In this document: piece by piece, positions 1-64,000 of the stretch
How positions within the stretch are numbered: the first letter of the stretch is position 1
How the letters are laid out: the number at the start of each line of letters is the position of its first letter
Source: Actinomycetospora termitidis
GTDB taxonomy: Bacteria > Actinomycetota > Actinomycetes > Mycobacteriales > Pseudonocardiaceae
Length of the DNA: 64,000 nucleotides
NCBI RefSeq assembly: GCF_030286555.1
Contig: NZ_JASVWF010000002.1
Span: forward strand, 310,001 to 374,000
Direction: 5' to 3'
Position numbers and translations under genes: made by a program
The notes under the pieces: model-generated
What the model saw: the letters and a program-made list of their open reading frames with translations, nothing else
Database searches by the model: none
What the model was told of the DNA's origin: nothing

Positions 1-1149
1 CCGCCCCTCGAGGCGGGCCAGGGGCGCGCCGAGGCAGTAGTGGAGCCCGCCGGAGAACGCGAGGTGCTCCGCCGCCGTCGTCCGGGTCGGGTCGAAGACC
101 TCCGGATCGGTGTGGACGGCCGGGTCCCGACCGGCGGCACCGAGCAGGGCCAGCACCGTGGAGTCGGCGGGGACGGTCGTGCCCGCGAGCTCGACGTCCT
201 CGTGGGGGACGCGGGCGGTGAACTGGACCGGCGGGTCGAAACGGAGGGTCTCCTCGACCACGGCGGCCGCGGTGGACGGGTCGTCGACCAGGTCGTCCCA
301 GCTGCCGGAGGCGAGCATGGCGGCGACGGCGTTCCCGATCAGCCCGCTCGTCGTCTCGAACCCCGCGAGCAGGAGCAGGACGGCCAGGCTGACCGCCTCG
401 TCGTCGTCGACCTCCTCGGCGACGAGCAGGTCGAGGACGTCGTCGGTCCCGCTCCGGCCCTCCCGACGACGGCGGGCCACCAGGTCCGACATCAGGCCGC
501 GCAGCTCGACCACGGCGCGGTCGAGTCGGTGCAGCGCCCGCAGCGACCGCACCCCGCCCAGCCCGGCGCCGACCGCCCGGCCCCAGTGGCCGAAGGTCTC
601 CGCGTCCGCGTCGGGCACGCCGAGGATGTCCGCGATGACGGCGACCGGCAGGGGGACCGCGACGTCGGCGACGAGGTCGAAGCGGTCCTTCCGTGACGCG
701 GCATCGACGAGCCGCTCGGCCACGCTCCGGGCCAGGTGCTCGCGCGCTGCGACCCGCGCCGGGGTGAAGGCCGGGGCCACGAGGCGACGCAGCCGGGTGT
801 GGTCGGGCGGGTCGAGGCCGAGGATCGAGAGGTCGACCGGCTCGAGGAGCGGGTCACGGGCGCCGTCGACGGCACCGCCGGGCGTGCCGCCGGCGCGGGT
901 CCGGACGCCGAAGCGGCGGTCGCGGACGACCTCCCGGCACAGCTCTGCGGTCGCCACCACGAGGACGCCGCTCCGGCTGACGAACGGTTGTGGGCCCTCG
1001 CGCAGCTGCCGGTGGACCTGGTGCGGCCGGTCGACCCACGGGCGGTACATCAGACGCAGCACTGGGTCGCCGCTCCACGCGAGGACGCGGCCACCGCTGC
1101 GCATCACCGCGAGACGGCCGCCCAGTCGCAGGTCGCGGGCCACGTCCAT
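1..1149 (-). CDS. Cytochrome P450, partial (C-terminus beyond window)
   Basis: Haem-thiolate monooxygenase of the soluble bacterial CYP type, which would hydroxylate a small hydrophobic substrate using external ferredoxin. The visible 383 codons carry the I-helix motif AGFETT near residue 260, the ExxR helix (ETLR) near 298 and the haem loop FSGGLHYCLG near 365-373, whose Cys is the axial ligand. Only the last few dozen residues are missing. The ATG at 1149 is preceded by a strong GAGGAGG ribosome site about 6 bases upstream. No ferredoxin or ferredoxin reductase gene is next to it inside the window. Family assignment is firm; the substrate cannot be read from sequence. Confidence 0.93.
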   Translation of the reverse strand, partial: MDVARDLRLGGRLAVMRSGGRVLAWSGDPVLRLMYRPWVDRPHQVHRQLREGPQPFVSRSGVLVVATAELCREVVRDRRFGVRTRAGGTPGGAVDGARDPLLEPVDLSILGLDPPDHTRLRRLVAPAFTPARVAAREHLARSVAERLVDAASRKDRFDLVADVAVPLPVAVIADILGVPDADAETFGHWGRAVGAGLGGVRSLRALHRLDRAVVELRGLMSDLVARRRREGRSGTDDVLDLLVAEEVDDDEAVSLAVLLLLAGFETTSGLIGNAVAAMLASGSWDDLVDDPSTAAAVVEETLRFDPPVQFTARVPHEDVELAGTTVPADSTVLALLGAAGRDPAVHTDPEVFDPTRTTAAEHLAFSGGLHYCLGAPLARLEGR

Positions 1150-1331
1150 CGCGCACCTCCTCGTCCGCAGGATCCCACGTCGAGAGGCACACCAGGCACC
1201 TCCGAGCGCCGCGGGAGGTGCGTCATGTGCTTCTCGGTGCGGGGGTTGCGTGCCGATGCGGCCAGCTGCGGGTCGACGTGCGTCGGCGCAACCCTGTCCG
1301 ACGGACACGGTTCGCTCGTCGGGGGTGTCGA

Positions 1332-1349
1332 AACGGGACCCGTCCCGTT
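1332..1349. promoter_or_regulatory. Perfect inverted repeat upstream of reductase gene
   Basis: AACGGGAC and GTCCCGTT are separated by CC, an 18-base perfect dyad 57 bases before the start at 1406, inside the 256-base divergent gap between the P450 and the reductase. It looks like a dimeric repressor operator, but no regulator gene lies beside it. I see nothing else in this gap. Confidence 0.45.
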
Positions 1350-1405
1350 CGTCGTCGGGATGAGGGACCGGCACGAGGCCGGTCCACCACCCGAGGAGGA
1401 CGGCC

Positions 1406-1999
1406 ATGACCGCCACGTACACCTTCGACGTCTTCTCCAGCCTCGACGGCTACGGCTCGTACGGCGGCGACGGCGACTGGGGCGGCTACTGGGGCAAGCA
1501 GGGCCCCGAGCTGCTCGAGCACCGTCTGCGCTCGTTCGACGCCGAGCACCGGATGGTCTTCGGCGCCACCACATTCCGGCAGTTCGTCGAGATGCTGGCC
1601 GCGAGCGACGAGGGCGACGAGGTGCGGGATCCGTGGGTCTCGCGCATGCGCTCGATGCCCGCGACGGTCGTGTCGTCGACGCTGCAGGATCCGCAGGACT
1701 GGCCGGACGCGACCGTCGCGACCGGCGACGCTGTCGACGTCGTCCGGCGGCTCAAGGAGGAGTCCGACGTGCCGCTGCGCTCGCACGGCAGCCTGTCGCT
1801 GAACTGGGCGTTGCTGGCCGCAGGCCTGGTCGATCGGCTCCAGGTGACGATCTTCCCCGTGCTCACGGGGCGCACCGGGACGGACCCGGTGCTCGCGGTC
1901 GCGGCCGACTTCGACCTCGAGCTGCTCGAGCAGCGGACCCTCGACGGCGGCACTCAGGAACTGGTCTACCGCCCGAGCCTCCACGTCGTCGGCGGCTGA
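1406..1999 (+). CDS. Dihydrofolate reductase / RibD C-terminal domain family protein
   Basis: A 197-residue protein of the RibD_C/DHFR-like fold, the family of small NADPH-dependent reductases widespread as paralogues in actinobacteria. Seen: N-terminal start of the fold (FDVFSSLDGYG), a central GATTF segment near residue 52, and the C-terminal IFPVLTGRTG motif near 150-160 typical of the family. The start has an excellent GAGGAGG ribosome site. It ends 24 bases before the NAD kinase gene in the same direction, so the two may be co-transcribed. The real substrate is unknown; it is not likely to be the housekeeping DHFR because of its divergent N-terminus. Confidence 0.85.
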   Translation: MTATYTFDVFSSLDGYGSYGGDGDWGGYWGKQGPELLEHRLRSFDAEHRMVFGATTFRQFVEMLAASDEGDEVRDPWVSRMRSMPATVVSSTLQDPQDWPDATVATGDAVDVVRRLKEESDVPLRSHGSLSLNWALLAAGLVDRLQVTIFPVLTGRTGTDPVLAVAADFDLELLEQRTLDGGTQELVYRPSLHVVGG

Positions 2000-2023
2000 C
2001 CCGGTCGGGCAGGATGAGCGGCC

Positions 2024-2962
2024 ATGGGGCCGTCACCGAGCATCGGGGTCGTCGTGCACCCCACCAAGGTGGTCGAGGGCTCGCTGCGCACGCTGCACGA
2101 GTGGGCCGAGCGGCGCGGGGTGCGCCTGCTGGCCCGGGACGACGAGGCCGGTCGCCTGCCGCCGTCCGTCCCGATCGAGACGGTTCCCGACGAGGCCTTC
2201 CTCGCCCGGGTCGACGCGCTGGTCAGCCTCGGCGGCGACGGGACGATGCTCGGCGCGATGCGGCTGGTCCTGGCGCGGCCGGTACCGGTGCTCGGCGTGA
2301 ACTACGGCAACGTCGGGTTCCTGGTGGAGGTGAACCCGGCCGACCTGGGCCACGTGCTCGACCGGCTGCCCGACGGCGAGTTCGTGGTCGAGCCCTACGC
2401 GTGCGTCGAGGTGGAGGCCGACGGGGCCGTGGCGACGGCGTTCAACGACGTCGTGCTGGGTGCCGCCGAGGCCGGCGGGTCGGTGGAGCTCGATCTCGAG
2501 GTCGAGGGCGTGCAGTTCGGCTACTACCGCTGCGACGCGCTCGTCCTGAGCACCCCGACCGGGTCGACCGCGTACAACTACGCCGCCGGCGGCCCCGTGA
2601 TCTCGCCGTCGGCCGATGTCCTCGCGATGACCCCGGTGGCCCCGATGACCGGGATCAGCCACTCGATCGTCCTGCCCGCCACCGACACCGTGGGCATCCG
2701 CAACGCCGCCCCCGGACGCGAGGCGGTGCTGCGCGTCGACGGCAACGCGTGGGCCGCGCTACGCCCGTCGGCGTCGATCGCCGCGCGGTTGCGACCCGAG
2801 GCGGGTCAGGTCGTGCGGATCGACCCCGCGGGCCACGCCCGGCGCAGCCGCCTCAAGCTCAGCCTGCTCGACCTGCCGTTGCGACCCGGCCAGATCGCCG
2901 AGCTGCTGCCGGACGAGGTGCGCGACGAGGTCCGGCGGCTGCGCGGTCGGCTGGAGGGTTAG
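2024..2962 (+). CDS. nadK: NAD kinase
   Basis: Phosphorylates NAD+ to NADP+ in the cytoplasm. The 312-residue length is normal. Seen: the LGGDGTML signature near residues 67-75 (catalytic Asp in GGDG), NDVVLG near 141-146, and TPTGSTAYNYAAGG near 178-190, all NAD-binding elements of the PpnK family. It follows the reductase gene by 24 bases and converges with the flavin monooxygenase gene, the two stop codons overlapping at 2959-2962. The usual actinobacterial neighbours of nadK (tlyA, recN) are absent, so this may be a second, catabolic-region copy; that is an inference from context. Confidence 0.93.
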   Translation: MGPSPSIGVVVHPTKVVEGSLRTLHEWAERRGVRLLARDDEAGRLPPSVPIETVPDEAFLARVDALVSLGGDGTMLGAMRLVLARPVPVLGVNYGNVGFLVEVNPADLGHVLDRLPDGEFVVEPYACVEVEADGAVATAFNDVVLGAAEAGGSVELDLEVEGVQFGYYRCDALVLSTPTGSTAYNYAAGGPVISPSADVLAMTPVAPMTGISHSIVLPATDTVGIRNAAPGREAVLRVDGNAWAALRPSASIAARLRPEAGQVVRIDPAGHARRSRLKLSLLDLPLRPGQIAELLPDEVRDEVRRLRGRLEG

Positions 2963-4521
2963 GAAACGGCAGGGACGACCGCTCCGGTCACCAGGTCGAC
3001 GAGGCTCGTCGGGTCCTGCGGGAGGACCGGCCCCGACCACGCGACGTGCTGGTCGGGTCGGACGAGCCGCACGGAGCCGTTGCCCTCCGGGAGGACGGTG
3101 AGCGGGACGCTCCGTCGCGCACAGACCTCGCGCAGGCCGGCGACGTCGTGGCCGGGTCCGGTGAGCAGGGTGAACCCGGGCCCGAGCACGTCGTACAGCG
3201 ACCGGCCGTCGGGGAGCCAGGCGTGCGGCAGCCGCCCTCCGGCCCCGGGGGCGACGACGGGGGAGTGGCCGTGGTCGACGTCGAGGACGAGGTCCAGGGC
3301 GTGGAACTCGGCGTGCTTGGTCGCCTGGATGCGCTCGTCGGCGGCACGGCGGGCGGCCGCGCCGGCGGGGGTGTCGGCGTCGAGGTCGTCGGTGACGAGG
3401 TCGGTCGACAGGGTCCTCATGTTCTCGTGCGCCGCGCGGACGACCCGGTCCTGCACGGGGCGTCGTTCGGCCTCGTAGCTGTCGAGCAGGGCCGGACCAC
3501 CCCAGCCCTGCAGGACTGCGGCGAGCTTCCACCCGAGGTCGACCGCGTCGCCGATGCCGGTGTTCAGTCCGTGGCCGCCGAACGGCGGGTTGAGGTGCGC
3601 GGCGTCCCCGGCGAGGAACACCCGGCCGACGCGCAGCGTGTCGACCAGTTGCATGCGTGCGGTCCAGGGATCGCTCGAGAGCACCGTGGCGCCCACCGGC
3701 GTCCCGGCGGCGGCGTCGATGACGGCCGGCCCGTCGCGGTCGCCGGTCTCCCGGTCGAGGCCGAAGGCGATGATCCACCACGTGTCGTCGCGGTCGAGCG
3801 GGCCGAGCAGCGCCGGGGCGGACGGGTTGACGGTCCAGTACTGGACGGCGGGGCCGTGCCGGACCCGTGCCGAGAGCCCGGGCGCGCGGAACACCATCCC
3901 GTAGTTCGGGCGCAGGGCGTGCTCGCCGACGTAGGACGCGCCGATGCACTCCCGCACCGCGCTGCGCGGGCCGTCGCACCCCAGGACGTACTCGGCGACG
4001 ACCGCCCGGCCGTCGTCGAGGCGCACCGTCACCCCGTCCTCGTCCTGGTGCAGGTCGACGACGCGCCGTCCGAGGGCGACCTCGACGGTGTCGAGCTCCT
4101 CGACGACCTCGCGCAGCAGCTCCTCCAGGACGAACTGCGGGGCCTGCTGCCCGACCTCGGGGAAGCGGTCGCCCTCCGCGGACAGGCCGAGCACGCCGGT
4201 GAAGCGGGACAGCTCGTGGCCGGTCAACGACGTGCAGAACACCACGTCGGACGAGAACGACACCGGCAGCGGCGCCCGCTCCCGCAGCCGGTCGGCAATG
4301 CCCCACCGCCGGAGATGCTCCATCGTGCGCACGTTGACCGTCTTGCAGCGGGGGCGCGCCCGCGACACCGTCTCCCGCGGCTCGACGACCACGCACCGGA
4401 TCCCGCGCCGCCCCAGCTCGACGGCGGCCGCGAGCCCGACCGGACCGCCGCCGGCGACGAGAACCTGCGTGCTGTGCCCGGCCCCCGGCGCGGCAGCTCC
4501 GCTGCGCTGCGTGCCGCCCAC
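2959..4521 (-). CDS. FAD-dependent aromatic monooxygenase (PHBH/MhpA type)
   Basis: A 520-residue single-component flavoprotein hydroxylase. Seen: Rossmann motif VAGGGPVGLAAAVELGRRG near residues 22-40, the second FAD motif CDGPRSAVR near 185, and LAGDAAHLNPPFGGHGLNTG near 300-320. Family members hydroxylate phenolic rings with NAD(P)H and O2, e.g. MhpA on 3-(3-hydroxyphenyl)propionate. The GTG start at 4521 directly abuts the TGA of the preceding dioxygenase (TGAGTG), so translation is probably coupled. It is the last gene of the operon running from 8233. A C-terminal thioredoxin-like segment, common in this family, fits the residues after about 400. Confidence 0.9.
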   Translation of the reverse strand: MGGTQRSGAAAPGAGHSTQVLVAGGGPVGLAAAVELGRRGIRCVVVEPRETVSRARPRCKTVNVRTMEHLRRWGIADRLRERAPLPVSFSSDVVFCTSLTGHELSRFTGVLGLSAEGDRFPEVGQQAPQFVLEELLREVVEELDTVEVALGRRVVDLHQDEDGVTVRLDDGRAVVAEYVLGCDGPRSAVRECIGASYVGEHALRPNYGMVFRAPGLSARVRHGPAVQYWTVNPSAPALLGPLDRDDTWWIIAFGLDRETGDRDGPAVIDAAAGTPVGATVLSSDPWTARMQLVDTLRVGRVFLAGDAAHLNPPFGGHGLNTGIGDAVDLGWKLAAVLQGWGGPALLDSYEAERRPVQDRVVRAAHENMRTLSTDLVTDDLDADTPAGAAARRAADERIQATKHAEFHALDLVLDVDHGHSPVVAPGAGGRLPHAWLPDGRSLYDVLGPGFTLLTGPGHDVAGLREVCARRSVPLTVLPEGNGSVRLVRPDQHVAWSGPVLPQDPTSLVDLVTGAVVPAVS

Positions 4522-5130
4522 TCAGTAGACCTCCGGCAGCAGCACGTCGGCCGGCGGGTTCTCCGGCCGGTACTTGCCGGCGCGGGCGCCCTCGTGGATC
4601 TCGGCCTCCGACAGACCCTGGGCGTGGGCCTCGACGATCTTGTCCGGGTCGAACTACTCGCCGATGGGGTTCTCGGCGAACTCGCGGGAGGCCCACATCC
4701 ACTCCTTGGACGCGCCCCAGTCGCCGAAGCAGTCGAACTGGATCTCCACGCCGTTGCCCTCGGGGTCGGCGTAGTACATCGACATCGTCAGGCCGTGGTC
4801 GAGGCACATGAACGGCGTGATGCCGTGCTCGCGCAGCCGGACGTAGTTGTCGAGCCACTGCCCGAACGTCGCGTACTCGAAGGCGGTGTGGTGCAGACCC
4901 GCGCTGGTCGACTTGTTCACCGGGCGGGTGATGGCGGGGTGGGCGATCAGGGCGATGCGGTGGTTGGCCTCGTCGTTGGTCAACCATGCCGCGGCCTCGC
5001 TGTAGTGCACGGGCTGCAGGCCGCAGACGAGGCCGTACCAGCCGACCATCTCGTCCAGCTTCAGGGTCACGAACGTGGCGTGGTGCAGCTTCGGCGGGAT
5101 GATCGGCGCCGTGCGGTGGTCGGTGGGCAT
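4522..5130 (-). pseudogene. Extradiol ring-cleavage dioxygenase (VOC) with in-frame amber codon
   Basis: A VOC-fold dioxygenase of 202 residues whose codon 159 is TAG (4654-4656). Both sides of the stop read as one protein: before it, LHHATF, LHHTAFEY and GNGVEIQFD supply the expected His, His and Glu metal ligands; after it, the same frame continues FDPDKIVEAHAQG for 43 more residues to a TGA that abuts the next gene's GTG. The neighbouring residues suggest CAG (Gln) or TAC (Tyr) originally. The truncated 158-residue product still holds all three metal ligands, so it could be active, be a recent pseudogene, or be read through. In the operon it would cleave the catechol made by the hydroxylases. 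Confidence 0.8.
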
Positions 5131-5142
5131 GGGGTCCTCCGG

Positions 5143-6111
5143 TCAGTCGAGGGTCGCGAGCCAGTCGAGAACGGTCTCGACGTACTGCTTCGGGGCGTGC
5201 TCGTGCATCGAGTGCGGCATGTCGGGGAAGGAGCGGTAGTCGATCCGCCCGCCGGCGTCGGTGACGATCTCCCGGGCACGGCGGGCCTGGTCGTCGGAGG
5301 ACGCGCCGGTGAGCCGCCCGGTCCGCTCGTCGACGGTCCGGAAGTGGTGGGTGAGCAGCACCGGGACGCGGACCTGCTCGAGCATCGTGACGTGGTCGCA
5401 GGACGCCGTCGCCGTGCCCGAGACGAACGCCCGTCCCCACTCGGGGTCGTACTCGCGCAGGTTCTGCGGCGGGCCCGACGGCGGCCCGGCGTCCTCGTCG
5501 GGCGGGAACATCGACGGCAGGTGGCGCAGCATCTCGGGCGGGAGCTCCGTCGGCATCGCCCGCAGCAGGCCGGGCCAGTCACCGATCGACCACTGGTCGC
5601 CCAGCCACTTGTTCCACGCCGCGAACACCGGGGCGACGGCCTGGTCGATGCCCTGCCCGAACGCGGGCCGCACCTCGCTGGAGAACAGCGGCGGGTCCTC
5701 CCACACCGCACCCCGAATCTGCCCGGGCTTGGCGTACGCCGAGAGCCAGGCGGACAGGATGCCGCCGGAGGACATCCCGCTGACCAGCGTCGGCCGGCCG
5801 ATGACCAGGTCGACGAAGCGCACGAGGTCGTTGCCGAAGAGGTCGAGCGTGTAGCGGCCCGGCGTCCACGTCGACCGGCCCTGCCCGCGCAGGTCGACGG
5901 CGTGCACGTGGAAGTGCTCGGCCAGCAGCCCCATCGCGGCCTCGTAACCCCACCACGACTCGGACTGGCCGGGCACGAGCAGGAGGGCGGGGAGCGACGC
6001 GTCGCCGGCGACCGCGTAGTTCATCCGGACCTCGCCGAGGTCCACGGTCCGTTCCGGGTAGGCGTGGGAGACGAACGTGTCGGCGCGGTCCGCGGCCTCG
6101 AGCGGCGTCAC
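5143..6111 (-). CDS. Alpha/beta hydrolase (meta-cleavage-product type)
   Basis: A 322-residue alpha/beta hydrolase. Seen: the nucleophile elbow SGMSSGG near residues 110-116 (Ser), an RGQGRS strand-turn near 76, and a C-terminal MPHSMHEH with the catalytic His near 303. Placed between an FAH-family enzyme and an extradiol dioxygenase, it could hydrolyse the C-C bond of a meta-cleavage product, as HsaD/BphD do; this role is inferred from context. The GTG start is chosen because it forms a GTGA overlap with the stop of the FAH gene. It ends 12 bases before the dioxygenase start. Confidence 0.85.
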   Translation of the reverse strand: MTPLEAADRADTFVSHAYPERTVDLGEVRMNYAVAGDASLPALLLVPGQSESWWGYEAAMGLLAEHFHVHAVDLRGQGRSTWTPGRYTLDLFGNDLVRFVDLVIGRPTLVSGMSSGGILSAWLSAYAKPGQIRGAVWEDPPLFSSEVRPAFGQGIDQAVAPVFAAWNKWLGDQWSIGDWPGLLRAMPTELPPEMLRHLPSMFPPDEDAGPPSGPPQNLREYDPEWGRAFVSGTATASCDHVTMLEQVRVPVLLTHHFRTVDERTGRLTGASSDDQARRAREIVTDAGGRIDYRSFPDMPHSMHEHAPKQYVETVLDWLATLD

Positions 6112-6989
6112 GACCGGTCCCCGGCCACGAAGCGGTGCTGCATCTGCCCGACCCCGGCGCACCAGGTGACGAGCTCGTCGCCGTCGCCGAGGAACCGCGG
6201 CGGTGTCCGGCCGGCGCCGATCCCGGCCGGGGTGCCGGTGAACACGACGTCGCCGGGCAGCAGCGTCACGATCGCCGAGAGCGCGGCGACCAGCTCCGGG
6301 ACCGTGAAGACCATCGCGCCGGTGCGGCTCTTCTGGACGCTCTCGCCGTTGAGCAGGCAGCCGAGCTCGAGGTCGTCGGGGTCCATGCCGGCGGCCCGCA
6401 GCTCGTCGACGCTGACCAGGGCCGGGCCGATCGGCGAGTACCCGGGGTAGGACTTGCCCAGCCCGAACTGCGGGGGCGGGGCGGCGAACTGCGTGGTGCG
6501 GTCGGAGACGTCCTGCCCGACGGTGAGCCCGGCGACGTGGTCCCAACCCTGCTCCGCCGGGACGTCACGTCCGCCGCGGCCGATCACGGCGACGAGCTCG
6601 ACCTCCCAGTCCACGGTGCCCGGGGACAGCCGGATGTCGCCCTGCGGGCCGGTGAAGCTGGAGGCGTACTTGGTGAACACCAGCGGCGTCGTCGGGAGCT
6701 CCATGCCCGACTCGGCGGCGTGGTCGCGGTAGTTCAGGCCGACCGCGAAGACCTGGGGCGGGCGCGGGGTGACCGGGCCGAGCGCGGCGAGGTCGAGCGG
6801 CACGGCGTCGGCGAGGTCCACCGTCGCGGCCCACTCGTGGAACTCGGCCCACCGGTCGTACACGGCCTGCGGGTCGGCGCCGAAGCGGCCGTCGGAGGCC
6901 CGCGCGACGTCGAGCCCGCGCAGGCCCCCGGACGTCTCGACGTCGGGTTCGACCAGGGCCAGCCGACCCGCGTGATTGGCGATGCGCAC
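6108..6989 (-). CDS. Fumarylacetoacetate hydrolase family protein
   Basis: A 293-residue FAH-domain enzyme, the fold used for fumarylacetoacetate hydrolysis and for 2-hydroxypenta-2,4-dienoate hydratase/decarboxylase steps of meta pathways. Seen: GLNYRDHAAE near residue 87-96, the metal-site strand VDWEVELVAVIGRG near 130-143, DVSDRT near 160 and the C-terminal GDVVFTGTPAGIG near 255-267, all hallmarks. The GTG at 6989 has an AGGAAGG ribosome site. It starts 11 bases after the hydroxylase stop and overlaps the hydrolase gene by 4 bases, so it is in one operon with them. Its exact substrate is open. Confidence 0.92.
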   Translation of the reverse strand: MRIANHAGRLALVEPDVETSGGLRGLDVARASDGRFGADPQAVYDRWAEFHEWAATVDLADAVPLDLAALGPVTPRPPQVFAVGLNYRDHAAESGMELPTTPLVFTKYASSFTGPQGDIRLSPGTVDWEVELVAVIGRGGRDVPAEQGWDHVAGLTVGQDVSDRTTQFAAPPPQFGLGKSYPGYSPIGPALVSVDELRAAGMDPDDLELGCLLNGESVQKSRTGAMVFTVPELVAALSAIVTLLPGDVVFTGTPAGIGAGRTPPRFLGDGDELVTWCAGVGQMQHRFVAGDRS

Positions 6990-7000
6990 GTGTGTCCTTC

Positions 7001-8233
7001 CTAGACGAGGGCGGTGACGCCGTCGGTGAGGCCGAGCAGCGCCCGGCCGTAGACCTCGGCGGAGATGGCCGGGCTGACGACCGCGTGCCGGGACGCGACC
7101 TCGGAGTCGCGCCACAGCCGCTGCATCGGGCTGACCTCGGCGAACGAGCCCGCGCCGTGCGCCGAGACCAGCACGCGGATGGCCTCGCGGGCGTTCTCGA
7201 TGGCGGCGCCGGTGTCCATGCGGACGCGGGCGCGGGCGGCGTGGTCGGGGTAGACGCCGTCCGCGGCGGCCTGGTCGATGTCGGCGGCCGCGCGGTAGGC
7301 GAACAGGTGCGCCGCGTCGATCAACGAGGCCGCCTTCGCCACCGCGAGCTGCACCGTCGGGGCCTCGGTCTGCGTGTCATAGAACGTGTAGGAGATGCCC
7401 CGCTTGGGGGCCTTCTCCAGGACGAGGTCCAGCGCGGCCTGGGCCAGCCCGAGCTGCGGGCCGGCGAGCACGATCGCGGCGACCGGGATGAACGCCGACC
7501 GGTAGAGCGTCTCGTCGGTGTGCTCCGTGGCGTAGCGCCCGCCGATCGCGGCCGGGATCGAGATGACGCGGTGCTCGGGCACCAGCACGTCGCGCGCGAC
7601 CAGGGTGTTCGACCCGGTCCCGCGCATGCCGGCGACGAACCAGGTGTCCTCGATCGTCAGGTCGGCCATCGGCACCAGCGCCAGGCCCTGGTCGACGACG
7701 GCGCCGTCGTCGTCCGGGACGGGGAACCCGACCACCGCCCACTGCGCGTGCAGGCAGCCCGAGGCCCATCCCCAGGAGCCGGTGACGCGGTACCCGCCGT
7801 CGACCCGGGTCGCCTCCGCCGTCGGTGCGAGCACCCCCGCGATCCGATGGCCGGGTGTGCCCTCCCAGACGTCCCGCTGCGCCTGGTCCGGGAAGAGGCC
7901 CGCGAAGAAGGAACAGACGTTCATCAACGTCGTGACCCAGGCCGTCGACCCGCAGCCCCGCGCGAGCTCGCGGGACACCTCGAGCTTGGTGCGCATGTCG
8001 GTCTCGAGCCCGCCGAGCCGTCTCGGTCGCATGATCGAGAACAGGCCCGCCTCATCGATCGCCGCGATGTTCTCGTCCGCGACCCGGCGGTCCTCCTCGG
8101 TGCGGGCGGCGTTGCGGGCGAGGATCGGGACGATCTCCCGGGCCCGTCCCACCAGGTCGGCGCGCAACGCCCGCGCCTCGTCCGAGGTCCCGGGCCGATC
8201 GAGGGAACAGGCGGACATCGAGGTCGAGTGCAT
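7001..8233 (-). CDS. Flavin-dependent monooxygenase, acyl-CoA dehydrogenase fold (HsaA-like)
   Basis: A 410-residue protein of the class D flavin hydroxylases, which resemble acyl-CoA dehydrogenases but use reduced flavin from a partner reductase (HsaA, HpaH-like C2). Seen: N-terminal helices, the middle beta domain with GVLAPTAEATRVDGGYRVTG near residues 137-157, and the C-terminal helical domain ending in a GLTDGVTALV tail. It is the first gene of the operon that runs down to 2959 and probably makes the ortho-hydroxylated substrate for the dioxygenase. No flavin reductase gene is present nearby, so the partner must be elsewhere. It is divergent from the GntR gene across a 68-base gap. Confidence 0.88.
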   Translation of the reverse strand: MHSTSMSACSLDRPGTSDEARALRADLVGRAREIVPILARNAARTEEDRRVADENIAAIDEAGLFSIMRPRRLGGLETDMRTKLEVSRELARGCGSTAWVTTLMNVCSFFAGLFPDQAQRDVWEGTPGHRIAGVLAPTAEATRVDGGYRVTGSWGWASGCLHAQWAVVGFPVPDDDGAVVDQGLALVPMADLTIEDTWFVAGMRGTGSNTLVARDVLVPEHRVISIPAAIGGRYATEHTDETLYRSAFIPVAAIVLAGPQLGLAQAALDLVLEKAPKRGISYTFYDTQTEAPTVQLAVAKAASLIDAAHLFAYRAAADIDQAAADGVYPDHAARARVRMDTGAAIENAREAIRVLVSAHGAGSFAEVSPMQRLWRDSEVASRHAVVSPAISAEVYGRALLGLTDGVTALV

Positions 8234-8284
8234 CGTGCACCTCCGGTGGTCGCTGCGGTGTGACCTGAGCCATCCAGGACGCTA

Positions 8285-8317
8285 GGGCGCTAAGTTATAA
8301 GATGTCAACGGGCGCTA
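8285..8317. promoter_or_regulatory. Divergent promoter region with GGGCGCTA direct repeat
   Basis: GGGCGCTA occurs at 8285-8292 and 8310-8317, flanking an AT-rich core (AAGTTATAAGATGTCAAC) that is unusual in this GC-rich DNA and contains TTGACA read on the minus strand. This is the only promoter-like patch between the hydroxylase operon and the GntR gene and is a reasonable operator/promoter candidate. Confidence 0.4.
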
Positions 8318-9078
8318 GGGTCCTCCGCCGTGGGGACAGTCGAGGACGGGGGCGGGTCGTGACCGCAGGAGCAGGCCGAGGGGTGCGGTCGGTGGCGTCG
8401 CGCAAGGCGTCGGCCGTCGACCTCGTGCTGCACGAGATCCGCCGCTCCATCCTGAGCGGGGAGCTGCCACCGGGGCGGCCCTTCACGGTGCCCGCCCTGA
8501 CCGAGCAGCTCGGGGTCAGTCACGTCCCGGTCCGCGAGGCCCTGCGGCAGCTGGAGGCGCAGGGGCTGATCGTGCTCAGCCCGTCGCGCAGCGCCCTGGT
8601 CACCCCGCTGGACCCGGACGACCTGCGGGCGATCTACCGATTGCGGATTACCGTGGAGCCGGAGCTGGCCGCGCTGTCGGCGCCCGACCGCAGCGACGCC
8701 GAGATCGCCGACCTCGACGACATGGTGCGCGCCACGTTCGACCACGTGCTCGGGGAGGCGTTCTGGCAGCCCCACCGGGACTTCCACGCCGCCCTCATCG
8801 AGCCGGCCGCCAGCCTCTGGGACCGTCGGATGCTGGCGCCGCTCTGGGACGCTTCCGAGCGCTACACCCGCCTGGTCTTCGACCCCGTCGATGCGCCGGA
8901 GTCGTTCGCGCGCCGCCGTGCCCACGCGCACGACGAGCTGGTCGACGCCGCCCGCTCCCGGGACCCGGAGCGCGTGCGCGCGGCCGTACGCGAGCACCTG
9001 GAGGACAACCTCGCGACGATGCTGGCGCGGATGGACGGGATCGAGGGCGTGACGGCCGAGCACGACGCCAGCGCCTGA
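8302..9078 (+). CDS. GntR/FadR-family transcriptional regulator (FCD domain)
   Basis: Likely regulator of the divergent aromatic operon. Seen: a winged-helix segment (AVDLVLHEIRRSILSGELPPG, then LGVSHVPVREALRQLEAQGL) and, after it, an all-helical FCD ligand domain with the usual D...H...H pattern (e.g. HRDFHAAL). The ATG at 8302 lies inside the AT-rich promoter patch and has a poor ribosome site; GTG codons at 8359 or 8392, the latter after GAGGGG, are plausible alternative starts and would trim about 19-30 unconserved residues. Family is firm, start uncertain. Confidence 0.88.
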   Translation: MSTGARVLRRGDSRGRGRVVTAGAGRGVRSVASRKASAVDLVLHEIRRSILSGELPPGRPFTVPALTEQLGVSHVPVREALRQLEAQGLIVLSPSRSALVTPLDPDDLRAIYRLRITVEPELAALSAPDRSDAEIADLDDMVRATFDHVLGEAFWQPHRDFHAALIEPAASLWDRRMLAPLWDASERYTRLVFDPVDAPESFARRRAHAHDELVDAARSRDPERVRAAVREHLEDNLATMLARMDGIEGVTAEHDASA

Positions 9079-9091
9079 GGGGACGCTCGCG

Positions 9092-9616
9092 TCACCGTCC
9101 CTGTCGACGGAGGCGCTCCTGCTTGGCTCGATTGCCGCACGTCGCCATCGAGCACCAGCGGCGACGACGGGTCGGCGACGGGTCGAGGAACACCCACGAG
9201 CACCGGTCGCAGCGGCCGACCCGCGGGAGGTCCGGCCCGGCCAGCAGGGTCCCGACGGCGAGCTCGATCCGGAGCGCGGGCAGGTCCGCCCCGTGCTCCT
9301 CGACCGTGACCGTCCAGCCCTCGACCGGGTCCGGTCTCGCCTGGCGGTAGGCCTCCACGACCGCCGCGCGGACCGCGGACCCGGCCCCACCCGACGTCAG
9401 GAAGGCGTGGAGGTCCTCGCGGAGAGCACGCAGGTCCGCGAGGACGGCGTCCGGGTCGTCCGGGACGGGGACGTCCTCGGCGACCAGGCCCGCGGTGCGG
9501 CACCAGGCGAGCAGGTCGTCCCAGGTCCGGAGACGGTCGAGGTCGCGCTCGCGGGTCGGGCCGCCGGCGGTGTTGACGAAGTCGAGCGCCGGGTGACCCG
9601 CCACGAAGTCGTCCAT
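9092..9616 (-). CDS. CGNR zinc-finger / ABATE-domain protein
   Basis: A 174-residue protein with an N-terminal ABATE-like domain (HPALDFVNTAGG at the start) and a C-terminal CGNR zinc finger: CDRC near residue 135, then WCSMATCGNRAK near 153-164, giving four Cys for zinc. Proteins of this family are thought to be transcriptional regulators of stress or catabolic genes. It is divergent from the hydrolase gene with only 18 bases between start codons, so each promoter must lie inside or overlap the other gene. A CTAACC...GGTTAG dyad spans both starts. Confidence 0.9.
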   Translation of the reverse strand: MDDFVAGHPALDFVNTAGGPTRERDLDRLRTWDDLLAWCRTAGLVAEDVPVPDDPDAVLADLRALREDLHAFLTSGGAGSAVRAAVVEAYRQARPDPVEGWTVTVEEHGADLPALRIELAVGTLLAGPDLPRVGRCDRCSWVFLDPSPTRRRRWCSMATCGNRAKQERLRRQGR

Positions 9617-9619
9617 GAA

Positions 9620-9648
9620 CTAACCTTACTTCGCATGGAAACGGTTAG
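9620..9648. promoter_or_regulatory. Dyad CTAACC-N17-GGTTAG over divergent starts
   Basis: CTAACC at 9620-9625 and GGTTAG at 9643-9648 form an inverted repeat with a 17-base spacer that covers the whole 18-base gap and the first codons of the hydrolase. It is well placed to be the autoregulatory site of the CGNR protein. Confidence 0.4.
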
Positions 9649-10462
9649 GCTCACCGAGGCCTTCGACTTCCGCGGCGATGCCGTGGCGTGGGGCGCGATC
9701 GGCGCGGGCGACCCGCTCGTGCTGGTGCACGGGACGCCGTTCTCGTCGGTGGTGTGGCGCCGGATCGCGCCGCACCTCGCGCGGCACCGGCGGGTGTACG
9801 CCTTCGACCTGGTCGGATACGGACGCTCGGCGAAGCACGAGGGGCAGGACGTCTCGCTCGGCGTCCAGCCGAAGCTGTTCGCCGCCCTGCTCGACCACTG
9901 GGGCGTCGACCGCCCGGACGTCGTCGCGCACGACTTCGGTGGTGCGACCGCGCTGCGCGCCCACCTGCTCGGCGGCCGGGACTACCGGACGCTGACGCTG
10001 ATCGACCCGGTCGCGCTGAGCCCGCACGGCTCCGCGCTGGTGCAGGCCGCGCGCCGGCATGCGACCGCCTACTCCGAGCTGCCCGACTACGTCCACCAAG
10101 CGGTGCTCCGCGCGTACGTGGCCGGAGCGGTGCACCGCACGCTGTCGCCGGCCGAGATGGACGCGTACGTCGCGCCGTGGACCGGGGAGGAGGGGAAGCC
10201 CGCGTTCTACCGGCAGATCGCGCAGATGTCCGACCGGTACACCGACGAGATCCAGGACCGGTACGACGAGATGCGGGTGGCGCCGCGGATCCTCTGGGGC
10301 GCGCAGGACGGCTGGATCCCGGTCGACCGGGCGTACGAGCTGGCGGCACGTATGCCGAGGGCCGAGCTGCGGGTCGTCGAGGACGCGGGACACCTCGTGC
10401 AGGAGGACCGCCCCGAGGCCGTCGTCGCCGCGGTGCTGGACCTCCTCGATCCGGAGGTATGA
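9635..10462 (+). CDS. Alpha/beta hydrolase with Asp nucleophile (epoxide hydrolase/dehalogenase type)
   Basis: A 275-residue alpha/beta hydrolase. Seen: oxyanion HGTPFSS near residue 31-37, the nucleophile elbow AHDFGG near 95-100, and a C-terminal DAGHLVQEDRPE near 250. An Asp instead of Ser in the elbow is the mark of haloalkane/fluoroacetate dehalogenases and epoxide hydrolases, which form a covalent Asp ester. Which of these it is cannot be decided here. The ATG is 18 bases from the divergent CGNR start and has no ribosome site, so the mRNA may be leaderless. It is followed after 18 bases by the antitoxin-like gene. Confidence 0.87.
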   Translation: METVRLTEAFDFRGDAVAWGAIGAGDPLVLVHGTPFSSVVWRRIAPHLARHRRVYAFDLVGYGRSAKHEGQDVSLGVQPKLFAALLDHWGVDRPDVVAHDFGGATALRAHLLGGRDYRTLTLIDPVALSPHGSALVQAARRHATAYSELPDYVHQAVLRAYVAGAVHRTLSPAEMDAYVAPWTGEEGKPAFYRQIAQMSDRYTDEIQDRYDEMRVAPRILWGAQDGWIPVDRAYELAARMPRAELRVVEDAGHLVQEDRPEAVVAAVLDLLDPEV

Positions 10463-10480
10463 GGAAGCTACCCTCGCGGT

Positions 10481-10720
10481 ATGAGCGCAGAGCGGGTGAC
10501 GGTGAGCCTGCCGTCCGAGGTGCTGGCCATGGCACGGCACGCGGTGGCGGCCGGGGAGGCCGACAGCGTGTCGGCGTACGTCGCCCAGGCACTGACGGCG
10601 CGCCAGGCGAAGGCGCAGGCGCTCTCGCAGCTCCACGAGGTGCTCGGGGGACGACCCTCCGTCGCAGCGCTGAACGAGGTTCGCGCCCGGCTCGGGCTGC
10701 CGCTGCTCCCGACCGCGTGA
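10481..10720 (+). CDS. Ribbon-helix-helix antitoxin-like protein (VapB-like)
   Basis: A 79-residue protein with an N-terminal beta strand RVTVSLPSEV followed by two helices, the ribbon-helix-helix DNA-binding pattern of many antitoxins. Its stop overlaps the GTG of the next gene by four bases (GTGA at 10717-10720), the classic antitoxin-toxin coupling. The C-terminal half, which would bind and block the toxin, ends in a proline/leucine-rich tail. Role as antitoxin and autorepressor is inferred from size, fold and linkage. Confidence 0.78.
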   Translation: MSAERVTVSLPSEVLAMARHAVAAGEADSVSAYVAQALTARQAKAQALSQLHEVLGGRPSVAALNEVRARLGLPLLPTA

Positions 10721-11106
10721 TCGGCGGCAGGGTCCTCGACCTGTCCGCGCTGCTGGCCTTCGCCCGGCAGGACTCGGTCTACGCGGGCGCCCTGGTCTGG
10801 ACCGCGGTGGAGGAGGACATCGTCCTGCTCGTCCCCGCGACCGCGGCCGGCCTGGCGTGGGCCCGGCTCGACGAGAGCGCCCGGCCGGTCCTCGAGGTTC
10901 TCTTCGGTCTGCCGGTCACCGTGGTGGACGATCTCGACGCCGCACGCGCCCGCGAGACCGGGATCCTCCTGGACGGTCGCGATGCGCGGATCGACATCGC
11001 ACACGCGGCCGTCTGCGCGCAGCAGCGCGGCTGGCCGCTGGTCACGGCAGAAGCCGAGCCCTACGCGGCGCTGGGCGTTCCGCCCGAGATCGAACCGCTT
11101 CCCTAG
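10717..11106 (+). CDS. PIN-domain toxin-like protein (VapC-like)
   Basis: A 129-residue protein resembling PIN-domain ribonucleases. Seen: an N-terminal hydrophobic strand with Asp (VLDLSALL, first acidic residue) and a C-terminal stretch DARIDIAHAAVCAQQRGWPLVTAE that matches the third acidic position and the final strand of PIN domains. The usual last Asp is replaced by Glu/Ala in VTAEAEPY, so catalytic competence is uncertain. GTG start is fixed by the GTGA overlap with the antitoxin-like gene. VapC toxins cleave tRNA or rRNA; nothing here shows the target. Confidence 0.72.
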   Translation: MIGGRVLDLSALLAFARQDSVYAGALVWTAVEEDIVLLVPATAAGLAWARLDESARPVLEVLFGLPVTVVDDLDAARARETGILLDGRDARIDIAHAAVCAQQRGWPLVTAEAEPYAALGVPPEIEPLP

Positions 11107-11185
11107 CCGCTCACCTGCTCACGAACCGCTTCCGGCGGAATCGCTTTTCGAGCACCGTCGGAGGTCCGACGTCGCGCCCCGTGGA

Positions 11186-12223
11186 TCACGTCGTCGCCAC
11201 GAGGGACTTGGCCACCAGGCTGCGCCCCGCGGTGACGATCGCCTCCTCCGGGTCACGTGGTTGCCAGCCCAGCAGCTGCCGGGCCCGCTCGTTCGAGACC
11301 TTCTTGACGTGACCCAGCTCGGCCGCCGCGGTGCGGAGCTCCGTCGAGAACAGCGCGCCCGCCCGGACGACGAGGTTCGGGATCGTCCGGGTCGGCACGC
11401 GCGCGGCGTCGTCGCCGAGGTGCTCCCGCAGGGTCGCGCCGATCCGGCGCATCGGGATCGCGTCGCCCGTCGAGAGGAGGAACCGTCGACCGGCCGCCTC
11501 CGGCGTGGTCATGGCGCTGAGGTGTGCGCTCGCCACGTCGCGGACGTCCACCACCGGGATGGCGATGTCCGGGTAGCCCGGCAGCGTCCCGGCGAGCATG
11601 CGCTGGACGAGCTGGTTGGACCCGGAGATGTCGCGACCCAGCACCGGGCCCATGACGGCGACCGGCAGCATCGTCGTGAGCTCCAGGTCCTCGCCCTCGA
11701 CGAACTCCCACGCGGCCTGCTCGGCGAGGGTCTTGCTCCGCCCGTAGGCGTCCATCCCCGGGCCGTCGAGCACCGACCAGTCGCCCTCGGTGAACGTGTG
11801 GTCGGTGCGCGGGTGGCCGAAGCCGACCGCGTGGAAGGCGGACGTGAGCACGACCCGCCGCACCCCGCCGTCGCGTGCTGCACGCAGGACGCGCAGCGTG
11901 CCCTCGCGGGCGGGCCGGATGACGTCGTCCTCGTTCCCGACGTGGCCCGGCGCGACCGGCGAGGCGACGTGCAGCACGACGTCGCAGCCCGCGACCGCTT
12001 CCGCCCACCCGGCGTCGTCGGTGAGGTCGGCGGCGACGAAGGTCAGGTTCTCGCCGTGTACCAGGCCGGCCTCGGCGAGCACGGCCCGGACCGTGTCCTG
12101 CCGGGCGAGGGAACGCACCGTCGTCCGGACGAGGTGGCCCTGCTCGAGGAGCTGCAGGATGCAGTGGCCGGCGATGAAGCCGGACCCGCCGGTCACGAGG
12201 ACACGCTGTTGCGGGGTGGTCAT
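11186..12223 (-). CDS. NAD(P)-dependent epimerase/dehydratase family aldehyde or ketone reductase
   Basis: A 345-residue extended short-chain dehydrogenase of the dihydroflavonol-4-reductase/aldehyde reductase type. Seen: VTGGSGFIAGH near residues 9-19 (Rossmann), DLTDDAGW near 66, VVLHVASPV near 86, and the catalytic YGRSK near 160. Family members reduce carbonyl compounds with NADPH. It lies downstream of the SDR gene on the same strand (108-base gap with a GGTCCG dyad). The dyad resembles one in front of the XRE regulator, suggesting common control. Confidence 0.9.
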   Translation of the reverse strand: MTTPQQRVLVTGGSGFIAGHCILQLLEQGHLVRTTVRSLARQDTVRAVLAEAGLVHGENLTFVAADLTDDAGWAEAVAGCDVVLHVASPVAPGHVGNEDDVIRPAREGTLRVLRAARDGGVRRVVLTSAFHAVGFGHPRTDHTFTEGDWSVLDGPGMDAYGRSKTLAEQAAWEFVEGEDLELTTMLPVAVMGPVLGRDISGSNQLVQRMLAGTLPGYPDIAIPVVDVRDVASAHLSAMTTPEAAGRRFLLSTGDAIPMRRIGATLREHLGDDAARVPTRTIPNLVVRAGALFSTELRTAAAELGHVKKVSNERARQLLGWQPRDPEEAIVTAGRSLVAKSLVATT

Positions 12224-12306
12224 GGAGGCTCCGGAGGTCGACGGGCGGGGACGAGAGCGATCGTCCGCTCGCCGTCGGGACGAGCCCAGAGGCCGGATCA
12301 GCCATA

Positions 12307-12319
12307 GGTCCGTCGGACC
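12307..12319. promoter_or_regulatory. GGTCCG-T-CGGACC palindrome
   Basis: A perfect 13-base dyad between the SDR stop (12332) and the epimerase start (12223), 84 bases upstream of that start. Its GGTCCG half-site recurs in the dyad at 13373-13386 in front of the XRE regulator gene, so it may be a second operator of that regulator; it could also be a small terminator stem. Confidence 0.35.
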
Positions 12320-12331
12320 CAGTCTCGGGAC

Positions 12332-13273
12332 TCAGGCCCGCAGGGCGAGAGGTACCCCGATCAGCTCCTGGGAGACGGTCCAGACGCGCGCGGCCTCCTC
12401 GGCACTGCGCAACGGGCGGTAGGGGCGCTGCTCGGCCGGGGCACCGCGCAGGCCACCGAGCCCGTCCGGGCCGTAGAACCCGCCGTCGTGGACCTCGGGG
12501 GAGGTCGCGGCGTACAGGGCGGGGAGCAGGGCGGTGTCGATCGTGCCGAGCAGACCCCACCGCGACAGGGTCCGGATGACCGCGATCTGCGGGGTGTCCC
12601 GCTCGCGACCGACCTCCGGACGCGCGGCGAGCAGGTTCGTCGGGACGACGCCGGGGTGCGAGAGGGTGCTGGTGATCCCCCAGCCGTTCACCTGGCTGCG
12701 GCGGCCCAGCTCGAGCGCGAAGAGACCGAAGGCGATCTTCGACTGGGCGTAGGCGGCCCCGCCGTCGTAGGAGCGCTCCCACTGGAGGTCGTCCCAGTGG
12801 ATCGACCCCGAGCGCGCCGCGATGCTGAGCTGCGAGGTCACCCGCGCCCGGCCGGCGCGCAGCAGCGGCAGGAGGTGGGCGACCAGCGCGACGTGGCCCA
12901 GGTGGTTGGTGCCGAACTGCAGCTCGAAGCCGTCGGCGGTGGTCTGCCGGTCGGGTGGCGTCATGACGCCGGCGTTGTTGACCAGGACGTGGATCGGACG
13001 GCCCTCGGCCCGCAGGGCGGCGCCGAGCGCGGCGACGGAGGCGAGCGAGGACAGGTCGAGCTCGCGCAACGAGACCTCGGCGTCCGGGGTGCGCTCGCGG
13101 ATGGTCGCGACGGCGGCCTGCCCCTTGCGCGGGTTCCGGACGGGCAGGACGACCTCGGCACCGGCCGCGGCGAGCCGTGCGGCCAGGCCCAGGCCGACGC
13201 CGTCGCTGGCGCCGGTGACGACGGCGCGGCGGCCGGTGAGGTCGGGAACGGTGATGTCGGGGGTGCGGGACAT
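12332..13273 (-). CDS. Short-chain dehydrogenase/reductase (protochlorophyllide reductase-like SDR)
   Basis: A 313-residue classical SDR. Seen: [12 protein letters not shown] near residues 20-31, VNNAGVMTP near 98-106, a Ser-containing strand then YAQSK near 175 as the Tyr-Lys catalytic pair, and the LSHPGVV motif near 206-212. This subgroup, with extended length, reduces diverse carbonyls and its natural substrates are mostly unknown. It is divergent from the XRE regulator gene (157-base gap), a layout that recurs twice more in this window as XRE plus SDR pairs. ATG start chosen from conserved N-terminus length. Confidence 0.9.
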
Positions 13274-13372
13274 GCCGTCGACGGTGGCCCGTGGCCGCGC
13301 GGACAACCACGGCCCGCCGATCCGTGGCTGAGCGGGCCGCCCCGGCGCGGAGAGGGGGATCGACGATCCGTG

Positions 13373-13386
13373 GTCCGGAACCGGAC
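13373..13386. promoter_or_regulatory. Perfect dyad GTCCGG-AA-CCGGAC
   Basis: Lies 44 bases before the GTG start of the XRE regulator, in the divergent gap shared with the SDR gene. Probable operator for the regulator. A short direct repeat GATCCGTGG also occurs in this gap, one copy adjoining the dyad. Confidence 0.45.
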
Positions 13387-13430
13387 ATCGCCGGTAGGAA
13401 CGGGGCAGCATCCGAGGAGAGGACGGACCC

Positions 13431-14264
13431 GTGATCGATCGCGCCGGGCTGGCGACGTTCCTGCGGCGTCGTCGGGAGGCGTTGCAGCCCGACGACGTCG
13501 GACTCCCGCGGGGGCAACGTCGTCGGACGAGCGGGTTACGGCGCGAGGAGGTCGCGGCGCTGTGCCACATGTCGACCGACTACTACGCGCGGATCGAGCG
13601 GGAGCGCGGCCCGCAGCCCTCGGCGCAGATGATCGCCTCGATCGCGCAGGGCCTGCACCTCTCGCTCGACGAGCGCGACCATCTGTTCCGCCTCGCCGGG
13701 CACCACCCGCCGACCCGTGGCGCGGCGAGCTCACACGTCGGCCCCGGCCTGCTGCGCATCCTCGACCGGCTCGACGACACCCCGGCCGAGATCGTGACCG
13801 AGCTGGGGGAGACGCTGCGGCAGACCCCGATGGGCGTGGCGCTGACCGGCGACACGACCCGGTTCACCGGACCGGAGCGCAGCCTGGGCTACCGCTGGTT
13901 CACCGATCCTGCCGCCCGGGCGCTCTACCCGCCCGAGGACCACGACCTGCTGTCCCGCCGCTACACCGCGGGGCTGCGCGGCATCGTCACGCTCCGCGGG
14001 CCGGACTCCCGGGCGGCCCACCTGGCCGACCTGCTCCTCCCGTTGAGCGCCGAGTTCCGGGCGCTCTGGGAGACGCACGACGTCAACGTGCGGCCGCTCG
14101 ACCTCAAGCGCCTCGTGCACCCCGAGGTCGGCGCCCTGGAGCTGAACTGCCAGACCCTGCTCGACCCCGACCAGTCGCACCTGCTGCTGGTCTACACCGC
14201 GGTCCCCGGGTCGGAGAGCCACGAGAAGCTGCAGCTCCTGTCGGTGCTCGGCCGGGCGGGGTGA
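13431..14264 (+). CDS. XRE-type helix-turn-helix regulator with MmyB-like ligand domain
   Basis: A 277-residue regulator. Seen: helix-turn-helix [28 protein letters not shown] near residues 27-60, then a PAS-like MmyB domain with the conserved RWFTDPAAR near 155 and a [15 protein letters not shown] strand near 225-240. MmyB-like regulators bind a small hydrophobic ligand such as a fatty acid and often control the adjacent reductase. GTG start has GGAGAGGACGG upstream. It is divergent from the SDR gene at 13273. Two paralogues of the same architecture lie at 53853 and 57616. Confidence 0.92.
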
Positions 14265-14378
14265 CCGTCGCCGGCGTCGATCGGGCCTCCAGGGCTCCCC
14301 GCGCGGCCTCGCGGCAGCATTCCGTACCCGCTGATCATCGGCGCCGCCGCGGCCGGGTCCCGATGTAGGGAATCGGGA

Positions 14379-15965
14379 TCACGGTGACGCGCCGAAGGGT
14401 GTGGCGTCCTGACGGCAGACCGTGCCCGGCCGGGGCAGCGTCCCGTCCACGAAGTAGGCGCGTTGGGCGTCGGCGGCGCACCGGCTGGGGTTGAGGAAGG
14501 CGGTGTGGCCGTAGCCGACCACCGTGAGCAGCCGGGCGTTGCGGAGCTCGGTCGACATGAGGACGGAGTTCTGGAACGGCGTCGACGGGTCGCGGGTGGG
14601 CCCGAGGACGAGGATCGGTGCCTGGTTGCGGTTGAACGGCCCCCGGTACGGGTCGGCCGCCCGCACCGGCCACGTCGAGCACGGTTCGTCGCCCCACACC
14701 GCGTTCGCACCGATCGGTCCGTTGCGGGCCTCCGAGTTCCGCGCCAGCGCCCCGAACAGCCCGACCGGCGGCACGGCCGCGTCGCCGCACGACACCGCGT
14801 AGCCCTGCTCGGGGCCGTCGTAGGAGCTCGGCGGGGGCAGCGGGCCGTCGGGGGTGTCCGGCGGCAGCGGCACGTCCCGCGCGTCCCAGATGGCCTTCAT
14901 CCCGGCGGCGACCCCGGCCCAGCCCGCGGACCCGCCGTTCGTCACCGGGCTGGTGAACGGGAACGCGATGTCGAGGCCGTTGGAGATGCGCGAGACGAGG
15001 CCGGGGCCGGTGATGAGTTCGCTCCGGGGCGCGTACCAGATGGGTCCGTTCGCCAACCGCGCCAGCAGCTGGTTCCACCGGTCGACCGTGGCTTGGGGCG
15101 AGCCCGCCGAGAACGCGCAGCGGGACGCGTCGACCTGTCCGCACAGCCGGAGCAGGTCGCCGAGCACCGAGCTCGCGGCCGTGTCGGAGCCGATGCGCAT
15201 CGAGATGCTGCGGGTGGTCACCGGCAGGTTCCGGTCGGTCCAGGCCGACGGGGCGAGGTTCCCGTCGAGCACCATGGCGCGGACCTTGTCGGGGAAGAGG
15301 TTCGCGTAGGTCGCGCCGAGGAAGGTGCCGTACGACAGCCCGATGTAGTTCAGCTTCGCGTCGCCGACGGCCTGCCGGAGCAGGTCGAGGTCGCGGGCGG
15401 TGTCGGCGGTGTTCGCGTGCTCGAGGAGGGCACGGTCCCGGGCTGCGCACGCCTGCCCGAACCGGCGCCAGGTGTCGACGTAGGCCGCGGCCTGCCCCGG
15501 CGTCGTCGGATAGTCCGCGCTGTCGCCGAGGAACCGGCCCTCCGCCTCCTGACTGTCGAAGCACTGCACCGGCGTGCTCTCGCCGACGCCGCGGGGGTCC
15601 CAGGAGACGACGTCGAACCGGTCCTGCAGGCCCGCGGGCAGCAGGCGGATCCACGCGCTGATCTGACCGGTGCCCGTCCCGCCCGGCCCGCCCGGGTTGA
15701 GGAAGAGCGACCCGATCTTCGGTCCGGTCGCGGGCTTGCGGGTGACGGCGAGGGTGATCGTCCGGCCGCGGGGATCGCGGTGGTCCAACGGCACGGTCGC
15801 CGTGGCGCACTGGAACCCGGCCTGGGCGGGCGGCGAGTCCTTCTCGCACTTTCCCCACGCCAGGGGCGGCACGAGGGGCCCCGGCGGGGGCGCGGCCCAG
15901 CCGGTGCCGGTGAGCACGGCGGCGAGCAGGGTGGCGACGGCGGTCACGAGCAGCGCTCGCGTCAT
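14379..15965 (-). CDS. Secreted tripeptidyl aminopeptidase-like alpha/beta hydrolase
   Basis: A 528-residue serine hydrolase of the streptomycete tripeptidyl aminopeptidase (SAP/TAP) family, predicted to act outside the cell on peptides. Seen: an N-terminal signal peptide (MTRALLVTAVATLLAAVLTG, cleavage likely after the AWAA-like region near residue 25), LNPGGPGGTG oxyanion region near 91-100, GLSYGTFLG near 205-213 with the nucleophile Ser, LGPTRDPSTP near 455 (Asp) and VGYGHTAF near 487 (His). ATG start has GGGAGAGGA upstream. It follows the CPBP protease gene after 32 bases on the same strand. Confidence 0.92.
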   Translation of the reverse strand: MTRALLVTAVATLLAAVLTGTGWAAPPPGPLVPPLAWGKCEKDSPPAQAGFQCATATVPLDHRDPRGRTITLAVTRKPATGPKIGSLFLNPGGPGGTGTGQISAWIRLLPAGLQDRFDVVSWDPRGVGESTPVQCFDSQEAEGRFLGDSADYPTTPGQAAAYVDTWRRFGQACAARDRALLEHANTADTARDLDLLRQAVGDAKLNYIGLSYGTFLGATYANLFPDKVRAMVLDGNLAPSAWTDRNLPVTTRSISMRIGSDTAASSVLGDLLRLCGQVDASRCAFSAGSPQATVDRWNQLLARLANGPIWYAPRSELITGPGLVSRISNGLDIAFPFTSPVTNGGSAGWAGVAAGMKAIWDARDVPLPPDTPDGPLPPPSSYDGPEQGYAVSCGDAAVPPVGLFGALARNSEARNGPIGANAVWGDEPCSTWPVRAADPYRGPFNRNQAPILVLGPTRDPSTPFQNSVLMSTELRNARLLTVVGYGHTAFLNPSRCAADAQRAYFVDGTLPRPGTVCRQDATPFGASP

Positions 15966-15997
15966 CGGGGTCCTCTCCCGGAACGGGGGCGGGGCGG

Positions 15998-16990
15998 TCA
16001 GGCCGACGGCTCGGGCGCCGAGCGCTCGGGTCGGGTGGGAGCGCGCCCGCCACGGGGAGCGGCGGCCGTGACGGGGTCGAGGTCGCGCGCCTCCTCCCAC
16101 GTGTCGCGGTAGGCGCCGTACCCCAGGCGGGTGCGGGTCGCGACCAGCAGGACGATCATGATCACGACCGCTGCGATCAGGAGCCCGAGACCGTTCGCGA
16201 GCTGGGCGGACGCGGGGTCGATCACGCCGCGCTCGCCGAGCCGGGTCATGTAGGTCTGGGTCCCGTCGACCGAGCCGTGCAGCAGGATCACCAGCAGCAG
16301 GCTCGCCCGGGTGTGGTTCGACAGCCAGGTGAACAGGAACGTCATCGCCGTCGTCAGGACCGAGAAGATGATCAGGGACTGGAGCCCTGCCGCCAGGTCG
16401 GACCCGAACCACATCGGGGCGTAGAGGAAGAAGTGCCAGGCGCTCCACAGGAGCCCGAGCACCAGCGTGCCCCTGGCCGGCCCGAGCCGGTACTGCATCC
16501 GCGGCAGCGCGAACCCGCGCCAGCCCGACTCCTCGAACAGCGGCCCGAAGACGAAGTGCGCGAGGTAGGCCAACGGATACGAGACGAGGGCCGCGGGCGT
16601 CAACGCGAGCAGCGTGTCGGACGCGCCGAGCAGGGTCGCGACGATCATGCCGCCGACCGGCAGGGCGAGGATCGCCACCGCCCACCAGCCGATGCCGACC
16701 CGCCACGTCAGCAGACGTTCGCGGTAGCGGCGCAGGCCGTCGCGGCCCTCGGTCACCCAGATCATGAACACCGCGGTTCCCGTGACGCCGATGGCGATCG
16801 CGGGCAGGACGGCGGGGTTCGGCGCCGCGGTGGACGGCTCGAACACCGGGAGACCGAGGATCACCACCGGGCTCCAGAGCAGCCACGTGACGGCGTAGGA
16901 GAGGACGAAGAAGGAGACGAGCGGACGTCGTCGGAGGAGCTCGAGCGCCGGCGACCGGCGCTCCTCCGGGGTGGACGAGGCAGCGGACAT
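15998..16990 (-). CDS. CPBP-family intramembrane metalloprotease
   Basis: A 330-residue polytopic membrane protein with about eight hydrophobic segments. Seen: the family motif EESGWRGF near residue 173-180, the second motif WSAWHF near 207-212, and a later LLHGSVD with the third His near 258. The family includes Rce1-type prenyl-protein proteases and bacteriocin-immunity proteins; function in actinobacteria is mostly unknown. It probably forms an operon with the secreted peptidase downstream. The upstream gap to the LuxR gene (209 bases) holds a perfect dyad. Confidence 0.9.
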   Translation of the reverse strand: MSAASSTPEERRSPALELLRRRPLVSFFVLSYAVTWLLWSPVVILGLPVFEPSTAAPNPAVLPAIAIGVTGTAVFMIWVTEGRDGLRRYRERLLTWRVGIGWWAVAILALPVGGMIVATLLGASDTLLALTPAALVSYPLAYLAHFVFGPLFEESGWRGFALPRMQYRLGPARGTLVLGLLWSAWHFFLYAPMWFGSDLAAGLQSLIIFSVLTTAMTFLFTWLSNHTRASLLLVILLHGSVDGTQTYMTRLGERGVIDPASAQLANGLGLLIAAVVIMIVLLVATRTRLGYGAYRDTWEEARDLDPVTAAAPRGGRAPTRPERSAPEPSA

Positions 16991-17018
16991 CGGATCCCCC
17001 GGGAGCGGCGAGCGCGAG

Positions 17019-17036
17019 GTCCGGCACTCGCCGGAC
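17019..17036. promoter_or_regulatory. Inverted repeat GTCCGGC-N4-GCCGGAC
   Basis: A perfect 7-base-arm dyad 29 bases upstream of the CPBP gene start in the divergent gap before the LuxR regulator. Candidate operator for the protease operon. Nothing else structured is seen in this 209-base gap. Confidence 0.35.
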
Positions 17037-17199
17037 TGCTTGATCGAAGCCGGTGTGTGGGCCGGGTGAGATCCCTCGAAGCGAGTAGTTCACGCGGTGT
17101 GCCACGCCGTGTCCGCACCGCGACCACGACACCCGTGCCCGGACGCGCGGTACCGGGTAGCGTCCGATCCGCCCGGGAAGAGAGGACACGTCGAACGAC

Positions 17200-19962
17200 A
17201 TGGCGCGTCGGTGGCGGCCCCATCGTCCGGGGGCCGGACTGTCCCTGGTGTCCCGTCCCTCGCTGTGGGCCCGCCTCGAGCAGGGGGCGCGGTCCTCGCT
17301 CACCACCGTCGTCGGTCCGCCCGGCGCCGGGAAGACGATGCTCGTCGCGGACTGGCTCGACCGGTCGCCCGCAGCGCCCGCCCGCTCGGCGTGGCTGACC
17401 CTCGAGGGCGCCGACCGGGCGTCGGACGCGTTCTGGGGCGCGGTCCTCGACGCGCTGCGTGCCGTCGACGCCCTGCCCGACGGCTCCGCGCTCGCAGACC
17501 TCCGCCCGGCGCCGGTCGTGGACGACGCCTTCGTCGACGCCCTGGTGGAGGGCCTCGCGGAGCTGCCGGCGCCGGTCGTCCTCGTCCTCGACGACGTGCA
17601 CCGGCTCGGGACGACGCTGCCGACCGGCCTGGACGCGGTCCTCGCCACGACGGACGCGCTGCGGGTCGTCGCCCTGGGCCGGGGAGCGCTGCCCGTCGCC
17701 CGGCCCCGTCTCCTGCTCGCCGGCCGGCTGACGGAGATCGGGCCCACCGACCTGGCGTTCACCGCGGGGGAGATCGACGAGCTGTTCGCGGGCACGGGTG
17801 TCGCGCTCGACGGGGCCGCTCTGCATGCGGTGATGCAGCGGACCCACGGCTGGGCCGCCGCGGTCCGCGTGGCGGCGGTCCGCTGGGCCGAGGAGGGCGA
17901 CCGCGGGCTGGCCCGGCTCGGGCACGACGGCCCGCTGGCGGACCTCCTCGCGGCGGAGCTGCTGGACGGGCTCGACGACGAGCGGGACCTCCTCGTGCGG
18001 TGCGCCCCCGTCGCCGCGCTGACCGCGGAGCTCGCCGCGGTCCTCGACTCGGGGGAGGCGAGGCCGACGCAGGCGGCGGTCGAACGTGCCCGGGACCGGC
18101 TCGAGCGCCTGGCCGACCGGCACGCCCTGGTCGCCCGGATGGCGCCGACCGGGTCCGCTCCCGGGACCACGTGGTACGCCTGCCACCCGCTGCTGCGCGA
18201 CCTGCTGCTCACCCGGCTCGCCCAGGATCCCGCGGCGTTCCGGCGGGCGCACGTCCTCGCCGCCGGGTGGTCCGAGGACCGGGACCGCCCCATCGAGGCC
18301 CTCGAGCACGCGATCACCGCCGAGGACTGGTCGCTGGTCGCGGACGTCGCGGTGCGCAGCGCCGCCGCGCGATTCGTCGGGGAGGAGCGCACGGCTCTGC
18401 TCGATGCCCTGGCCCGCATCCCGAGGGCGCGGGCCCAGGGCGACGTCGCGCTGACCACGGCACTCGCCGCGCTGGCCTACTGCCGGTTCGACGTCGACGA
18501 CCTCGCCCGCCAGATCGCCGCGGCCGACGCGGCCCTGGCGACCGACGCGGGCGCCCCGCCGGGCTCGGTGCGGCGTGGCTCGGCGCTCGTCGTCCTGCGG
18601 GTGGTCGAGGCGGCGCTCGCCAAGCTCAGCGGCGACGCCGAGCGCATGCTCACCGCGGCCCGCGCGGCGGCGGCGGAGGTGGCGGCCCTCCCGGCCACGG
18701 AGGTCCCGGGGTGGGCGGTCTACGAGGACGTCACCGAGGTCAACGTCGGCCTGGCCGAGATGTGGAGCGGCGCGTTCGACACGGGAAGTCGGCGGCTCGC
18801 CACGCGCACGGTCGTGGGTGCCGGCACCGCCACCTTCGGCCTGCACGCCGCGGGGCTCCGTGCCCTGGGCCTCGTCGTCGGCGGGCACCCGGTCGAGGCC
18901 GCCCGGCTGGCCGAGCGCGCGCTGGAGCGGGCGCGGGGCCTGGGCTGGGACCACATGCCGACGACCGCGGCCGCCTGGGCCACAGCAGCGCTGGCCGCGC
19001 TGGAACGCGGCGACCTCGTCGTGGCGGGGGCGTCCGTCGAGGCCGTGCGGGCGCTGTCCTCACACCTCGGGGTCGACTGGCTGGTGCAGACCGCGATCGA
19101 CCTCGCCGACGTCGGCGTCCGCCTGCTCGAGCGGGACGTCGCTGCGGCCACCGACGCGCTCGCGGGGGTCGACCGAAGGATCGCCGGCGGGCGTTCGACC
19201 GGGATCCTGCCGACGTGGACGGACTACGTCGGTGCCCAGGTCGAGCTCGCGTCCGGCCGCCCCGACGCGGTGCTCGCCCGGCCGGCCGTGGCCCGGCGGC
19301 GTTCCGGGCGGAGATCCGACTCCGGGGCCACGGAACTCTCCCTCGACGACCGCCTCGCCGGTCTCGCCGCCCGCGCCCTCCTCATGACGGGGGAGGTCGA
19401 CGAGGCGTCCGCCGTGCTCGCCGCCGTGCGCCCCGCCGGCGACCTCGACCCCGTCACCCGGATCGAGACCGACCTGGCGCGCGCCGTCCTGTGGGGGGCG
19501 ACCGACGGGTCGGAGGGGGCCGCCCGGACGCTCGCCGACGCGCTGCGCCGCGCCGGGGACCACTCCGTGCTCCGCCCCCTGCTCCTCGCCGAGCCCGCTC
19601 TCACCGCGATGCTCGACGACCACGTACGGCGCGGGCCGCACGCTCCTGGGGCGTCCCGCGCCACCGTCGCGCTGGCGGCCCGGGTGCGCCGGTCGCGCCC
19701 GGTGGCGCCCGCACCCGTCGTCGGGAACGACGGCGACCTCACCACCCGCGAGCGGGAGGTCCTGCACTACCTGCCCTCACTGCTCACCGTCCCGCAGATC
19801 GCGGGGCAGATGCACCTCACGGCGCACACCGTGCGCCACCACCTCAAGGGCCTCTACCGGAAGCTGGAGGCCGCGAACCGCCGGGAGGCGGTCGCGGCGG
19901 CCGTGGGCCGCGGGTTGATCACCGCGCCCACGGACCTCGAGCGGCAGGTGCGGAGCTCGTGA
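17200..19962 (+). CDS. LuxR-family regulator, large ATP-binding MalT type
   Basis: A 920-residue signal-transduction ATPase. Seen: Walker A GPPGAGKTM near residues 44-52, Walker B VVLVLDDVH near 125-133, a long helical repeat region through the middle, and a C-terminal LuxR helix-turn-helix LTTREREVLHYLPSLLTVPQIAGQ near 846-870. MalT-type proteins need ATP and an inducer to activate promoters. It is followed after 17 bases by the cyclase-family gene and the ThDP gene in the same direction, which it may control. Confidence 0.92.
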   Translation: MARRWRPHRPGAGLSLVSRPSLWARLEQGARSSLTTVVGPPGAGKTMLVADWLDRSPAAPARSAWLTLEGADRASDAFWGAVLDALRAVDALPDGSALADLRPAPVVDDAFVDALVEGLAELPAPVVLVLDDVHRLGTTLPTGLDAVLATTDALRVVALGRGALPVARPRLLLAGRLTEIGPTDLAFTAGEIDELFAGTGVALDGAALHAVMQRTHGWAAAVRVAAVRWAEEGDRGLARLGHDGPLADLLAAELLDGLDDERDLLVRCAPVAALTAELAAVLDSGEARPTQAAVERARDRLERLADRHALVARMAPTGSAPGTTWYACHPLLRDLLLTRLAQDPAAFRRAHVLAAGWSEDRDRPIEALEHAITAEDWSLVADVAVRSAAARFVGEERTALLDALARIPRARAQGDVALTTALAALAYCRFDVDDLARQIAAADAALATDAGAPPGSVRRGSALVVLRVVEAALAKLSGDAERMLTAARAAAAEVAALPATEVPGWAVYEDVTEVNVGLAEMWSGAFDTGSRRLATRTVVGAGTATFGLHAAGLRALGLVVGGHPVEAARLAERALERARGLGWDHMPTTAAAWATAALAALERGDLVVAGASVEAVRALSSHLGVDWLVQTAIDLADVGVRLLERDVAAATDALAGVDRRIAGGRSTGILPTWTDYVGAQVELASGRPDAVLARPAVARRRSGRRSDSGATELSLDDRLAGLAARALLMTGEVDEASAVLAAVRPAGDLDPVTRIETDLARAVLWGATDGSEGAARTLADALRRAGDHSVLRPLLLAEPALTAMLDDHVRRGPHAPGASRATVALAARVRRSRPVAPAPVVGNDGDLTTREREVLHYLPSLLTVPQIAGQMHLTAHTVRHHLKGLYRKLEAANRREAVAAAVGRGLITAPTDLERQVRSS

Positions 19963-19979
19963 GCATCGAAGGAGCCGAC

Positions 19980-20756
19980 ATGTCCGTCCTGACCGCCTTC
20001 GCCGAGGCGATGCGCTCCGGCGCCGTCGAGGTCGTCGACCTCACGACGCCGCTGCAGGAGTCCACGCCCATCCTGGAACTGCCGCCGCCGTTCGCGAACA
20101 CCTCGCGCTTCCGGCTCGAGGAGCTCTCGCGGTACGACGACCGCGGCCCGGCCTGGTACTGGAACGACATCCACACCGGCGAGCACACCGGCACCCACCT
20201 CGACGCCCCGAACCACTGGGTGACCGGCCGCGAGGGTCCGGACGTCTCGCAGGTGCCGATGTCGACGCTGGTCGCACCGGTCGCGGTGATCGACATGACC
20301 GCCGAGGTCGAGCGGGACCCGGACTTCCTGCTCGAGGTCGCGCACCTCGAGGCGTGGCAGGCCGAGCACGGACCCCTTCCCGACGGCGGGTGGCTCCTCT
20401 ACCGCACCGGGTGGGAGTCGCGGGGCGGCACGCAGGAGGAGTTCGTCAACGCCGACGAGGCGGGCCCGCACACGCCGGGCGTGTCCGCGGAGTGCGCGCG
20501 GTGGATCGCGCAGGAGTCGCCGTTGACCGGGTTCGGGGTGGAGACGGTCGGGACCGACGCGGGCGCCGCCGGCGGGTTCGACCCGCCGTTCTCCTGCCAC
20601 CACTACCTCATGGGCGCGAACCGCTGGGGCCTGACGAGCCTGCGCAACCTCGGTCGGCTGCCCGCGACGGGCGCGGTGCTCGTGGTCAGCCCGTTGCCCA
20701 TCGTCGGCGGCTCCGGGTCGCCGGCGCGGGTGCTGGCGCTGGTGGAGCGCTCGTGA
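19980..20756 (+). CDS. Cyclase-family metal-dependent hydrolase (isatin hydrolase/kynurenine formamidase-like)
   Basis: A 258-residue enzyme with the family metal motif HTGTHLDAPNHW near residues 67-78, giving the HxGTHxDxPxH ligand set, and a downstream SCHHYLMGANRWG near 205. Members hydrolyse N-formylkynurenine, isatin or related cyclic amides, usually with Mn or Zn. ATG preceded by GAAGGAG. Its stop overlaps the ThDP enzyme gene by GTGA, so the two are translationally coupled. Together with a benzoylformate-decarboxylase-like partner this suggests amide or lactam opening to an arylglyoxylate then decarboxylation; that pairing is inference. Confidence 0.88.
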   Translation: MSVLTAFAEAMRSGAVEVVDLTTPLQESTPILELPPPFANTSRFRLEELSRYDDRGPAWYWNDIHTGEHTGTHLDAPNHWVTGREGPDVSQVPMSTLVAPVAVIDMTAEVERDPDFLLEVAHLEAWQAEHGPLPDGGWLLYRTGWESRGGTQEEFVNADEAGPHTPGVSAECARWIAQESPLTGFGVETVGTDAGAAGGFDPPFSCHHYLMGANRWGLTSLRNLGRLPATGAVLVVSPLPIVGGSGSPARVLALVERS

Positions 20757-22363
20757 CGACGGTCGCGGAGCAGGTCGGGACGCTGCTGGCCGAGCTCGGC
20801 GTCGGGCGCGCCTTCGGTGTCGTCGGCAGCGGGAACTTCCACGTCACCAACGCGCTTCGGTCGGCCGGTGTCGGGTATACCGCCGCCCGTCACGAGGGCG
20901 GCGCCGCGACGATGGCCGACGCGTACGCCCGCACGTCCGGCGAGGTCGGGGTGCTGACGGTGCACCAGGGCTGCGGGCTCACGAACGCGATGACCGGGAT
21001 CACCGAGGCCGCGAAGTCGCGCTCGCCGCTGCTCGTGCTGGCCGCCGACACCCCGGGTGCGCAGGTCCGCAACAACTTCCGCATCGACCAGGACGCCCTC
21101 GTCCGCGCGGTCGGTGCGGTGCCCGAGCGAGTGAACACCCCGGCGTCCGCCGTCGCCGACGTCGTGCGGGCGTACGGCGTCGCGCGCGACCAGCGCCGCA
21201 CCGTCGTCGTGAACCTGCCCCTGGACGTGCAGGCCGCGCCGGCCGTCGACGGGTCCCGGCCGCGGACGACCTGGCGGCCGCCCCGCCCGGACGCCGCGTC
21301 GGTCGCGGAGCTCGCCGCGCTGCTCGACGGGGCTCGCCGCCCGGTGTTCGTCGCCGGCCGCGGCGCGCGCGGCGCGCGGAGCGAGCTGGAGGCGCTCGCC
21401 GACCGCTGCGGGGCGCTGCTCGCCACCAGCGCCGTCGCGCACGGCCTGTTCACCGGGTCGCCCTGGTCGCTCGGCATCTCCGGCGGCTTCTCGACCCCGT
21501 TGGCCGCGGAACTGATCGCCGACGCCGACCTGATCGTCGCCTGGGGCGCCTCCCTGACGATGTGGACGACCCGGCACGGCGAGCTCACCGCCGGCGCCAC
21601 CCTGGTCCAGGTCGACGACACCGCCGAGGCCCTCGGTACGAACCGGCCGGTGGCCCTCGGTGTGCTCGGCGACGTGGGGGCGACGGCGGCGGACGTCCTC
21701 GAGGTGTGCGGGAAGTCGGCCGGGTACCGGAGCCCGGAGATCGGGGAACGCATTCGTACGGATGCGCGGCACGCGGCCCCGACCGAGGTCATCGGGGACC
21801 GCATCGACCCGCGGGTGCTCTCCGCCGCCCTCGACGAACTCCTGCCCGCCGAGCGCACCGTCGCCGTCGACTCCGGCAACTTCATGGGCTACCCCGCTGG
21901 CTACCTGCAGGTCCCCGACGAGGCCGGGTTCTGCTTCACCCAGGGCTTCCAGTCGATCGGCCTGGGGCTCGCGACGGCGATTGGCGCGGCCCTCGCCCGG
22001 CCGGACCGGCTGGCTGTCGCGGCCTGCGGGGATGGCGGGTTCCTCATGAGCATCAGCGAGCTGGAGACCGCCGTGCGGCTCGGGCTCGGGATGGTGATCG
22101 TGGTGTACGACGACGCCGGGTACGGCGCCGAGTTCCACCATTTCGCCGACGACGACCACGGCACGGTCCGTTTCCCGGACACCGACCTCGCCGCGATCGC
22201 GCGCGGCTACGGGTGCGACGCGGCCGTGGTGCGGTCGACGGCGGACCTGGCGATCGTCCGCACGTGGTTGGACGGGCCCCGAAACCGACCTCTGCTGCTG
22301 GACGCGAAGGTCGTCGCCGACGAACCGGCGTGGTGGCTCGCGGAGGCGTTCAAGGGGCACTGA
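20753..22363 (+). CDS. Thiamine diphosphate-dependent enzyme (acetolactate synthase/benzoylformate decarboxylase-like)
   Basis: A 536-residue ThDP enzyme with all three domains. Seen: ARHEGGAATMADAYAR near residues 43-58 (catalytic Glu), the middle domain VFVAGRGARG near 195, and the cofactor motif CGDGGFLMSISELETAV near 424 ending VVYDDAGYG, where Asp stands in the usual Asn position of GDG-X-N. The substrate is not readable. GTG start fixed by the 4-base overlap with the cyclase gene. Its 3' end overlaps the convergent TetR gene by 14 bases. Confidence 0.9.
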   Translation: MTTVAEQVGTLLAELGVGRAFGVVGSGNFHVTNALRSAGVGYTAARHEGGAATMADAYARTSGEVGVLTVHQGCGLTNAMTGITEAAKSRSPLLVLAADTPGAQVRNNFRIDQDALVRAVGAVPERVNTPASAVADVVRAYGVARDQRRTVVVNLPLDVQAAPAVDGSRPRTTWRPPRPDAASVAELAALLDGARRPVFVAGRGARGARSELEALADRCGALLATSAVAHGLFTGSPWSLGISGGFSTPLAAELIADADLIVAWGASLTMWTTRHGELTAGATLVQVDDTAEALGTNRPVALGVLGDVGATAADVLEVCGKSAGYRSPEIGERIRTDARHAAPTEVIGDRIDPRVLSAALDELLPAERTVAVDSGNFMGYPAGYLQVPDEAGFCFTQGFQSIGLGLATAIGAALARPDRLAVAACGDGGFLMSISELETAVRLGLGMVIVVYDDAGYGAEFHHFADDDHGTVRFPDTDLAAIARGYGCDAAVVRSTADLAIVRTWLDGPRNRPLLLDAKVVADEPAWWLAEAFKGH

Positions 22364-23060
22364 CGCCGTCGGACTCCGCCGTCAGTTCCTCGAGCTTCTC
22401 GGAGTGGAACCGGATCGCGCGGGCGTGATAGCGCAGCATCTCGGCCCGGCTCAGGTCGGCGGGTCCGCCGGTCGGTCGTCCGTTCCGGGCGGCGAGGCCG
22501 TAGAGGACGAGGTCGCTGAACTGGTCGGCGATCTGGTCCGGAGTCATCGGCCCGGAGGCCTTGTACCATTTCCAGAGCCAGTTGCACATTCCGTCGATCG
22601 CGAAGACGGTGCTGCGCTCGTCGCCGTCGACGAACTCGCCGTTCTGCACGCCCTCCCGGATGATACCCCGGACGACGAGGTCGCTCTCCCGCTTGAACCG
22701 TCGGAACTCGGCCCGGACCTCCGCGGGGAGTTCGGCCTCGGAACTGAAGGACAGGCTGTAGAGCTCGATGCTCTCGGTGAGGCATTCGACGTGGTGCCGG
22801 ACGTAGCCGTGCAGTTTCTCCCGCGCCGTCCCGGGAATGGAGGTCACCGCGTCGAGCTTGGCGATGTCCCGCTTGATCCAGTCCCCGAAGACGTGGCGGA
22901 GCAGGTCGTCCCGATTGGCGAAGTAGTGGTAGAGCGCCGCCTTCGTGACGCCGACCTCCTCGGCGATGTCCTGCAGTGAGACGGCGCGAATGCCCCGGGC
23001 CTGGAAGAGCCTGGTCGCGGCCCGGGTCAGCTCGTCCTGCATGATCGTGCTTCTGGGCAT
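22350..23060 (-). CDS. TetR-family transcriptional regulator
   Basis: A 236-residue repressor. Seen: N-terminal helix-turn-helix VSLQDIAEEVGVTKAALYHYFANRDDLL near residues 25-52, and a helical ligand domain with a conserved WLWKWYK segment near 166-172. It is the last gene of the large operon from 31646, its ATG overlapping the VOC stop by one base (TGATG). It probably represses that operon; the dyad at 31700-31736 is the best candidate site. Ligands of close relatives are often acyl-CoA thioesters, matching the operon's CoA chemistry. Confidence 0.92.
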   Translation of the reverse strand: MPRSTIMQDELTRAATRLFQARGIRAVSLQDIAEEVGVTKAALYHYFANRDDLLRHVFGDWIKRDIAKLDAVTSIPGTAREKLHGYVRHHVECLTESIELYSLSFSSEAELPAEVRAEFRRFKRESDLVVRGIIREGVQNGEFVDGDERSTVFAIDGMCNWLWKWYKASGPMTPDQIADQFSDLVLYGLAARNGRPTGGPADLSRAEMLRYHARAIRFHSEKLEELTAESDGVSAP

Positions 23061-23473
23061 CAGCGAGGTACCTCGATGAATTCGAGTTGGACCCCGGCCA
23101 TGTCCCGCGGGTGGGTGAAGGTTACACCGGCGTGCCCCTCACCCCGGACGGGCTCCTCGAGCACGGGCGCGAGTCCGACGTCGCGCAACTCGCGGGTCGC
23201 CACGTCGACGTCCTGGACGCCGACCGACACGAGGAAGACGCCCTCGCCGCGGCGTTCGAGGAATCGGCTCACCGAGGTCGACTCGGCGTCGCTCGCGATG
23301 AGATTGAGATGGAACCCGTTGATGTCGAACGAGGCGCCGCGCAGGCCGGGGAAGGCGAATCCGGATTCGTCGACGGGCTTGCTCGCCATCTCGAACACCT
23401 CCTCGAACCGGCGGGTCCACTGCTCGAGGTCGTGGACGGCGATGTTGAGGCCGTGGATGCCGTGGAACTGCAC
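23060..23473 (-). CDS. VOC-superfamily protein (methylmalonyl-CoA epimerase-like)
   Basis: A 137-residue single-domain VOC protein. Seen: MQFHGIHGLNIAV with the first metal His near residue 7, FHLNLIAS near 54, a VGVQDVDVA strand near 86 and the terminal VQLEFIEV with the metal Glu near 132. Epimerases, glyoxalases and dioxygenases share this fold, and the metal set is incomplete compared with epimerase. Its place behind an SDR and CoA ligase supports a CoA-thioester substrate. It starts 34 bases after the SDR stop and overlaps the TetR gene by one base. Confidence 0.82.
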   Translation of the reverse strand: MQFHGIHGLNIAVHDLEQWTRRFEEVFEMASKPVDESGFAFPGLRGASFDINGFHLNLIASDAESTSVSRFLERRGEGVFLVSVGVQDVDVATRELRDVGLAPVLEEPVRGEGHAGVTFTHPRDMAGVQLEFIEVPR

Positions 23474-23507
23474 GGGATGCTCCTAGGGGAATCGGTGCTG
23501 CAGGGAG

Positions 23508-24293
23508 TCAGGTGAGGGTCATGCCGCCGTCGACGACGATCGTCTGACCGGTCACGTAGCCGGCGGCGGGCGACGCGAGCCACACGCCAACCTGCGCGAT
23601 CTCCGCCGGGGACCCGAACCGGCCCAGCAGGAGACGCGGCCGGAGCACGGACTCGACGTACTCCGGGCGGTACTGACCGGTCATCTCGGTCTCGACGAAG
23701 CCGGGAGCGATCGCGTTCACGCGGATGCCGCGGCGCGGACCCCACTGCTGGGCGAGGTCGCGGGTGAGGCCGAGCAGGCCTGCCTTGCTCGCCGAGTAGG
23801 CGGCCTGGGGGAGCCCGGCCGTGGTCAGGGCCAGGACGCTGGAGACGTTGACGATCGAGCTGCCCGGCGCCATCTCCGCCGCGCACGCCTGCGCCATCCA
23901 GTACGCGCCCGCGAGGTTGGCCTCGACGACCGCCCGGAACTCGTCGGGGGTTTCGCGCAGCGCGGGGACCGCGCTCCCGACTCCCGCGTTGTTGACCAGG
24001 ACGTCGAGTCCACCGAGAGCCTCGCGGGCCTGCTCCACGGCCGCGCGGCAGCGGTCGGGGTCGCGGACGTCGGCCGTGATCGCCGCTGCGGTCCCGCCGT
24101 CGGCCTCGATGCCGGCCACGGTTCGCTCGAGCATCGCGGTACGCCGCGCCGTGACCGCCACGCGCGCGCCCGCGGCGGCGAGGGCGCGGGCGAAGGCGAC
24201 CCCCAACCCGGAGGAGCCGCCGGTCACCAGGGCGACGTGGCCGTCCAGGCGGAACGGGTCCGTGCTGACGGACTCCGACGGCGCGGCGCTCAC
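23508..24293 (-). CDS. SDR-family oxidoreductase (FabG-like)
   Basis: A 261-residue classical SDR. Seen: VTGGSSGLGVAFA near residues 22-34, NNAGVGS near 99-105, SSVLAL with catalytic Ser near 148, YSASK near 161-165 and the C-terminal GQTIVVDGGMTLT. Such enzymes oxidise 3-hydroxyacyl-CoA or an alicyclic hydroxyl in beta-oxidation-like pathways. GTG start fixed by a GTGA overlap with the ligase gene upstream. Within the operon it likely supplies the hydroxyacyl dehydrogenase step before the thiolase. Confidence 0.92.
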   Translation of the reverse strand: MSAAPSESVSTDPFRLDGHVALVTGGSSGLGVAFARALAAAGARVAVTARRTAMLERTVAGIEADGGTAAAITADVRDPDRCRAAVEQAREALGGLDVLVNNAGVGSAVPALRETPDEFRAVVEANLAGAYWMAQACAAEMAPGSSIVNVSSVLALTTAGLPQAAYSASKAGLLGLTRDLAQQWGPRRGIRVNAIAPGFVETEMTGQYRPEYVESVLRPRLLLGRFGSPAEIAQVGVWLASPAAGYVTGQTIVVDGGMTLT

Positions 24294-25702
24294 CGCAGGT
24301 CCAGCAGGCGCTTGACCTTGCCCTCGCCGCCGAGCCCGGTCAGCGGGGCGAGGGAGGCCGCCGGGACGATCTCGACGTCGACCGCCACCCCGAACGCGGT
24401 GTGCAACAGGCCGCGCATGTCGGCCTCGAGGTCGTGGGCACCGGCCCTGTCGCGCCCCTCGATCTGCACCCGCATGCGCTCGCGGGAGGCGAGGCCCTCC
24501 CCGACGGTCTCGACGACGCACAGGAACTCCCCGGTGGTGCGAGGGTCGCCCGCGACCACGTCCTGCGCGGAGCGCGGGTAGACGCTCGTGGCCCGCAGCT
24601 TGACCATCTCGTCGGACCGGCCGAGGAACCCGGAGAGCTTCGTCGTGCGTAGCCCGCAGCCGCAGACGCCGCGCCGGCTCGTCCGCATCAGGTCCTTGAG
24701 GTCGTAGCGGATGATCGGCGGGACCGAGCGGTGCAGGCTCGTCACGACCAGGTTGCCGGGTTCGCCGACGTCGAGGATCTCGCCCGTCTCCCGGTCGGCG
24801 ACCTCGAGGAGCGCGGTGTCGTCGTTGACGTGCAGGGCGTCGTGCGCGGCGCACTCGAAGCCGACCAGGCCGACCTCGTGGGTGCCGTAGTTGTCGTACA
24901 CCTCCGCTCCCCACGCCTCGGAGAGGAGCTTGCGCAGGTGTCCCTCCTCGTCCACGCCGAGGTAGGTGTGGATGAAGCGGGTGCGCAGATCGGCGGCGAG
25001 GTCGATGCCCTCCCGGATCGCGGTCTCGGCCAGGATCTTCATGTACTCGCCGAACGCGACCCAGCCGGCGGTGCCCCACTCCCGGGCCAGCTCGAGCTGC
25101 CGCGTCGACGACGTCACGACGCCGGAACCGGTCGTCAGGGGGACCAGCCCGCACCAGTTCATCGCGGCGGTGGACGAGCACCACGCCGTGTTGGCGAGAC
25201 TGTTGGTGAGGGTGATCTGCAGGACGTCCCCGACCTCGGCGCCCTGCGCATGGAAGGCTCGGGCGAACTGGATGGCCTGGACCTCCCAGGCGACCGGGTC
25301 GAACAGCGTCGGGCGGGGGAGACCGGACGTGCCCCCGCTCGACTGGATCTTCAGCGGGGTGGCCATGGCCTTCAGGGCGAAGTTCTGGTGCGACCCGAAC
25401 GGCGGCTCGTCGGCGATGCTCGCCTTGAGATCCTCGCTGGTGAAGGTCGGGATGCGCTCGATGTCCGGCAGGCCGCGGATGTCGCCGGGCTCGAGGCCGG
25501 CGGCGCTCCACCGGTCCCGGTAGAACGGGATCTCCCACGCCTCCTGCACGCGGGCCAGGAAGCGGCGCTCCTGCAACTCGCGGAGCCCGTCGTCGGACAG
25601 GGCGGACATGGCGTCGGAGAACGCGGGCGGCGGCGGGTAGTCCTCGACGAAGCGCGGCCAGTCGATGCTGGACCAGTAGTAGGGGATCGGTCGTGTGGTC
25701 AC
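24290..25702 (-). CDS. Phenylacetate-CoA ligase-like AMP-forming CoA ligase
   Basis: A 470-residue adenylating enzyme of the PaaK family. Seen: the P-loop-like SSGGTSGLPRP near residues 112-122, YDNYGTHEVG near 240-250 (the ATP-binding YGxTE equivalent), YDLKDL near 318, and the C-terminal GKVKRLLDL with the catalytic Lys. It would activate a carboxylic acid, probably aromatic or alicyclic, to its CoA thioester, feeding the dehydrogenase, SDR and thiolase of the same operon. GTG start has AGGAG seven bases upstream. It lies 14 bases after the acyl-CoA dehydrogenase stop. Confidence 0.92.
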   Translation of the reverse strand: MTTRPIPYYWSSIDWPRFVEDYPPPPAFSDAMSALSDDGLRELQERRFLARVQEAWEIPFYRDRWSAAGLEPGDIRGLPDIERIPTFTSEDLKASIADEPPFGSHQNFALKAMATPLKIQSSGGTSGLPRPTLFDPVAWEVQAIQFARAFHAQGAEVGDVLQITLTNSLANTAWCSSTAAMNWCGLVPLTTGSGVVTSSTRQLELAREWGTAGWVAFGEYMKILAETAIREGIDLAADLRTRFIHTYLGVDEEGHLRKLLSEAWGAEVYDNYGTHEVGLVGFECAAHDALHVNDDTALLEVADRETGEILDVGEPGNLVVTSLHRSVPPIIRYDLKDLMRTSRRGVCGCGLRTTKLSGFLGRSDEMVKLRATSVYPRSAQDVVAGDPRTTGEFLCVVETVGEGLASRERMRVQIEGRDRAGAHDLEADMRGLLHTAFGVAVDVEIVPAASLAPLTGLGGEGKVKRLLDLR

Positions 25703-25716
25703 GTCGGGCTCCTGGT

Positions 25717-27486
25717 TCACAGGCAGCGTGGATCGAGGTCCAGCGCGGTGCGGTCGTGGCTGGCGAGCAGGTCGAGCGGTGCGGACACCTTCGGCAGCTC
25801 GTGGCGGAAGAAGTACTGCGCCGCGGCCCGCTTGCCGTCGTAGAACCGGCCCTCGCGCCCGTGCGCGGCGATGGCGAGCTCCAGCCAGATCCAGGCGACG
25901 ACGATGTGGCCGGCAGCCTCGAGGTAAAGCGTGGCGTTGGCGAGGCCCGCGGTGGCGTGCTCCGGCTCGGTGACGAGGAAGGTGACGTGGCTCAGGTGGG
26001 TCAGCGCATCGTCGAGGGCCTCGGCGTATTCGGCCAGCGCGTCGATCCGCGCCGCCTCGGCGACGGTCGCGCGGATCGCGGCCGCGAGCTCGGCGAAGGC
26101 GCCGTCGGTCACCACCTTCCGGCCGAGGAGGTCCAGGGCCTGGATGCCGTGCGTGCCCTCGTGGATCGGGTTGAGGCGGTTGTCGCGCCAGTGCTGCTCC
26201 ACGTCGAACTCGCGGCTGTAGCCGTAGCCGCCGTGGACCTGGATCGCGAGGGAGTTCGCCTCGAGGCACCACTGCGACGGCCAGCTCTTCGCGATCGGCG
26301 TCAGGAGGTCGAGCAGCAGGCCGAGCCGGCGCCGCTGCCGGTCGTCGGTGACGGTCCGGAGCCGGTCGACGAGCATCGCGCACCGCAGCACGAGCGCGAG
26401 GCCGCCCTCGACGTAGGCCTTCTGCGCCAGCAGCATCCGGCGGACGTCGGGGTGGGCGGTCAGGGGGACCGGCGGCGACGTCGGGTCCCGGTCGGTGAGC
26501 GACCGGCCCTGCGTGCGCACGGCCGCGTACTCGAGCGACTTCCGGTAGCCGGCCTGCCCGACGGCGGCCGCGACGAGCCCGACACCGATCCGCGCCTCGT
26601 TCATCATGTGGAACATCTGGGCCAGGCCCCGACCCTCCTCGCCCACGAGGTACCCGACGGCGCCGGGCTCGGGCGTCGGCGCGTGGGTGCCGTCGCCGAA
26701 GGCGAGCACCGCGTTCGTCGTGCCCCGCGTGCCCGTCTTGTGGTTGAGCGAGGTCAGGACGACGTCGTTGCGGCGGCGGTCCGGCAGGTACTTCGGGACG
26801 GCGAGCAACGAGAGCCCGCGGACGCCGGCGGGCGCTCCCGGGGTGCGCGCCAGGACGAGGTGGACGATGTCGCCGAGCCCGTGGTCGCCGGCGGAGATCC
26901 ACATCTTCGTCCCGACGACGCGGTACGTCCCGTCCGGGCAGCGGGTCGCGCGGGTGGTGACGTCGGCGAGTGAGGACCCGGCCTCGGGCTCGCTCAGGCA
27001 CATCGTCCCGAAGGTCTCGCCGGCGAGCATCGGCCGCACCCAGGCGTCGACCTGCTCGGGGCTGCCGTGCGCGACCAGGAGGTTGGCCGCGGCGATCGTC
27101 AGGAACGCGTAGCCGGTGGTCGCGGTGTTGGCCGCCTGGAACCAGGCCATGCACGCCTGGAAGACGGTGAGCGGGAGCTGCATCCCGCCGACCGAGCCGT
27201 CGAACTGGGCCGCGAGGAGGTCGGCCTTCGCGAACGCCGCGAGGGCGGCCCCGGTCTCGGCCGGGAGCGTCACCGTCCCGTCGTCGGCGATCCGCGGCTC
27301 CTCGGTGTCGCCGAGCCGGTTGGACGGCGCGAAGTACGTCGTGGCCAGGTCCTCGCTCAGTTCGAGTAGCGCCGCGAAGGTCTCCCGCGAGTGCTCCGCG
27401 AAGTACTCGTGCTCGGTCAGCGCCGTGACGTCGAGCCACTCGAACAGCAGGAACTCCAGGTCCCGCCGGTTCATCACCGCGGTCAT
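25717..27486 (-). CDS. Acyl-CoA dehydrogenase, long form with C-terminal extension
   Basis: A 589-residue flavoprotein, longer than the usual 380, matching the DUF-extended (FadE5-like) dehydrogenases. Seen: SEPEAGSSLADVTTRA near residues 164-179 (FAD-binding), KMWISAGDH near 192, MFHMMNEARIGVG near 295, and the IHEGTHGIQALDLLG near 433 holding the catalytic Glu region. It would introduce a double bond in the acyl-CoA made by the ligase. ATG start fixed by an ATGA overlap with the thiolase stop. N-terminal MTAVMNRRDLEFLLFEWL matches the family's usual start. Confidence 0.93.
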   Translation of the reverse strand: MTAVMNRRDLEFLLFEWLDVTALTEHEYFAEHSRETFAALLELSEDLATTYFAPSNRLGDTEEPRIADDGTVTLPAETGAALAAFAKADLLAAQFDGSVGGMQLPLTVFQACMAWFQAANTATTGYAFLTIAAANLLVAHGSPEQVDAWVRPMLAGETFGTMCLSEPEAGSSLADVTTRATRCPDGTYRVVGTKMWISAGDHGLGDIVHLVLARTPGAPAGVRGLSLLAVPKYLPDRRRNDVVLTSLNHKTGTRGTTNAVLAFGDGTHAPTPEPGAVGYLVGEEGRGLAQMFHMMNEARIGVGLVAAAVGQAGYRKSLEYAAVRTQGRSLTDRDPTSPPVPLTAHPDVRRMLLAQKAYVEGGLALVLRCAMLVDRLRTVTDDRQRRRLGLLLDLLTPIAKSWPSQWCLEANSLAIQVHGGYGYSREFDVEQHWRDNRLNPIHEGTHGIQALDLLGRKVVTDGAFAELAAAIRATVAEAARIDALAEYAEALDDALTHLSHVTFLVTEPEHATAGLANATLYLEAAGHIVVAWIWLELAIAAHGREGRFYDGKRAAAQYFFRHELPKVSAPLDLLASHDRTALDLDPRCL

Positions 27487-28700
27487 CGGAGCCGCTCGAT
27501 CACCATGGCCATGCCCTGGCCGCCGCCGACACACATGGTCTCGAGCCCGACCTCGCCGTCGTGGGCGTCGAGGTTGTTGAGCAGGGACGCCGTGATGCGG
27601 GCGCCTGTCATGCCGAACGGGTGGCCCAGCGCGATGGCGCCGCCGGAGACGTTCAGCCGGTCCTCGTCGATCCCGAGCGCACGGGCGGAGCCCAGGACCT
27701 GGACCGCGAAGGCCTCGTTGATCTCGACGAGGTCGACGTCGGCGACGGACATGCCGGCGAGGGCCAGGGCCCGGCGGGACGCCTCGACGGGGCCGAGTCC
27801 CATGATCTCGGGGGAGAGCCCGGAGACGGCGGTCGAGACGATGCGGGCGAGCGGCCGGATCCCGAGCTCGCGGGCCCGGGTGTCCGACATGACCACCAGC
27901 GCCGCCGCGCCGTCGTTCAGCGGGCACGAGTTCCCCGCGGTCACCGTCCCGTCCACCCGGAACACCGGCTTCAGGGCGGCGACCTTCTCCACCGTCGTCC
28001 CGGCCCGCGGGCCGTCGTCGGCAGTGACCGTCCGGCCGTCCGGCGTCGTGACCGGGGTGATCTCTCGCGTGAAATGGCCCCGCGCGATCGCCTCCTCGGC
28101 GCGGTTCTGCGAGCGCACGGCCCACCGGTCCTGCTCGTCCCGGCCGATGCCGGTGTGCGAGGCGACGTTCTCGGCGGTCTGACCCATGGAGATGTAGGCG
28201 TCGGGCAGCAGTCCGGCCGCGCGCGGGTCGGTCCAGGGCGGGTTCTCCTCGGCCGCCCGCACGGTCCGCTCCTGCGCCTCGTCGAAGCGCGGGTTCTGCG
28301 TGCCCGGGAGCGAGTCGGAGGTGCCGTTCGCGAAGCGGGAGACGGTCTCGACGCCGGCCGAGACGAAGGCGTGCCCCTCGCCCGCCTTGATCGCGTGGAA
28401 CGCCATCCGGGTCGTCTGCAGCGACGAGGCGCAGTACCTGGTGACGGTGGTGCCGGGCAGGTGGTCGTGGCCGAGGGCGACCGCGACGATCCGGGCCATG
28501 TTGAAGCCCTGCTCACCGCCGGGGTTGCCGCAGCCGAGCATCAGGTCGTCGACCTGCTCCGGGTCCAGTTCGGGAACGCCGTCGAGGGCGGCCCGGACCA
28601 TCTGCGCGGTGAGCTCGTCGGGCCGCATCGTCGCGAGCGAGCCCTTCACCGCGCGCCCGATCGGCGAGCGGACCGCGGACACGATGACCGCTTCCGTCAT
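27483..28700 (-). CDS. Thiolase family protein (acetyl-CoA acyltransferase)
   Basis: A 405-residue thiolase. Seen: TRYCASSLQTT near residues 86-96 with the acylated Cys (position about 89), NEAFAVQ near 337-343, GHPFGMTGAR near 367-376 with catalytic His, and CVGGGQG near 395-401 with the second Cys. It cleaves a 3-oxoacyl-CoA with CoA, releasing acetyl-CoA or a substituted acyl-CoA. The start is 2 bases beyond the MBL hydrolase stop and the stop overlaps the dehydrogenase start, so it is tightly coupled in the operon. Confidence 0.95.
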   Translation of the reverse strand: MTEAVIVSAVRSPIGRAVKGSLATMRPDELTAQMVRAALDGVPELDPEQVDDLMLGCGNPGGEQGFNMARIVAVALGHDHLPGTTVTRYCASSLQTTRMAFHAIKAGEGHAFVSAGVETVSRFANGTSDSLPGTQNPRFDEAQERTVRAAEENPPWTDPRAAGLLPDAYISMGQTAENVASHTGIGRDEQDRWAVRSQNRAEEAIARGHFTREITPVTTPDGRTVTADDGPRAGTTVEKVAALKPVFRVDGTVTAGNSCPLNDGAAALVVMSDTRARELGIRPLARIVSTAVSGLSPEIMGLGPVEASRRALALAGMSVADVDLVEINEAFAVQVLGSARALGIDEDRLNVSGGAIALGHPFGMTGARITASLLNNLDAHDGEVGLETMCVGGGQGMAMVIERLR

Positions 28701-28702
28701 GG

Positions 28703-29629
28703 TCAGCTCCCCTGGACCGGCGCGAAGCGGAAGGCCTCGCCGTCGGGAACGACGTGGCCACCGGCCGGGCCGCTGAAGTGGGTGCCGAGGACCAGGGTCG
28801 GGGTGTCCACGACCGACTCCAGGAACGCGGTGCGGCTCCGCGCGGACAGCTCGCGGTCCCAGTCGCCGCGCGAGCTCCACGCCGGGCGGGCCAGCTGGAT
28901 CGGGTGGTGGATGAAGTCGCCGGTGACCACGCCGACCTCGCCGCCGGACTCCAGCCGCACGCTGTGGTGGGCCTTGGTGTGCCCGGGTGTCGACGCGTAG
29001 CGCACCCCGGGCGTGACCTCGTGGTCGGAATCGACGAGGTCGACGAGACCGGCGTCGAGGCACGGCTGGATGGACTCGGCGAACACCAGCCGGGTCTGCA
29101 CGTGGATGTCGGGGTTCGCGCCCTCGTAGACGACGGCGTGCGAGAGGTCCGAGGTGGTGCTCTCGCCCTCGGCGAGCCCGCGGTGGTACTCGAACTCCTC
29201 GCGCACGTAGGTGTAGCGAGCGTTCGGGAACGTCGGGCGCCACGCCCCGTCGTCGAGCACGGTGTTCCAGCCGACGTGGTCGAGGTGCAGGTGGGTGGCC
29301 AGGACGACGTCGATGTCCTCGGGCCGGTAGCCCGCCTCGGCGAGCCGCTCGAGGAACGGGTTGTCGAGCCCGCCCCAGTTCGGGATCAGCGGCAGGTTCT
29401 TGTGGTTGCCGCACCCGGCGTCGACCAGGACGCGTGCCTCCGGCGTCTCGACGACGAAGGCGTGCAGGCTCCACAGGGTCTGGCCGGCGTCGTTCGCGTA
29501 GTGCGGGTGCAGCCAGTCGATGGCGTTGACCGCGTCGGGGGTGGCCTCCTCGATCAGCCCGTCGAGCTCGCCCGGCTCGACGGGCATCTCCAGGATCTGG
29601 CTGACGACGATGTCGCCGAGCTTCCACAT
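28703..29629 (-). CDS. MBL-fold metallo-hydrolase
   Basis: A 308-residue metallo-beta-lactamase-fold hydrolase. Seen: THLHLDHVGWN near residues 111-121 (the HxHxDH zinc motif), PGHTKAHHS near 215-223 and TGDFIHHP near 236-243 with the bridging Asp, plus a late THFSGPAGGH. Related proteins act as lactonases or as ring-opening hydrolases in alicyclic degradation. ATG start has GGAGG upstream. It sits between the OYE-like flavoprotein and the thiolase in the operon, so a cyclic intermediate is a likely substrate (inference). Confidence 0.92.
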   Translation of the reverse strand: MWKLGDIVVSQILEMPVEPGELDGLIEEATPDAVNAIDWLHPHYANDAGQTLWSLHAFVVETPEARVLVDAGCGNHKNLPLIPNWGGLDNPFLERLAEAGYRPEDIDVVLATHLHLDHVGWNTVLDDGAWRPTFPNARYTYVREEFEYHRGLAEGESTTSDLSHAVVYEGANPDIHVQTRLVFAESIQPCLDAGLVDLVDSDHEVTPGVRYASTPGHTKAHHSVRLESGGEVGVVTGDFIHHPIQLARPAWSSRGDWDRELSARSRTAFLESVVDTPTLVLGTHFSGPAGGHVVPDGEAFRFAPVQGS

Positions 29630-29657
29630 GGGTGCCTCCTGTGCAGGTGGGTGGGGT

Positions 29658-31646
29658 TCAGATCCCGCGGCCGGCCATCTCGCCCTCGTAGATCGCCTCG
29701 TCGACCCGGCGGGGCGCGACGCAGTCGCCGATCTGCGTGACGGGCCAGCGCGCCCGCAGGCCCTCGACCAGGGACTCCTCGGGGTCGCGCATGGCGACGG
29801 TGACGATCGAGTCGACGGGCACGATCCGCTGTGCCCCGTCCCAGATGCGCCCGACCACCGCGCCCTCGGGAGTCACCGCGAAGACGGCGTGCTGCGGGCT
29901 GAGGACGACGCCGGCGGCGTGCAGGCGCGGGTAGACGTGCGCGATGTCCAGGTTCATCAGCGTGTTGTCGCCGATGGTCAGGCGCGTGCTCACGATCTCG
30001 ACGCTCCGGCCCTCGCCCGCGAGCTTCTCCGCGAGTCCCATGGCCAGGTACTCGCCGGTGTCGTCGATGATCAGCACCCGCTGCCCCGCGCGGTCGCTGT
30101 CGACGATCGCGGTGATCGGGTCGAGCGCGACGGTGTGCTCCAGGCCGGGGATGCCGCCGTGGTTGCCGACGGCCGCCAGGTAGCCGTCGGTGCGCCAGGA
30201 CGAGCCGGTGGCGACGACGACGTGGTCGGGCTCCTCCGCCGCGACGCTCTCCACCGACGCCGTCGTCCCGAGCCGGACGTCGACCTTGTACTTGTCGAGC
30301 GTGCGCTCCATGTCGGTGACCGTCGCCGCCCAGCGCCCGCGCGTCGGGAGCTGCGCGGCGTAGCGGATCTGCCCGCCGAGCCGATCGCTGCGCTCGAGGA
30401 GGACGACCCGGTGGCCGCGCTGCGCCGCGGTCTCCGCGGCGCGCATCCCGGCCGGTCCGCCACCCACGACGACCACGGTGCGGGGCTCGACGGCGGGCTG
30501 GAGGGTCCCGAGGCCGAGCTCGGCCTCGCGTCCCGCCGACGGGTTCTGGGTGCAGGTCAGCGACCAGCCCTTGGCCATGCGGTTGAAGCAGCCCTGGTTG
30601 CCGCCCACGCAGTGACGGATCTCGTCCTCGCGCCCGGTGAGGGCCTTCGTGACGAGGTGCGGGTCGGCGATGTGCGCGCGGGTCATCGCGACGAGGTCGG
30701 CGTCGCCGCGCTCGACGATGCCGTTCGCGGTGCTCAGTTCGGCGATGCCGTTCGCCGTGATCACGGGCTTGTCGACGACCGACTTCGCACGGACGGCCAG
30801 GTCCACCAGCGGGGTCCCGGGGATGCTCATCGGCGAGACCGTGTAGTGGAACGAGGCGGCCGCCCCGCCGCTGACGCTGAAGTAGTCGAACAGCCCGGAG
30901 GCGTCGAGCGTGCGGAGGATGCGCTCGCCCTCGTCCGGGTCGATGCCTCCCGCCACGAACTCGTCGAGCGAGAGCCGCACGCCGACCGCGAACGAGGGAC
31001 CGGTGACGTCCCGGACCGCCCGCGCGCACTCGATCACGAGGCGGCAGCGGTTCTCGGTGGAGCCGCCGTAGGCATCGGTGCGCCGATTGGTGAGCGGCGA
31101 CAGGAAACTGCACAGCAGATAGCCGTGGGCGGCGTGGATCTCCGCGCCGTCCATTCCGGCGACCTCGGCGTTCCGGGCGCTGCGGGCGAATCCGTCGACG
31201 AGCGCCGCGATGTCGTCGTGCGACATCGGGCGCGGAATCTCGCCGTACATCGAGGACGGGAGCCCCGACGCACTCCAGAGCGCCCGCCAGTTGTCGAGGT
31301 GCATCGTGTTGGTGTCCTCGGCCCCGAAGTGCGAGAGGTCGACGAACACCCGCGCGCCGTGCCGGTGGACGGCCTTCGCCAGGCGCTCGTAGACCGGGAT
31401 GACCTCGGTCGGCCAGCTCTGCAGCGTCCGCAGCATCATGCCGCGGCTCGAGGGGTGGACGACCTGGGCCTCGGTCAGGATCAGCCCGGCGCCGCCCTTC
31501 GCGCGTTCCTCGTAGTAGTCGACGCTCTGCTGCGTCATCAGGTTGTCGCGGCCGTAGGCGAGGGCGTGCGGCGTGACGACCACGCGATTCTTCAGCGTGA
31601 CGGGGCCGATCGAGATCGGCTGCCAGAGGGCTTCGTAGTCGCGCAT
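29658..31646 (-). CDS. 2,4-dienoyl-CoA reductase / OYE-family FMN-FAD oxidoreductase with altered Fe-S motif
   Basis: A 662-residue two-part flavoprotein: N-terminal TIM-barrel OYE domain (TLKNRVVVTPHALAYG near residues 17-32, HAAHGYLLCSFLSPLTNRR near 170-188) and C-terminal FAD/NAD(P)-binding domain (VVVVGGGPAGMRAAETAAQRG near 389-409). FadH-type enzymes have CxxCxxxC-x11-C for a 4Fe-4S cluster; here the segment reads CVGGNQGC near 346-353 with a further Cys in TCTQNP, so the second ligand Cys is Gly. ATG at 31646 chosen over an upstream TTG because GGGGAG lies at proper spacing. First gene of the large operon. Confidence 0.9.
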   Translation of the reverse strand: MRDYEALWQPISIGPVTLKNRVVVTPHALAYGRDNLMTQQSVDYYEERAKGGAGLILTEAQVVHPSSRGMMLRTLQSWPTEVIPVYERLAKAVHRHGARVFVDLSHFGAEDTNTMHLDNWRALWSASGLPSSMYGEIPRPMSHDDIAALVDGFARSARNAEVAGMDGAEIHAAHGYLLCSFLSPLTNRRTDAYGGSTENRCRLVIECARAVRDVTGPSFAVGVRLSLDEFVAGGIDPDEGERILRTLDASGLFDYFSVSGGAAASFHYTVSPMSIPGTPLVDLAVRAKSVVDKPVITANGIAELSTANGIVERGDADLVAMTRAHIADPHLVTKALTGREDEIRHCVGGNQGCFNRMAKGWSLTCTQNPSAGREAELGLGTLQPAVEPRTVVVVGGGPAGMRAAETAAQRGHRVVLLERSDRLGGQIRYAAQLPTRGRWAATVTDMERTLDKYKVDVRLGTTASVESVAAEEPDHVVVATGSSWRTDGYLAAVGNHGGIPGLEHTVALDPITAIVDSDRAGQRVLIIDDTGEYLAMGLAEKLAGEGRSVEIVSTRLTIGDNTLMNLDIAHVYPRLHAAGVVLSPQHAVFAVTPEGAVVGRIWDGAQRIVPVDSIVTVAMRDPEESLVEGLRARWPVTQIGDCVAPRRVDEAIYEGEMAGRGI

Positions 31647-31699
31647 CGTCGCGCTCCCCAAGGTGGAGGTGGTGGATGGGGCTCCGCCCTCTTGCTAAC

Positions 31700-31736
31700 C
31701 GATGAGTTGGATAGCTGAACGAGCGGTAACTCATCG
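31700..31736. promoter_or_regulatory. Perfect inverted repeat CGATGAGTT-N19-AACTCATCG
   Basis: Arms at 31700-31708 and 31728-31736 sit 54 bases upstream of the first gene of the 9.3-kb CoA-catabolic operon. The spacer holds a weaker inner pairing (GTTGGATAGCTGAAC). It is the natural operator candidate for the TetR protein encoded at the operon's far end. The rest of the 31737-31914 gap shows nothing recognisable. Confidence 0.55.
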
Positions 31737-31914
31737 AAATGTAGGGAGCGGCTCACCGACGTGTCAAGGGCCGGTGGCGGGCCGGCGGCGCGCCACGAGC
31801 GGGCACCGAGAGCTGCGACGAGGCCACACGGGCAGCGCTCAATGCCCGGTGATCACGGTCGCCGCGCGGACGTGAGCCGGGCGAGTGCTCCGATCGCCTC
31901 GTCGGGTCCGGTCG

Positions 31915-32763
31915 TCACCGCTCGCGGGGAGCCACGTCCTCGTACACCGGCGGCCGCTTCTCGAACCCGGCGGTGACGGCCTCGATCTGGTTCGGGCTGC
32001 CGATCAGGGCCCCGATCTCGGTCTGCTCGGCGGCGAAGCCGGTGGCGAGGTCGACGCGGCCGGCGAGGTCGAGCAGGCGCTTCGCGGCCCGGACCGCGTG
32101 CGGGCTGCGCGCCGCGATCTCCCGGGCGAGCTCGATCCCGGCGGCGTGGGGGTCCGGCGCGGTGCGGGTGCACAACCCGAGCGCGGCGGCCTCCTCGCCG
32201 TCGACGAACCGGCCGGTCAGCGTCAGCTCCTTCGCGACGTCGCGGCCGACCAGTTCGGGCAGCACCTGCGACCCGGTCATGTCCGGGACGAGCCCCCAGC
32301 GCGTCTCGAGCACCGACAGCCGGGCATCCGGGGCGACGATGCGGATGTCGGCGCCGAGCGCGATCTGCAGTCCGCCGCCGAGCGCGTTGCCGTGGATCGC
32401 GGCGATCACCGGCACCTCGAGCTCGGCCCACACCCACGCCGCCCGCTGACCCGTCGCCCGCGCCGGCCCCGACGTCGGCGGGAGCTGCGCGGACGCCGAG
32501 AGCCGCTCACCGCCCGCCATCGCGCGGAACGAGCCGAAGTCCAGGCCGGCGCAGAAGTCCGGCCCTTCGCCGGAGAGCACCACGACCCGCACCGAGGGGT
32601 CGTGCCGCAGCTGCTCCCCGGTGCGCACGATCGCCTCGAACATCGCGGGATCGAGGGCGTTCCGCTTCTCCGGGCGCGCCAGCCGCACGTCCGCGACGCC
32701 CTCGACGACCTCGACCCGGACCCGCTGCTCGGCGCTCACGCCCCCATGGTGCGCTCCCTGCAT
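31915..32763 (-). CDS. Enoyl-CoA hydratase/isomerase family protein
   Basis: A crotonase-fold enzyme of up to 282 residues. Seen: LARPEKRNALDPAMF near residues 28-42, the first oxyanion segment FCAGLDFGSF near 70-79, HGNALGGGLQIALGADIRI near 118-136 (second oxyanion Gly), and SVLETRWGLVPDMTG with a Glu/Asp pair near 143-158. Substrate hydration or isomerisation cannot be chosen. ATG at 32763 has GGAAG nine bases upstream; a GTG at 32739 would drop eight residues and fits the family's N-terminus as well. Downstream of the SCO gene with 160 bases between. Confidence 0.92.
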   Translation of the reverse strand: MQGAHHGGVSAEQRVRVEVVEGVADVRLARPEKRNALDPAMFEAIVRTGEQLRHDPSVRVVVLSGEGPDFCAGLDFGSFRAMAGGERLSASAQLPPTSGPARATGQRAAWVWAELEVPVIAAIHGNALGGGLQIALGADIRIVAPDARLSVLETRWGLVPDMTGSQVLPELVGRDVAKELTLTGRFVDGEEAAALGLCTRTAPDPHAAGIELAREIAARSPHAVRAAKRLLDLAGRVDLATGFAAEQTEIGALIGSPNQIEAVTAGFEKRPPVYEDVAPRER

Positions 32764-32883
32764 CGTGATCGACTTCCGGGCGGCAGGGTGCCCGCGTGGA
32801 GGGGCACTTCGCCGCCCGGATGTGGATCATGCGCGTCACCCGAGGGCGGCGGCCACCCACGGTGACGGATTTCCTGGCGCCCA

Positions 32884-32910
32884 GTGCCAGCAGTGACGCA
32901 TTGCTGGCAC
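32884..32910 (-). terminator. Hairpin after the SCO gene
   Basis: Perfect stem GTGCCAGCA / TGCTGGCAC with a 9-base loop begins 13 bases after the SCO stop codon read on the minus strand. It lacks a T-run, as many actinobacterial terminators do. It separates the SCO/linalool-dehydratase-like pair from the enoyl-CoA hydratase gene; an operator for the latter is the alternative. Confidence 0.5.
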
Positions 32911-32923
32911 GGGACGTGCAGGC

Positions 32924-33418
32924 TCACGCCGCGAGCGCCGCCTCGAGGTCCGCGGTGAGCGTCTCCTCCTCGGCGGTGTCCGGCCAGTGCCGGACCCACC
33001 GGCCGTCCGGGTCGACCAGGTAGGTCATCGCGGTGTGCGGCACGGCGTAGCCGTCCGGGTCCTCGGGGTCCGCGCGGCGGCGCGCGAACACCCGGAAGGT
33101 CTCCTTGGCCGCCTCGACCTGCTCCGGCGTACCGGTCAACCCCGTGAAGCGCGGGTACGACGTCGTCAGGAAGGCCTTCATGACGTCGGGTGTGTCCCGG
33201 TCGGGGTCGACCGTCACGTAGAGCGGACGCACCCGGTCGACGTCGTCGCCGAGCCCGTCGAGGGCGGCGGTCAGCTTGGTCAGCGCGCGCGGACACACCA
33301 CGCGGCACGAGGTGAAGCCGAACTGCACCAGCAGCCACGAGCCGCGGTAGGTCCCGGCGTCGACGGGTGTGCCGTGATGGTCGACCAGGTCGAACCCGAT
33401 CGCGGTCGGTGCGCTCAC
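32924..33418 (-). CDS. SCO1/SenC-family thioredoxin-fold protein without signal peptide
   Basis: A 164-residue SCO-like protein. Seen: FGFTSCRVVCPRAL near residues 34-47 giving the CxxxC pair, VDPDRDTPDVMKAF near 70-83, and PHTAMTYLVDPDGRWVRHW near 124-142 with the third copper ligand His. SCO proteins normally are membrane-anchored copper chaperones for cytochrome oxidase, but this one begins directly at the fold with no signal or transmembrane segment, so it is predicted cytosolic. GTG start fixed by GTGA overlap with the linalool dehydratase-like gene. A thiol-redox role for that partner is my inference. Confidence 0.87.
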   Translation of the reverse strand: MSAPTAIGFDLVDHHGTPVDAGTYRGSWLLVQFGFTSCRVVCPRALTKLTAALDGLGDDVDRVRPLYVTVDPDRDTPDVMKAFLTTSYPRFTGLTGTPEQVEAAKETFRVFARRRADPEDPDGYAVPHTAMTYLVDPDGRWVRHWPDTAEEETLTADLEAALAA

Positions 33419-34875
33419 GGCACGAGCTCCAGGTCGCGGGCCGGGCCCGGAGGCACTTCGAGGGTGACGGTGCCGTCGGCCGCGATCTCCTGCCCGTCGA
33501 ACCGCAGCCGCGCGCCGGGTGGGACGCGGTCGATGACCACGGTCGCTTCGTCGCCGCTCCGCCGCCGCAGCCGCGCGTGCAGCACGCCGTCGACCACCTG
33601 GGCCCGGCTGACCTCGACGTCCCGCCCGACCTCGGTGAGCGCGGGCTCCGCGAAGTGCTCGGCGCCCCACGGCTCCTGGTAGAGCGTGTGGAGCCCGTCG
33701 GGGACGTTGAGGCGGGCGTAGCCGATCAGGACGTTCCCGGACATCGGCTCGATGTCGGTGCGGTTCCCGTCGGCGTCGGTCGGGGTGTCGTTGCGGGGGT
33801 AGGACAGGGCGCCGTCGCGCCAGGTCGGGTTCATGAAGCGGTCGGCGTGGGCGAGGATGCCGTCCAGCGTCGCCCGGTCGCCCATCTCGGAGGCCCAGGC
33901 GGCGACCCACCCGAGGTCGCAGGTGTCGTTGACGACGGTCTGCCCCATGACGTTCATGGCGGGCGTGGACCGGACCGAGATCGTTCCGTCGGGCCCGGGG
34001 ATCAGGAAGTCGGCGACCTGGCGCGGGTAGTTCTCGCGGACGAAGTCGCGGTTCCAGGTGTTCATCAGCGCGCCGCACCACGCGTCGACCCACGGCGCCT
34101 GCAGCGCGTTCGGCGCGACGACCTTGGTGTCCTCGAGGATCATCTGGTTGTAGTGCCCGGCGTCGTCCAGGCGCCCGAAGTCGGCCCAGGCCTTCTGGTA
34201 GCCGGCGACGACCTCCTCGGCGCGGTCGCCGCCGGTGATCACGTCGTGCAGCCGGAAGCCGAGGATGGCGGGCTGGTTGCAGATCTGGAACACGCAGTTC
34301 GGCTCGCACGCGATGCCGAGGTAGCCGTTCTGCACCATCTGCCAGTACAGGTTCTCGTTGAGCGACTCCCGGTCGTAGACGAAGCGCTTCGGCTCACCGC
34401 CCCAGAAGAACGACCAGTGCTCGAAGGTCAGCGCGCCCGGCTGCGCGTACCGGTCGTCGGCGAACAGGACGTCGTGCAGCAGCGCGCACGACTGCACGTA
34501 CGCCGAGTACATGATGTTGTCGCGCACCACCGGGTCCCACTCCTCGTGGTAGCCCTCGGAGAGGTGCGCGTTCATGACCATCCCGCCGCGGGACGCGTCG
34601 CGCCAGTACATCCAGACGTCGGGCATGAGCAGCTTCTCGATCAGCCGCTGGATCGTCGGGCGGACGACGCCGGGTGCGGCCGGGAGGCGGTGGCGGTGGG
34701 TCAGGGCGAGCCCGTAGATCATGTAGGCGAGCTGGAAGCGGTAGCTGCCGAAGTCGTCCTCGCCGGCGCCCTTGCCCTGCATGCCGGACCAGTCGTGCGG
34801 CAGCCGACGGGACAGGTCGTCCCAGTGGCGCAGGTGTCCCAGCTGGGCCTCGTCGAGCACGGACGGCGTCGTCAT
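33415..34875 (-). CDS. Linalool dehydratase/isomerase-family protein
   Basis: A 486-residue protein related to Castellaniella linalool dehydratase-isomerase (Ldi), an alpha6/alpha6-barrel enzyme. Aligned from memory of Ldi: AYMIYGLA near residue 60, RDNIMYSAYVQ near 120-130, and GIACEPNCVFQICNQ near 184-198, where Cys-X8-Cys matches Ldi Cys171/Cys180 spacing. The Ldi His129 position appears to be Tyr (SAY), and the protein has about 100 extra C-terminal residues and no signal peptide. It therefore probably acts in the cytosol on another terpenoid or a different substrate. Divergent from the acyl-CoA synthetase gene; coupled to the SCO-like gene. Confidence 0.82.
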   Translation of the reverse strand: MTTPSVLDEAQLGHLRHWDDLSRRLPHDWSGMQGKGAGEDDFGSYRFQLAYMIYGLALTHRHRLPAAPGVVRPTIQRLIEKLLMPDVWMYWRDASRGGMVMNAHLSEGYHEEWDPVVRDNIMYSAYVQSCALLHDVLFADDRYAQPGALTFEHWSFFWGGEPKRFVYDRESLNENLYWQMVQNGYLGIACEPNCVFQICNQPAILGFRLHDVITGGDRAEEVVAGYQKAWADFGRLDDAGHYNQMILEDTKVVAPNALQAPWVDAWCGALMNTWNRDFVRENYPRQVADFLIPGPDGTISVRSTPAMNVMGQTVVNDTCDLGWVAAWASEMGDRATLDGILAHADRFMNPTWRDGALSYPRNDTPTDADGNRTDIEPMSGNVLIGYARLNVPDGLHTLYQEPWGAEHFAEPALTEVGRDVEVSRAQVVDGVLHARLRRRSGDEATVVIDRVPPGARLRFDGQEIAADGTVTLEVPPGPARDLELVP

Positions 34876-34982
34876 GCGCTCCGACCGTACGCAGCGGGGC
34901 GACGCGCGCCACACCCGTTCGGGTGTGCCGTGACACGGACTGCACCGGTCTGATGCGCAGGCACATCGACGTGGAGGTGACG

Positions 34983-36497
34983 GTGGACGGTCCCGGAGAC
35001 ATCCTGCGCGGGGTCGGCCCGCGGTTCGGCGACAAGCCGGCGCTGGTGACGGCGACGCGGACGCTGAGCTTCGCCGAGCTGGACGCGCTGAGCGACCGGG
35101 TCGCCGCCGGGCTCGTCGCGCGCGGGGTGACGGCCGGGCGGCCGGTGTCGCTGTACGCGCAGAACCGGTGGGAGTGGGTCGTCGCGTACCACGGGGCGCT
35201 CAAGGCGGGTGCGGTCGTGAACCCGGTGAACGTCATGCTCACGCCGGAGGAGCTGGCCTTCGTCCTGCGGGACTGCGGCGCGGCGGCGGTGTTCACCAGC
35301 GCCGAGCAGGCCCCGACGGTGCTCGAGCTGACGCGGGACCTGCCCGAGCCGCTCACGGTGGTGGCGTTCGGGTCGGTGGAGGGCGCGGTCGCGTTCGACG
35401 AGCTGCTGGCCTGCGAGGAGCCGGCCCCGGCCGTCCTCACGAAGCCCGAGGAGCCGTCGACGATCGGCTACACGTCGGGCACCACCGGCCACCCGAAGGG
35501 CGCGGTGCAGAGCCACCGCGCGGTGCTGCTCAACTGCGCGCTCACCGCGACGATGCACGGGCGGCGTGAGGACGACGTCGTCGTGACCGCCCTGCCCGCG
35601 CCGCACGTCTACGGCAACGTCGTCATCAACGGGACGTTGCTGGCCGGCGGCACCGTCGTGCTGATGGAGCGGTTCTCGGCGTCGGAGGCGCTGCGGCTGA
35701 TCGGCGAGCACCGGGCGACGCTGTTCGAGGGCGTCCCCGCGATGTACGCGATGCTGCTCGCGGATCCGGGTCTCGCCGACGCGGACCTGTCGTCGCTCAC
35801 GCGCTGCACGGTGGGCGGGCAGACGATCCCGCTCTCGACGATCGAGCGGTGGCAGACCCGCTCGGGCGCGCCGCTGATCGAGCTGTGGGGCATGACGGAG
35901 GTCGCGGGCCTCGGCACCACGCACGCGCTGTACGCGCCGCCGGTGCCGGGGTCGATCGGGGTGGCCCTGCCCGGGATCGAGCTGCGGATCGCGGACCTCG
36001 AGGACGTCCGGCGCGACGCCCCGACCGGCGAGCCAGGGGAGCTGATGGTGCGCGGCCCGATCGTCATGTCCGGGTACCACGGCAACCCGGAGGCGACCGC
36101 CGAGACGATCGAACCGGACGGCTGGCTGCACACCGGCGACGTCGCGACGATGGACGCAACCGGCCACGTGTTCGTCGTCGACCGCCGCAAGGACATGATC
36201 ATCACGGGCGGCTACAACGTCTACCCGGCCGAGGTCGAGCGGGTGCTGGCCGCGCACCCGAAGGTCGCGATGGTGGCGACGGGGCCCGTTCCCGACGACG
36301 TCCGGGGCGAGATCGCGTGCGCCTACGTCGTACCGGTCGCGGGGTCGGAGCCGACCGAGGACGAGCTCGTCGAGTATGCCCGCGAGCACCTCGCGGCCTA
36401 CAAGCGCCCGCGGCTGGTGCGCTTCGTCGAGACGCTGCCCGCGACGTCGACCGGGAAGATCATGCGTCGTGAGCTCATCAAGCAGTTCACGCCGTGA
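34983..36497 (+). CDS. AMP-dependent acyl-CoA synthetase (long/medium-chain type)
   Basis: A 504-residue adenylate-forming ligase. Seen: YTSGTTGHPKGAVQSH near residues 163-178, ELWGMTEVAG near 300, GWLHTGDVATMDATGHVFVVDRRKDMI near 380-406, and the C-terminal TSTGKIMRREL with the catalytic Lys near 494. It makes acyl-AMP then acyl-CoA from a carboxylic acid. The GTG at 34983 is chosen because GGAGG stands at ideal spacing before it; an ATG at 34953 has no ribosome site. It lies divergent from the linalool dehydratase-like gene (107-base gap) and immediately before the histidine kinase gene. Confidence 0.92.
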   Translation: MDGPGDILRGVGPRFGDKPALVTATRTLSFAELDALSDRVAAGLVARGVTAGRPVSLYAQNRWEWVVAYHGALKAGAVVNPVNVMLTPEELAFVLRDCGAAAVFTSAEQAPTVLELTRDLPEPLTVVAFGSVEGAVAFDELLACEEPAPAVLTKPEEPSTIGYTSGTTGHPKGAVQSHRAVLLNCALTATMHGRREDDVVVTALPAPHVYGNVVINGTLLAGGTVVLMERFSASEALRLIGEHRATLFEGVPAMYAMLLADPGLADADLSSLTRCTVGGQTIPLSTIERWQTRSGAPLIELWGMTEVAGLGTTHALYAPPVPGSIGVALPGIELRIADLEDVRRDAPTGEPGELMVRGPIVMSGYHGNPEATAETIEPDGWLHTGDVATMDATGHVFVVDRRKDMIITGGYNVYPAEVERVLAAHPKVAMVATGPVPDDVRGEIACAYVVPVAGSEPTEDELVEYAREHLAAYKRPRLVRFVETLPATSTGKIMRRELIKQFTP

Positions 36498-36528
36498 CAT
36501 CGCCGGGACGGCGGCGTTCGATGAGCAG

Positions 36529-37623
36529 GTGGACCCGACGGAGCTGACGCGCGAGCACGCCGAGCTGGTCGGCCTGCTCGACCGGCGCGCGGCGGTCCGG
36601 GCGGCCCTGGACCTGCTGCGCGCCGAGGGCGAGGTCGCGTGGGTGGCGGAGCCGGCCGACCCGTCCTCCGAGGACCTCGTCCTGGCTCAGCTCGTGGGCG
36701 ACCGGACCGGCCTGCTGCGGGGTCTGACGGTCGCCCGTGGACACGGGCTGACCGGCAAGGTGCACGCGTCCGCGACGCCGGCGTGGGTCGACGACTACCT
36801 CGGCTCGGCCGAGATCACGCACACCTTCGACCGGGTCATCGACCTCGAGGGGGTGCAGCGGCTGCTGGCCGTGCCGGTCCGGCGGGACGACCGGCTCCTC
36901 GGGGTGCTGGCCGTCGGCGCGCGGTCGGCGGGGACCTTCGGGGGTCGGGCCGCGGAGCGGGCGGAGGCGGTCGCGCACGAGGTGGCGCTCGCCGTGGCGG
37001 TGGCCGAGCGGGCGCGGCTGGCCCGGGAGGTCGCCGTCCACGAGGAGCGCAGCCGGATCGCCGCGAACCTGCACGACAGTGTGGGCGCGCTGCTGTTCGC
37101 GATCGGGTCCGGGATGGCGGGGCTGAGCGAGGCGATGGGGGCGGATCCTGAGCTGGCGCTCCGGTTGTCGCGGCTGCAGGACCAGGCTCAGGAGGCCTCG
37201 GCGGCGTTGCGGGACTCGCTGCGGACGCTCCGGGCGTCGCCCGCGGCGTTGGAACTGTCGGTGGTGCTGCAGGAGGACTGCTCGGCGTTCAGCGACCGCA
37301 CGGGCGTGCCGGCCGAGCTGGTGATGCTGGACGACCCGCCGTCGTTGCCGCCGTCGCGGACGGACGTGGTGATCGCCGGCGTGCGCGAGGCGCTGCTGAA
37401 CGTCGAGAAGCACGCGAGCGCCTCTGCCGTGGTGGTCAGCGTGGCGCGCCGGGCCGGATCGCTCGTGGTCGCGGTGACCGACGACGGCGTCGGGCCGGCC
37501 GGGACCGCATCGGGACTCGGGTTGACGACGACGTCGGACGCGGTCGGCCGGCTCGGCGGCACCCTGCGCGTCCTGCCCGACCCGCACGGCGGCACCACCT
37601 GGAGGCTCGAGCTGCCGTGCTGA
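36529..37623 (+). CDS. Sensor histidine kinase (GAF plus HisKA_3/HATPase)
   Basis: A 364-residue cytosolic kinase of the NarL-type two-component class. Seen: a GAF-like domain (residues about 20-160, with GLTGKVHASATPAWVDDYLGS), dimerisation/phosphoacceptor EERSRIAANLHDSVGALLF near 170-188 with His near 180, and ATPase boxes VREALLNVEKHASA near 284-297 (N box) and VTDDGVGPAGTASGLGL near 317-333. No transmembrane helices, so the GAF domain may sense an internal signal or gas. The start is uncertain; GTG at 36529 is the first reasonable codon after the ligase stop. Overlaps the response regulator gene by 7 bases. Confidence 0.88.
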   Translation: MDPTELTREHAELVGLLDRRAAVRAALDLLRAEGEVAWVAEPADPSSEDLVLAQLVGDRTGLLRGLTVARGHGLTGKVHASATPAWVDDYLGSAEITHTFDRVIDLEGVQRLLAVPVRRDDRLLGVLAVGARSAGTFGGRAAERAEAVAHEVALAVAVAERARLAREVAVHEERSRIAANLHDSVGALLFAIGSGMAGLSEAMGADPELALRLSRLQDQAQEASAALRDSLRTLRASPAALELSVVLQEDCSAFSDRTGVPAELVMLDDPPSLPPSRTDVVIAGVREALLNVEKHASASAVVVSVARRAGSLVVAVTDDGVGPAGTASGLGLTTTSDAVGRLGGTLRVLPDPHGGTTWRLELPC

Positions 37624-38213
37624 GCACGGTGCGCGTGCTCATCGTCGACGACCACCCCGTCGTCCGCGACGGCGTGGCCTCGCAGCTCGCGCGGCACAGC
37701 GACATCGAGGTCGTCGGGCACGCGGGCGACGCGGCGGAGGCGACGTCGGTGTGCGGCCGCGAGCGACCCGACGTCGTGCTGCTCGATGTCCGTCTGCCCG
37801 ACGCGCTGGCCGCGGACGTCGTCCCGCGGTTGCGGGAGGTGTCGCCGTCGACCCGGGTGCTGCTGTTCACGGCGTTCCCGGAGCACTCGGCGGTGGCGCC
37901 GTCGCTCGCGGCCGGCGCGGTGGGGCTGTTGGTGAAGGACGCCTCCGGAACGGAGCTGGGCGCGGCGATCCGGGACGTCGCCCGGACCGGGTCGTACCGC
38001 GGCGACGTCCCCGGCACGGACGCGCCGCTGACGCCCCGCGAGTACGACGTGCTCCGTCTCGTCGCGTCCGGACACACGAACGGCGAGATCGGGGCCGAGC
38101 TGCGGTTGTCCCCGAACACCGTCAAGACCTACCTGCACAACGTCATGCGCAAGCTCGACGCCCGTAACCGCGCTCAGGTCATCACCAACGCCCGCGCCCA
38201 CGGGCTGCTCTGA
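37617..38213 (+). CDS. NarL/LuxR-family response regulator
   Basis: A 198-residue regulator. Seen: receiver domain with acidic pocket LIVDDHPVVRDG near residues 8-19, phosphoacceptor Asp in VVLLDVRLP near 57, Lys in LLVKDAS near 104, and the HTH LTPREYDVLRLVASGHTNGEIG near 139-160. Partner of the histidine kinase encoded just upstream and overlapping it. Targets are not evident; the divergent linalool dehydratase-like/SCO genes and the acyl-CoA synthetase are the closest candidates. Its stop lies one base from the stop of the convergent CocE gene. Confidence 0.95.
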   Translation: MLSTVRVLIVDDHPVVRDGVASQLARHSDIEVVGHAGDAAEATSVCGRERPDVVLLDVRLPDALAADVVPRLREVSPSTRVLLFTAFPEHSAVAPSLAAGAVGLLVKDASGTELGAAIRDVARTGSYRGDVPGTDAPLTPREYDVLRLVASGHTNGEIGAELRLSPNTVKTYLHNVMRKLDARNRAQVITNARAHGLL

Positions 38214-38214
38214 C

Positions 38215-39732
38215 TCACGCGGCGTCGGGGATGACCGGCACGAGCAGGTGCGAGGCGTGCTCACCCCCGACGTGGACGACGGCGCCCACCGCGGGCCGGC
38301 TCAGGTCCGGGTGGTCGTGGGACATCGCCACGAGTTCGGAGTCCTCGACGACGAGCTCCAGGCGCAGCCGTTCTCCAGGCGCGAGGGAGATGCTGGTGGG
38401 CCAGATCTCGACCTCGAGCAGCGTGGGTTCCCCCGGGACCAGCGGGACCGCCCGGCAGTGCGGGTGCCACGGGCGGTAGGGCTCGCTGCGTTCCGGGTCG
38501 GTCTCGCGGTGGGACGCCTTGAGCCACCCCATGGCCATGGGCACGTCCTGCCCCTGCGGCCCGACGGCGGGGAGCACGGCGCCGTCGGCGTCGACGTGGT
38601 GGACGCGGACGAGGACGTCGAGGTCGTCCTGCTGCGCGGTGATCCAGAGCCGGAGGGCGACGGGGCCGGTGAGTTCGAGGGGCTCGTCGACCGGCGCCGT
38701 CTCGAACGTGGCGGGATACGGCACGGTGGCGGGCTCCACCGGAGGTGCCCAGTCCAGGGTGCCCTCGCCGAGGTGCAGCTCCCGCCACTGCGTGCCCGGC
38801 ACCGGGAGGTCGGTGGTGTCGCGCCACTCGACCTCGCGCCCGTGCCGGACGGCCAGCCGGACCGGCGCCACGCCGTCCATGCGGTCGGCCTGGTCCTTGA
38901 GGAAGCGGTCGAGGAAGCGCAGCTGCAGGTCGAGGGCCCAGTCGGCGTAGTAGGGGTCGATGTGGCTGCCCGTGTGCGCCACGAGCCACTTGTGCTCCGA
39001 CGAGGCCCGGCGCCAGCCCTCGACGTTGCCGCGCAGGTGGAGCTGTACCCCGCCCCAGTTCGCGGCGGAGAGCAGCGGGACGGTGATCGCTTCGAGGTCG
39101 GTCTGCCGGGCGCGGTGGTACTCGTCGATCAGCGGGTGCCGGGGGAGGACCTCGCGCCAGTCATCGCCCTCGGGGCCGGTGCGCTGCGGCTCGATCTGCC
39201 GGGCCCACCAGAAGTCGATGAACCCGCGGGTGTACAGCCCGCCCTGGTAGGCGGCCTCCCGGTAGAAGTCCGTGAGGCCCTCCCAGGCGATCACCGCGGC
39301 GAGGTGCGGCGGCTGGAGGGCGGCGACCCGCCAGCCCATCATCGCCAGCCACGAGATGCCGCTCGACGCGACCTTGCCGGTCGACCACGGCTGCGTGCCC
39401 GCCCACTCGACGACGTCGTGGAAGTCCTCGGCGTCCTGCGGCCCGTAGAGGTCGAGCCGCCCCGGCGACGCCCCGGTGCCGCGGGTGTCGGCGCGCAGGA
39501 CCGCGTACCCGCGCTCGGTCCACCACACGGGGTCCGGGGTCTCCCAGACCATGTGCTCGTGGTGGGGCACGTTCTCGTACTGCGGATAGCGGTCGGGCCA
39601 GTGCACGTCCTTGCCGTAGGGGCTGATCGAGGCGATGACCGGCACCGGCCCGTCGTCGTCAGGACGGAAGACGTCCACGACGATCGGGGTGCCGTCGCGG
39701 GTGGGGACGGGGACATCGCGGTCGATCTGCAC
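38215..39732 (-). CDS. CocE/NonD-family hydrolase (X-Pro dipeptidyl-peptidase S15 type)
   Basis: A 505-residue serine hydrolase, family of cocaine esterase and glutaryl amidases. Seen: ADTRGTGASPGRLD near residues 79-92, the nucleophile segment GKVASSGISWLAMMGW near 118-133, EGLTDFYREAAYQGG near 150, and a C-terminal jelly-roll domain (from about 315 to the end). Acts on ester or amide substrates; the natural one is unknown. GTG start at 39732. It is divergent from the TetR gene at 39823 with a small palindrome between, so repression by that TetR is likely. Confidence 0.92.
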   Translation of the reverse strand: MQIDRDVPVPTRDGTPIVVDVFRPDDDGPVPVIASISPYGKDVHWPDRYPQYENVPHHEHMVWETPDPVWWTERGYAVLRADTRGTGASPGRLDLYGPQDAEDFHDVVEWAGTQPWSTGKVASSGISWLAMMGWRVAALQPPHLAAVIAWEGLTDFYREAAYQGGLYTRGFIDFWWARQIEPQRTGPEGDDWREVLPRHPLIDEYHRARQTDLEAITVPLLSAANWGGVQLHLRGNVEGWRRASSEHKWLVAHTGSHIDPYYADWALDLQLRFLDRFLKDQADRMDGVAPVRLAVRHGREVEWRDTTDLPVPGTQWRELHLGEGTLDWAPPVEPATVPYPATFETAPVDEPLELTGPVALRLWITAQQDDLDVLVRVHHVDADGAVLPAVGPQGQDVPMAMGWLKASHRETDPERSEPYRPWHPHCRAVPLVPGEPTLLEVEIWPTSISLAPGERLRLELVVEDSELVAMSHDHPDLSRPAVGAVVHVGGEHASHLLVPVIPDAA

Positions 39733-39792
39733 AACGGCTCCCTCGGCTCCGTGGGCGGGTGTCCGGAGTGTGCGGAGCGCGGCGAAACAAAG

Positions 39793-39806
39793 GCAAGCTG
39801 ACTTGC
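39793..39806. promoter_or_regulatory. Palindrome GCAAG-CTGA-CTTGC
   Basis: A 14-base dyad 17 bases before the TetR start and 61 bases before the CocE start, in the divergent gap. Typical spot and shape for a TetR operator controlling both genes. Confidence 0.5.
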
Positions 39807-39822
39807 GTTAAGGTGTCCGGTC

Positions 39823-40413
39823 ATGACGGAGGTCCGGCGTCGGCCCGGTGGGCGGTCGGCCCGCGTGCGTGCGGCGGTCCTCGATGCCACGACGGAGGTC
39901 CTGCTCGCCCGCGGCCTCGCGGACTTCCGCATTGCCGCGGTTGCGGCGGTCGCCGGCGTGCACGAGACCTCGATCTACCGGCGGTGGGGGAGCCGTGAGA
40001 ACCTCCTCGCCGAGGCGCTCCTGCACGCCAGCGAACAGCACCTGCCGGTGCCCGACACCGGGCGTCTCCGCGACGACCTCCTCGCCTACGCCGCTGCCCT
40101 CGCGAGGTTCCTCGCCACCCCGGTCGGCCGGGCCCTCGACCAGGTGCTCGCCCTCGGCGACGACGGGCCGGCCATGCACGATGCCCGGGAGCGGTTCTGG
40201 ACCGAGCGGGCCGCCGGCTCGATGCGCATGATCACGCGTGCCGTCGAGCGCGGGGAGCTCCCGGACTCCGTCGACCCCCGTCTGGCCATCGAGATGCTCG
40301 TCGGCCCGGTGCACTTCCGGCTCCTGCTCGTCCGCGAGCCCGTCGACGCCCGGACGCTCACGCGCCTCGTCGACACCCTCCTGCACGGCATCGCGGGATC
40401 GGCATCGGCGTGA
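39823..40413 (+). CDS. TetR-family transcriptional regulator
   Basis: A 196-residue regulator. Seen: HTH region FRIAAVAAVAGVHETSIYRRWGSRENLLAEAL near residues 35-66 and a TetR_C-type helical C-terminus (VGPVHFRLLLVREP near 163-176), like AcrR-family members with a C_11 domain. It is divergent from the CocE hydrolase gene and convergent, 13 bases apart, with the acetoacetyl-CoA synthetase gene. Probable repressor of the CocE gene and of itself through the GCAAG-CTGA-CTTGC site. Confidence 0.92.
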   Translation: MTEVRRRPGGRSARVRAAVLDATTEVLLARGLADFRIAAVAAVAGVHETSIYRRWGSRENLLAEALLHASEQHLPVPDTGRLRDDLLAYAAALARFLATPVGRALDQVLALGDDGPAMHDARERFWTERAAGSMRMITRAVERGELPDSVDPRLAIEMLVGPVHFRLLLVREPVDARTLTRLVDTLLHGIAGSASA

Positions 40414-40426
40414 GACCTCGCTGTCT

Positions 40427-42385
40427 TCATCGCCCCGGCCCCGTGGCAGGTGCGTAGCGGGCGAAGGCGGCGAGGAGATCGGGGTCGTCGACGGCGTCGC
40501 GCCCGGCGACCCGGTCGAGCTTCGCGCCCTGGAGCAGGCGTTTGACCGGGACCTCGAGCTTCTTGCCGGTCCGCGTGTGCGGGATGGCGTCGACGGCGAG
40601 GACGTCGTCGGGGACGTGGCGCGGGGAGGCCTGCGTGCGGATCGCGGCCGTGATCCGGTCGCGGAGCGTCGCATCGAGGTCGGTACCGGGCTCGAGGACC
40701 ACGAACAGCGGCATCCAGTAGCCCCCGTCGTCGAGCTCCGCGCCGATGACGAGGGCCTCCCGCACCTCGGGCAGTGCCTCGACGACGGCGTAGATGTCGG
40801 CGCTGCCCAGGCGCACGCCGTGCCGGTTCAGGGTGGAGTCGGATCGGCCCGAGACGACGACGGAGCCGCGGGAGGTGAGCGTGACCCAGTCGCCGTGGCG
40901 CCAGACGCCCGGGTAGGTCGAGAAGTAGGCGTCGCGGTAGCGCTCGCCGTCGGGATCGGCGACGAAGCGGATCGGCATCGAGGGCATCGGCCGGGTGATC
41001 ACCAGTTCGCCGACCTCGTCGAGGACCGGCCGGCCGTCGGCGTCCCACGCCTCGAGGGCGACCCCGAGCAGCGGCGCGGAGATCTCGCCGGGCCACACCG
41101 GAGTGGTCGGTGAGCTGCCGGCGAAGCCGGAGACGACATCGGTGCCCCCGGTGCTCGAGGCGAGCTGGACCGCGGTGCCGACGTGGTCGTGCACCCAGTG
41201 GTACGAGCTCGCGGGCAGCGGTGAGCCGGTGCAACCGAGGACCCGCAGGGCGCCGAGGTCGTGGCTGCGACCCGGATCGAGGCCCGCCTTCGCGCTCGCG
41301 AGGAGGTAGCCGGGACTGACGCCGAGGAGCGCGACCCGGTGCGCGGCGGCGAGGGTCCAGAGCCGTCCCGGGTCCGGGTGGGCGGGGCTCCCGTCGTAGA
41401 GGACCACCGTCGCCCCGACGAGCAGGCCGGAGACCTGGACGTTCCACATCATCCAGTTCGGGGTCGTGTACCAGAGGAACCGGTCGCCGTCGTGCAGGTC
41501 GAGGTGCAGGCCCAGGAGCTTGAGGTGGTCCAGCAGCACCCCGCCGTGGCCGTGGACGATGCCCTTCGGGACGCCGGTGGTGCCCGAGGAGAACAACACC
41601 CACAGTGGGGCGTCGAAGGCCACGCGCGCGAAGGTCGGCTCCGCCGGCACGGCGAGGGCCTCGTCCCAGCCCACGGCGCCCGGCGGCAGGCCCAGCCCCA
41701 CGTGCTCCACGCCGACCGTGTGGCGCAGGGTCGGCAGCACGGCGCGCAGTGCCTTGACCTCGTCGCGGCGGTCGTGCACCCGCCCGTTCCACCGGTAGCC
41801 GTCGGCGGCGACCAGCACGACCGGTTCGAGCTGGGCGAAGCGGGCCGCAGCACCTCCGGCTGCGTAGTCCTGGCCGCAGACCGACCAGACGGCGCCGAGG
41901 CTCGCGCAGGCGAGGAACGCGACGAGGGCGTGGGTGCCGTTCGGCAGGTACCCCACCACCCGGTCCCCGGCGACGACGCCGTGCCCGCGCAGCCACCCGG
42001 CGAAGGCGCCGACCTCGGCGCGGAGCTCGCCGCGGGTGCAGGCGGTGGTCGTGCCGTCCTCGGTCTCGGCGACGACGACGAGCTCGTGGCCGTCGCCGCG
42101 CAGCGCGTGCTCGGCGTAGTTCAGGGCGACGTCGGGGAACCAGCGCGCACCGGGCATCGCGTCGTCGACGAGGACGCGGCCCCGATCGCCGTCGACCTGC
42201 ACGTCGAAGAGGTCGAGCACCGCCGTCCAGAACTCCGCGAGGTGCTCCACCGACCAGCGCTGCAGCGCGTCGTAGCCGTCGAGTTCGACGCCGTGCCGCT
42301 CGGTGACGAGGCGGGCGAGCGCCGTGATGCGGGCGTCCTGCACGGCCGCCTCGTCCGGGACCCAGATCGGGTCGATGTCGGTCAC
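40427..42385 (-). CDS. Acetoacetyl-CoA synthetase (acetoacetate-CoA ligase)
   Basis: A 652-residue AMP-forming ligase. Seen: FSSGTTGVPKGIVHGHGG near residues 259-276, ASSTGGTDVVSGF near 410-422, YFSTYPGVWRHGDWV near 490-504, and HTRTGKKLEVPVKRLL near 607-622 with catalytic Lys. The size and the VWRHGDW and GGTD features fit acetoacetyl-CoA synthetase rather than acetyl-CoA synthetase. It would convert acetoacetate, a possible product of ring cleavage, to acetoacetyl-CoA. GTG start fixed by GTGA overlap with the P450 gene; last gene of the minus-strand arm of the NodD-type cluster. Confidence 0.9.
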   Translation of the reverse strand: MTDIDPIWVPDEAAVQDARITALARLVTERHGVELDGYDALQRWSVEHLAEFWTAVLDLFDVQVDGDRGRVLVDDAMPGARWFPDVALNYAEHALRGDGHELVVVAETEDGTTTACTRGELRAEVGAFAGWLRGHGVVAGDRVVGYLPNGTHALVAFLACASLGAVWSVCGQDYAAGGAAARFAQLEPVVLVAADGYRWNGRVHDRRDEVKALRAVLPTLRHTVGVEHVGLGLPPGAVGWDEALAVPAEPTFARVAFDAPLWVLFSSGTTGVPKGIVHGHGGVLLDHLKLLGLHLDLHDGDRFLWYTTPNWMMWNVQVSGLLVGATVVLYDGSPAHPDPGRLWTLAAAHRVALLGVSPGYLLASAKAGLDPGRSHDLGALRVLGCTGSPLPASSYHWVHDHVGTAVQLASSTGGTDVVSGFAGSSPTTPVWPGEISAPLLGVALEAWDADGRPVLDEVGELVITRPMPSMPIRFVADPDGERYRDAYFSTYPGVWRHGDWVTLTSRGSVVVSGRSDSTLNRHGVRLGSADIYAVVEALPEVREALVIGAELDDGGYWMPLFVVLEPGTDLDATLRDRITAAIRTQASPRHVPDDVLAVDAIPHTRTGKKLEVPVKRLLQGAKLDRVAGRDAVDDPDLLAAFARYAPATGPGR

Positions 42386-43578
42386 GACGGCGTGAGGGCG
42401 ACCGGGAGGTGCTCGAACCCGCGCAGCATCCGGTTGTCCTTGCGCCGCGCGACGCCGGCCGGGTGGATCTCCGCCACGGACGACACCAGCTCCTCGAGGA
42501 CGACGCGCCCGATCATCCGCGCGACCGGCGCGCCCAGGCAGAAGTGGACCCCGCGGCCGAAGGCGAGGTGCTCGTTGGGCGTGCGGTCGATCAGGAAGCG
42601 GTCCGGGTCCGGGAACTGCCGCGGGTCGCGGTTCGCGCTGCCGAAGGCGACCATCACGCGGGCACCGGGCGGGAGGGCGACCCCGGCGACGGTGGTCTCG
42701 GTGGTGGTGACCCGGAAGAACCCGGGCTGCACCGGCGACTCGAACCGCAGCGACTCCTCGACCGCGCCCGGCGCCAGGTCCGGCCGCTCCCGCAGCCGCC
42801 GCCACTGCTCGGGGTGGGTCGCCAGCGCGTGCAGGAGGTTGCCCAGCATGTTCACGGTCGTGTCCATCGCCGCGACGAGGATGCCGCCGAGCAGCGAGAC
42901 GACCTCACCCTGCGCGAGCTCGCCCCGTTCACCCGCCCCGACGATGCGGTCGGCCCAGCCCCCGGTGACATATTCACCGTCGGCCGCGATCTGTCCGACG
43001 AGGCCGAAGAGCCCGCCGATGGCCTCCCCGAGCACCGACGACTCCCCGCCGGCCGGGCACCCCATCGAGTCGAAGATCGTCGATGCCCACCGGCAGTACT
43101 CGTCCCGGTGCCGGTCGGGATAGCCCATCAGCTCGGCCATGACCGTCGTCGGCACGGGCTGGGCGACGTGGCCGACCCAGTCGATCTCGCCCTCGGCCAG
43201 TGCGACGTCGAGGGCGCGGCCCACGAGCTCGCGGACCCGCGGTTCGAGCTGACCGATGGCCTTCGGGGTGAAGTCCCGGGCAACGGCGCGGCGCACGCGC
43301 GTGTGCTCGGGCGGATCCGTCGACAGGATCACCCCGCCCTCCTCCGGCGTCGCGACCGGCTCGAGGCCGGCGCCCTGCGCGGACGAGAACGTCTCCCAGT
43401 CCTTCAGGACGGCTGCGACGTCGTCGTAGCGGGAGACCAGCCAGACGCCGTAGCGGTCGAGGTGCGTGCACGGCGCCTCGTCCCGGAGCGCGGCGAGCGC
43501 CGGGTACGGGTCGGCGCGCTGCTCGGGGGCGAACGGGTCGAAGGCCGACCACGTCGGGGACGCCGAGGTCGTGGTCAC
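42382..43578 (-). CDS. Cytochrome P450
   Basis: A complete 398-residue soluble P450. Seen: I-helix VAAMDTT near residues 236-242 (the usual Gly of A-G-x-D/E-T-T is Ala here), ESLRF near 277 (ExxR), and FGRGVHFCLG near 339-348 with the Cys ligand. GTG start overlaps the dioxygenase stop (GTGA), and its own stop overlaps the synthetase start. It would hydroxylate the ring or side chain of the substrate of the neighbouring dioxygenase; ferredoxin partner genes are not adjacent. The altered I-helix may change oxygen activation or just reflect family drift. Confidence 0.93.
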   Translation of the reverse strand: MTTTSASPTWSAFDPFAPEQRADPYPALAALRDEAPCTHLDRYGVWLVSRYDDVAAVLKDWETFSSAQGAGLEPVATPEEGGVILSTDPPEHTRVRRAVARDFTPKAIGQLEPRVRELVGRALDVALAEGEIDWVGHVAQPVPTTVMAELMGYPDRHRDEYCRWASTIFDSMGCPAGGESSVLGEAIGGLFGLVGQIAADGEYVTGGWADRIVGAGERGELAQGEVVSLLGGILVAAMDTTVNMLGNLLHALATHPEQWRRLRERPDLAPGAVEESLRFESPVQPGFFRVTTTETTVAGVALPPGARVMVAFGSANRDPRQFPDPDRFLIDRTPNEHLAFGRGVHFCLGAPVARMIGRVVLEELVSSVAEIHPAGVARRKDNRMLRGFEHLPVALTPS

Positions 43579-44606
43579 GACGGCTCCACCTCCGGCGCCC
43601 GGGCCGCCCACGGGTTGGTCAGCTCCTCGTGCAGCTGCGGGGAGACGCCGTCCTCGGTGCCCGCCATCCCGGTCGCGGCCGGGAACGCCTCCATCATCGA
43701 GTCGGGCATGTGCCAGTTGCGGAAGAAGTCGTTCGACCCCTCCGACGGCCGCCACGTGCGGGCCCGCCAGTCCGGGACGTAGTTGCGGTAGCCCCCGGAG
43801 TTCAGCTCGACGCGCAGGCTGCTCGGCTCGCGGAAGTAGAGGAAGTGCTGCTCGCCGATGCCGTGCACCGACGGTCCGTACTCGATGGGCGTGCCGTGCT
43901 CGAGGAGGAGGTCCGCCGTCCGGACGAGGTCCTCGGGATGGTCGGCCCAGAAGGCGATGTGGTGGACGCGCCCCGCCGTCGCAGACGTGTCGACGACGAT
44001 GCCGAGGTCGTGGGACTTCTCGTTGGTGGTCAGGACCGAGAAGACCGTGACGGGGGCGTCCTCGAGGTCGGTGAAGGCCATGACCCGGAAGCCGAGGACC
44101 TCGGAGTACCACTGCGCGAAGCCGCGGACGTCGGAGGCCGCGATGGTCACGTGGTCGAGGAAGCGCGGCGCGGCGGCGTGGCTGCTGCGCCGTTCGGGGC
44201 GGTCCGGGTAGACCGACGTGTAGCCGTCCTCCGCCTCGAACGGCGGAACGTCCCAGACCAGGCCCATCCGGTGCCCGAAGGGGCCGACGAACGTATAGGT
44301 CCGCCCCTGGGCGGGCGGGTCCTCGCGCCACTCCCCGGTGACGCCGGCCGCCTCCACCCGCGCGACCGCCTCGTCGAGGGCCTCGGCGCTGTCGGTCCGC
44401 CACGTCATGGTCGCGAGACCGGCGTCGGGCCCCGGGGATACGACCAGGCTGTGGCGGTAGTGGTCCCCCCAGCACCGCAGGTGGACCTTGCCATCGGCCC
44501 GGTCGATCACGCGCAGTCCGAAGCGTTCCACGTAGAACGCGACCGACGATTCCACGTCGGGGCTCGTGATCTCGAGCGAGAGCAGGTGGCTCAGCAGGCG
44601 GGCCAT
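43575..44606 (-). CDS. Extradiol catechol dioxygenase, two-domain VOC type
   Basis: A 343-residue protein with two tandem VOC domains, as in catechol 2,3-dioxygenases. Seen: N-terminal non-catalytic domain (SHLLSLEITSPDVESS near residue 6-21), and a catalytic domain with the metal ligands His in FLDHVTIA near 151, His in RVHHIAFW near 216 and Glu in LRVELNSGGYRN near 265. A Tyr and a His nearby fit the family's proton-transfer residues. It is the first gene of the minus-strand arm, 217 bases from the LysR gene, with ATC-N9-GAT boxes in between. Confidence 0.9.
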   Translation of the reverse strand: MARLLSHLLSLEITSPDVESSVAFYVERFGLRVIDRADGKVHLRCWGDHYRHSLVVSPGPDAGLATMTWRTDSAEALDEAVARVEAAGVTGEWREDPPAQGRTYTFVGPFGHRMGLVWDVPPFEAEDGYTSVYPDRPERRSSHAAAPRFLDHVTIAASDVRGFAQWYSEVLGFRVMAFTDLEDAPVTVFSVLTTNEKSHDLGIVVDTSATAGRVHHIAFWADHPEDLVRTADLLLEHGTPIEYGPSVHGIGEQHFLYFREPSSLRVELNSGGYRNYVPDWRARTWRPSEGSNDFFRNWHMPDSMMEAFPAATGMAGTEDGVSPQLHEELTNPWAARAPEVEPS

Positions 44607-44718
44607 GAACGTTCCTCCCGGTGTGCGGGTCCCGGCGGAATCGTCCGGCCGGTCCGTCGGGAAGGGACGCTAAATCGCGGCACGGTTCCGCGGAACCGAC
44701 GCCTCGTCGATGGCTGAC

Positions 44719-44769
44719 ATCGTCACGATCGATGGTGAGGAGACAGTTCCGTCGATCGATGGCATCGAT
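44719..44769. promoter_or_regulatory. Two ATC-N9-GAT boxes before the NodD-type LysR gene
   Basis: ATC-N9-GAT occurs at 44719-44733 and at 44755-44769, and each box contains GATCGATGG-like repeats with a GGCATCGA. The spacing is that described for NodD binding sites (nod boxes). They lie between the divergent dioxygenase (44606) and LysR (44824) genes, the proper place for a shared activator/repressor site. Confidence 0.6.
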
Positions 44770-44823
44770 GGCCGGCGGCCAGGCGGGGTAGTGTCCGGGC
44801 TCCCCGGAGAGAGTGGGCCGACG

Positions 44824-45744
44824 ATGGACCGCGACTCGTTGCTCCAGCACCTGGACCTGAACCTGCTGGTCGCCTTCGACGTCCTGATCGACGAGTGCAG
44901 CGTGACCCGGGCGGCGGAGCGGCTGTCGGTGGGGCAGCCGGCGATGAGCGCGTCGCTCGCGCGGATGCGCAAGTTCTTCGGGGACCCGCTCCTCGTTCGG
45001 GACGGGCGCACCCTGCGGCCGACCTCGACCGCGCTGGAGCTCGTCGCGCCCATCCGCGACGCGCTGGACACCATCGAGTCGACGGTGCGCGCCGCCCGGG
45101 ACTTCGACCCGCGGACCGATCGCCGCACGTTCACGCTCATGGCCAGCGACTTCGTCCTCCTGGTCCTGCTGCGACCGCTCCTGGCCGAGCTCGAGCACGA
45201 GGCGCCGAACCTGCGCCTCACCGTCCGGCCGACGACGCCCGACGCGGGCGAGCGGCTGGCGCGCGACGAACTCGACCTGCTCGTGCTGCCGACCGAGCTC
45301 CTGGGGCGGGGCGCCGAGCTGCGGTCCGCGCCGCTGTTCACCGAGCGCCTGCTGATCACGATCGACCGCGACCACCCCGACGTCGGGGAGACGATCACCG
45401 AGCAGCAGTTCCGGGAGCTGCCCTACCTCGCCTACGAGGGCCGACCCGGGACCACCATCAGCGACCTCCGACTCCGGCGGCTGGGCATCGAGCGCCACGT
45501 CGACGTCGCCACCCAGAGCTTCGTCATCCAGCCCCTGATGCTGCCGGGCACCCGGATGGTGGCCCTCCTGCACGAGCGGCTCGTCGCGCACTTCGCGCCC
45601 ACCCTGCCGATCCGGGTGCTCGACCCGCCCTTCGATGTCCCGCCGCTGACCGAGGCGATGTTCTGGTCCCCCCGCACGGACGCCGATCCCGCGCATCGCT
45701 GGCTGCGCGACCGCGTGCGGCACGCCGCCGCGGCCCTGGACTGA
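44824..45744 (+). CDS. LysR-family regulator, NodD-type
   Basis: A 306-residue regulator. Seen: N-terminal HTH CSVTRAAERLSVGQPAMSASLARMRKFFGDPLLVR near residues 24-58 and a substrate domain beginning near 90. The LDLNLLVAFDVLIDE start and GQPAMSASLARMR resemble NodD more than typical LysR proteins. ATG at 44824 is used, since upstream codons in the frame give an unconserved tail. Being central to the two divergent catabolic arms and flanked by three ATC-N9-GAT boxes, it probably activates both when an aromatic inducer is bound. Confidence 0.93.
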   Translation: MDRDSLLQHLDLNLLVAFDVLIDECSVTRAAERLSVGQPAMSASLARMRKFFGDPLLVRDGRTLRPTSTALELVAPIRDALDTIESTVRAARDFDPRTDRRTFTLMASDFVLLVLLRPLLAELEHEAPNLRLTVRPTTPDAGERLARDELDLLVLPTELLGRGAELRSAPLFTERLLITIDRDHPDVGETITEQQFRELPYLAYEGRPGTTISDLRLRRLGIERHVDVATQSFVIQPLMLPGTRMVALLHERLVAHFAPTLPIRVLDPPFDVPPLTEAMFWSPRTDADPAHRWLRDRVRHAAAALD

Positions 45745-45750
45745 CGACGC

Positions 45751-45777
45751 ATCGATCGCGTCGATGCCAGGCATCGA
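45751..45777. promoter_or_regulatory. Third ATC-N9-GAT box plus perfect TCGATGCC/GGCATCGA dyad
   Basis: ATC-N9-GAT spans 45751-45765, overlapping a perfect dyad TCGATGCC-A-GGCATCGA at 45761-45777. Both lie in the 115-base gap between the LysR gene and the flavin monooxygenase gene. The GGCATCGA half is also in the upstream box at 44761-44768, so all three sites look like one regulator's targets. Confidence 0.6.
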
Positions 45778-45858
45778 CATCCGTCGCTACCTGCCTGCCG
45801 CTCGCCGCCCCTAGCGTCGGGCTCCGACAGCCGACTGCACCGGCGCGGAGGAGGCATC

Positions 45859-46971
45859 GTGACGAACGCACTGGTCGTCGGGGGCGGGGTCGGCGGGCTC
45901 GCCGCTGCGACCGCTCTCGCAACTCGTGGAATCGACGTCGAACTGACCGAACGCGAATCGGAGATTCACGCGCTCGGCAGCGGGATCACGTTGATCGGCG
46001 CCGCGCTGCGCGCCCTGGAACGGCTCGGGCTCTACGAGGAGTGCGTCGCGCAGGGCTTCGTCATGAACGATTTCGAGCTGTTCGACCCGGCCGGTCACCC
46101 CCTGACGCGCTTCCCGCTCCCGAAGGCGGTCGGGACGGACCACCCCGGCATGGTGGGGATGATGCGGCCGCAGCTGCACCGGATCCTGCTCGACGCCGCG
46201 AAGGCACGCGGGGTCGCGATCCGGACGGGGGCCGCCGTCGTCGGCGTCGAGTCCGGGGCGGATTCGGCCTCGGTCACGTTCGAGGACGGTCGCACGGCCC
46301 GGTACGACCTCGTGGTCGGTGCGGACGGACTCCGCTCGACGGTGCGCGAGGCCGTCCTCGGACCCGTCGAGGTGCGCGACCTCGGTCAAGGCATCTTCCG
46401 GGTGGTGCTGCCCCGCCCGGAGGAGCTGACCACCGAGTGCCAGCTCGTGGGCGACCCGGAGACGACCGTCGGGTTCACGCCCACCGGCCCGGAGAGCATG
46501 TACATGTACGTGCTGTTCGCGGTCGACGAGAGCTACCGGCCGGCGGACATGCCGTCCGCCGTCCGTGAGCGGCTCGCGCCGTTCGGCGGATTCGGCGCCA
46601 CGGCGCGCGCGGCCGTCGACGAGTCCACTCCGATCAACTACACCCGGTTCGAGAACCTGCTCGTCCCCGCGCCGTGGCACCGGGGCCGGGTCCTCGTCCT
46701 CGGCGACGCCGCGCACGCCACGACCCCGCACCTCGCGGCCGGGGCCGCGATGTGCCTGGAGGACGCGGTGGCCCTCGGCGAGGAACTCGCCGGGGCGGCG
46801 GACCTCGACGAGGGGCTGCACCGCTTCGCCGCGCGGCGGTTCGACCGCTGCCGCTACGTGGTCGAGACCTCCGCGCAGATCAGCTGGTGGGAGACCCACC
46901 CGGACACGCCCGGCGCCGACCACGCCGGCCTCATGGGCGAGGCCCTGCACCGCCTCGCCGAGCCGTTCTGA
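45859..46971 (+). CDS. FAD-dependent monooxygenase (salicylate/3-hydroxybenzoate 6-hydroxylase type)
   Basis: A 370-residue flavoprotein hydroxylase. Seen: LVVGGGVGGLAAATALATRG near residues 5-24, YDLVVGADGLRSTVRE near 148-163, and VLVLGDAAHATTPHLAAGAAMCLEDA near 280-305. The length and motifs fit salicylate-hydroxylase-like enzymes that act on small aromatic acids or phenols. GTG start has GGAGG with proper spacing. Followed after 15 bases by the SMP-30 gene. It would be induced by the NodD-type LysR, whose dyad site lies just upstream. Confidence 0.92.
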   Translation: MTNALVVGGGVGGLAAATALATRGIDVELTERESEIHALGSGITLIGAALRALERLGLYEECVAQGFVMNDFELFDPAGHPLTRFPLPKAVGTDHPGMVGMMRPQLHRILLDAAKARGVAIRTGAAVVGVESGADSASVTFEDGRTARYDLVVGADGLRSTVREAVLGPVEVRDLGQGIFRVVLPRPEELTTECQLVGDPETTVGFTPTGPESMYMYVLFAVDESYRPADMPSAVRERLAPFGGFGATARAAVDESTPINYTRFENLLVPAPWHRGRVLVLGDAAHATTPHLAAGAAMCLEDAVALGEELAGAADLDEGLHRFAARRFDRCRYVVETSAQISWWETHPDTPGADHAGLMGEALHRLAEPF

Positions 46972-46986
46972 CGGGAGGAGCAGACC

Positions 46987-48006
46987 GTGGGCACCAGGAA
47001 CCCCCTCCTCGACTGGGAGTTCGACCCGGACGCCGTCCGCCTCGTCGGGAAGGATCTGCAGCGGCCGGAGTGCATCCTGGCCGAGCGCGACGGCACGCTC
47101 TGGACCGCCGACGCCCGGGGCGGTGTCGTGCGCATCCACCCCGACGGCACTCAGGACCTCGTCGTGGCCCGCCCTGCCGAGGGCTTCGACACCGAGCACG
47201 ACCTGGCGGGGAGCCTCCTCGAGGGCACGCTGCCCAACGGGCTCGCCTTCACCGACGACGGCGACATCCTGATCGCCAACTTCGGCACCGACGCGCTCGA
47301 GACCATGGACCGGGCCGGGAACGTCCGCACCCTGCACGACACCATCGACGGGCAGCCGCTCGGCAAGGTCAACTTCGTGCTGCGCGACCGTCGCGGGCGC
47401 ACCTGGATCACGGTGTCGACCATGGTGAACCCCTGGAGCGACGCCATCGGCCGGCACGTGGCCGACGGCTACGTCGCCCTGCTCGACGACCGCGGGCTGC
47501 GCGTCGTCGCCGACGGCTTCGCCTTCACCAACGAGATCCGCTTCGACGCCGACGAGCAGTGGCTCTACGTCGCCGAGACCACCGCCAAGCGCGTGTCGCG
47601 ACTCCGGATCGCCGACGACGGCTCGGTGCTCGAACGGGAGGTCTTCGGGCCGTCCTCGCTCGGGGACGGGCTCGTCGACGGCATCACCTTCGACGCCGTC
47701 GGCAACATCTGGGCGACGATGATCTTCGCCGACCGGTTGGTCGCCCTCACGCCGGAGGGCGAGCTGCTGGAGCTGTTCAACGACGGCTACGCGGCGGCGA
47801 CCGCGCGGTTCGAGGAGGAGTTCGCCGCCGGCGGGCCGGTCGCCTTCGAGACCCTCTCCCGCACCGGCGGCACGCTCGCCCCGTGGTTGGCGAGCGTCAC
47901 GTTCGGCGGCCCGCGCCTGGACCAGGTCCTGCTCGGGAGCCTACGCGGGACGACCCTGCCGTCCTTCCCCTCACCGGTCCCGGGGCTGCCCCCGGTGCAC
48001 TGGTAG
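46987..48006 (+). CDS. SMP-30/gluconolactonase/LRE-family protein
   Basis: A 339-residue beta-propeller hydrolase. Seen: repeated propeller strands with conserved acidic metal ligands, e.g. RPECILAERDGTLWTADARGG near residues 24-44, LPNGLAFTDDGDILIANFGTD near 80-100, FAFTNEIRFDADEQWLYVAET near 178-198 and DGLVDGITFDAVGNIWAT near 222-239. Lactonases of this family open lactone rings using a divalent metal. Between the monooxygenase and the alpha/beta hydrolase genes, it may open a lactone formed during ring degradation. GTG start with GGGAGGAG upstream. Confidence 0.9.
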   Translation: MGTRNPLLDWEFDPDAVRLVGKDLQRPECILAERDGTLWTADARGGVVRIHPDGTQDLVVARPAEGFDTEHDLAGSLLEGTLPNGLAFTDDGDILIANFGTDALETMDRAGNVRTLHDTIDGQPLGKVNFVLRDRRGRTWITVSTMVNPWSDAIGRHVADGYVALLDDRGLRVVADGFAFTNEIRFDADEQWLYVAETTAKRVSRLRIADDGSVLEREVFGPSSLGDGLVDGITFDAVGNIWATMIFADRLVALTPEGELLELFNDGYAAATARFEEEFAAGGPVAFETLSRTGGTLAPWLASVTFGGPRLDQVLLGSLRGTTLPSFPSPVPGLPPVHW

Positions 48007-48027
48007 ACCACCCGCGAGGAGTCGTCG

Positions 48028-49167
48028 ATGTTCGAGATGTTCCCGGGCAACTACGTCTGGAACCTGTCGGTCAACATCGCGCTGAACACCGGTGGGCAGA
48101 TCGGGGAGGTGACCGAGGCCTGCGCGCCCCTCCTCGAGGCGGCCCGGCAGGGCGAGGACGCGGGGACCGAGCTGTTCTTCCGGTCCTGGACGGCGGTGGC
48201 GGACCGGCTGGTCGGGCTCGCCCGGGAGGACGAGGCGGCCGGCCACCTGCTCACGGCGAGCGCCCGCTACCAGCGCGCCGCGGTGTACCACCTCACCGCG
48301 GAGCGGCTGCAGAGCAGGCACTTCGGCCCACGCCGGACCGCGTACCGCGCGATGCTCGACGCCTTCGGGCGGGCGATCACGACGGGGCGGCTGAACTGCG
48401 CGCGAGTCGAGATCCCGTACGAGGGCGTCGGGATGCCGGCGTTGTTCGTCGCCGCCGAGGGCGCGGGCCCCGCGCCCTGCATGGTGTTCACCAACGGCCT
48501 GGACAGCACGAAGGAGATGGTCTTCGGGTCCGGGATCGCGCAGGAGCTGGCCCGACGGGGCGTGTCGACCCTGATCGTCGACCACCCGGGCAGCGGCGAG
48601 GCGCTCCGGCTGCGCGGCCTGACCGGCCGGCACGACAGCGAGCACTGGGCCGGGCCGTGCGTCGACTGGCTCGAGACGCGGGACGACGTCGATCCCGGCC
48701 GCATCGGCGTCATGGGGTGGTCGCTGGGCGGCTACTACGCGCCCCGCGCGGCGGCGTTCGAGAAGCGGATCGCGCTCTGCGTGGCCTGGGGCGCCAACTA
48801 CGACTGGGGTGAGCTGCAGAAGCGTCGCCTGGCCCGCGAGGGGGACCGGCCCGTGCCGCACTACTGGGACCACGTCGAGTGGGTGTTCGGGAAGGACACC
48901 CTCGAGGAGTTCATGGCCTTCGCGCCGGCGATGAGCCTCGTCGGCGTCACCGAGCGGATCACGGTCCCGTTCCTGGTCACCCACGGCACGAACGACCGTC
49001 AGATCCCGCGCGAGTACGCCACGGCGCAGTACGAGACCGCCGTGAACAGCCCGAAGCGCGAGCTCACGTGGTTCACCGAGCGCGAGGGTGGAGTCGAGCA
49101 CGTCAGCGCCGACAACATGCCCGCCGCGACCGGCTACATCGCCGACTGGGTCCACGACAACCTCTGA
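48028..49167 (+). CDS. Alpha/beta hydrolase (2,6-dihydroxypseudooxynicotine hydrolase/FrsA-like)
   Basis: A 379-residue hydrolase with an N-terminal helical lid domain (about 130 residues) before the alpha/beta core. Seen: VFTNGLDSTKEM near residues 152-163, nucleophile elbow GVMGWSLGGYYAP near 228-240 with Ser near 233, VTHGTNDRQIP near 320-330 (Asp) and GGVEHVSADN near 353-362 (His). The layout matches C-C bond hydrolases such as DHPONH and sugar-phosphate-like FrsA relatives. It ends the plus-strand arm of the NodD-type cluster. Confidence 0.88.
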   Translation: MFEMFPGNYVWNLSVNIALNTGGQIGEVTEACAPLLEAARQGEDAGTELFFRSWTAVADRLVGLAREDEAAGHLLTASARYQRAAVYHLTAERLQSRHFGPRRTAYRAMLDAFGRAITTGRLNCARVEIPYEGVGMPALFVAAEGAGPAPCMVFTNGLDSTKEMVFGSGIAQELARRGVSTLIVDHPGSGEALRLRGLTGRHDSEHWAGPCVDWLETRDDVDPGRIGVMGWSLGGYYAPRAAAFEKRIALCVAWGANYDWGELQKRRLAREGDRPVPHYWDHVEWVFGKDTLEEFMAFAPAMSLVGVTERITVPFLVTHGTNDRQIPREYATAQYETAVNSPKRELTWFTEREGGVEHVSADNMPAATGYIADWVHDNL

Positions 49168-49217
49168 GCGACCGGCACCGGCACCCACGGCCTGCTCCTC
49201 GTCCTGCGCGCGCGACA

Positions 49218-49670
49218 TCAGGTCCGGGGCCGTGTGATCCACGAGTCGTCGACGTTCGTTGGCAGTTCGGGGCCGTGTTGTTCGAGGGTGTAGAGGCGTA
49301 GCCGGGTGCCGTCGGGGTCGGCGAACACGACGAGCCACGCCTGGATCGCGGTGATCTGGTCCGAGTGCTCCACCCCGAGGTGGTCGAGGTGAGCAGCCCA
49401 TTGCTCGAGTGCGGCGCGGTCGTCGACGGCCAGGGTGAGCGGGTCGAAGCCTGCGTGCGCGGCGGCCTGCTCGGGGTCGAGCCGCAGTTCGACCAGCGGG
49501 GAGAGGCCGGGCACCCGGAGGATCACGGCGTAGAGGCGGCCGTCGTCGTCGAGGTGGTCGGCCTCGGTGAGTCGGTGGGCGTCGAAGACCGCGGTGTAGA
49601 AGTCGATCGATCGCGTCAGGTCGGTGACCGGGAGCTTCACGTGGTGGATGTCGCGCAGGGGCGGGGTCAC
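49218..49670 (-). CDS. VOC-family protein (glyoxalase/dioxygenase-like)
   Basis: A 150-residue single-domain VOC protein. Seen: DIHHVKLPVTDLTRSIDFY near residues 7-25 with the first metal His, FDPLTLAVDD near 75, and TRLRLYTLEQ near 122-131, where the usual terminal Glu ligand strand reads LRLY, so the metal site is not complete. Possibly an isomerase or binding protein. GTG start overlaps the SMP-30 gene stop by 4 bases, making it the last gene of the minus-strand module from 52856. Confidence 0.82.
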   Translation of the reverse strand: MTPPLRDIHHVKLPVTDLTRSIDFYTAVFDAHRLTEADHLDDDGRLYAVILRVPGLSPLVELRLDPEQAAAHAGFDPLTLAVDDRAALEQWAAHLDHLGVEHSDQITAIQAWLVVFADPDGTRLRLYTLEQHGPELPTNVDDSWITRPRT

Positions 49671-50542
49671 GGGTGTCCTCCTCCGGACGTGAGGTCGATG
49701 CGCACCAGCCGGGCGGGCTCCGGGGTGTCGGGGGCGGCGAGCATGCCGCCGGTGGTGGTGACGACGAGCGCGCGTCCGTCGGGCTCGAGCGCCACCGAGG
49801 TCGGTCCGACGACGCCGTCGACGCGGGTCGCGACGTCGGCCCGCGCGCCGTCCGGTCGCAGCCGCAGGACGGAGTCGAACGTGTGGGTGGCCACGTAGAG
49901 GGCGCCGTCGGGCGTGACCGTCAGGTCGTCGCCGACGAGGCGTTCGGCGACGACCTCGAGCCCGGCCGCCCCCAGTCGCAGCACCAGACCGCGCCCGGTG
50001 CTGGTCATCACGAGATCGCCGGCGGGGCCGACGGCGAGCCCGTTGACCCCCGGCAGCGGGCCCTGCGGGTCGAGTGGCGTGAGCAGGGGGTCGACCACGA
50101 GGTCCTCGACCGCACCGTCGGAGGTGAACCGGACCAGTGCGCCGCGCAGGCAGTCGGCGATAACGAGGCCGTTACCGTGGCGCGTCATCCCGTTGGCGAA
50201 GGTGACGCCGGGGAGATCGGCGACCGGGACGTAGCCGTCGTCGCGGACCCGGAGGAGCCGCCATCCAGGGGTGCCGGGCTCTCCGCTGGTGACCAGGGCG
50301 GTGTCGCCGTCGGCGACGATCCCGGTCGCGGGCGCACCGAGGTCGACCCGCGTGAGCAGGCGTCCGTCGGCGGCCACGTGGTCGACCCGCCGGTGGCTGG
50401 GGCTGGTGACCCACCAGGAACCGTCCGGCCCGGGGGCGAGGTTCTCCAGGAACGTGCCCGGCTCCCAGCTCGCCAGCACCGTGGCCGGTGCCGGGTCGGA
50501 CGGGACGGCATCGTGCGGCGGGTGCAGGGCGTCGAAGATCAT
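49667..50542 (-). CDS. SMP-30/strictosidine synthase-like beta-propeller lactonase
   Basis: A 291-residue propeller protein. Seen: repeated strands FLENLAPGPDGSWWVTSPSH near residues 31-50, GVTFANGMTRHGNGLVIADC near 112-131, GVNGLAVGPAGDLVMTSTG near 167-185 and a late VGPTSVALEPDGRALVVTTTGG near 246-267. It resembles SMP-30/gluconolaconase proteins and may hydrolyse a lactone. ATG start overlaps the stop of the FAD monooxygenase gene, and its stop overlaps the VOC gene start. Same pairing of monooxygenase and SMP-30 as at 45859-48006. Confidence 0.85.
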   Translation of the reverse strand: MIFDALHPPHDAVPSDPAPATVLASWEPGTFLENLAPGPDGSWWVTSPSHRRVDHVAADGRLLTRVDLGAPATGIVADGDTALVTSGEPGTPGWRLLRVRDDGYVPVADLPGVTFANGMTRHGNGLVIADCLRGALVRFTSDGAVEDLVVDPLLTPLDPQGPLPGVNGLAVGPAGDLVMTSTGRGLVLRLGAAGLEVVAERLVGDDLTVTPDGALYVATHTFDSVLRLRPDGARADVATRVDGVVGPTSVALEPDGRALVVTTTGGMLAAPDTPEPARLVRIDLTSGGGHP

Positions 50543-51957
50543 GCGAGCTCCCCGAGGTGCTGTTCGGCCTGCTCGCCGGTGATGCCGAGGGCGTCGACCA
50601 CGCCGTCGGGTCGCACGAGGGCGGTCGTCGGGAGCGTCGGCGCGGGAACCACGCGGACGCGGCCGTGGGTCCGGGTGGCCGTGGTGTCCGGGTCGGCGAG
50701 CACCCACTCCGGGGCGAGGGGGGTCGGGAGGGCCGCCGGCGGCAGCCGGTTCCCGGCCTGGACGCCGTCGCCCGAGCCGTAGCCGATGTCGAGTTGCGAG
50801 AGGCGGCCGGCGAGGAAGTCGGTCACGGCCGGGATGCCGCGGACCGCGGCGAGGACGGTGTTGCGCAGCGCCCCGAGGCGGGGATCGGTGAGTGTGGCCA
50901 GCGCGGTGAGCTGGCCGGTGAACGCGATGAGCTCCTCGGCAACCGGGCGGCGTTCGCGGTCGTAGCCCTCGAGCAGCGACTCGGGGGCGCCGTGCCGGAG
51001 GATCTCGGTGAGGCGCCACGCGAGGTCGGCGGCGTCCTGGATCCCGGTGTTCATGCCCTGGCCGCCGGCGGGGCTGTGGGTGTGCGCGGCGTCACCGAGC
51101 AGCGCAACGGGCCCGTCGACCAGGCGGGCGGCGACGCGCTGCTGGAAGCGGTAGGTGGTCGAGGCCGCGATGTCCCGGACGTGCGCGCTGCGCAGCACCC
51201 CGCCGGTGCGGGTGGCGAGGACCTTCTCGACGTCGGTGGCGCTCGGCGGGGACGTTCCCGGCGGTACGGAGGCGACGACGCGGTGCATCCCGTCGGGCAT
51301 CGGCGAGATCAGCGCGACCCCGTCGGGCGCGAGGAAGAAGGCGGTGTCGGTGTCCGCCGAGCCCTCGAGGTCGAGGTGGACGTCGGCGAGAGCGAACAGC
51401 GCCGCCGGGGAGTCACCGCGGAACTCGATGCCGCTCGACTCCCGGACCGGGCTGTGCAGCCCGTCGGCGCCGACCAGGTAGCGCGCCTCGACCGTCCGCA
51501 CGACGCCGTCGGGCCCGGCGACGGTGGCGAGCACCCCTGGCCAGGTCCGCTGCCAGGTCAGCAGCCGGTGGCCACGGAACAGGGTCCCGTCGACCTCGGC
51601 CAACCGGTCGGCGATGGTCTGCTCGGTGACGTCCTGGCCGACCAGCAGCAGGTAGGGGTGCGGGCTGTCCAGGGTCTCGTAGGAGACCCGCAGCAGGTCC
51701 TCGTCTCCCTCGCGCAACGCGAAGCCGGCACCGCGGACCCCGCGGGCGACCAGGCGTTCGCCGACGCCGAGGCGGTCGAGGTACTCGAGGGTCCGCGGCT
51801 GCACGCCGGCGGCCTTCGCGCCCGGTGCGACCTGGGTCTTCGGCTCGAGGGTGACGTGGTCGACGCCGGCCAGGGCGAGCGCGGTCGTCAGGGTCAGGCC
51901 GGCCGGTCCGGCGCCGACGACGAGGACGTCGGTCCGTGTGGGCAGGGTGGTGGACAC
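50539..51957 (-). CDS. FAD-dependent monooxygenase (PHBH/rifampicin monooxygenase-like)
   Basis: A 472-residue aromatic hydroxylase. Seen: DVLVVGAGPAGLTLTTALALAG near residues 9-30, VGADGLHSPVRE near 158-169, ALLGDAAHTHSPAGGQGMNTGIQDA near 267-291, and DRERRPVAEELI near 310-321. Members hydroxylate phenols, polyketides or antibiotics. GTG start has GGGGAG six bases upstream. It is second in a minus-strand operon behind the dehydrogenase at 52856 and ahead of SMP-30 and VOC genes; the operon parallels the NodD-controlled cluster. Confidence 0.92.
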   Translation of the reverse strand: MSTTLPTRTDVLVVGAGPAGLTLTTALALAGVDHVTLEPKTQVAPGAKAAGVQPRTLEYLDRLGVGERLVARGVRGAGFALREGDEDLLRVSYETLDSPHPYLLLVGQDVTEQTIADRLAEVDGTLFRGHRLLTWQRTWPGVLATVAGPDGVVRTVEARYLVGADGLHSPVRESSGIEFRGDSPAALFALADVHLDLEGSADTDTAFFLAPDGVALISPMPDGMHRVVASVPPGTSPPSATDVEKVLATRTGGVLRSAHVRDIAASTTYRFQQRVAARLVDGPVALLGDAAHTHSPAGGQGMNTGIQDAADLAWRLTEILRHGAPESLLEGYDRERRPVAEELIAFTGQLTALATLTDPRLGALRNTVLAAVRGIPAVTDFLAGRLSQLDIGYGSGDGVQAGNRLPPAALPTPLAPEWVLADPDTTATRTHGRVRVVPAPTLPTTALVRPDGVVDALGITGEQAEQHLGELA

Positions 51958-51968
51958 GGGGTCTCCCC

Positions 51969-52856
51969 TCAGTGGTCGGTGGTCGGACGTCGGATCGCGG
52001 CGACGGGGTGGTCGAGCGTGCGGGCCAGGCGGGCCATGTCCCGGGCGCCGTCGCCGGACGCGGAGAGGCGGGCGTAGAGCGCGTCGACCAGGTCGACGAC
52101 GTCGGTCGGCAGGCCGGCGGCGCGGGCGGCCGCGCCGATGAGCGCGACGTCCTTGCGGATGGCGTCGGTCGGGGTGCTGACGGTGTCGTCCTCGCCCAGC
52201 GCGACGGCCCGCTTGTACGCGAGGTACGGGCTGTCGGCGGCGGTCCCGGCGACGACGGTGAAGAAGTGGCGCGGGTCGACCCCGAGCCCGGTGGCGAGGG
52301 CGACGGCCTGGGACATCGCGACGTTGAGGGTGGACACCCAGGCGTTGGCGGCGAGCTTGACGCGGTTCGCGGGTCCGGGGTGATCGCCGATCCAGGTGAC
52401 CGTGGCGGCCAGCGCGTCGAGCACCGGGGCGACCCGCGGGCGCAGGGCCTCGTCGCCCGCGGCCATGACGGAGAGCTCGCCGCGCTCGGCCGGGCCGGCG
52501 TTGCCCAGCACCGGCGCCTCGACGAGGTCCAACCCGAGCCGGGTGGCGGTCTCGGCGACGGCGTCGATCTCCGCGCCGACGGTCGCGCTGCACACGACGA
52601 CGGCGTCCTCGGCCGCCGCGCCCGCGATGCCCGACAGCACGGAGAGCACGGCGTCGAGATCGAACACGACCACGACGACGACCTCGGCGCGGGCGACGGC
52701 GTCGGCGAGGTCCTCGACCACCACCGCGCCGTCGTCGGCCAGGGGCCGGGCCCGCTGCGGGGTCCGGTTCCACGCGGTGACCGCGTGCCCCGCGCGCAGC
52801 AGGCTGTGGACCATTCCGGTGCCGATCGCACCGGTACCGAGTACGGCGACCCTCAC
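51969..52856 (-). CDS. NAD(P)-dependent 3-hydroxyacid dehydrogenase-like (6-phosphogluconate/3-HIBADH family)
   Basis: A 295-residue beta-hydroxyacid dehydrogenase-like enzyme. Seen: VAVLGTGAIGTGM near residues 3-15 (Rossmann), VEAPVLGNAGPAERGELSVMAAGD near 114-137 (substrate motif), and RVKLAANAWVSTLNVAMSQAVAL near 165-187 with the catalytic Lys. GTG at 52856 is preferred: the GAGGGGG ribosome site is about 9 bases away, whereas an ATG at 52865 touches it. First gene of the minus-strand module, divergent from the TetR gene. Confidence 0.9.
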   Translation of the reverse strand: MRVAVLGTGAIGTGMVHSLLRAGHAVTAWNRTPQRARPLADDGAVVVEDLADAVARAEVVVVVVFDLDAVLSVLSGIAGAAAEDAVVVCSATVGAEIDAVAETATRLGLDLVEAPVLGNAGPAERGELSVMAAGDEALRPRVAPVLDALAATVTWIGDHPGPANRVKLAANAWVSTLNVAMSQAVALATGLGVDPRHFFTVVAGTAADSPYLAYKRAVALGEDDTVSTPTDAIRKDVALIGAAARAAGLPTDVVDLVDALYARLSASGDGARDMARLARTLDHPVAAIRRPTTDH

Positions 52857-52874
52857 GAGGATCATCCCCCTCAA

Positions 52875-52950
52875 GCGAGAACGTTCGTTTCGCTAAAGGT
52901 ATGCCTCGTGATGCATCGGGTCAAACGCTGGTGGTCGTTCTCGTTTAAGG
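52875..52950. promoter_or_regulatory. Divergent operator region with two related repeats
   Basis: An imperfect dyad GCGAGAACG-TT-CGTTTCGC at 52875-52893 and a related CGTTCTCGTTTAAGG at 52936-52950 stand between the dehydrogenase (52856) and TetR (52959) genes. The sequence also contains GAGAACG/CGTTCTC as a wide inverted repeat. The layout fits two TetR sites, one per promoter. Confidence 0.45.
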
Positions 52951-52958
52951 TGTCGTGC

Positions 52959-53588
52959 ATGCCGCGCCTGAGTCCCGAGACCTGGAGCCGCCGTCGTCGC
53001 CACGTCCTGGTGTGTGCGTGGGGCTGCTTCTCCCGGGACGGCTTCCACGCGACCTCGATGGACCAGGTCATCGAGGCGACCGGCATGTCCTCCAGCGCGG
53101 TGTACCGCTACTTCCGCAGCAAGGACGAGCTCATCGACGCGACCGTCGAGGAGGCCTTCGCCGACGCGGAGACCCTGTTCTCGACGCTGCTCGCCGAGGA
53201 TCCGCCGCCCGGTCCGGCCCACGTCGTCGCGCGGCTCGTCGAGATCGTCGCGTCCCGCCGCGACGACGAGGACTACGACCTTTCCCGGCTGGCGATGCAG
53301 GCCTGGACGGAGTCGCTGCGTCGTCCCCACCTGCGGCACCTGGTCGCGGAGTACTACCGGACCGTGGAGGCGCAGTTCGCCACGCTGGCGCGTCGGTGGT
53401 GCGACGCCGGAGTCGTGCCGTCCGGGTCGGACCCGGACGCCCTCGCGCGGGTGTTCACCACGCTGATGCCGGGTCTCGTGGTGATGGAGAACCTCGTCGA
53501 GCACACCGCCGCGTCCGAGCTGGTCGCTGGGCTGGTCGCCCTCGGGCGGAGCGCGCCGCATGCGGTCGGACCCGACATGTCAGCGTAG
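52959..53588 (+). CDS. TetR-family transcriptional regulator
   Basis: A 209-residue repressor. Seen: HTH region FHATSMDQVIEATGMSSSAVYRYFRSKDELI near residues 28-58 and a helical C-terminus with a conserved AWTESLRRPHLRHLVAEYY near 110-130. ATG at 52959. Divergent from the dehydrogenase-monooxygenase-SMP-30-VOC operon, it is the obvious regulator of that operon. Ligand unknown; likely an aromatic or polyketide-like compound by analogy. Confidence 0.92.
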   Translation: MPRLSPETWSRRRRHVLVCAWGCFSRDGFHATSMDQVIEATGMSSSAVYRYFRSKDELIDATVEEAFADAETLFSTLLAEDPPPGPAHVVARLVEIVASRRDDEDYDLSRLAMQAWTESLRRPHLRHLVAEYYRTVEAQFATLARRWCDAGVVPSGSDPDALARVFTTLMPGLVVMENLVEHTAASELVAGLVALGRSAPHAVGPDMSA

Positions 53589-53616
53589 GTCGCCACGCAT
53601 CGTCCCGACTCGTGGC

Positions 53617-53745
53617 TCACTGCGGCCGGCGGACCCCGCGTCGCCAGGTGGCGTGGATGTCGAGCGAGCGGGAGATGTCCTGCAGCGGGTCTCCGTCGAC
53701 GAGGAGCAGATCGGCCCGCAGCCCCGCCGCGATCCGGCCGCGATC
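53617..53745 (-). pseudogene. Amidohydrolase remnant (C-terminal fragment)
   Basis: Read on the minus strand, this segment gives DRGRIAAGLRADLLLVDGDP followed by about 20 more residues and a stop at 53617, the hallmark end of imidazolonepropionase-like amidohydrolases (G-x-I-x-x-G-x-x-A-D-L-L-V-V-x-G-D-P). Everything upstream of it (metal-binding barrel) is missing; the frame before 53745 is unrelated to the family. It is therefore a broken gene left at the junction between the TetR module and the XRE-SDR pairs. Confidence 0.72.
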
Positions 53746-53804
53746 GTCCCTGCCTCTCTGGGGAGGGCGGGCTCCGGGAACCGGTAACCGGGGGAATGAC
53801 ATAC

Positions 53805-53825
53805 CCCCTCACCACGGGTGAGGGG
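53805..53825. promoter_or_regulatory. Perfect 9-base-arm dyad upstream of XRE gene
   Basis: CCCCTCACC and GGTGAGGGG are separated by ACG and lie 27 bases before the start of the XRE regulator. The element is probably its operator. Confidence 0.5.
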
Positions 53826-53852
53826 CGGTCGCCCGGGGGGCACCATGAGGTC

Positions 53853-54788
53853 ATGACCGCGAACGTGGCGCTGGGAGATTTCCTGCGGGCTCGTCGCAGC
53901 GAGGTCTCCCCGGAGTCGGTGGGGCTGGCTGCGGTCGGCTCGTACCGGCGGGTGGCCGGGTTGCGCCGCGAGGAGGTCGCCCAGCTCACGGGTGTGTCCA
54001 CCGACTACTACACCCGACTCGAGCAGGGTCGACACACCTCGCCGTCGCCCGAGGTGCTCGACGCGATCTCCGAGGTGCTGCGGCTGGACTCCACCGCGCG
54101 CCGCCATCTCGATGACCTGGTCGGGGCCGGCCGACGTCGCCGGACCACCCTGCCGCGCCAACGGGTCCGCCCGGGCGTGCTGCGGATGATGGACACGCTC
54201 GAGGACCAGGCTGCGTTCGTGCTGGGTCGGCGCACCGACGTCCTGGCCGCGAACCGGCTCGCTCGCGCGCTGCTCGCGGACTTCCACGCGATGCCTGCGC
54301 GTGAGCGCAATCTGACCCGCTGGATCCTTCTTGATCCCGCGGCCCGTGAGCTCTACCTGGACTGGCGGACCATCGCCTCGGAGATGACGGCGATCCTGCG
54401 TCTGGATGCCGGGCGCTACCCCGACGATCCACGTACCGCCGACCTGGTGGGCGAGCTGGCGGTCAAGAGCGAGGACTTCAACCGCTGGTGGGGTCACCAG
54501 AAGGTGCTCGAGCGCGGCGGCGGCTCGAAGCGGTTCCACCACCCCGTGGTGGGGGACCTGGCCATCGACTACGAGGCCATGATCCTGCCGGCCGACCCCG
54601 ATCAGACGTTGTTCGTCTACACGGCGCAGCCCGGTGCTTCCCAGGAGGCGATGCGGCTCCTGGCGAGCTGGAGCCTGGACTCACCCGGCGTGGCGATCAC
54701 CGACGCTCCGGACCGTCCGGCGGCCGCCGACTCCGCGACGCCCGCAGCCATGTCGAGCCACATCGGCCGATCGAACACGACCGGCTGA
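53853..54788 (+). CDS. XRE-type helix-turn-helix regulator with MmyB-like ligand domain
   Basis: A 311-residue paralogue of the regulators at 13431 and 57616. Seen: [34 protein letters not shown] near residues 30-60, and a MmyB-like domain with TRWILLDPAARELYLDW near 151-167 and a KRFHHPVVGDLAIDYEAM near 225-242. ATG at 53853 has GAGG upstream and fits the paralogue length; an upstream ATG at 53796 would add 19 unconserved residues across the dyad. It precedes an SDR gene at 54918 in the same direction. Confidence 0.92.
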   Translation: MTANVALGDFLRARRSEVSPESVGLAAVGSYRRVAGLRREEVAQLTGVSTDYYTRLEQGRHTSPSPEVLDAISEVLRLDSTARRHLDDLVGAGRRRRTTLPRQRVRPGVLRMMDTLEDQAAFVLGRRTDVLAANRLARALLADFHAMPARERNLTRWILLDPAARELYLDWRTIASEMTAILRLDAGRYPDDPRTADLVGELAVKSEDFNRWWGHQKVLERGGGSKRFHHPVVGDLAIDYEAMILPADPDQTLFVYTAQPGASQEAMRLLASWSLDSPGVAITDAPDRPAAADSATPAAMSSHIGRSNTTG

Positions 54789-54917
54789 GCGCCGGCCAAC
54801 GACCACCGGCCCGCGACATGCATCGGGTCGGCATCCCCTGCTGCCCACGACATCCGTGCGCGCAGCCACCGGGCCCACCGACTTCCGGGCCTTCACGAGG
54901 AGAAGGAGAACGCCCTC

Positions 54918-55721
54918 ATGAGCACTGCCACCCGTCCGCTCGCCTTGATCACCGGCGGCTCGTCCGGCATCGGCTTCGAGCTCGCCGCCCAGCTCGCCGA
55001 CCGCGGCTACGACGTCGCGATCTCCGGGCAGAGCGAGCGCGTCCACGACTCGGCCAAGAAGTTGGAGGAGTACGGCGTCGAGGCCTACCCGTACCAGGCC
55101 GACGCCTCGACCTACGACGGGGTCGAGTCGTTCTGGAAGTTCGTCGCCGAGCTCGACCGGCCGCTCAATGTGGCCTGCCTCAACGTCGGGATCGGCGTCG
55201 GCGGACGGTTCCTCGACACCGACCTCGACGACGAGCTGCGCATGATCTCGATCAACTGCTCGGGCACCGTGCACATGGCCAAGCGCGTCGTCCGCGCCAT
55301 GCACGCCCAGGGCGCCGATTGGGGCGAGCGGCGGATCATGATCGTCTCCTCGGTCTCGGCGACCACCCCCACTCCCTACGAGCCGGCCTACGGCGCGACC
55401 AAGGCGTTCGGGTTCAACTTCGCCGAGTCGATCCGCGAGGAGCTGCGCGAGGAGGGCATCGTGGTGACCGCGCTGCTGCCCGGCGCCACCGACTCCGACT
55501 TCCACGCCAACGCCGGCATGGGCAACACCCGCTTCGGTGACAACAGCTGGAAGAACGACAGGACCGAGGTCGCCCGGCAGGGCATCGAGGCCCTGCTCGC
55601 CGGGGACGACCACGTCGTCGGTGGTGACGAGGCCACCAAGCAGCAGGTCGTCGACCACCGCTCGATGAGCGAGCCCGAGAAGGCCGCCCGACAGGGTGCC
55701 GCGGCTCGACCCACCAGCTGA
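54918..55721 (+). CDS. Short-chain dehydrogenase/reductase
   Basis: A 267-residue classical SDR. Seen: ITGGSSGIGFELA near residues 11-23, a LNVGIGVGG segment near 90-98 in place of NNAG, SSVSATTP near 143-150, and catalytic YGATK near 156-160. ATG has a GGAGAAGGAG ribosome site. It lies 129 bases downstream of the XRE regulator and is likely its target. It converges with another SDR gene at 55818. The altered NNAG may shift substrate but leaves the Ser-Tyr-Lys set in place. Confidence 0.9.
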   Translation: MSTATRPLALITGGSSGIGFELAAQLADRGYDVAISGQSERVHDSAKKLEEYGVEAYPYQADASTYDGVESFWKFVAELDRPLNVACLNVGIGVGGRFLDTDLDDELRMISINCSGTVHMAKRVVRAMHAQGADWGERRIMIVSSVSATTPTPYEPAYGATKAFGFNFAESIREELREEGIVVTALLPGATDSDFHANAGMGNTRFGDNSWKNDRTEVARQGIEALLAGDDHVVGGDEATKQQVVDHRSMSEPEKAARQGAAARPTS

Positions 55722-55817
55722 TTCGTCGAGCGTGCCCGGACCCGCCGTCGGCCCGCCTTCGTCGTCCGCGAGTCCTTCAGCTGTCCGGGCCACCCCGAGC
55801 CCAGGTGAGCGCGGAGG

Positions 55818-56747
55818 TCAGGACTGCCGCTGGTCGCGAGCCCACTCCGCGGCGTGGGCGATGAGGACGGCCGTCGGGTCCGGCCGCTCGGGGGCTCGAG
55901 ATCGGGGTGCCGGCGAGGCGAACGACGTCTCCCTCGCCAGCGGCGCCCACCGGTCCATCGAGTCGAGGAACGCGCTGAACTTGGTGCGCGCCAGGGAGTA
56001 CGCACGGTCGCCGAGGGGCAGGTGGAGGGGCGGGTCGTCGGTGTCGACCGCCTCCAGGATCACCGCGACCGCCTTCGCGGGGTCGCCGGGTTGCGCCCCG
56101 TCGTTGTCGGCGCGGTAGCGACGCCGTGCCCCGGCGGTCTCGGCGTACTCGGGCATCTCCACGGCCGCGGTGCGCATGGAGCGGCCGAGGAAGTCGGTCC
56201 GGAACGGACCGGGCTCGACGATGATCGTGGCGATCCCGAAGGGCGCGACCTCCTGGGCGAGCGCCTCGGACAGGCCTTCCACGGCGAACTTCGTGGCGTT
56301 GTAGTAGCCGTCGCCGGCGATGCCCGCGATCCCGGCCCCCGAAGACATCATGACGATTCGGCCGCCGGCGCCCTGCTTGCGCAGCGTCGGGAGCACCGCG
56401 CGGGTGGTCTCGATCAGCCCGAAGACGTTGGTCTCGAACAGCGGCCGGTACTCCTCGGGGGTCACCTCCTCGACGGCGCCGAGCATGCCGTGGCCGGCGT
56501 TGTTGACCAGCACGTCGATGCCGCCGAACGCGCTCTCGGCGAGCGCGACGGCCGCCTCGGCGTCGCCGCCGCGCGTGACGTCGAGAGTGGCGGTCCGACA
56601 GGTGTCGGGGTGCCGGGCGACCAGGTCATCGAGGGAGCGGGGGTCGCGGGCGGTGGCGAGCACGGAGTCACCGCGCTCCAGTGCCGCCGAGGCGAGCAAC
56701 CGCCCCAGTCCGCCGGAGCAGCCGGTGATCAGCCAGCGCAGGGTCAT
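55818..56747 (-). CDS. Short-chain dehydrogenase/reductase (classical, NADP-dependent)
   Basis: A 309-residue SDR. Seen: ITGCSGGLGRLLA near residues 7-19, VNNAGHGMLG near 84-93, SSGAGIAG near 137-144, YYNATK near 150-155 and VEPGPFRTDF near 181-190. Similar to SDRs with an extended C-terminal tail, substrates unknown. ATG with GGGAGACGG upstream. It follows the XRE regulator gene (57616) on the same strand after 35 bases, forming the third XRE-SDR pair of the window. The gap to the convergent SDR holds a possible wide stem GCCCGGAC/GTCCGGGC. Confidence 0.92.
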   Translation of the reverse strand: MTLRWLITGCSGGLGRLLASAALERGDSVLATARDPRSLDDLVARHPDTCRTATLDVTRGGDAEAAVALAESAFGGIDVLVNNAGHGMLGAVEEVTPEEYRPLFETNVFGLIETTRAVLPTLRKQGAGGRIVMMSSGAGIAGIAGDGYYNATKFAVEGLSEALAQEVAPFGIATIIVEPGPFRTDFLGRSMRTAAVEMPEYAETAGARRRYRADNDGAQPGDPAKAVAVILEAVDTDDPPLHLPLGDRAYSLARTKFSAFLDSMDRWAPLARETSFASPAPRSRAPERPDPTAVLIAHAAEWARDQRQS

Positions 56748-56782
56748 GTCCGTCTCCCGTCGGAGTTCGTGGGGATGGCGAG

Positions 56783-57616
56783 CTACCGCGCGGGGTCCGC
56801 CGCGGATGCTCGCGTCGTGGGGGAGGTGAGGGCTGCGAGGCGTGCCTCGCTCGGGCTGCCGGGCTCGGCGGAGTAGACCGAGAGGTGCTGACCCGGCGCA
56901 CTCACGACGGTCAGCGACTCGAAGTGCAGCGTGAGCTCGCCGACCTCGGGGTGCCGGAAGCGCTTGACCTCGGTGGTGCGGGGACCGACGTCGTGCTCGG
57001 CCCACAGGGCGGCGAACGCAGGACTGCGCAGGGAGAGTGCGCCGACCAGCTGTTCGGTGCGCTCGACCGCGTCGGGTGCCGTGGCGCGCAGGTTGCGCAC
57101 CGCGGTGCGGGCCGCCTGGTCCCAGTCGAGGTAGAAGTCCCGGGCGACCGGGTCGAGGAAGATCATCCGCAGCAGGTTGTCGAAGGCGGAGAAGCCTCGA
57201 TAGACGGCGGTCGCCGGCGCGTTGGCGGCCAGGACGTCCTGGCCGGGTCCGACGACGAACGCCGGCACGCCCGCCATCCGGTCCAGGAGCCGCTGCAGCT
57301 CCGCAGCGACGCGGGTGACCGGTGCTGACGTGGGGTGCAGGTCGGGGAACCCGATGCGCAGCAGGTGGGCGACAGCCTGGTCGTCGAGGTGCAGAGCACG
57401 CGCGATCGAGATCAGCACCTGCCGGGACGGGTGCCGTTCGCGACCCTGCTCGAGGCGCACGTAGTAGTCCGTGCTGACCCCCGCCAGCAGGGCGACCTCC
57501 TCGCGGCGCAGCCCGGAGACCCGACGGGCGGGGCCGGTCGGCTGCGCGGCGACCTCGGGCGGCACGAGCGCCCGACGGGCACGGAGGAACTCGCCGAGCT
57601 CGTTGCCGTGATCCAT
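56783..57616 (-). CDS. XRE-type helix-turn-helix regulator with MmyB-like ligand domain
   Basis: A 277-residue regulator, third paralogue. Seen: [34 protein letters not shown] near residues 30-60, LRMIFLDPVARDFYLDW near 146-162 and KRFRHPEVGELTLHFESL near 217-234, as in the others. It is followed by an SDR gene 35 bases downstream. A perfect dyad 34 bases upstream of the ATG at 57616 is the likely operator. Paralogue comparison supports this start. Confidence 0.92.
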   Translation of the reverse strand: MDHGNELGEFLRARRALVPPEVAAQPTGPARRVSGLRREEVALLAGVSTDYYVRLEQGRERHPSRQVLISIARALHLDDQAVAHLLRIGFPDLHPTSAPVTRVAAELQRLLDRMAGVPAFVVGPGQDVLAANAPATAVYRGFSAFDNLLRMIFLDPVARDFYLDWDQAARTAVRNLRATAPDAVERTEQLVGALSLRSPAFAALWAEHDVGPRTTEVKRFRHPEVGELTLHFESLTVVSAPGQHLSVYSAEPGSPSEARLAALTSPTTRASAADPAR

Positions 57617-57650
57617 GCGATCGACGCTAGCCACGCCGTGCGCGGCGCGC

Positions 57651-57669
57651 GTGGGTGCGCGACACCCAC
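57651..57669. promoter_or_regulatory. Perfect dyad GTGGGTG-N5-CACCCAC
   Basis: Seven-base arms 34 bases upstream of the XRE gene start (57616). It matches the other XRE genes in position but not in sequence, so each regulator may have its own site. Confidence 0.45.
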
Positions 57670-57711
57670 CTCCGGCTCGCCGAGCTCGGCGGCCGTCCCA
57701 TCCTCGTGCGA

Positions 57712-58662
57712 TCAGCGTCGGGCCGGCTTCGGCACCATCCGGCCGGTACGGGCCCGTCGGGCGAGTCGGGCCGCCTCCGGAGAACAGCGCAGCAGTGGTC
57801 CGCGGACATCGGCGGTCGCGATCCGTCCGTCGGCACAGAGGAGCGCCTTCAGGACCACGGGGTTGGGCTCGGCGAACAGGGCTCTGGTGAGGGGAAGCAG
57901 CTCCTCGGCGTACTTGCGGCCCTGCTCGAGATGGTGGTGCAGACCGTGCTGCACCATCGCGACGAATGCGGCGGTGTCTATGCCGGAGGAGGCGGCGATG
58001 GCTCCGGTCGCCCCCATCGTGATCGACGGGAAGATGAACGGATCGTCTCCCGCGAGTACGGAGAAGCCCTGACGGGTGGCGGGATCCCATGGCGTGCTCC
58101 CGGACAGCAGGGCCAGTGTGTCGACGTCGATGCCGTCGACGGCCTGTTTCACACCGGCGATGTTGTCGGTTCCCGCGAGCTCGAGGAGTGCTTCGGAGTC
58201 GAGGCCTCGAGCGGTCCGGTACGGGACGTTGTAGACGATGAGCGGCACTGGTGATCGGGCGGCCACGGCTCGGAAGTGGGCGACGACGCCGGCCTGGGTC
58301 GGGCGCACGTAGTACGGCACCACCGCCAACGACGCCGTCACGGCCGGCATCTCGTGGAGCCTCTCATGGCGCTCGATCGTGGTGCGGGTGTCGTTGGTCC
58401 CCGTACCGACCACCAGCTCCGCTCCGAGGTCGGCGCAGACCCGCGAGCAGGCCGCGACGACCTCGGAGCGTTCGGACGCGCTGAGCGACGAGGCCTCGGC
58501 CGTGGTCCCGAGCGCTACGACACCGGCGGAGCCGTCGTGCAGCGCGGTCGCGGCCAGGTGCTCCAACGCGGCGATGTCCACACGTCCCCGCTCGTCGAAG
58601 GGCGTGACCAGGGGGACGTAGAGCCCCCGCACAGCAGGCGTGGGCGCAGCGGCTCGGGTCAT
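57712..58662 (-). CDS. Dihydrodipicolinate synthase-family aldolase/dehydratase (DapA-like)
   Basis: A 316-residue TIM-barrel lyase. Seen: GTTAEASSLSASERSEVV near residues 52-69, VPYYVRPTQAGVVAHF near 115-130, YNVPYRT near 145-151, Schiff-base Lys in GVKQAVDG near 167-174 and EPNPVVLKALL near 269-279. The YxxPxRT and EPNP features are close to DapA, but the gene sits with a ThDP enzyme and a LysR, suggesting a specialised keto-acid lyase. ATG overlaps the ThDP gene stop (ATGA), so both are in one operon. Confidence 0.9.
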   Translation of the reverse strand: MTRAAAPTPAVRGLYVPLVTPFDERGRVDIAALEHLAATALHDGSAGVVALGTTAEASSLSASERSEVVAACSRVCADLGAELVVGTGTNDTRTTIERHERLHEMPAVTASLAVVPYYVRPTQAGVVAHFRAVAARSPVPLIVYNVPYRTARGLDSEALLELAGTDNIAGVKQAVDGIDVDTLALLSGSTPWDPATRQGFSVLAGDDPFIFPSITMGATGAIAASSGIDTAAFVAMVQHGLHHHLEQGRKYAEELLPLTRALFAEPNPVVLKALLCADGRIATADVRGPLLRCSPEAARLARRARTGRMVPKPARR

Positions 58663-60404
58663 GACGGGGCGCCGCTCCTCTCCTCGGCGAGCTGGGGCTC
58701 GCCCGGCTCGGGAGTCCCTGCCCATCCGGTGATCGGCGGGCGGGCGTGCGGATCACAGCGCACCTCGATCAGCCAGGTGCGGCCGCTGTCGACGGCCTTG
58801 CGCAGCGCGGGGGCGAGCTCGGCGGGCTCGGTGACGCACGCGGCCTCGGCGCCGCACGCGCGGGCGACCGCGCTGTGGTCCACGGGGGCGAAGTCGGTGG
58901 CGGTGGTGTGCTCACCGAACTGCACGAGCTCGACGTGCTTCTGGAAGCCGAGGATCCCGTTGTCGAGGAGCACCACCACGACCGGGAGATCTTCGCGCGT
59001 CGCGGTCTCCAGCTCCGACCACACGTGGCCGAAGCCGCCGTCGCCGACCAGGGAGACGACCGTCGTCCCCGGTGCGGCGGCCTTCGCGCCGAGCGCGAGC
59101 GGAACCCCCCAGCCGAGACCGGCCAGGCCGCGCGGGGCCAGGAACCGCTGACCGGGACGCCGTGCGCGCAGGAAGTTCCCCATCCAGATGGTCGAGTAGC
59201 TCGCGTCGGCCGTTACCACGGCGTCATGGTCGGCCAGTACGCCGTCGATCTCGGCAGCGACCCGTTCCGGGCGGATCGGGACGGCGTCGGAGCCGATGAG
59301 GTCGGCGACGTCGCGCTCGTGGTGGGCGCGGGCCTGTCGGATGCGTTCCTCGACGCCGGAGCGTGCATCGCTGCGAGTGGTCAGGTCGAGCTTCCGGAGC
59401 CGGGCGAGCAGGGCTGCGCAGGTGGCGCGCGCGTCTCCGCGCAGCCGCACGCCCGACTCGTAGTTCCGTCCGATCTCGGCGCTGTCCACGTCGATCTGGA
59501 CGAAGGTCGCGCCGTCGGGGAGGGCGCGCCAGGCATCGGTCCCGTTCTCGTTGGTGCGGGATCCGACGAGGACGACGACGTCGGAGTCGGCGACCAGATC
59601 CCGCAGGTGATGGCTCGCCGACGTCGAGCCCATGTAGTTCGACACGACTCCCACCGAGAGCGGGTGGGTCTCGTCGACCGCGCCTTTGCCCATGGTCGTG
59701 GTGGCGACGGGCAGGGCGGCCTGCTCCTGGAGTTCGGCCACGGCACGGGCTGCACCCGAGAGATGGACTCCGCCCCCGGCGATGAGCAGCGGAGACCGCG
59801 CGGAGGCGATGAGATCGGCGGCTCGTGCGAGGTCGTCGTCGAGCGGAACGGTGCGATCGAGCGGGTAGGCCCCGAGGTTCGCCCGACGGCTCGGCGCGGA
59901 GGGCGCGGGCCGGACGAGGACGTCACGAGGCAGCAGGAGTGCGACCGGCCCGGGCCGGCCGGAGCAGGCCTCGGTGAGGGCCATGTCGAGCAGGTCGTCG
60001 ACCCGTTCCGGGTCGTCGAGGGTCCTGAGCCACTTCGTGCAGGAGGCGAAGAGGCTGCGGTGGTCGAACTCCTGGAAGGCGTTGCGGTCCCGGTTGGCCA
60101 GGGGCACGTCCTGGACGAGGGCCAGGATCGGCACCGAGGCCTTGATCGCCTCGGCGAGGGGCGGCACGAGCAGGGTGGCGGCGGGGCCGTTCTGCGCTGC
60201 GACCACGCCCACCCGCCCGGTCGTCCGCGCGTAGCCGTCGGCCATCGCGCCGCCCGCGTTCTCGGTCCGGTAGGCCACCTGACGGATCCCGACGGCGGGT
60301 GTGGCCAGGAACAGCGCCGACGGCAGGCTCTGTCCGAACACGGTGCTCACGCCGTGCCGGCGCAACCCCTCGGCGAGCGCGATGGCCACGGTGCGATCGG
60401 TCAT
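58659..60404 (-). CDS. Thiamine diphosphate-dependent enzyme (acetolactate synthase-like)
   Basis: A 581-residue ThDP enzyme. Seen: YRTENAGGAMADGYARTTG near residues 45-63 (catalytic Glu in RTENAGG), middle domain LLIAGGGVHLSGAARAV near 215, and GDGGFGHVWSELETATREDLPVVVVLLDNGIL-type cofactor motif near 455-485, ending with the Asn of LLDNG. Decarboxylase or carboligase activity cannot be chosen. ATG with GGGAGGA at proper spacing. Divergent from the LysR gene; co-transcribed with the DapA-like gene. Confidence 0.9.
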   Translation of the reverse strand: MTDRTVAIALAEGLRRHGVSTVFGQSLPSALFLATPAVGIRQVAYRTENAGGAMADGYARTTGRVGVVAAQNGPAATLLVPPLAEAIKASVPILALVQDVPLANRDRNAFQEFDHRSLFASCTKWLRTLDDPERVDDLLDMALTEACSGRPGPVALLLPRDVLVRPAPSAPSRRANLGAYPLDRTVPLDDDLARAADLIASARSPLLIAGGGVHLSGAARAVAELQEQAALPVATTTMGKGAVDETHPLSVGVVSNYMGSTSASHHLRDLVADSDVVVLVGSRTNENGTDAWRALPDGATFVQIDVDSAEIGRNYESGVRLRGDARATCAALLARLRKLDLTTRSDARSGVEERIRQARAHHERDVADLIGSDAVPIRPERVAAEIDGVLADHDAVVTADASYSTIWMGNFLRARRPGQRFLAPRGLAGLGWGVPLALGAKAAAPGTTVVSLVGDGGFGHVWSELETATREDLPVVVVLLDNGILGFQKHVELVQFGEHTTATDFAPVDHSAVARACGAEAACVTEPAELAPALRKAVDSGRTWLIEVRCDPHARPPITGWAGTPEPGEPQLAEERSGAPS

Positions 60405-60478
60405 GGGTCCTCCCTGGTGCCCGTCCGGTTGCCCGGCGTGCTGGGAGCCTCCGACGTCGCGTCGAGGCCGGTCCAATA

Positions 60479-60496
60479 CAGCGATGGCCCTCGCTG
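60479..60496. promoter_or_regulatory. Dyad CAGCGA-N6-TCGCTG
   Basis: Perfect six-base arms 24 bases upstream of the LysR start and 74 bases from the divergent ThDP gene start. A probable LysR binding site. Confidence 0.5.
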
Positions 60497-60520
60497 AGAA
60501 CGACTGGTTATCGTGAACGG

Positions 60521-61435
60521 ATGGACCTGCGACGGCTCCGGTACTTCGCGATCGTGGCCGAGGAACTGCATTTCCGGCGTGCGGCCGAGCGACTGCACAT
60601 CGCCCAGCCGGGCCTGTCCCAGCAGATCCGGGTCCTGGAGCGGGAGCTGGGCAGCACCCTGTTCGAACGCAACACCGCCGGGGTGTCGCTGACCGACGCC
60701 GGCAGGGTGCTCCTCGCCGAGGGCGTGCCACTGCTGCGGGAGGCCGAACGGGTCGCCGCCCATGTCCGGGCCGCCGCCGAGGGTCGTTCGGGGACCCTGC
60801 GTGTGGTCCACTCGCGATCGCTCACCGATGGCCTGCCGGACGAGCTCGTCCGCTCGTTCTCGGCGGAGCGACCGAAGGCCGAGGTCGTCGTCGAGAGTGC
60901 CTGGACGACGCGCAACCTCGCGATGATCCGATCCGGCGAGGCCGAGGCCGCCTTCGTGCGACTACCCCTGAGTGACGCGGACGATCTGGGCCTGCTCCCA
61001 CTCGGCTCCACCGAACTCGTGCTCGTCCTGCCCGCTTCGCATCCACTCGCGAGACGACGTTCCGTGCAGACGGCTGATCTGGTCGAGCTCGAGGTGGTGA
61101 CCTGGCCACGCGCTCAGGCACCCGGCTACTTCGACGACGTGGCCCGCCGGATCTGGGACGGGCCACCGCCCGAGCCGGTCGCGGTCGAGCCCGATCCCGA
61201 GCACCTTCTGGCGGCCGTGGCCCAGGGCCGCGGGGCGTGCGTGATGGACGCGAATCGTGCGAACAAGCTCCGGCCCAAGGGCGTCGTCGTCCGCCGTTTC
61301 CGACCGGTGCTGACCGCAGGCTTCGGGGTGATCTGGAATCCGCACTCGCACTCCCCGATGCTCGAGGCCTTCATCGCGCACTGCCGTCGTCACGCGTCGC
61401 AGACCTCGCAGGAGCTGAACCCGGCGCCGACGTAG
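60521..61435 (+). CDS. LysR-family transcriptional regulator
   Basis: A 304-residue regulator. Seen: HTH EELHFRRAAERLHIAQPGLSQQIRVLERELGSTLFER near residues 14-50, then a substrate domain (GTLRVVHSRSL near 92). Its location divergent to the ThDP/DapA-like operon suggests control of that operon through the dyad at 60479. ATG at 60521. The epimerase gene follows after 139 bases in the same direction with its own promoter-like dyads, so it may also be in the regulon. Confidence 0.94.
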   Translation: MDLRRLRYFAIVAEELHFRRAAERLHIAQPGLSQQIRVLERELGSTLFERNTAGVSLTDAGRVLLAEGVPLLREAERVAAHVRAAAEGRSGTLRVVHSRSLTDGLPDELVRSFSAERPKAEVVVESAWTTRNLAMIRSGEAEAAFVRLPLSDADDLGLLPLGSTELVLVLPASHPLARRRSVQTADLVELEVVTWPRAQAPGYFDDVARRIWDGPPPEPVAVEPDPEHLLAAVAQGRGACVMDANRANKLRPKGVVVRRFRPVLTAGFGVIWNPHSHSPMLEAFIAHCRRHASQTSQELNPAPT

Positions 61436-61469
61436 GACCTGCCCGAGTCCGCGGCCCAGCTCGCCCTGC

Positions 61470-61490
61470 TTGAGAAGAGCTCGATCTCAA
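61470..61490. promoter_or_regulatory. Dyad TTGAGA-N9-TCTCAA
   Basis: Perfect six-base arms 84 bases upstream of the epimerase start. Possible operator or part of the promoter. Confidence 0.35.
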
Positions 61491-61535
61491 CGGTGGCGGG
61501 TCCCGTATTGGACGGCGGGGCGGGTCGCCCGCTTG

Positions 61536-61564
61536 TGTTGACGCCGTCACCGTCGCCGTCAACA
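61536..61564. promoter_or_regulatory. Dyad TGTTGACG-N13-CGTCAACA
   Basis: Perfect eight-base arms 10 bases before the GTG of the epimerase gene, overlapping the likely ribosome-binding region. It could be a repressor operator or a translational hairpin. Confidence 0.45.
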
Positions 61565-61574
61565 GGGGTAGGTC

Positions 61575-62564
61575 GTGCGGACACTGGTCATGGGAGGAAC
61601 GCGTTTCCTGGGCGTCGAGGTCGTGGAGGCGCTCCTCGAGCGTGGCCACGAGGTCACGGTCTTCCACCGCGGGACCCGGGCCCCCGTCTACAGCGCACCG
61701 GTGACCGAGGTGCACGGGGACCGCGACGTCCCCGAGAACCTCGCGCCGCTCGCCGCGCTCGACCTCGACACGGTGCTCGACCTCTCGGCCTACACCCGGG
61801 CCCAGACCGAACGCCTTCTCGCGGCGCTTCCCGACGTCGAGCGCTACGTCCACTGCTCGACGCTGAACGTGTACCGCCCTTCGCCCCTGCTCCCGTGGCC
61901 CGAGGACACACCGTACGGACCGCACCGGCTGTGGGGCCGCTACGCGACCGAGAAGATCGGCTGCGAACTCGCTCTGCGCGAGGCGCGACCGGAGCCGCTG
62001 ACGACGGCCAGCATCCGGCTGCCCCTGGTGCTCGGGCCGGGGAACTACATCGCTCGCGAGGAATTCGTCCTCAACCGGCTCCTCGACGCCGAGACCATCC
62101 TGCTCTCCGGGGACGGCCAGGCCGTGCACCAGTACGTCTGGCTCCGCCACGCCGCGGCCGCGTTGGCCCGGGCCACGGAGCTGGCCGTCGAGGGGTTCGC
62201 CGCCTACAACGTCGCCTCCCGACGGTGCATCACCTCACTGGAGGGGTTCGTCGAGGTGTGCGCAGAGGTGTCGGGGACGACGCCACGCCTGCGGACCGTC
62301 GGCGGCGGCCCCACCGGTGAGGACCTCGCGGTGTTCAACGGCGTGGATTGCGTGTTCCCGTTCAGCAACGAGAACACGGTCGGCGACATCGGCGCTGCGG
62401 ACGCCGCGGGCCTGCTCGAGCCCTACCTCCCCCTGCACGAGATGATCGCCGCGGCCCTGGAGCACCTGCTGGCCCACCCGGAGCGGCGCAGCTGGTCGCG
62501 CACCGAGGCGGAGAAGCGGGTGCTGGCCCGCGTCGGCGACGAGCAGCTCACCAGGGCCCGCTGA
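61575..62564 (+). CDS. NAD-dependent epimerase/dehydratase-family protein
   Basis: A 329-residue extended SDR. Seen: VMGGTRFLGVEVVEALLERGH near residues 5-25 (Rossmann), DLSAYTRAQTERLL near 73-86, STLNVYRPSP near 95-104, YATEKIGCELALREAR near 116-131 as an atypical YxxxK, and ASIRLPLVLGPGNY near 142-155. Proteins of this type act on nucleotide sugars or small hydroxylated intermediates. GTG start with weak ribosome site; a perfect dyad lies just upstream. Its TGA shares one base with the ATG of the next gene (TGATG). Confidence 0.88.
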   Translation: MRTLVMGGTRFLGVEVVEALLERGHEVTVFHRGTRAPVYSAPVTEVHGDRDVPENLAPLAALDLDTVLDLSAYTRAQTERLLAALPDVERYVHCSTLNVYRPSPLLPWPEDTPYGPHRLWGRYATEKIGCELALREARPEPLTTASIRLPLVLGPGNYIAREEFVLNRLLDAETILLSGDGQAVHQYVWLRHAAAALARATELAVEGFAAYNVASRRCITSLEGFVEVCAEVSGTTPRLRTVGGGPTGEDLAVFNGVDCVFPFSNENTVGDIGAADAAGLLEPYLPLHEMIAAALEHLLAHPERRSWSRTEAEKRVLARVGDEQLTRAR

Positions 62565-63373
62565 TGGGCTCCCGCGATCACTCCGGAGCGGTACGACCTC
62601 TGCCGGCGATGTCGGTCTCCGACCACGGCGACGGCCCGCCGGTGCTGTTGCTGCACGGCACGGCCCCCGGAACCACCGCCGAGGGCAACTTCTCCGCCCT
62701 GCGACCCGAACTCGCCGGCTTCCGGACCGTGGCGCCGGACCTGCTCGGGTTCGGCGCCAGTGCCAAGCCCCTGGACCTGCCCTACGGGCCGGAGCTCTGG
62801 GCCCGGCAGGCCTGGCATCTCCTCGACGAACGAGGCATCGACCGGGTGGTCGTGATCGGGAACTCGATGGGCGCCCGCGTCGCGCTCACGATGGCATCGA
62901 CGACGCCGTCGCGTATCCGGGGCCTGGTCCTGCTCAGCACTCGTGTCCTGCCCTCCAGGACATCCGCGCAGACCCTGATGCGCCGCTACACGCCCGACCT
63001 CGCGGCGATGGAACGACTCGTCCGCGAATGCTTCGTCACCGATCCCGCCGTCGTCACCGCAGACCTGATCCGGCGGCGCTTCGAGGCCAGCGCCGCGCCC
63101 GGCGCCCACGAGGCGATGCAGGCCGTCTTCGCGGGCCTGGCCGCCGACACCGGACTCTCGGAGGACGACCTGGCGAGGGTGGCGACGCCGGCGTTGGTGC
63201 TGCACGGGCGGGGGGACCGGGTGGTGCCCGCCGAGAACGCCGTCCGCCTCGCCGAGCTCCTGCCCCACGCCGACGTACACCTGCTCGCAGGCACCGGGCA
63301 CTGGCTCCAGATCGAGCGCGCGGCACTCGTCGGAGCCCTCATCCGTGACTTCCTCGACCGCTGCCCCGCCTGA
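62564..63373 (+). CDS. Alpha/beta hydrolase
   Basis: A 269-residue serine hydrolase. Seen: LLLHGTAPGTTAEG near residues 28-41 (oxyanion), VVVIGNSMGARVAL near 94-107 with Ser near 100, HGRGDRVVP near 215-223 with Asp, and LLAGTGHWLQIERA near 239-252 with His. It resembles meta-cleavage product hydrolases in size and motif order. The ATG shares one base with the preceding TGA, so translation is coupled with the epimerase. Followed after 15 bases by the aldehyde dehydrogenase. Confidence 0.9.
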   Translation: MGSRDHSGAVRPLPAMSVSDHGDGPPVLLLHGTAPGTTAEGNFSALRPELAGFRTVAPDLLGFGASAKPLDLPYGPELWARQAWHLLDERGIDRVVVIGNSMGARVALTMASTTPSRIRGLVLLSTRVLPSRTSAQTLMRRYTPDLAAMERLVRECFVTDPAVVTADLIRRRFEASAAPGAHEAMQAVFAGLAADTGLSEDDLARVATPALVLHGRGDRVVPAENAVRLAELLPHADVHLLAGTGHWLQIERAALVGALIRDFLDRCPA

Positions 63374-63388
63374 CCCGGGAGGACACCC

Positions 63389-64000
63389 ATGACCGCTCTC
63401 GGTATCCGGCCCGAGGAGGCCCTCGCCGCCGTCGACACGGCAGCGCCGGTGCTGGCACGAACCGCACCGGTGATCCGCGCGAGCTGGCTGCGAGCCATCG
63501 CCGACGCCCTCGACACCGCCCGCGACGACCTCGTCGAGCTCGCCGCCGCGGAGACCCACCTCACCGCGCAGCGGCTGCAGGGGGAGCTCCGCCGCACCTC
63601 GTTCCAGGCCCGCCTGCTCGCAGAGCGGCTCGCGACGGGCGCGCTGCACGACGTCCGCATCGACCACGCCGATCCCGCCTGGCCGATGGGCGCACGTCCG
63701 GACATCCGCCGCACGCAGCTCCCGATCGGGCCGGTGCTGGTGTTCGGCGCCGGGAACTTCCCCTTCGCCTTCGGAGTCCTCGGCGGCGACACGGTCAGCG
63801 CGCTGGCCGCCGGCTGCCCGGTCCTCGTCAAGGCGCACCCGGGTCACCCCCGGCTGTGCCGTCGCCTGGCCGAGCTCACCGCGCGGGTGCTGGTCGCCGT
63901 GGACGCCCCAGCGGGCGCCTTCGGGCTGATCGAGGACATCGACGCGGGGGCGCGGGCCGTTCAGGACCGCCGCGTCAAGGCAGTCGCCTTCACCGGGTCG
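63389..64000 (+). CDS. Aldehyde dehydrogenase, ketoglutarate-semialdehyde type (partial)
   Basis: The first 204 codons of an aldehyde dehydrogenase running off the window end. Seen: RTQLPIGPVLVFGAGNFPFAFGVLG near residues 109-133, VLVKAHPGHPRLCRRLAE near 148-165 (NAD-binding Lys) and VKAVAFTGS at the window end. The FGAGNFPFAFGV and KAHPGHP motifs are typical of 2-oxoglutarate semialdehyde dehydrogenases. Those complete oxidative sugar-acid or hydroxyproline pathways; the DapA-like gene nearby fits the same idea, but this is inference. ATG with GGGAGGA upstream. Confidence 0.88.
   Translation, partial: MTALGIRPEEALAAVDTAAPVLARTAPVIRASWLRAIADALDTARDDLVELAAAETHLTAQRLQGELRRTSFQARLLAERLATGALHDVRIDHADPAWPMGARPDIRRTQLPIGPVLVFGAGNFPFAFGVLGGDTVSALAAGCPVLVKAHPGHPRLCRRLAELTARVLVAVDAPAGAFGLIEDIDAGARAVQDRRVKAVAFTGS

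Follow-up and report, generated by a model that had tools for sequence, protein, structure and literature searches.

Introduction

The linalool dehydratase-isomerase (Ldi, also LinD) of Castellaniella defragrans belongs to Pfam family Ldi (PF18566). In this enzyme the catalytic cysteines 170 and 179 must be reduced while cysteines 48 and 101 are oxidized, DTT is needed for activity and the enzyme is oxygen-sensitive and inactive when made in the cytosol (PMC6600392). The linalool isomerase (Lis) of Thauera linaloolentis, which probably belongs to a longer branch of Ldi-like proteins, is likewise activated by reductants (PMC4791888). SCO1/SenC proteins, such as Blr1131 of Bradyrhizobium (PDB entry 4wbj), are described as membrane-anchored factors for cytochrome oxidase copper sites that bind copper through a CxxxC motif and a distal histidine and act on the CuA site as copper chaperone and/or thiol reductase, with the Sco of Streptomyces lividans reported to act as a chaperone without reductase activity (PMC6696091, PMC9145763). 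The two cysteines of CuA themselves form a CxxxC. Here, we describe a bacterial Ldi-family protein that is nearly always encoded next to its own SCO protein and that carries an additional cysteine on which such a protein could act. In the part of the open-licence literature that was searched, no SCO pairing appeared in titles or abstract beginnings of papers on linalool dehydratase-isomerase, nothing was found that joins SCO family proteins with linalool or that names PF18566, no listed title concerned a cytosolic, cytoplasmic or soluble Sco of this kind, nothing relevant was listed on linalool isomerase homologs and SCO1, and none of six active-site terms sought in PMC12455561 was present.

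Gene pair and predicted fold

The window analysed is a stretch of 64,000 nucleotides of Actinomycetospora termitidis (assembly GCF_030286555.1, contig NZ_JASVWF010000002.1, positions 310,001 to 374,000) and lies in a genome of 6.56 Mb. The features of the locus are listed in Table 1; below, L numbers denote loci and G numbers genomes of our comparison sets. The first-pass annotation had described an Ldi-like protein that overlaps by GTGA a CxxxC SCO-like protein without export signal, and this observation holds: both reading frames are present and the Pfam matches are strong (E = 9.3e-112 for Ldi, covering residues 46–364, and 3.2e-42 for SCO1-SenC), whereas NCBIfam gave no family for the Ldi-like protein. 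No signal peptide is visible on either protein by inspection. The Cys-X8-Cys pair aligns with the cysteines of the solved Ldi structures, and the residue opposite Ldi His129 (numbered as in the first-pass annotation) is a tyrosine, as had been stated. One correction is that the motif holds three conserved cysteines, not two, the third having been overlooked. The Ldi-like gene is the only match of its kind in its genome and its SCO neighbor is the only PF02630 protein over cut-off there; a second, sub-threshold hit reads by eye as an AhpC/TSA-type peroxiredoxin.

Table 1. Features of the locus (window coordinates, strand in parentheses; near and distant members as defined in the last section).
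Position	Feature	Support
33415..34875 (-)	Ldi-like protein, 486 aa, ATG start at 34875; no signal peptide seen	PF18566, 374 bits; first 27 Foldseek PDB hits are Ldi chains
32924..33418 (-)	SCO1/SenC-like protein, 164 aa, GTG start at 33418; no export signal; overlaps the Ldi stop by GTGA	PF02630, 144 bits (cut-off 22.8 bits); phmmer to Blr1131 structure 4wbj, 5.9e-30; N-terminus not hydrophobic
34279..34308 (-)	C190-E-P-N-C194-VFQI-C199: family CX8C plus clade-specific third Cys (CxxxC)	C194 in 25 of 25 near and 0 of 13 distant members
34690..34698 (-)	H60-x-H62 motif, specific to the SCO-linked clade	25 of 25 near; 0 of 13 (H60) and 1 of 13 (H62) distant
34780..34782 (-)	Met32, specific to the SCO-linked clade	25 of 25 near; 0 of 13 distant, two of these gaps
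34498..34500 (-)	Tyr126, opposite Ldi His129	Tyr in 22 and His in 3 of 25 near members; Arg in L123
33421..33642 (-)	Predicted C-terminal beta domain (residues 412-485)	AlphaFold2 secondary structure
33293..33307 (-)	SCO C38-x3-C42 copper/thiol motif	Invariant in 25 of 25 linked SCOs
33035..33037 (-)	SCO His128, distal copper ligand of the family	Invariant in 25 of 25 linked SCOs
34923..36497 (+)	Divergent acyl-CoA synthetase; recurs beside Ldi-SCO in some relatives	PF00501; with HK and RR in L002, L003, L006 and L011 (4 of 21 loci)
36529..38213 (+)	GAF sensor histidine kinase (HK) and LuxR-type response regulator (RR) of the same module	

An AlphaFold2 model of the Ldi-like protein, computed from 20 aligned sequences, has a mean pLDDT of 86 and a pTM of 0.91, although residues 37–40 and 186–189 fall below 50 and the blocks 181–190 and 191–200 average 51 and 61. 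The Ldi chains that head the Foldseek search have E values of 8e-13 to 2e-11 and TM scores of 0.71–0.76 over Ldi at 16–18% identity, and are followed by a phage tail protein (2.7e-5), GH76 (from 7.7e-5) and GH127 (from 4.5e-4). The loss of either the predicted Ldi fold or the conserved adjacency had been named beforehand as grounds for abandoning the proposal; the model has the Ldi fold and, as shown below, the adjacency is conserved. The window protein shares with Castellaniella Ldi this fold, the CE..CN signature with CX8C and an NIM motif before the His129 position. It differs in having cysteines only at positions 130, 190, 194, 199, 267 and 319, and hence no counterpart of the Cys48–Cys101 disulfide, in the absence of a visible signal peptide, in Tyr126, Cys194, the H-x-H motif and Met32, in the C-terminal beta domain and in its SCO partner. 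For the general acid Asp39 of Ldi the N-terminal alignment was uncertain. The first-pass annotation had singled out about 100 extra C-terminal residues; 122 residues follow the Pfam match, but the idea that this extension is special is not supported, since distant members have a similar-looking tail (judged by eye) and Pro411, Val422, Ala425 and Leu432 of this part are shared by 12–13 of 13 distant members.

Conservation of the gene pair

A scan of genome contigs gave 21 relatives of the Ldi-like protein (44–86% identity) in Actinomycetospora, Pseudonocardia, Streptomyces, Amycolatopsis, Rhodococcus koreensis, Rhodopseudomonas, Bradyrhizobium and Panacagrimonas, that is, in Actinomycetota and Pseudomonadota. 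SCO was found near Ldi in 21 of 21 loci: in 20 it lies directly downstream, within about 0.6 kb, and in L007 it lies upstream with one ABC binding-protein gene between. In 160 Pseudonocardiaceae genomes searched with each profile, some of which may be the same species as loci of the contig scan, the Ldi (E ≤ 1e-60) is present in eight, all with CEPxC and one of them truncated (G1380), and SCO at E ≤ 1e-60 is present in nine, namely these eight plus G267, which keeps an Ldi remnant. In 8 of 8 the two genes lie side by side by their coordinates, with SCO upstream in G1328; the hypergeometric probability is 1e-12 when phylogeny is ignored. We therefore reject chance adjacency. Four other genomes of this sample, none of them among the eight, have SCO at 1e-26 to 4e-41 with exported-looking N-termini. 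Of six genus-mates listed in the family sample, three have the pair (one with a truncated Ldi), one has SCO with an Ldi remnant and two have neither.

Nine plasmid records have an Ldi match over at least 80% of the query. In seven (Allorhizobium S4 and six of Agrobacterium vitis) SCO lies directly downstream, although for five of the A. vitis records the positions were read from the search rows only; in Variovorax it lies about 10 kb upstream in a row of same-strand genes ending in Ldi, and Rhodococcus erythropolis pRSLBG43 has none. Leaving aside R. erythropolis, the top eight SCO rows on plasmids (56–58% identity; the next row has 50%) are the eight records that also hold the near-full-length Ldi match, Cys194 itself having been read in three of these eight. 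Of 22 junctions examined (the window, L007, L022 and L030 not among them), 17 overlap, 14 by 4 bases and three by 8–11, and the other five have gaps of 3, 10, 10, 535 and 537 bases. In 6 of 11 genomes searched the linked SCO is the only SCO over cut-off.

There are exceptions. The protein of pRSLBG43 is of the Cys194 type with a Tat/lipoprotein-like, export-type N-terminus (read by eye) and has no SCO on its plasmid of 29 kb, the only part of that genome seen. G1420 holds a second, partial Cys194 copy (residues 102–366) without SCO in 19 kb. In G267 and L016 SCO is intact while Ldi is missing most or its N-terminal third.

Residues specific to the SCO-linked clade

We compared 25 near members with 13 distant members of the family. 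Cys190, Glu191, Cys199, Asn200, Asp211, Asn120, Met122, Pro65, Pro115 and Pro411 are invariant in all 38. Cys194, His60, His62 and Met32 are specific to the SCO-linked clade, along with several Trp and other residues. Cys194 turns the family CX8C into CEPxCxFxxCN and makes a CxxxC with Cys190, whereas the distant members have Trp, Leu, Ala or Lys at this position. Two divergent members found after the motif was defined (L123 and L124, 40% and 46% identity) keep Met32, His60, His62, Cys190, Cys194 and Cys199. The longer Ldi-like branch sampled here has long N-terminal hydrophobic parts and a similar-looking C-terminus (by eye), with CEPNW or similar in place of CEPxC. No SCO was found near the distant members within the stretches examined, which span 10.7–17 kb for ten of them and 3.1–3.6 kb for L025, L027 and L028.

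The first-pass annotation had noted the change from His129 to Tyr. That this marks a new catalytic type is not supported: the position varies within the clade (Table 1), and in the 13 distant members it is Tyr in seven, Phe in three, Trp in two and His in one (counted by eye). With the column of Cys194 left out, the 25 near members form one side of a branch (SH-aLRT 99), in which the window protein groups with Actinomycetospora and one Pseudonocardia. The tree program warns that long branches meet there, so the depth is uncertain, and the clade may have a single origin, in which case its traits and SCO are not independent events.

The linked SCO proteins

The linked SCO proteins have the CxxxC and distal His of the family but no membrane or lipid anchor. 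The highest 15-residue hydropathy in the N-terminal part is at most 0.83 in the 25 linked SCOs at the starts chosen. When the start was instead chosen to maximize this value, 31 unlinked SCOs gave 1.69–2.79, with lipobox or transmembrane-like starts, and 13 linked SCOs that were sampled again gave at most 1.24; two loci without CxxxC (L054 and L055) were dropped. Ten linked SCOs have only one possible start codon upstream in frame (L004, L008, L011, L013, L014, L018, L020, L029, L031 and L036). The 25 linked SCOs form one side of a branch against 13 unlinked SCOs that we chose from these 31 (SH-aLRT 98). The reading that SCO is the housekeeping oxidase factor was rejected on the lack of an anchor and on this separation, although the 31 come from the same genomes and order only, so that unlinked kin elsewhere are not excluded. 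A cytosolic protein should not reach CuA. Distances in the Ldi and SCO trees correlate (r = 0.70 over 23 shared loci, Mantel 0 of 2000), but shared species history contributes to this, and shared descent alone gives some correlation.

Genomic context

Beside Ldi-SCO, loci L002, L003 and L006 carry the divergent module of the window (acyl-CoA synthetase, GAF histidine kinase and LuxR-type regulator) and Amycolatopsis L011 has a rearranged form with an alcohol dehydrogenase (ADH). As only 4 of 21 loci show all three genes and locus L110 has them without SCO, Ldi-SCO is not a fixed part of this module. The same Amycolatopsis genome (G303) has a second Ldi-family gene, about 24% identical and without Cys194, which at locus L110 sits next to acyl-CoA synthetase (79%), histidine kinase (61%), response regulator (73%) and ADH (51%), with no SCO in the 13 kb examined; the only SCO over cut-off in this genome is the one beside its Cys194-type Ldi. 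So SCO goes with the Cys194-type enzyme and not with the pathway, although one case is not proof. This argues, together with the stop/start overlaps, against a rival explanation that the two genes are operon mates without direct contact, SCO coping with copper or peroxide stress met during use of the substrate. In its favor, the A. vitis and Allorhizobium plasmids have TetR, Ldi, SCO and then RND efflux genes, and yeast Sco proteins take part in oxidative stress defence (PMC6307045), but we consider it unlikely.

Panacagrimonas L018 has Ldi-SCO-ALDH-ADH (ALDH, aldehyde dehydrogenase), R. koreensis L013 has Ldi-SCO-regulator-ALDH-ADH and R. erythropolis pRSLBG43 has ALDH-ADH-AMP ligase-Ldi. This fits a route from alcohol through aldehyde and acid to acyl-CoA, as in the use of acyclic monoterpenes by Castellaniella and Thauera. 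Bradyrhizobium and Variovorax have branched-chain-type ABC importers upstream, which hint at a more polar substrate in some hosts. A terpenoid-alcohol substrate is only suggested by neighboring ADH, ALDH and acyl-CoA synthetase genes in some loci, and the neighbors did not resolve its identity. No other neighbor that we tested recurs in most loci.

Proposed function

The first-pass proposal that SCO may keep the catalytic cysteines reduced or metallated is partly supported: the idea that SCO services these cysteines is strengthened by a clade-specific third cysteine that goes with SCO, while the evidence does not choose between reduction and metallation. We favor, with a probability of roughly 0.55, a dedicated enzyme-plus-helper pair. 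What the analysis itself establishes is the association of the genes, the gain of a third cysteine in this clade together with an invariant H-x-H and Met, and an SCO with intact CxxxC and distal His and without an anchor. The rest is inference: the cytosolic location from the missing export signals; the probable activity as an allylic-alcohol (de)hydratase/isomerase that feeds an alcohol dehydrogenase, aldehyde dehydrogenase and acyl-CoA synthetase route from the fold, family cysteines and neighbors; and, without direct evidence of contact, metal, activity or ligand geometry, that SCO binds the CxxxC loop and keeps it functional. In this view copper handling, either loading or removing copper, is somewhat more likely than plain disulfide reduction, because the copper-specific distal His is invariant and the clade-specific residues are soft metal ligands. 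The lack of counterparts of the structural cysteines of Ldi fits the cytosol. However, since Castellaniella Ldi itself loses activity when made in the cytosol (PMC6600392), function of a cytosolic relative is not given, and the bacterial cytosol is not known to host copper enzymes.

A possible but less favored alternative, which overlaps with the main reading in that SCO would act on the CxxxC, is that SCO is a dedicated thiol-disulfide reductase without metal that keeps Cys190, Cys194 and Cys199 reduced in aerobic hosts. The requirement of Ldi for DTT and its oxygen sensitivity (PMC6600392), the activation of Lis by reductants (PMC4791888) and the possibility that Cys194 makes a Cys190–Cys194 disulfide easy are consistent with this. 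On the other hand, cytosolic thioredoxin should suffice, the copper-type distal His is invariant, His60, His62 and Met32 stay unexplained, and the S. lividans Sco is reported to lack thiol-reductase activity (PMC6696091). A further alternative, which we regard as unlikely, is a Zn-thiolate enzyme like the GH127/GH146 arabinofuranosidases, with SCO only guarding the site from copper. CEPNC..C offers three Cys and one Glu, GH127 structures appear in the fold search (4.5e-4), and HypBA1 holds zinc by three Cys and one Glu with a Cys nucleophile (PMC10728902). However, the GH127 match in the fold search is weak, Glu191, Cys190 and Cys199 are family-wide and occur in Ldi itself, for which the descriptions consulted mention no zinc. 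The GH127/GH146 enzymes are glycosidases that hold zinc and are not known to have an SCO partner.

A clade of SCOs without anchor, co-inherited with one non-respiratory enzyme type that has gained a CxxxC, would widen what SCOs do and would offer a small soluble two-protein system for the old question of SCO as copper chaperone or thiol reductase. It may also yield a cytosolic Ldi relative that needs no periplasmic disulfide, which limits the use of Ldi in biocatalysis. A bolder reading, which is doubtful but not excluded, is that the clade is a family of cytosolic copper-thiolate (de)hydratases/isomerases in which Cys190, Cys194 and Cys199 with His60/His62 or Met32 hold copper delivered by a dedicated cytosolic SCO; this would be the first SCO client outside respiratory copper sites and a rare cytosolic copper enzyme.

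Sequence sets and base rates

The 25 near members are the window, L002–L015, L017–L021, L023, L030–L032 and L036, and the 13 distant members are L104–L107, L110, L113, L114, L025, L027, L028 and L033–L035. Left out were L016 (truncated), L022 (frame-broken), L029/L112 (remnant), L024 and L026 (shorter copies of L114 and L113), L108 and L109 (no tblastn match to the window protein at 1e-3) and L117, so that Cys194 was read in 19 of the 21 contig-scan loci. One scan of viral contigs found no relative and gave no support to a viral origin. PF18566 is present in 6 of 369 genomes around Panacagrimonas. This Ldi at E ≤ 1e-10 is present in 2 of 289 genomes around Bradyrhizobium, the second a distant match, and in 7 of 298 of the order, most of them distant. 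SCO over cut-off is present in 117 of 298 genomes of the order, so SCO as such is not rare there, whereas linked-type SCO (E ≤ 1e-30) is present in 1 of 394 genomes of the class, the window's own.

Variant Ldi-family loci and neighbouring genes

In the Amycolatopsis jejuensis genome (G303), a different Ldi-family enzyme that lacks Cys194 is encoded at locus L110 in the same ADH-RR-HK-ACS module and without SCO. The Ldi protein of the Rhodococcus erythropolis plasmid pRSLBG43 (L032) carries the full C/H/H/M signature and has a Tat/lipoprotein-like N-terminus, but no SCO is present on the plasmid, where the gene order is ALDH-ADH-AMP ligase-Ldi. At locus L016 and at locus L112 (in G267, one of the Pseudonocardiaceae genomes), SCO is intact beside an Ldi gene that is reduced to its C-terminal part, and decay of the enzyme seems to come before loss of SCO.

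CEPNW-type Ldi-family genes were observed on two further plasmids. In Rhodococcus opacus (L034) the gene is followed by Caa3_CtaG (PF09678), another oxidase-assembly protein, although this may be owing to chance. A search with this CtaG found no other among the loci tested. In Aureimonas sp. AU20 (L035) the gene overlaps the end of a gene annotated as polyprenyl diphosphate synthase (uppS).

The Ldi-SCO pair is also accompanied by other genes. In Rhodococcus koreensis (L013) carbon-nitrogen hydrolase and haem dehydratase (PF13816) genes are located upstream of Ldi-SCO, and on plasmids of grapevine-associated Allorhizobium/Agrobacterium vitis strains (L031 and L036) TetR, Ldi and SCO are followed by RND efflux genes. 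In the window, an acetoacetate-CoA ligase, a P450-like and a catechol 2,3-dioxygenase-like gene lie in a row near the pair.

Positions of the loci and neighbouring genes described in the text
Locus	Source	Positions	Feature
L110	Amycolatopsis jejuensis genome (G303)	609-7357	Ldi-family gene and module
L032	Rhodococcus erythropolis pRSLBG43	8485-15059	ALDH to Ldi
L034	Rhodococcus opacus plasmid	7167-10436	Ldi-family gene and CtaG
L035	Aureimonas sp. AU20 plasmid	6763-9386	Ldi-family gene and uppS
L013	Rhodococcus koreensis	2479-4633	Genes upstream of Ldi-SCO
Window	Actinomycetospora termitidis	40427-44606	Three-gene row near Ldi-SCO
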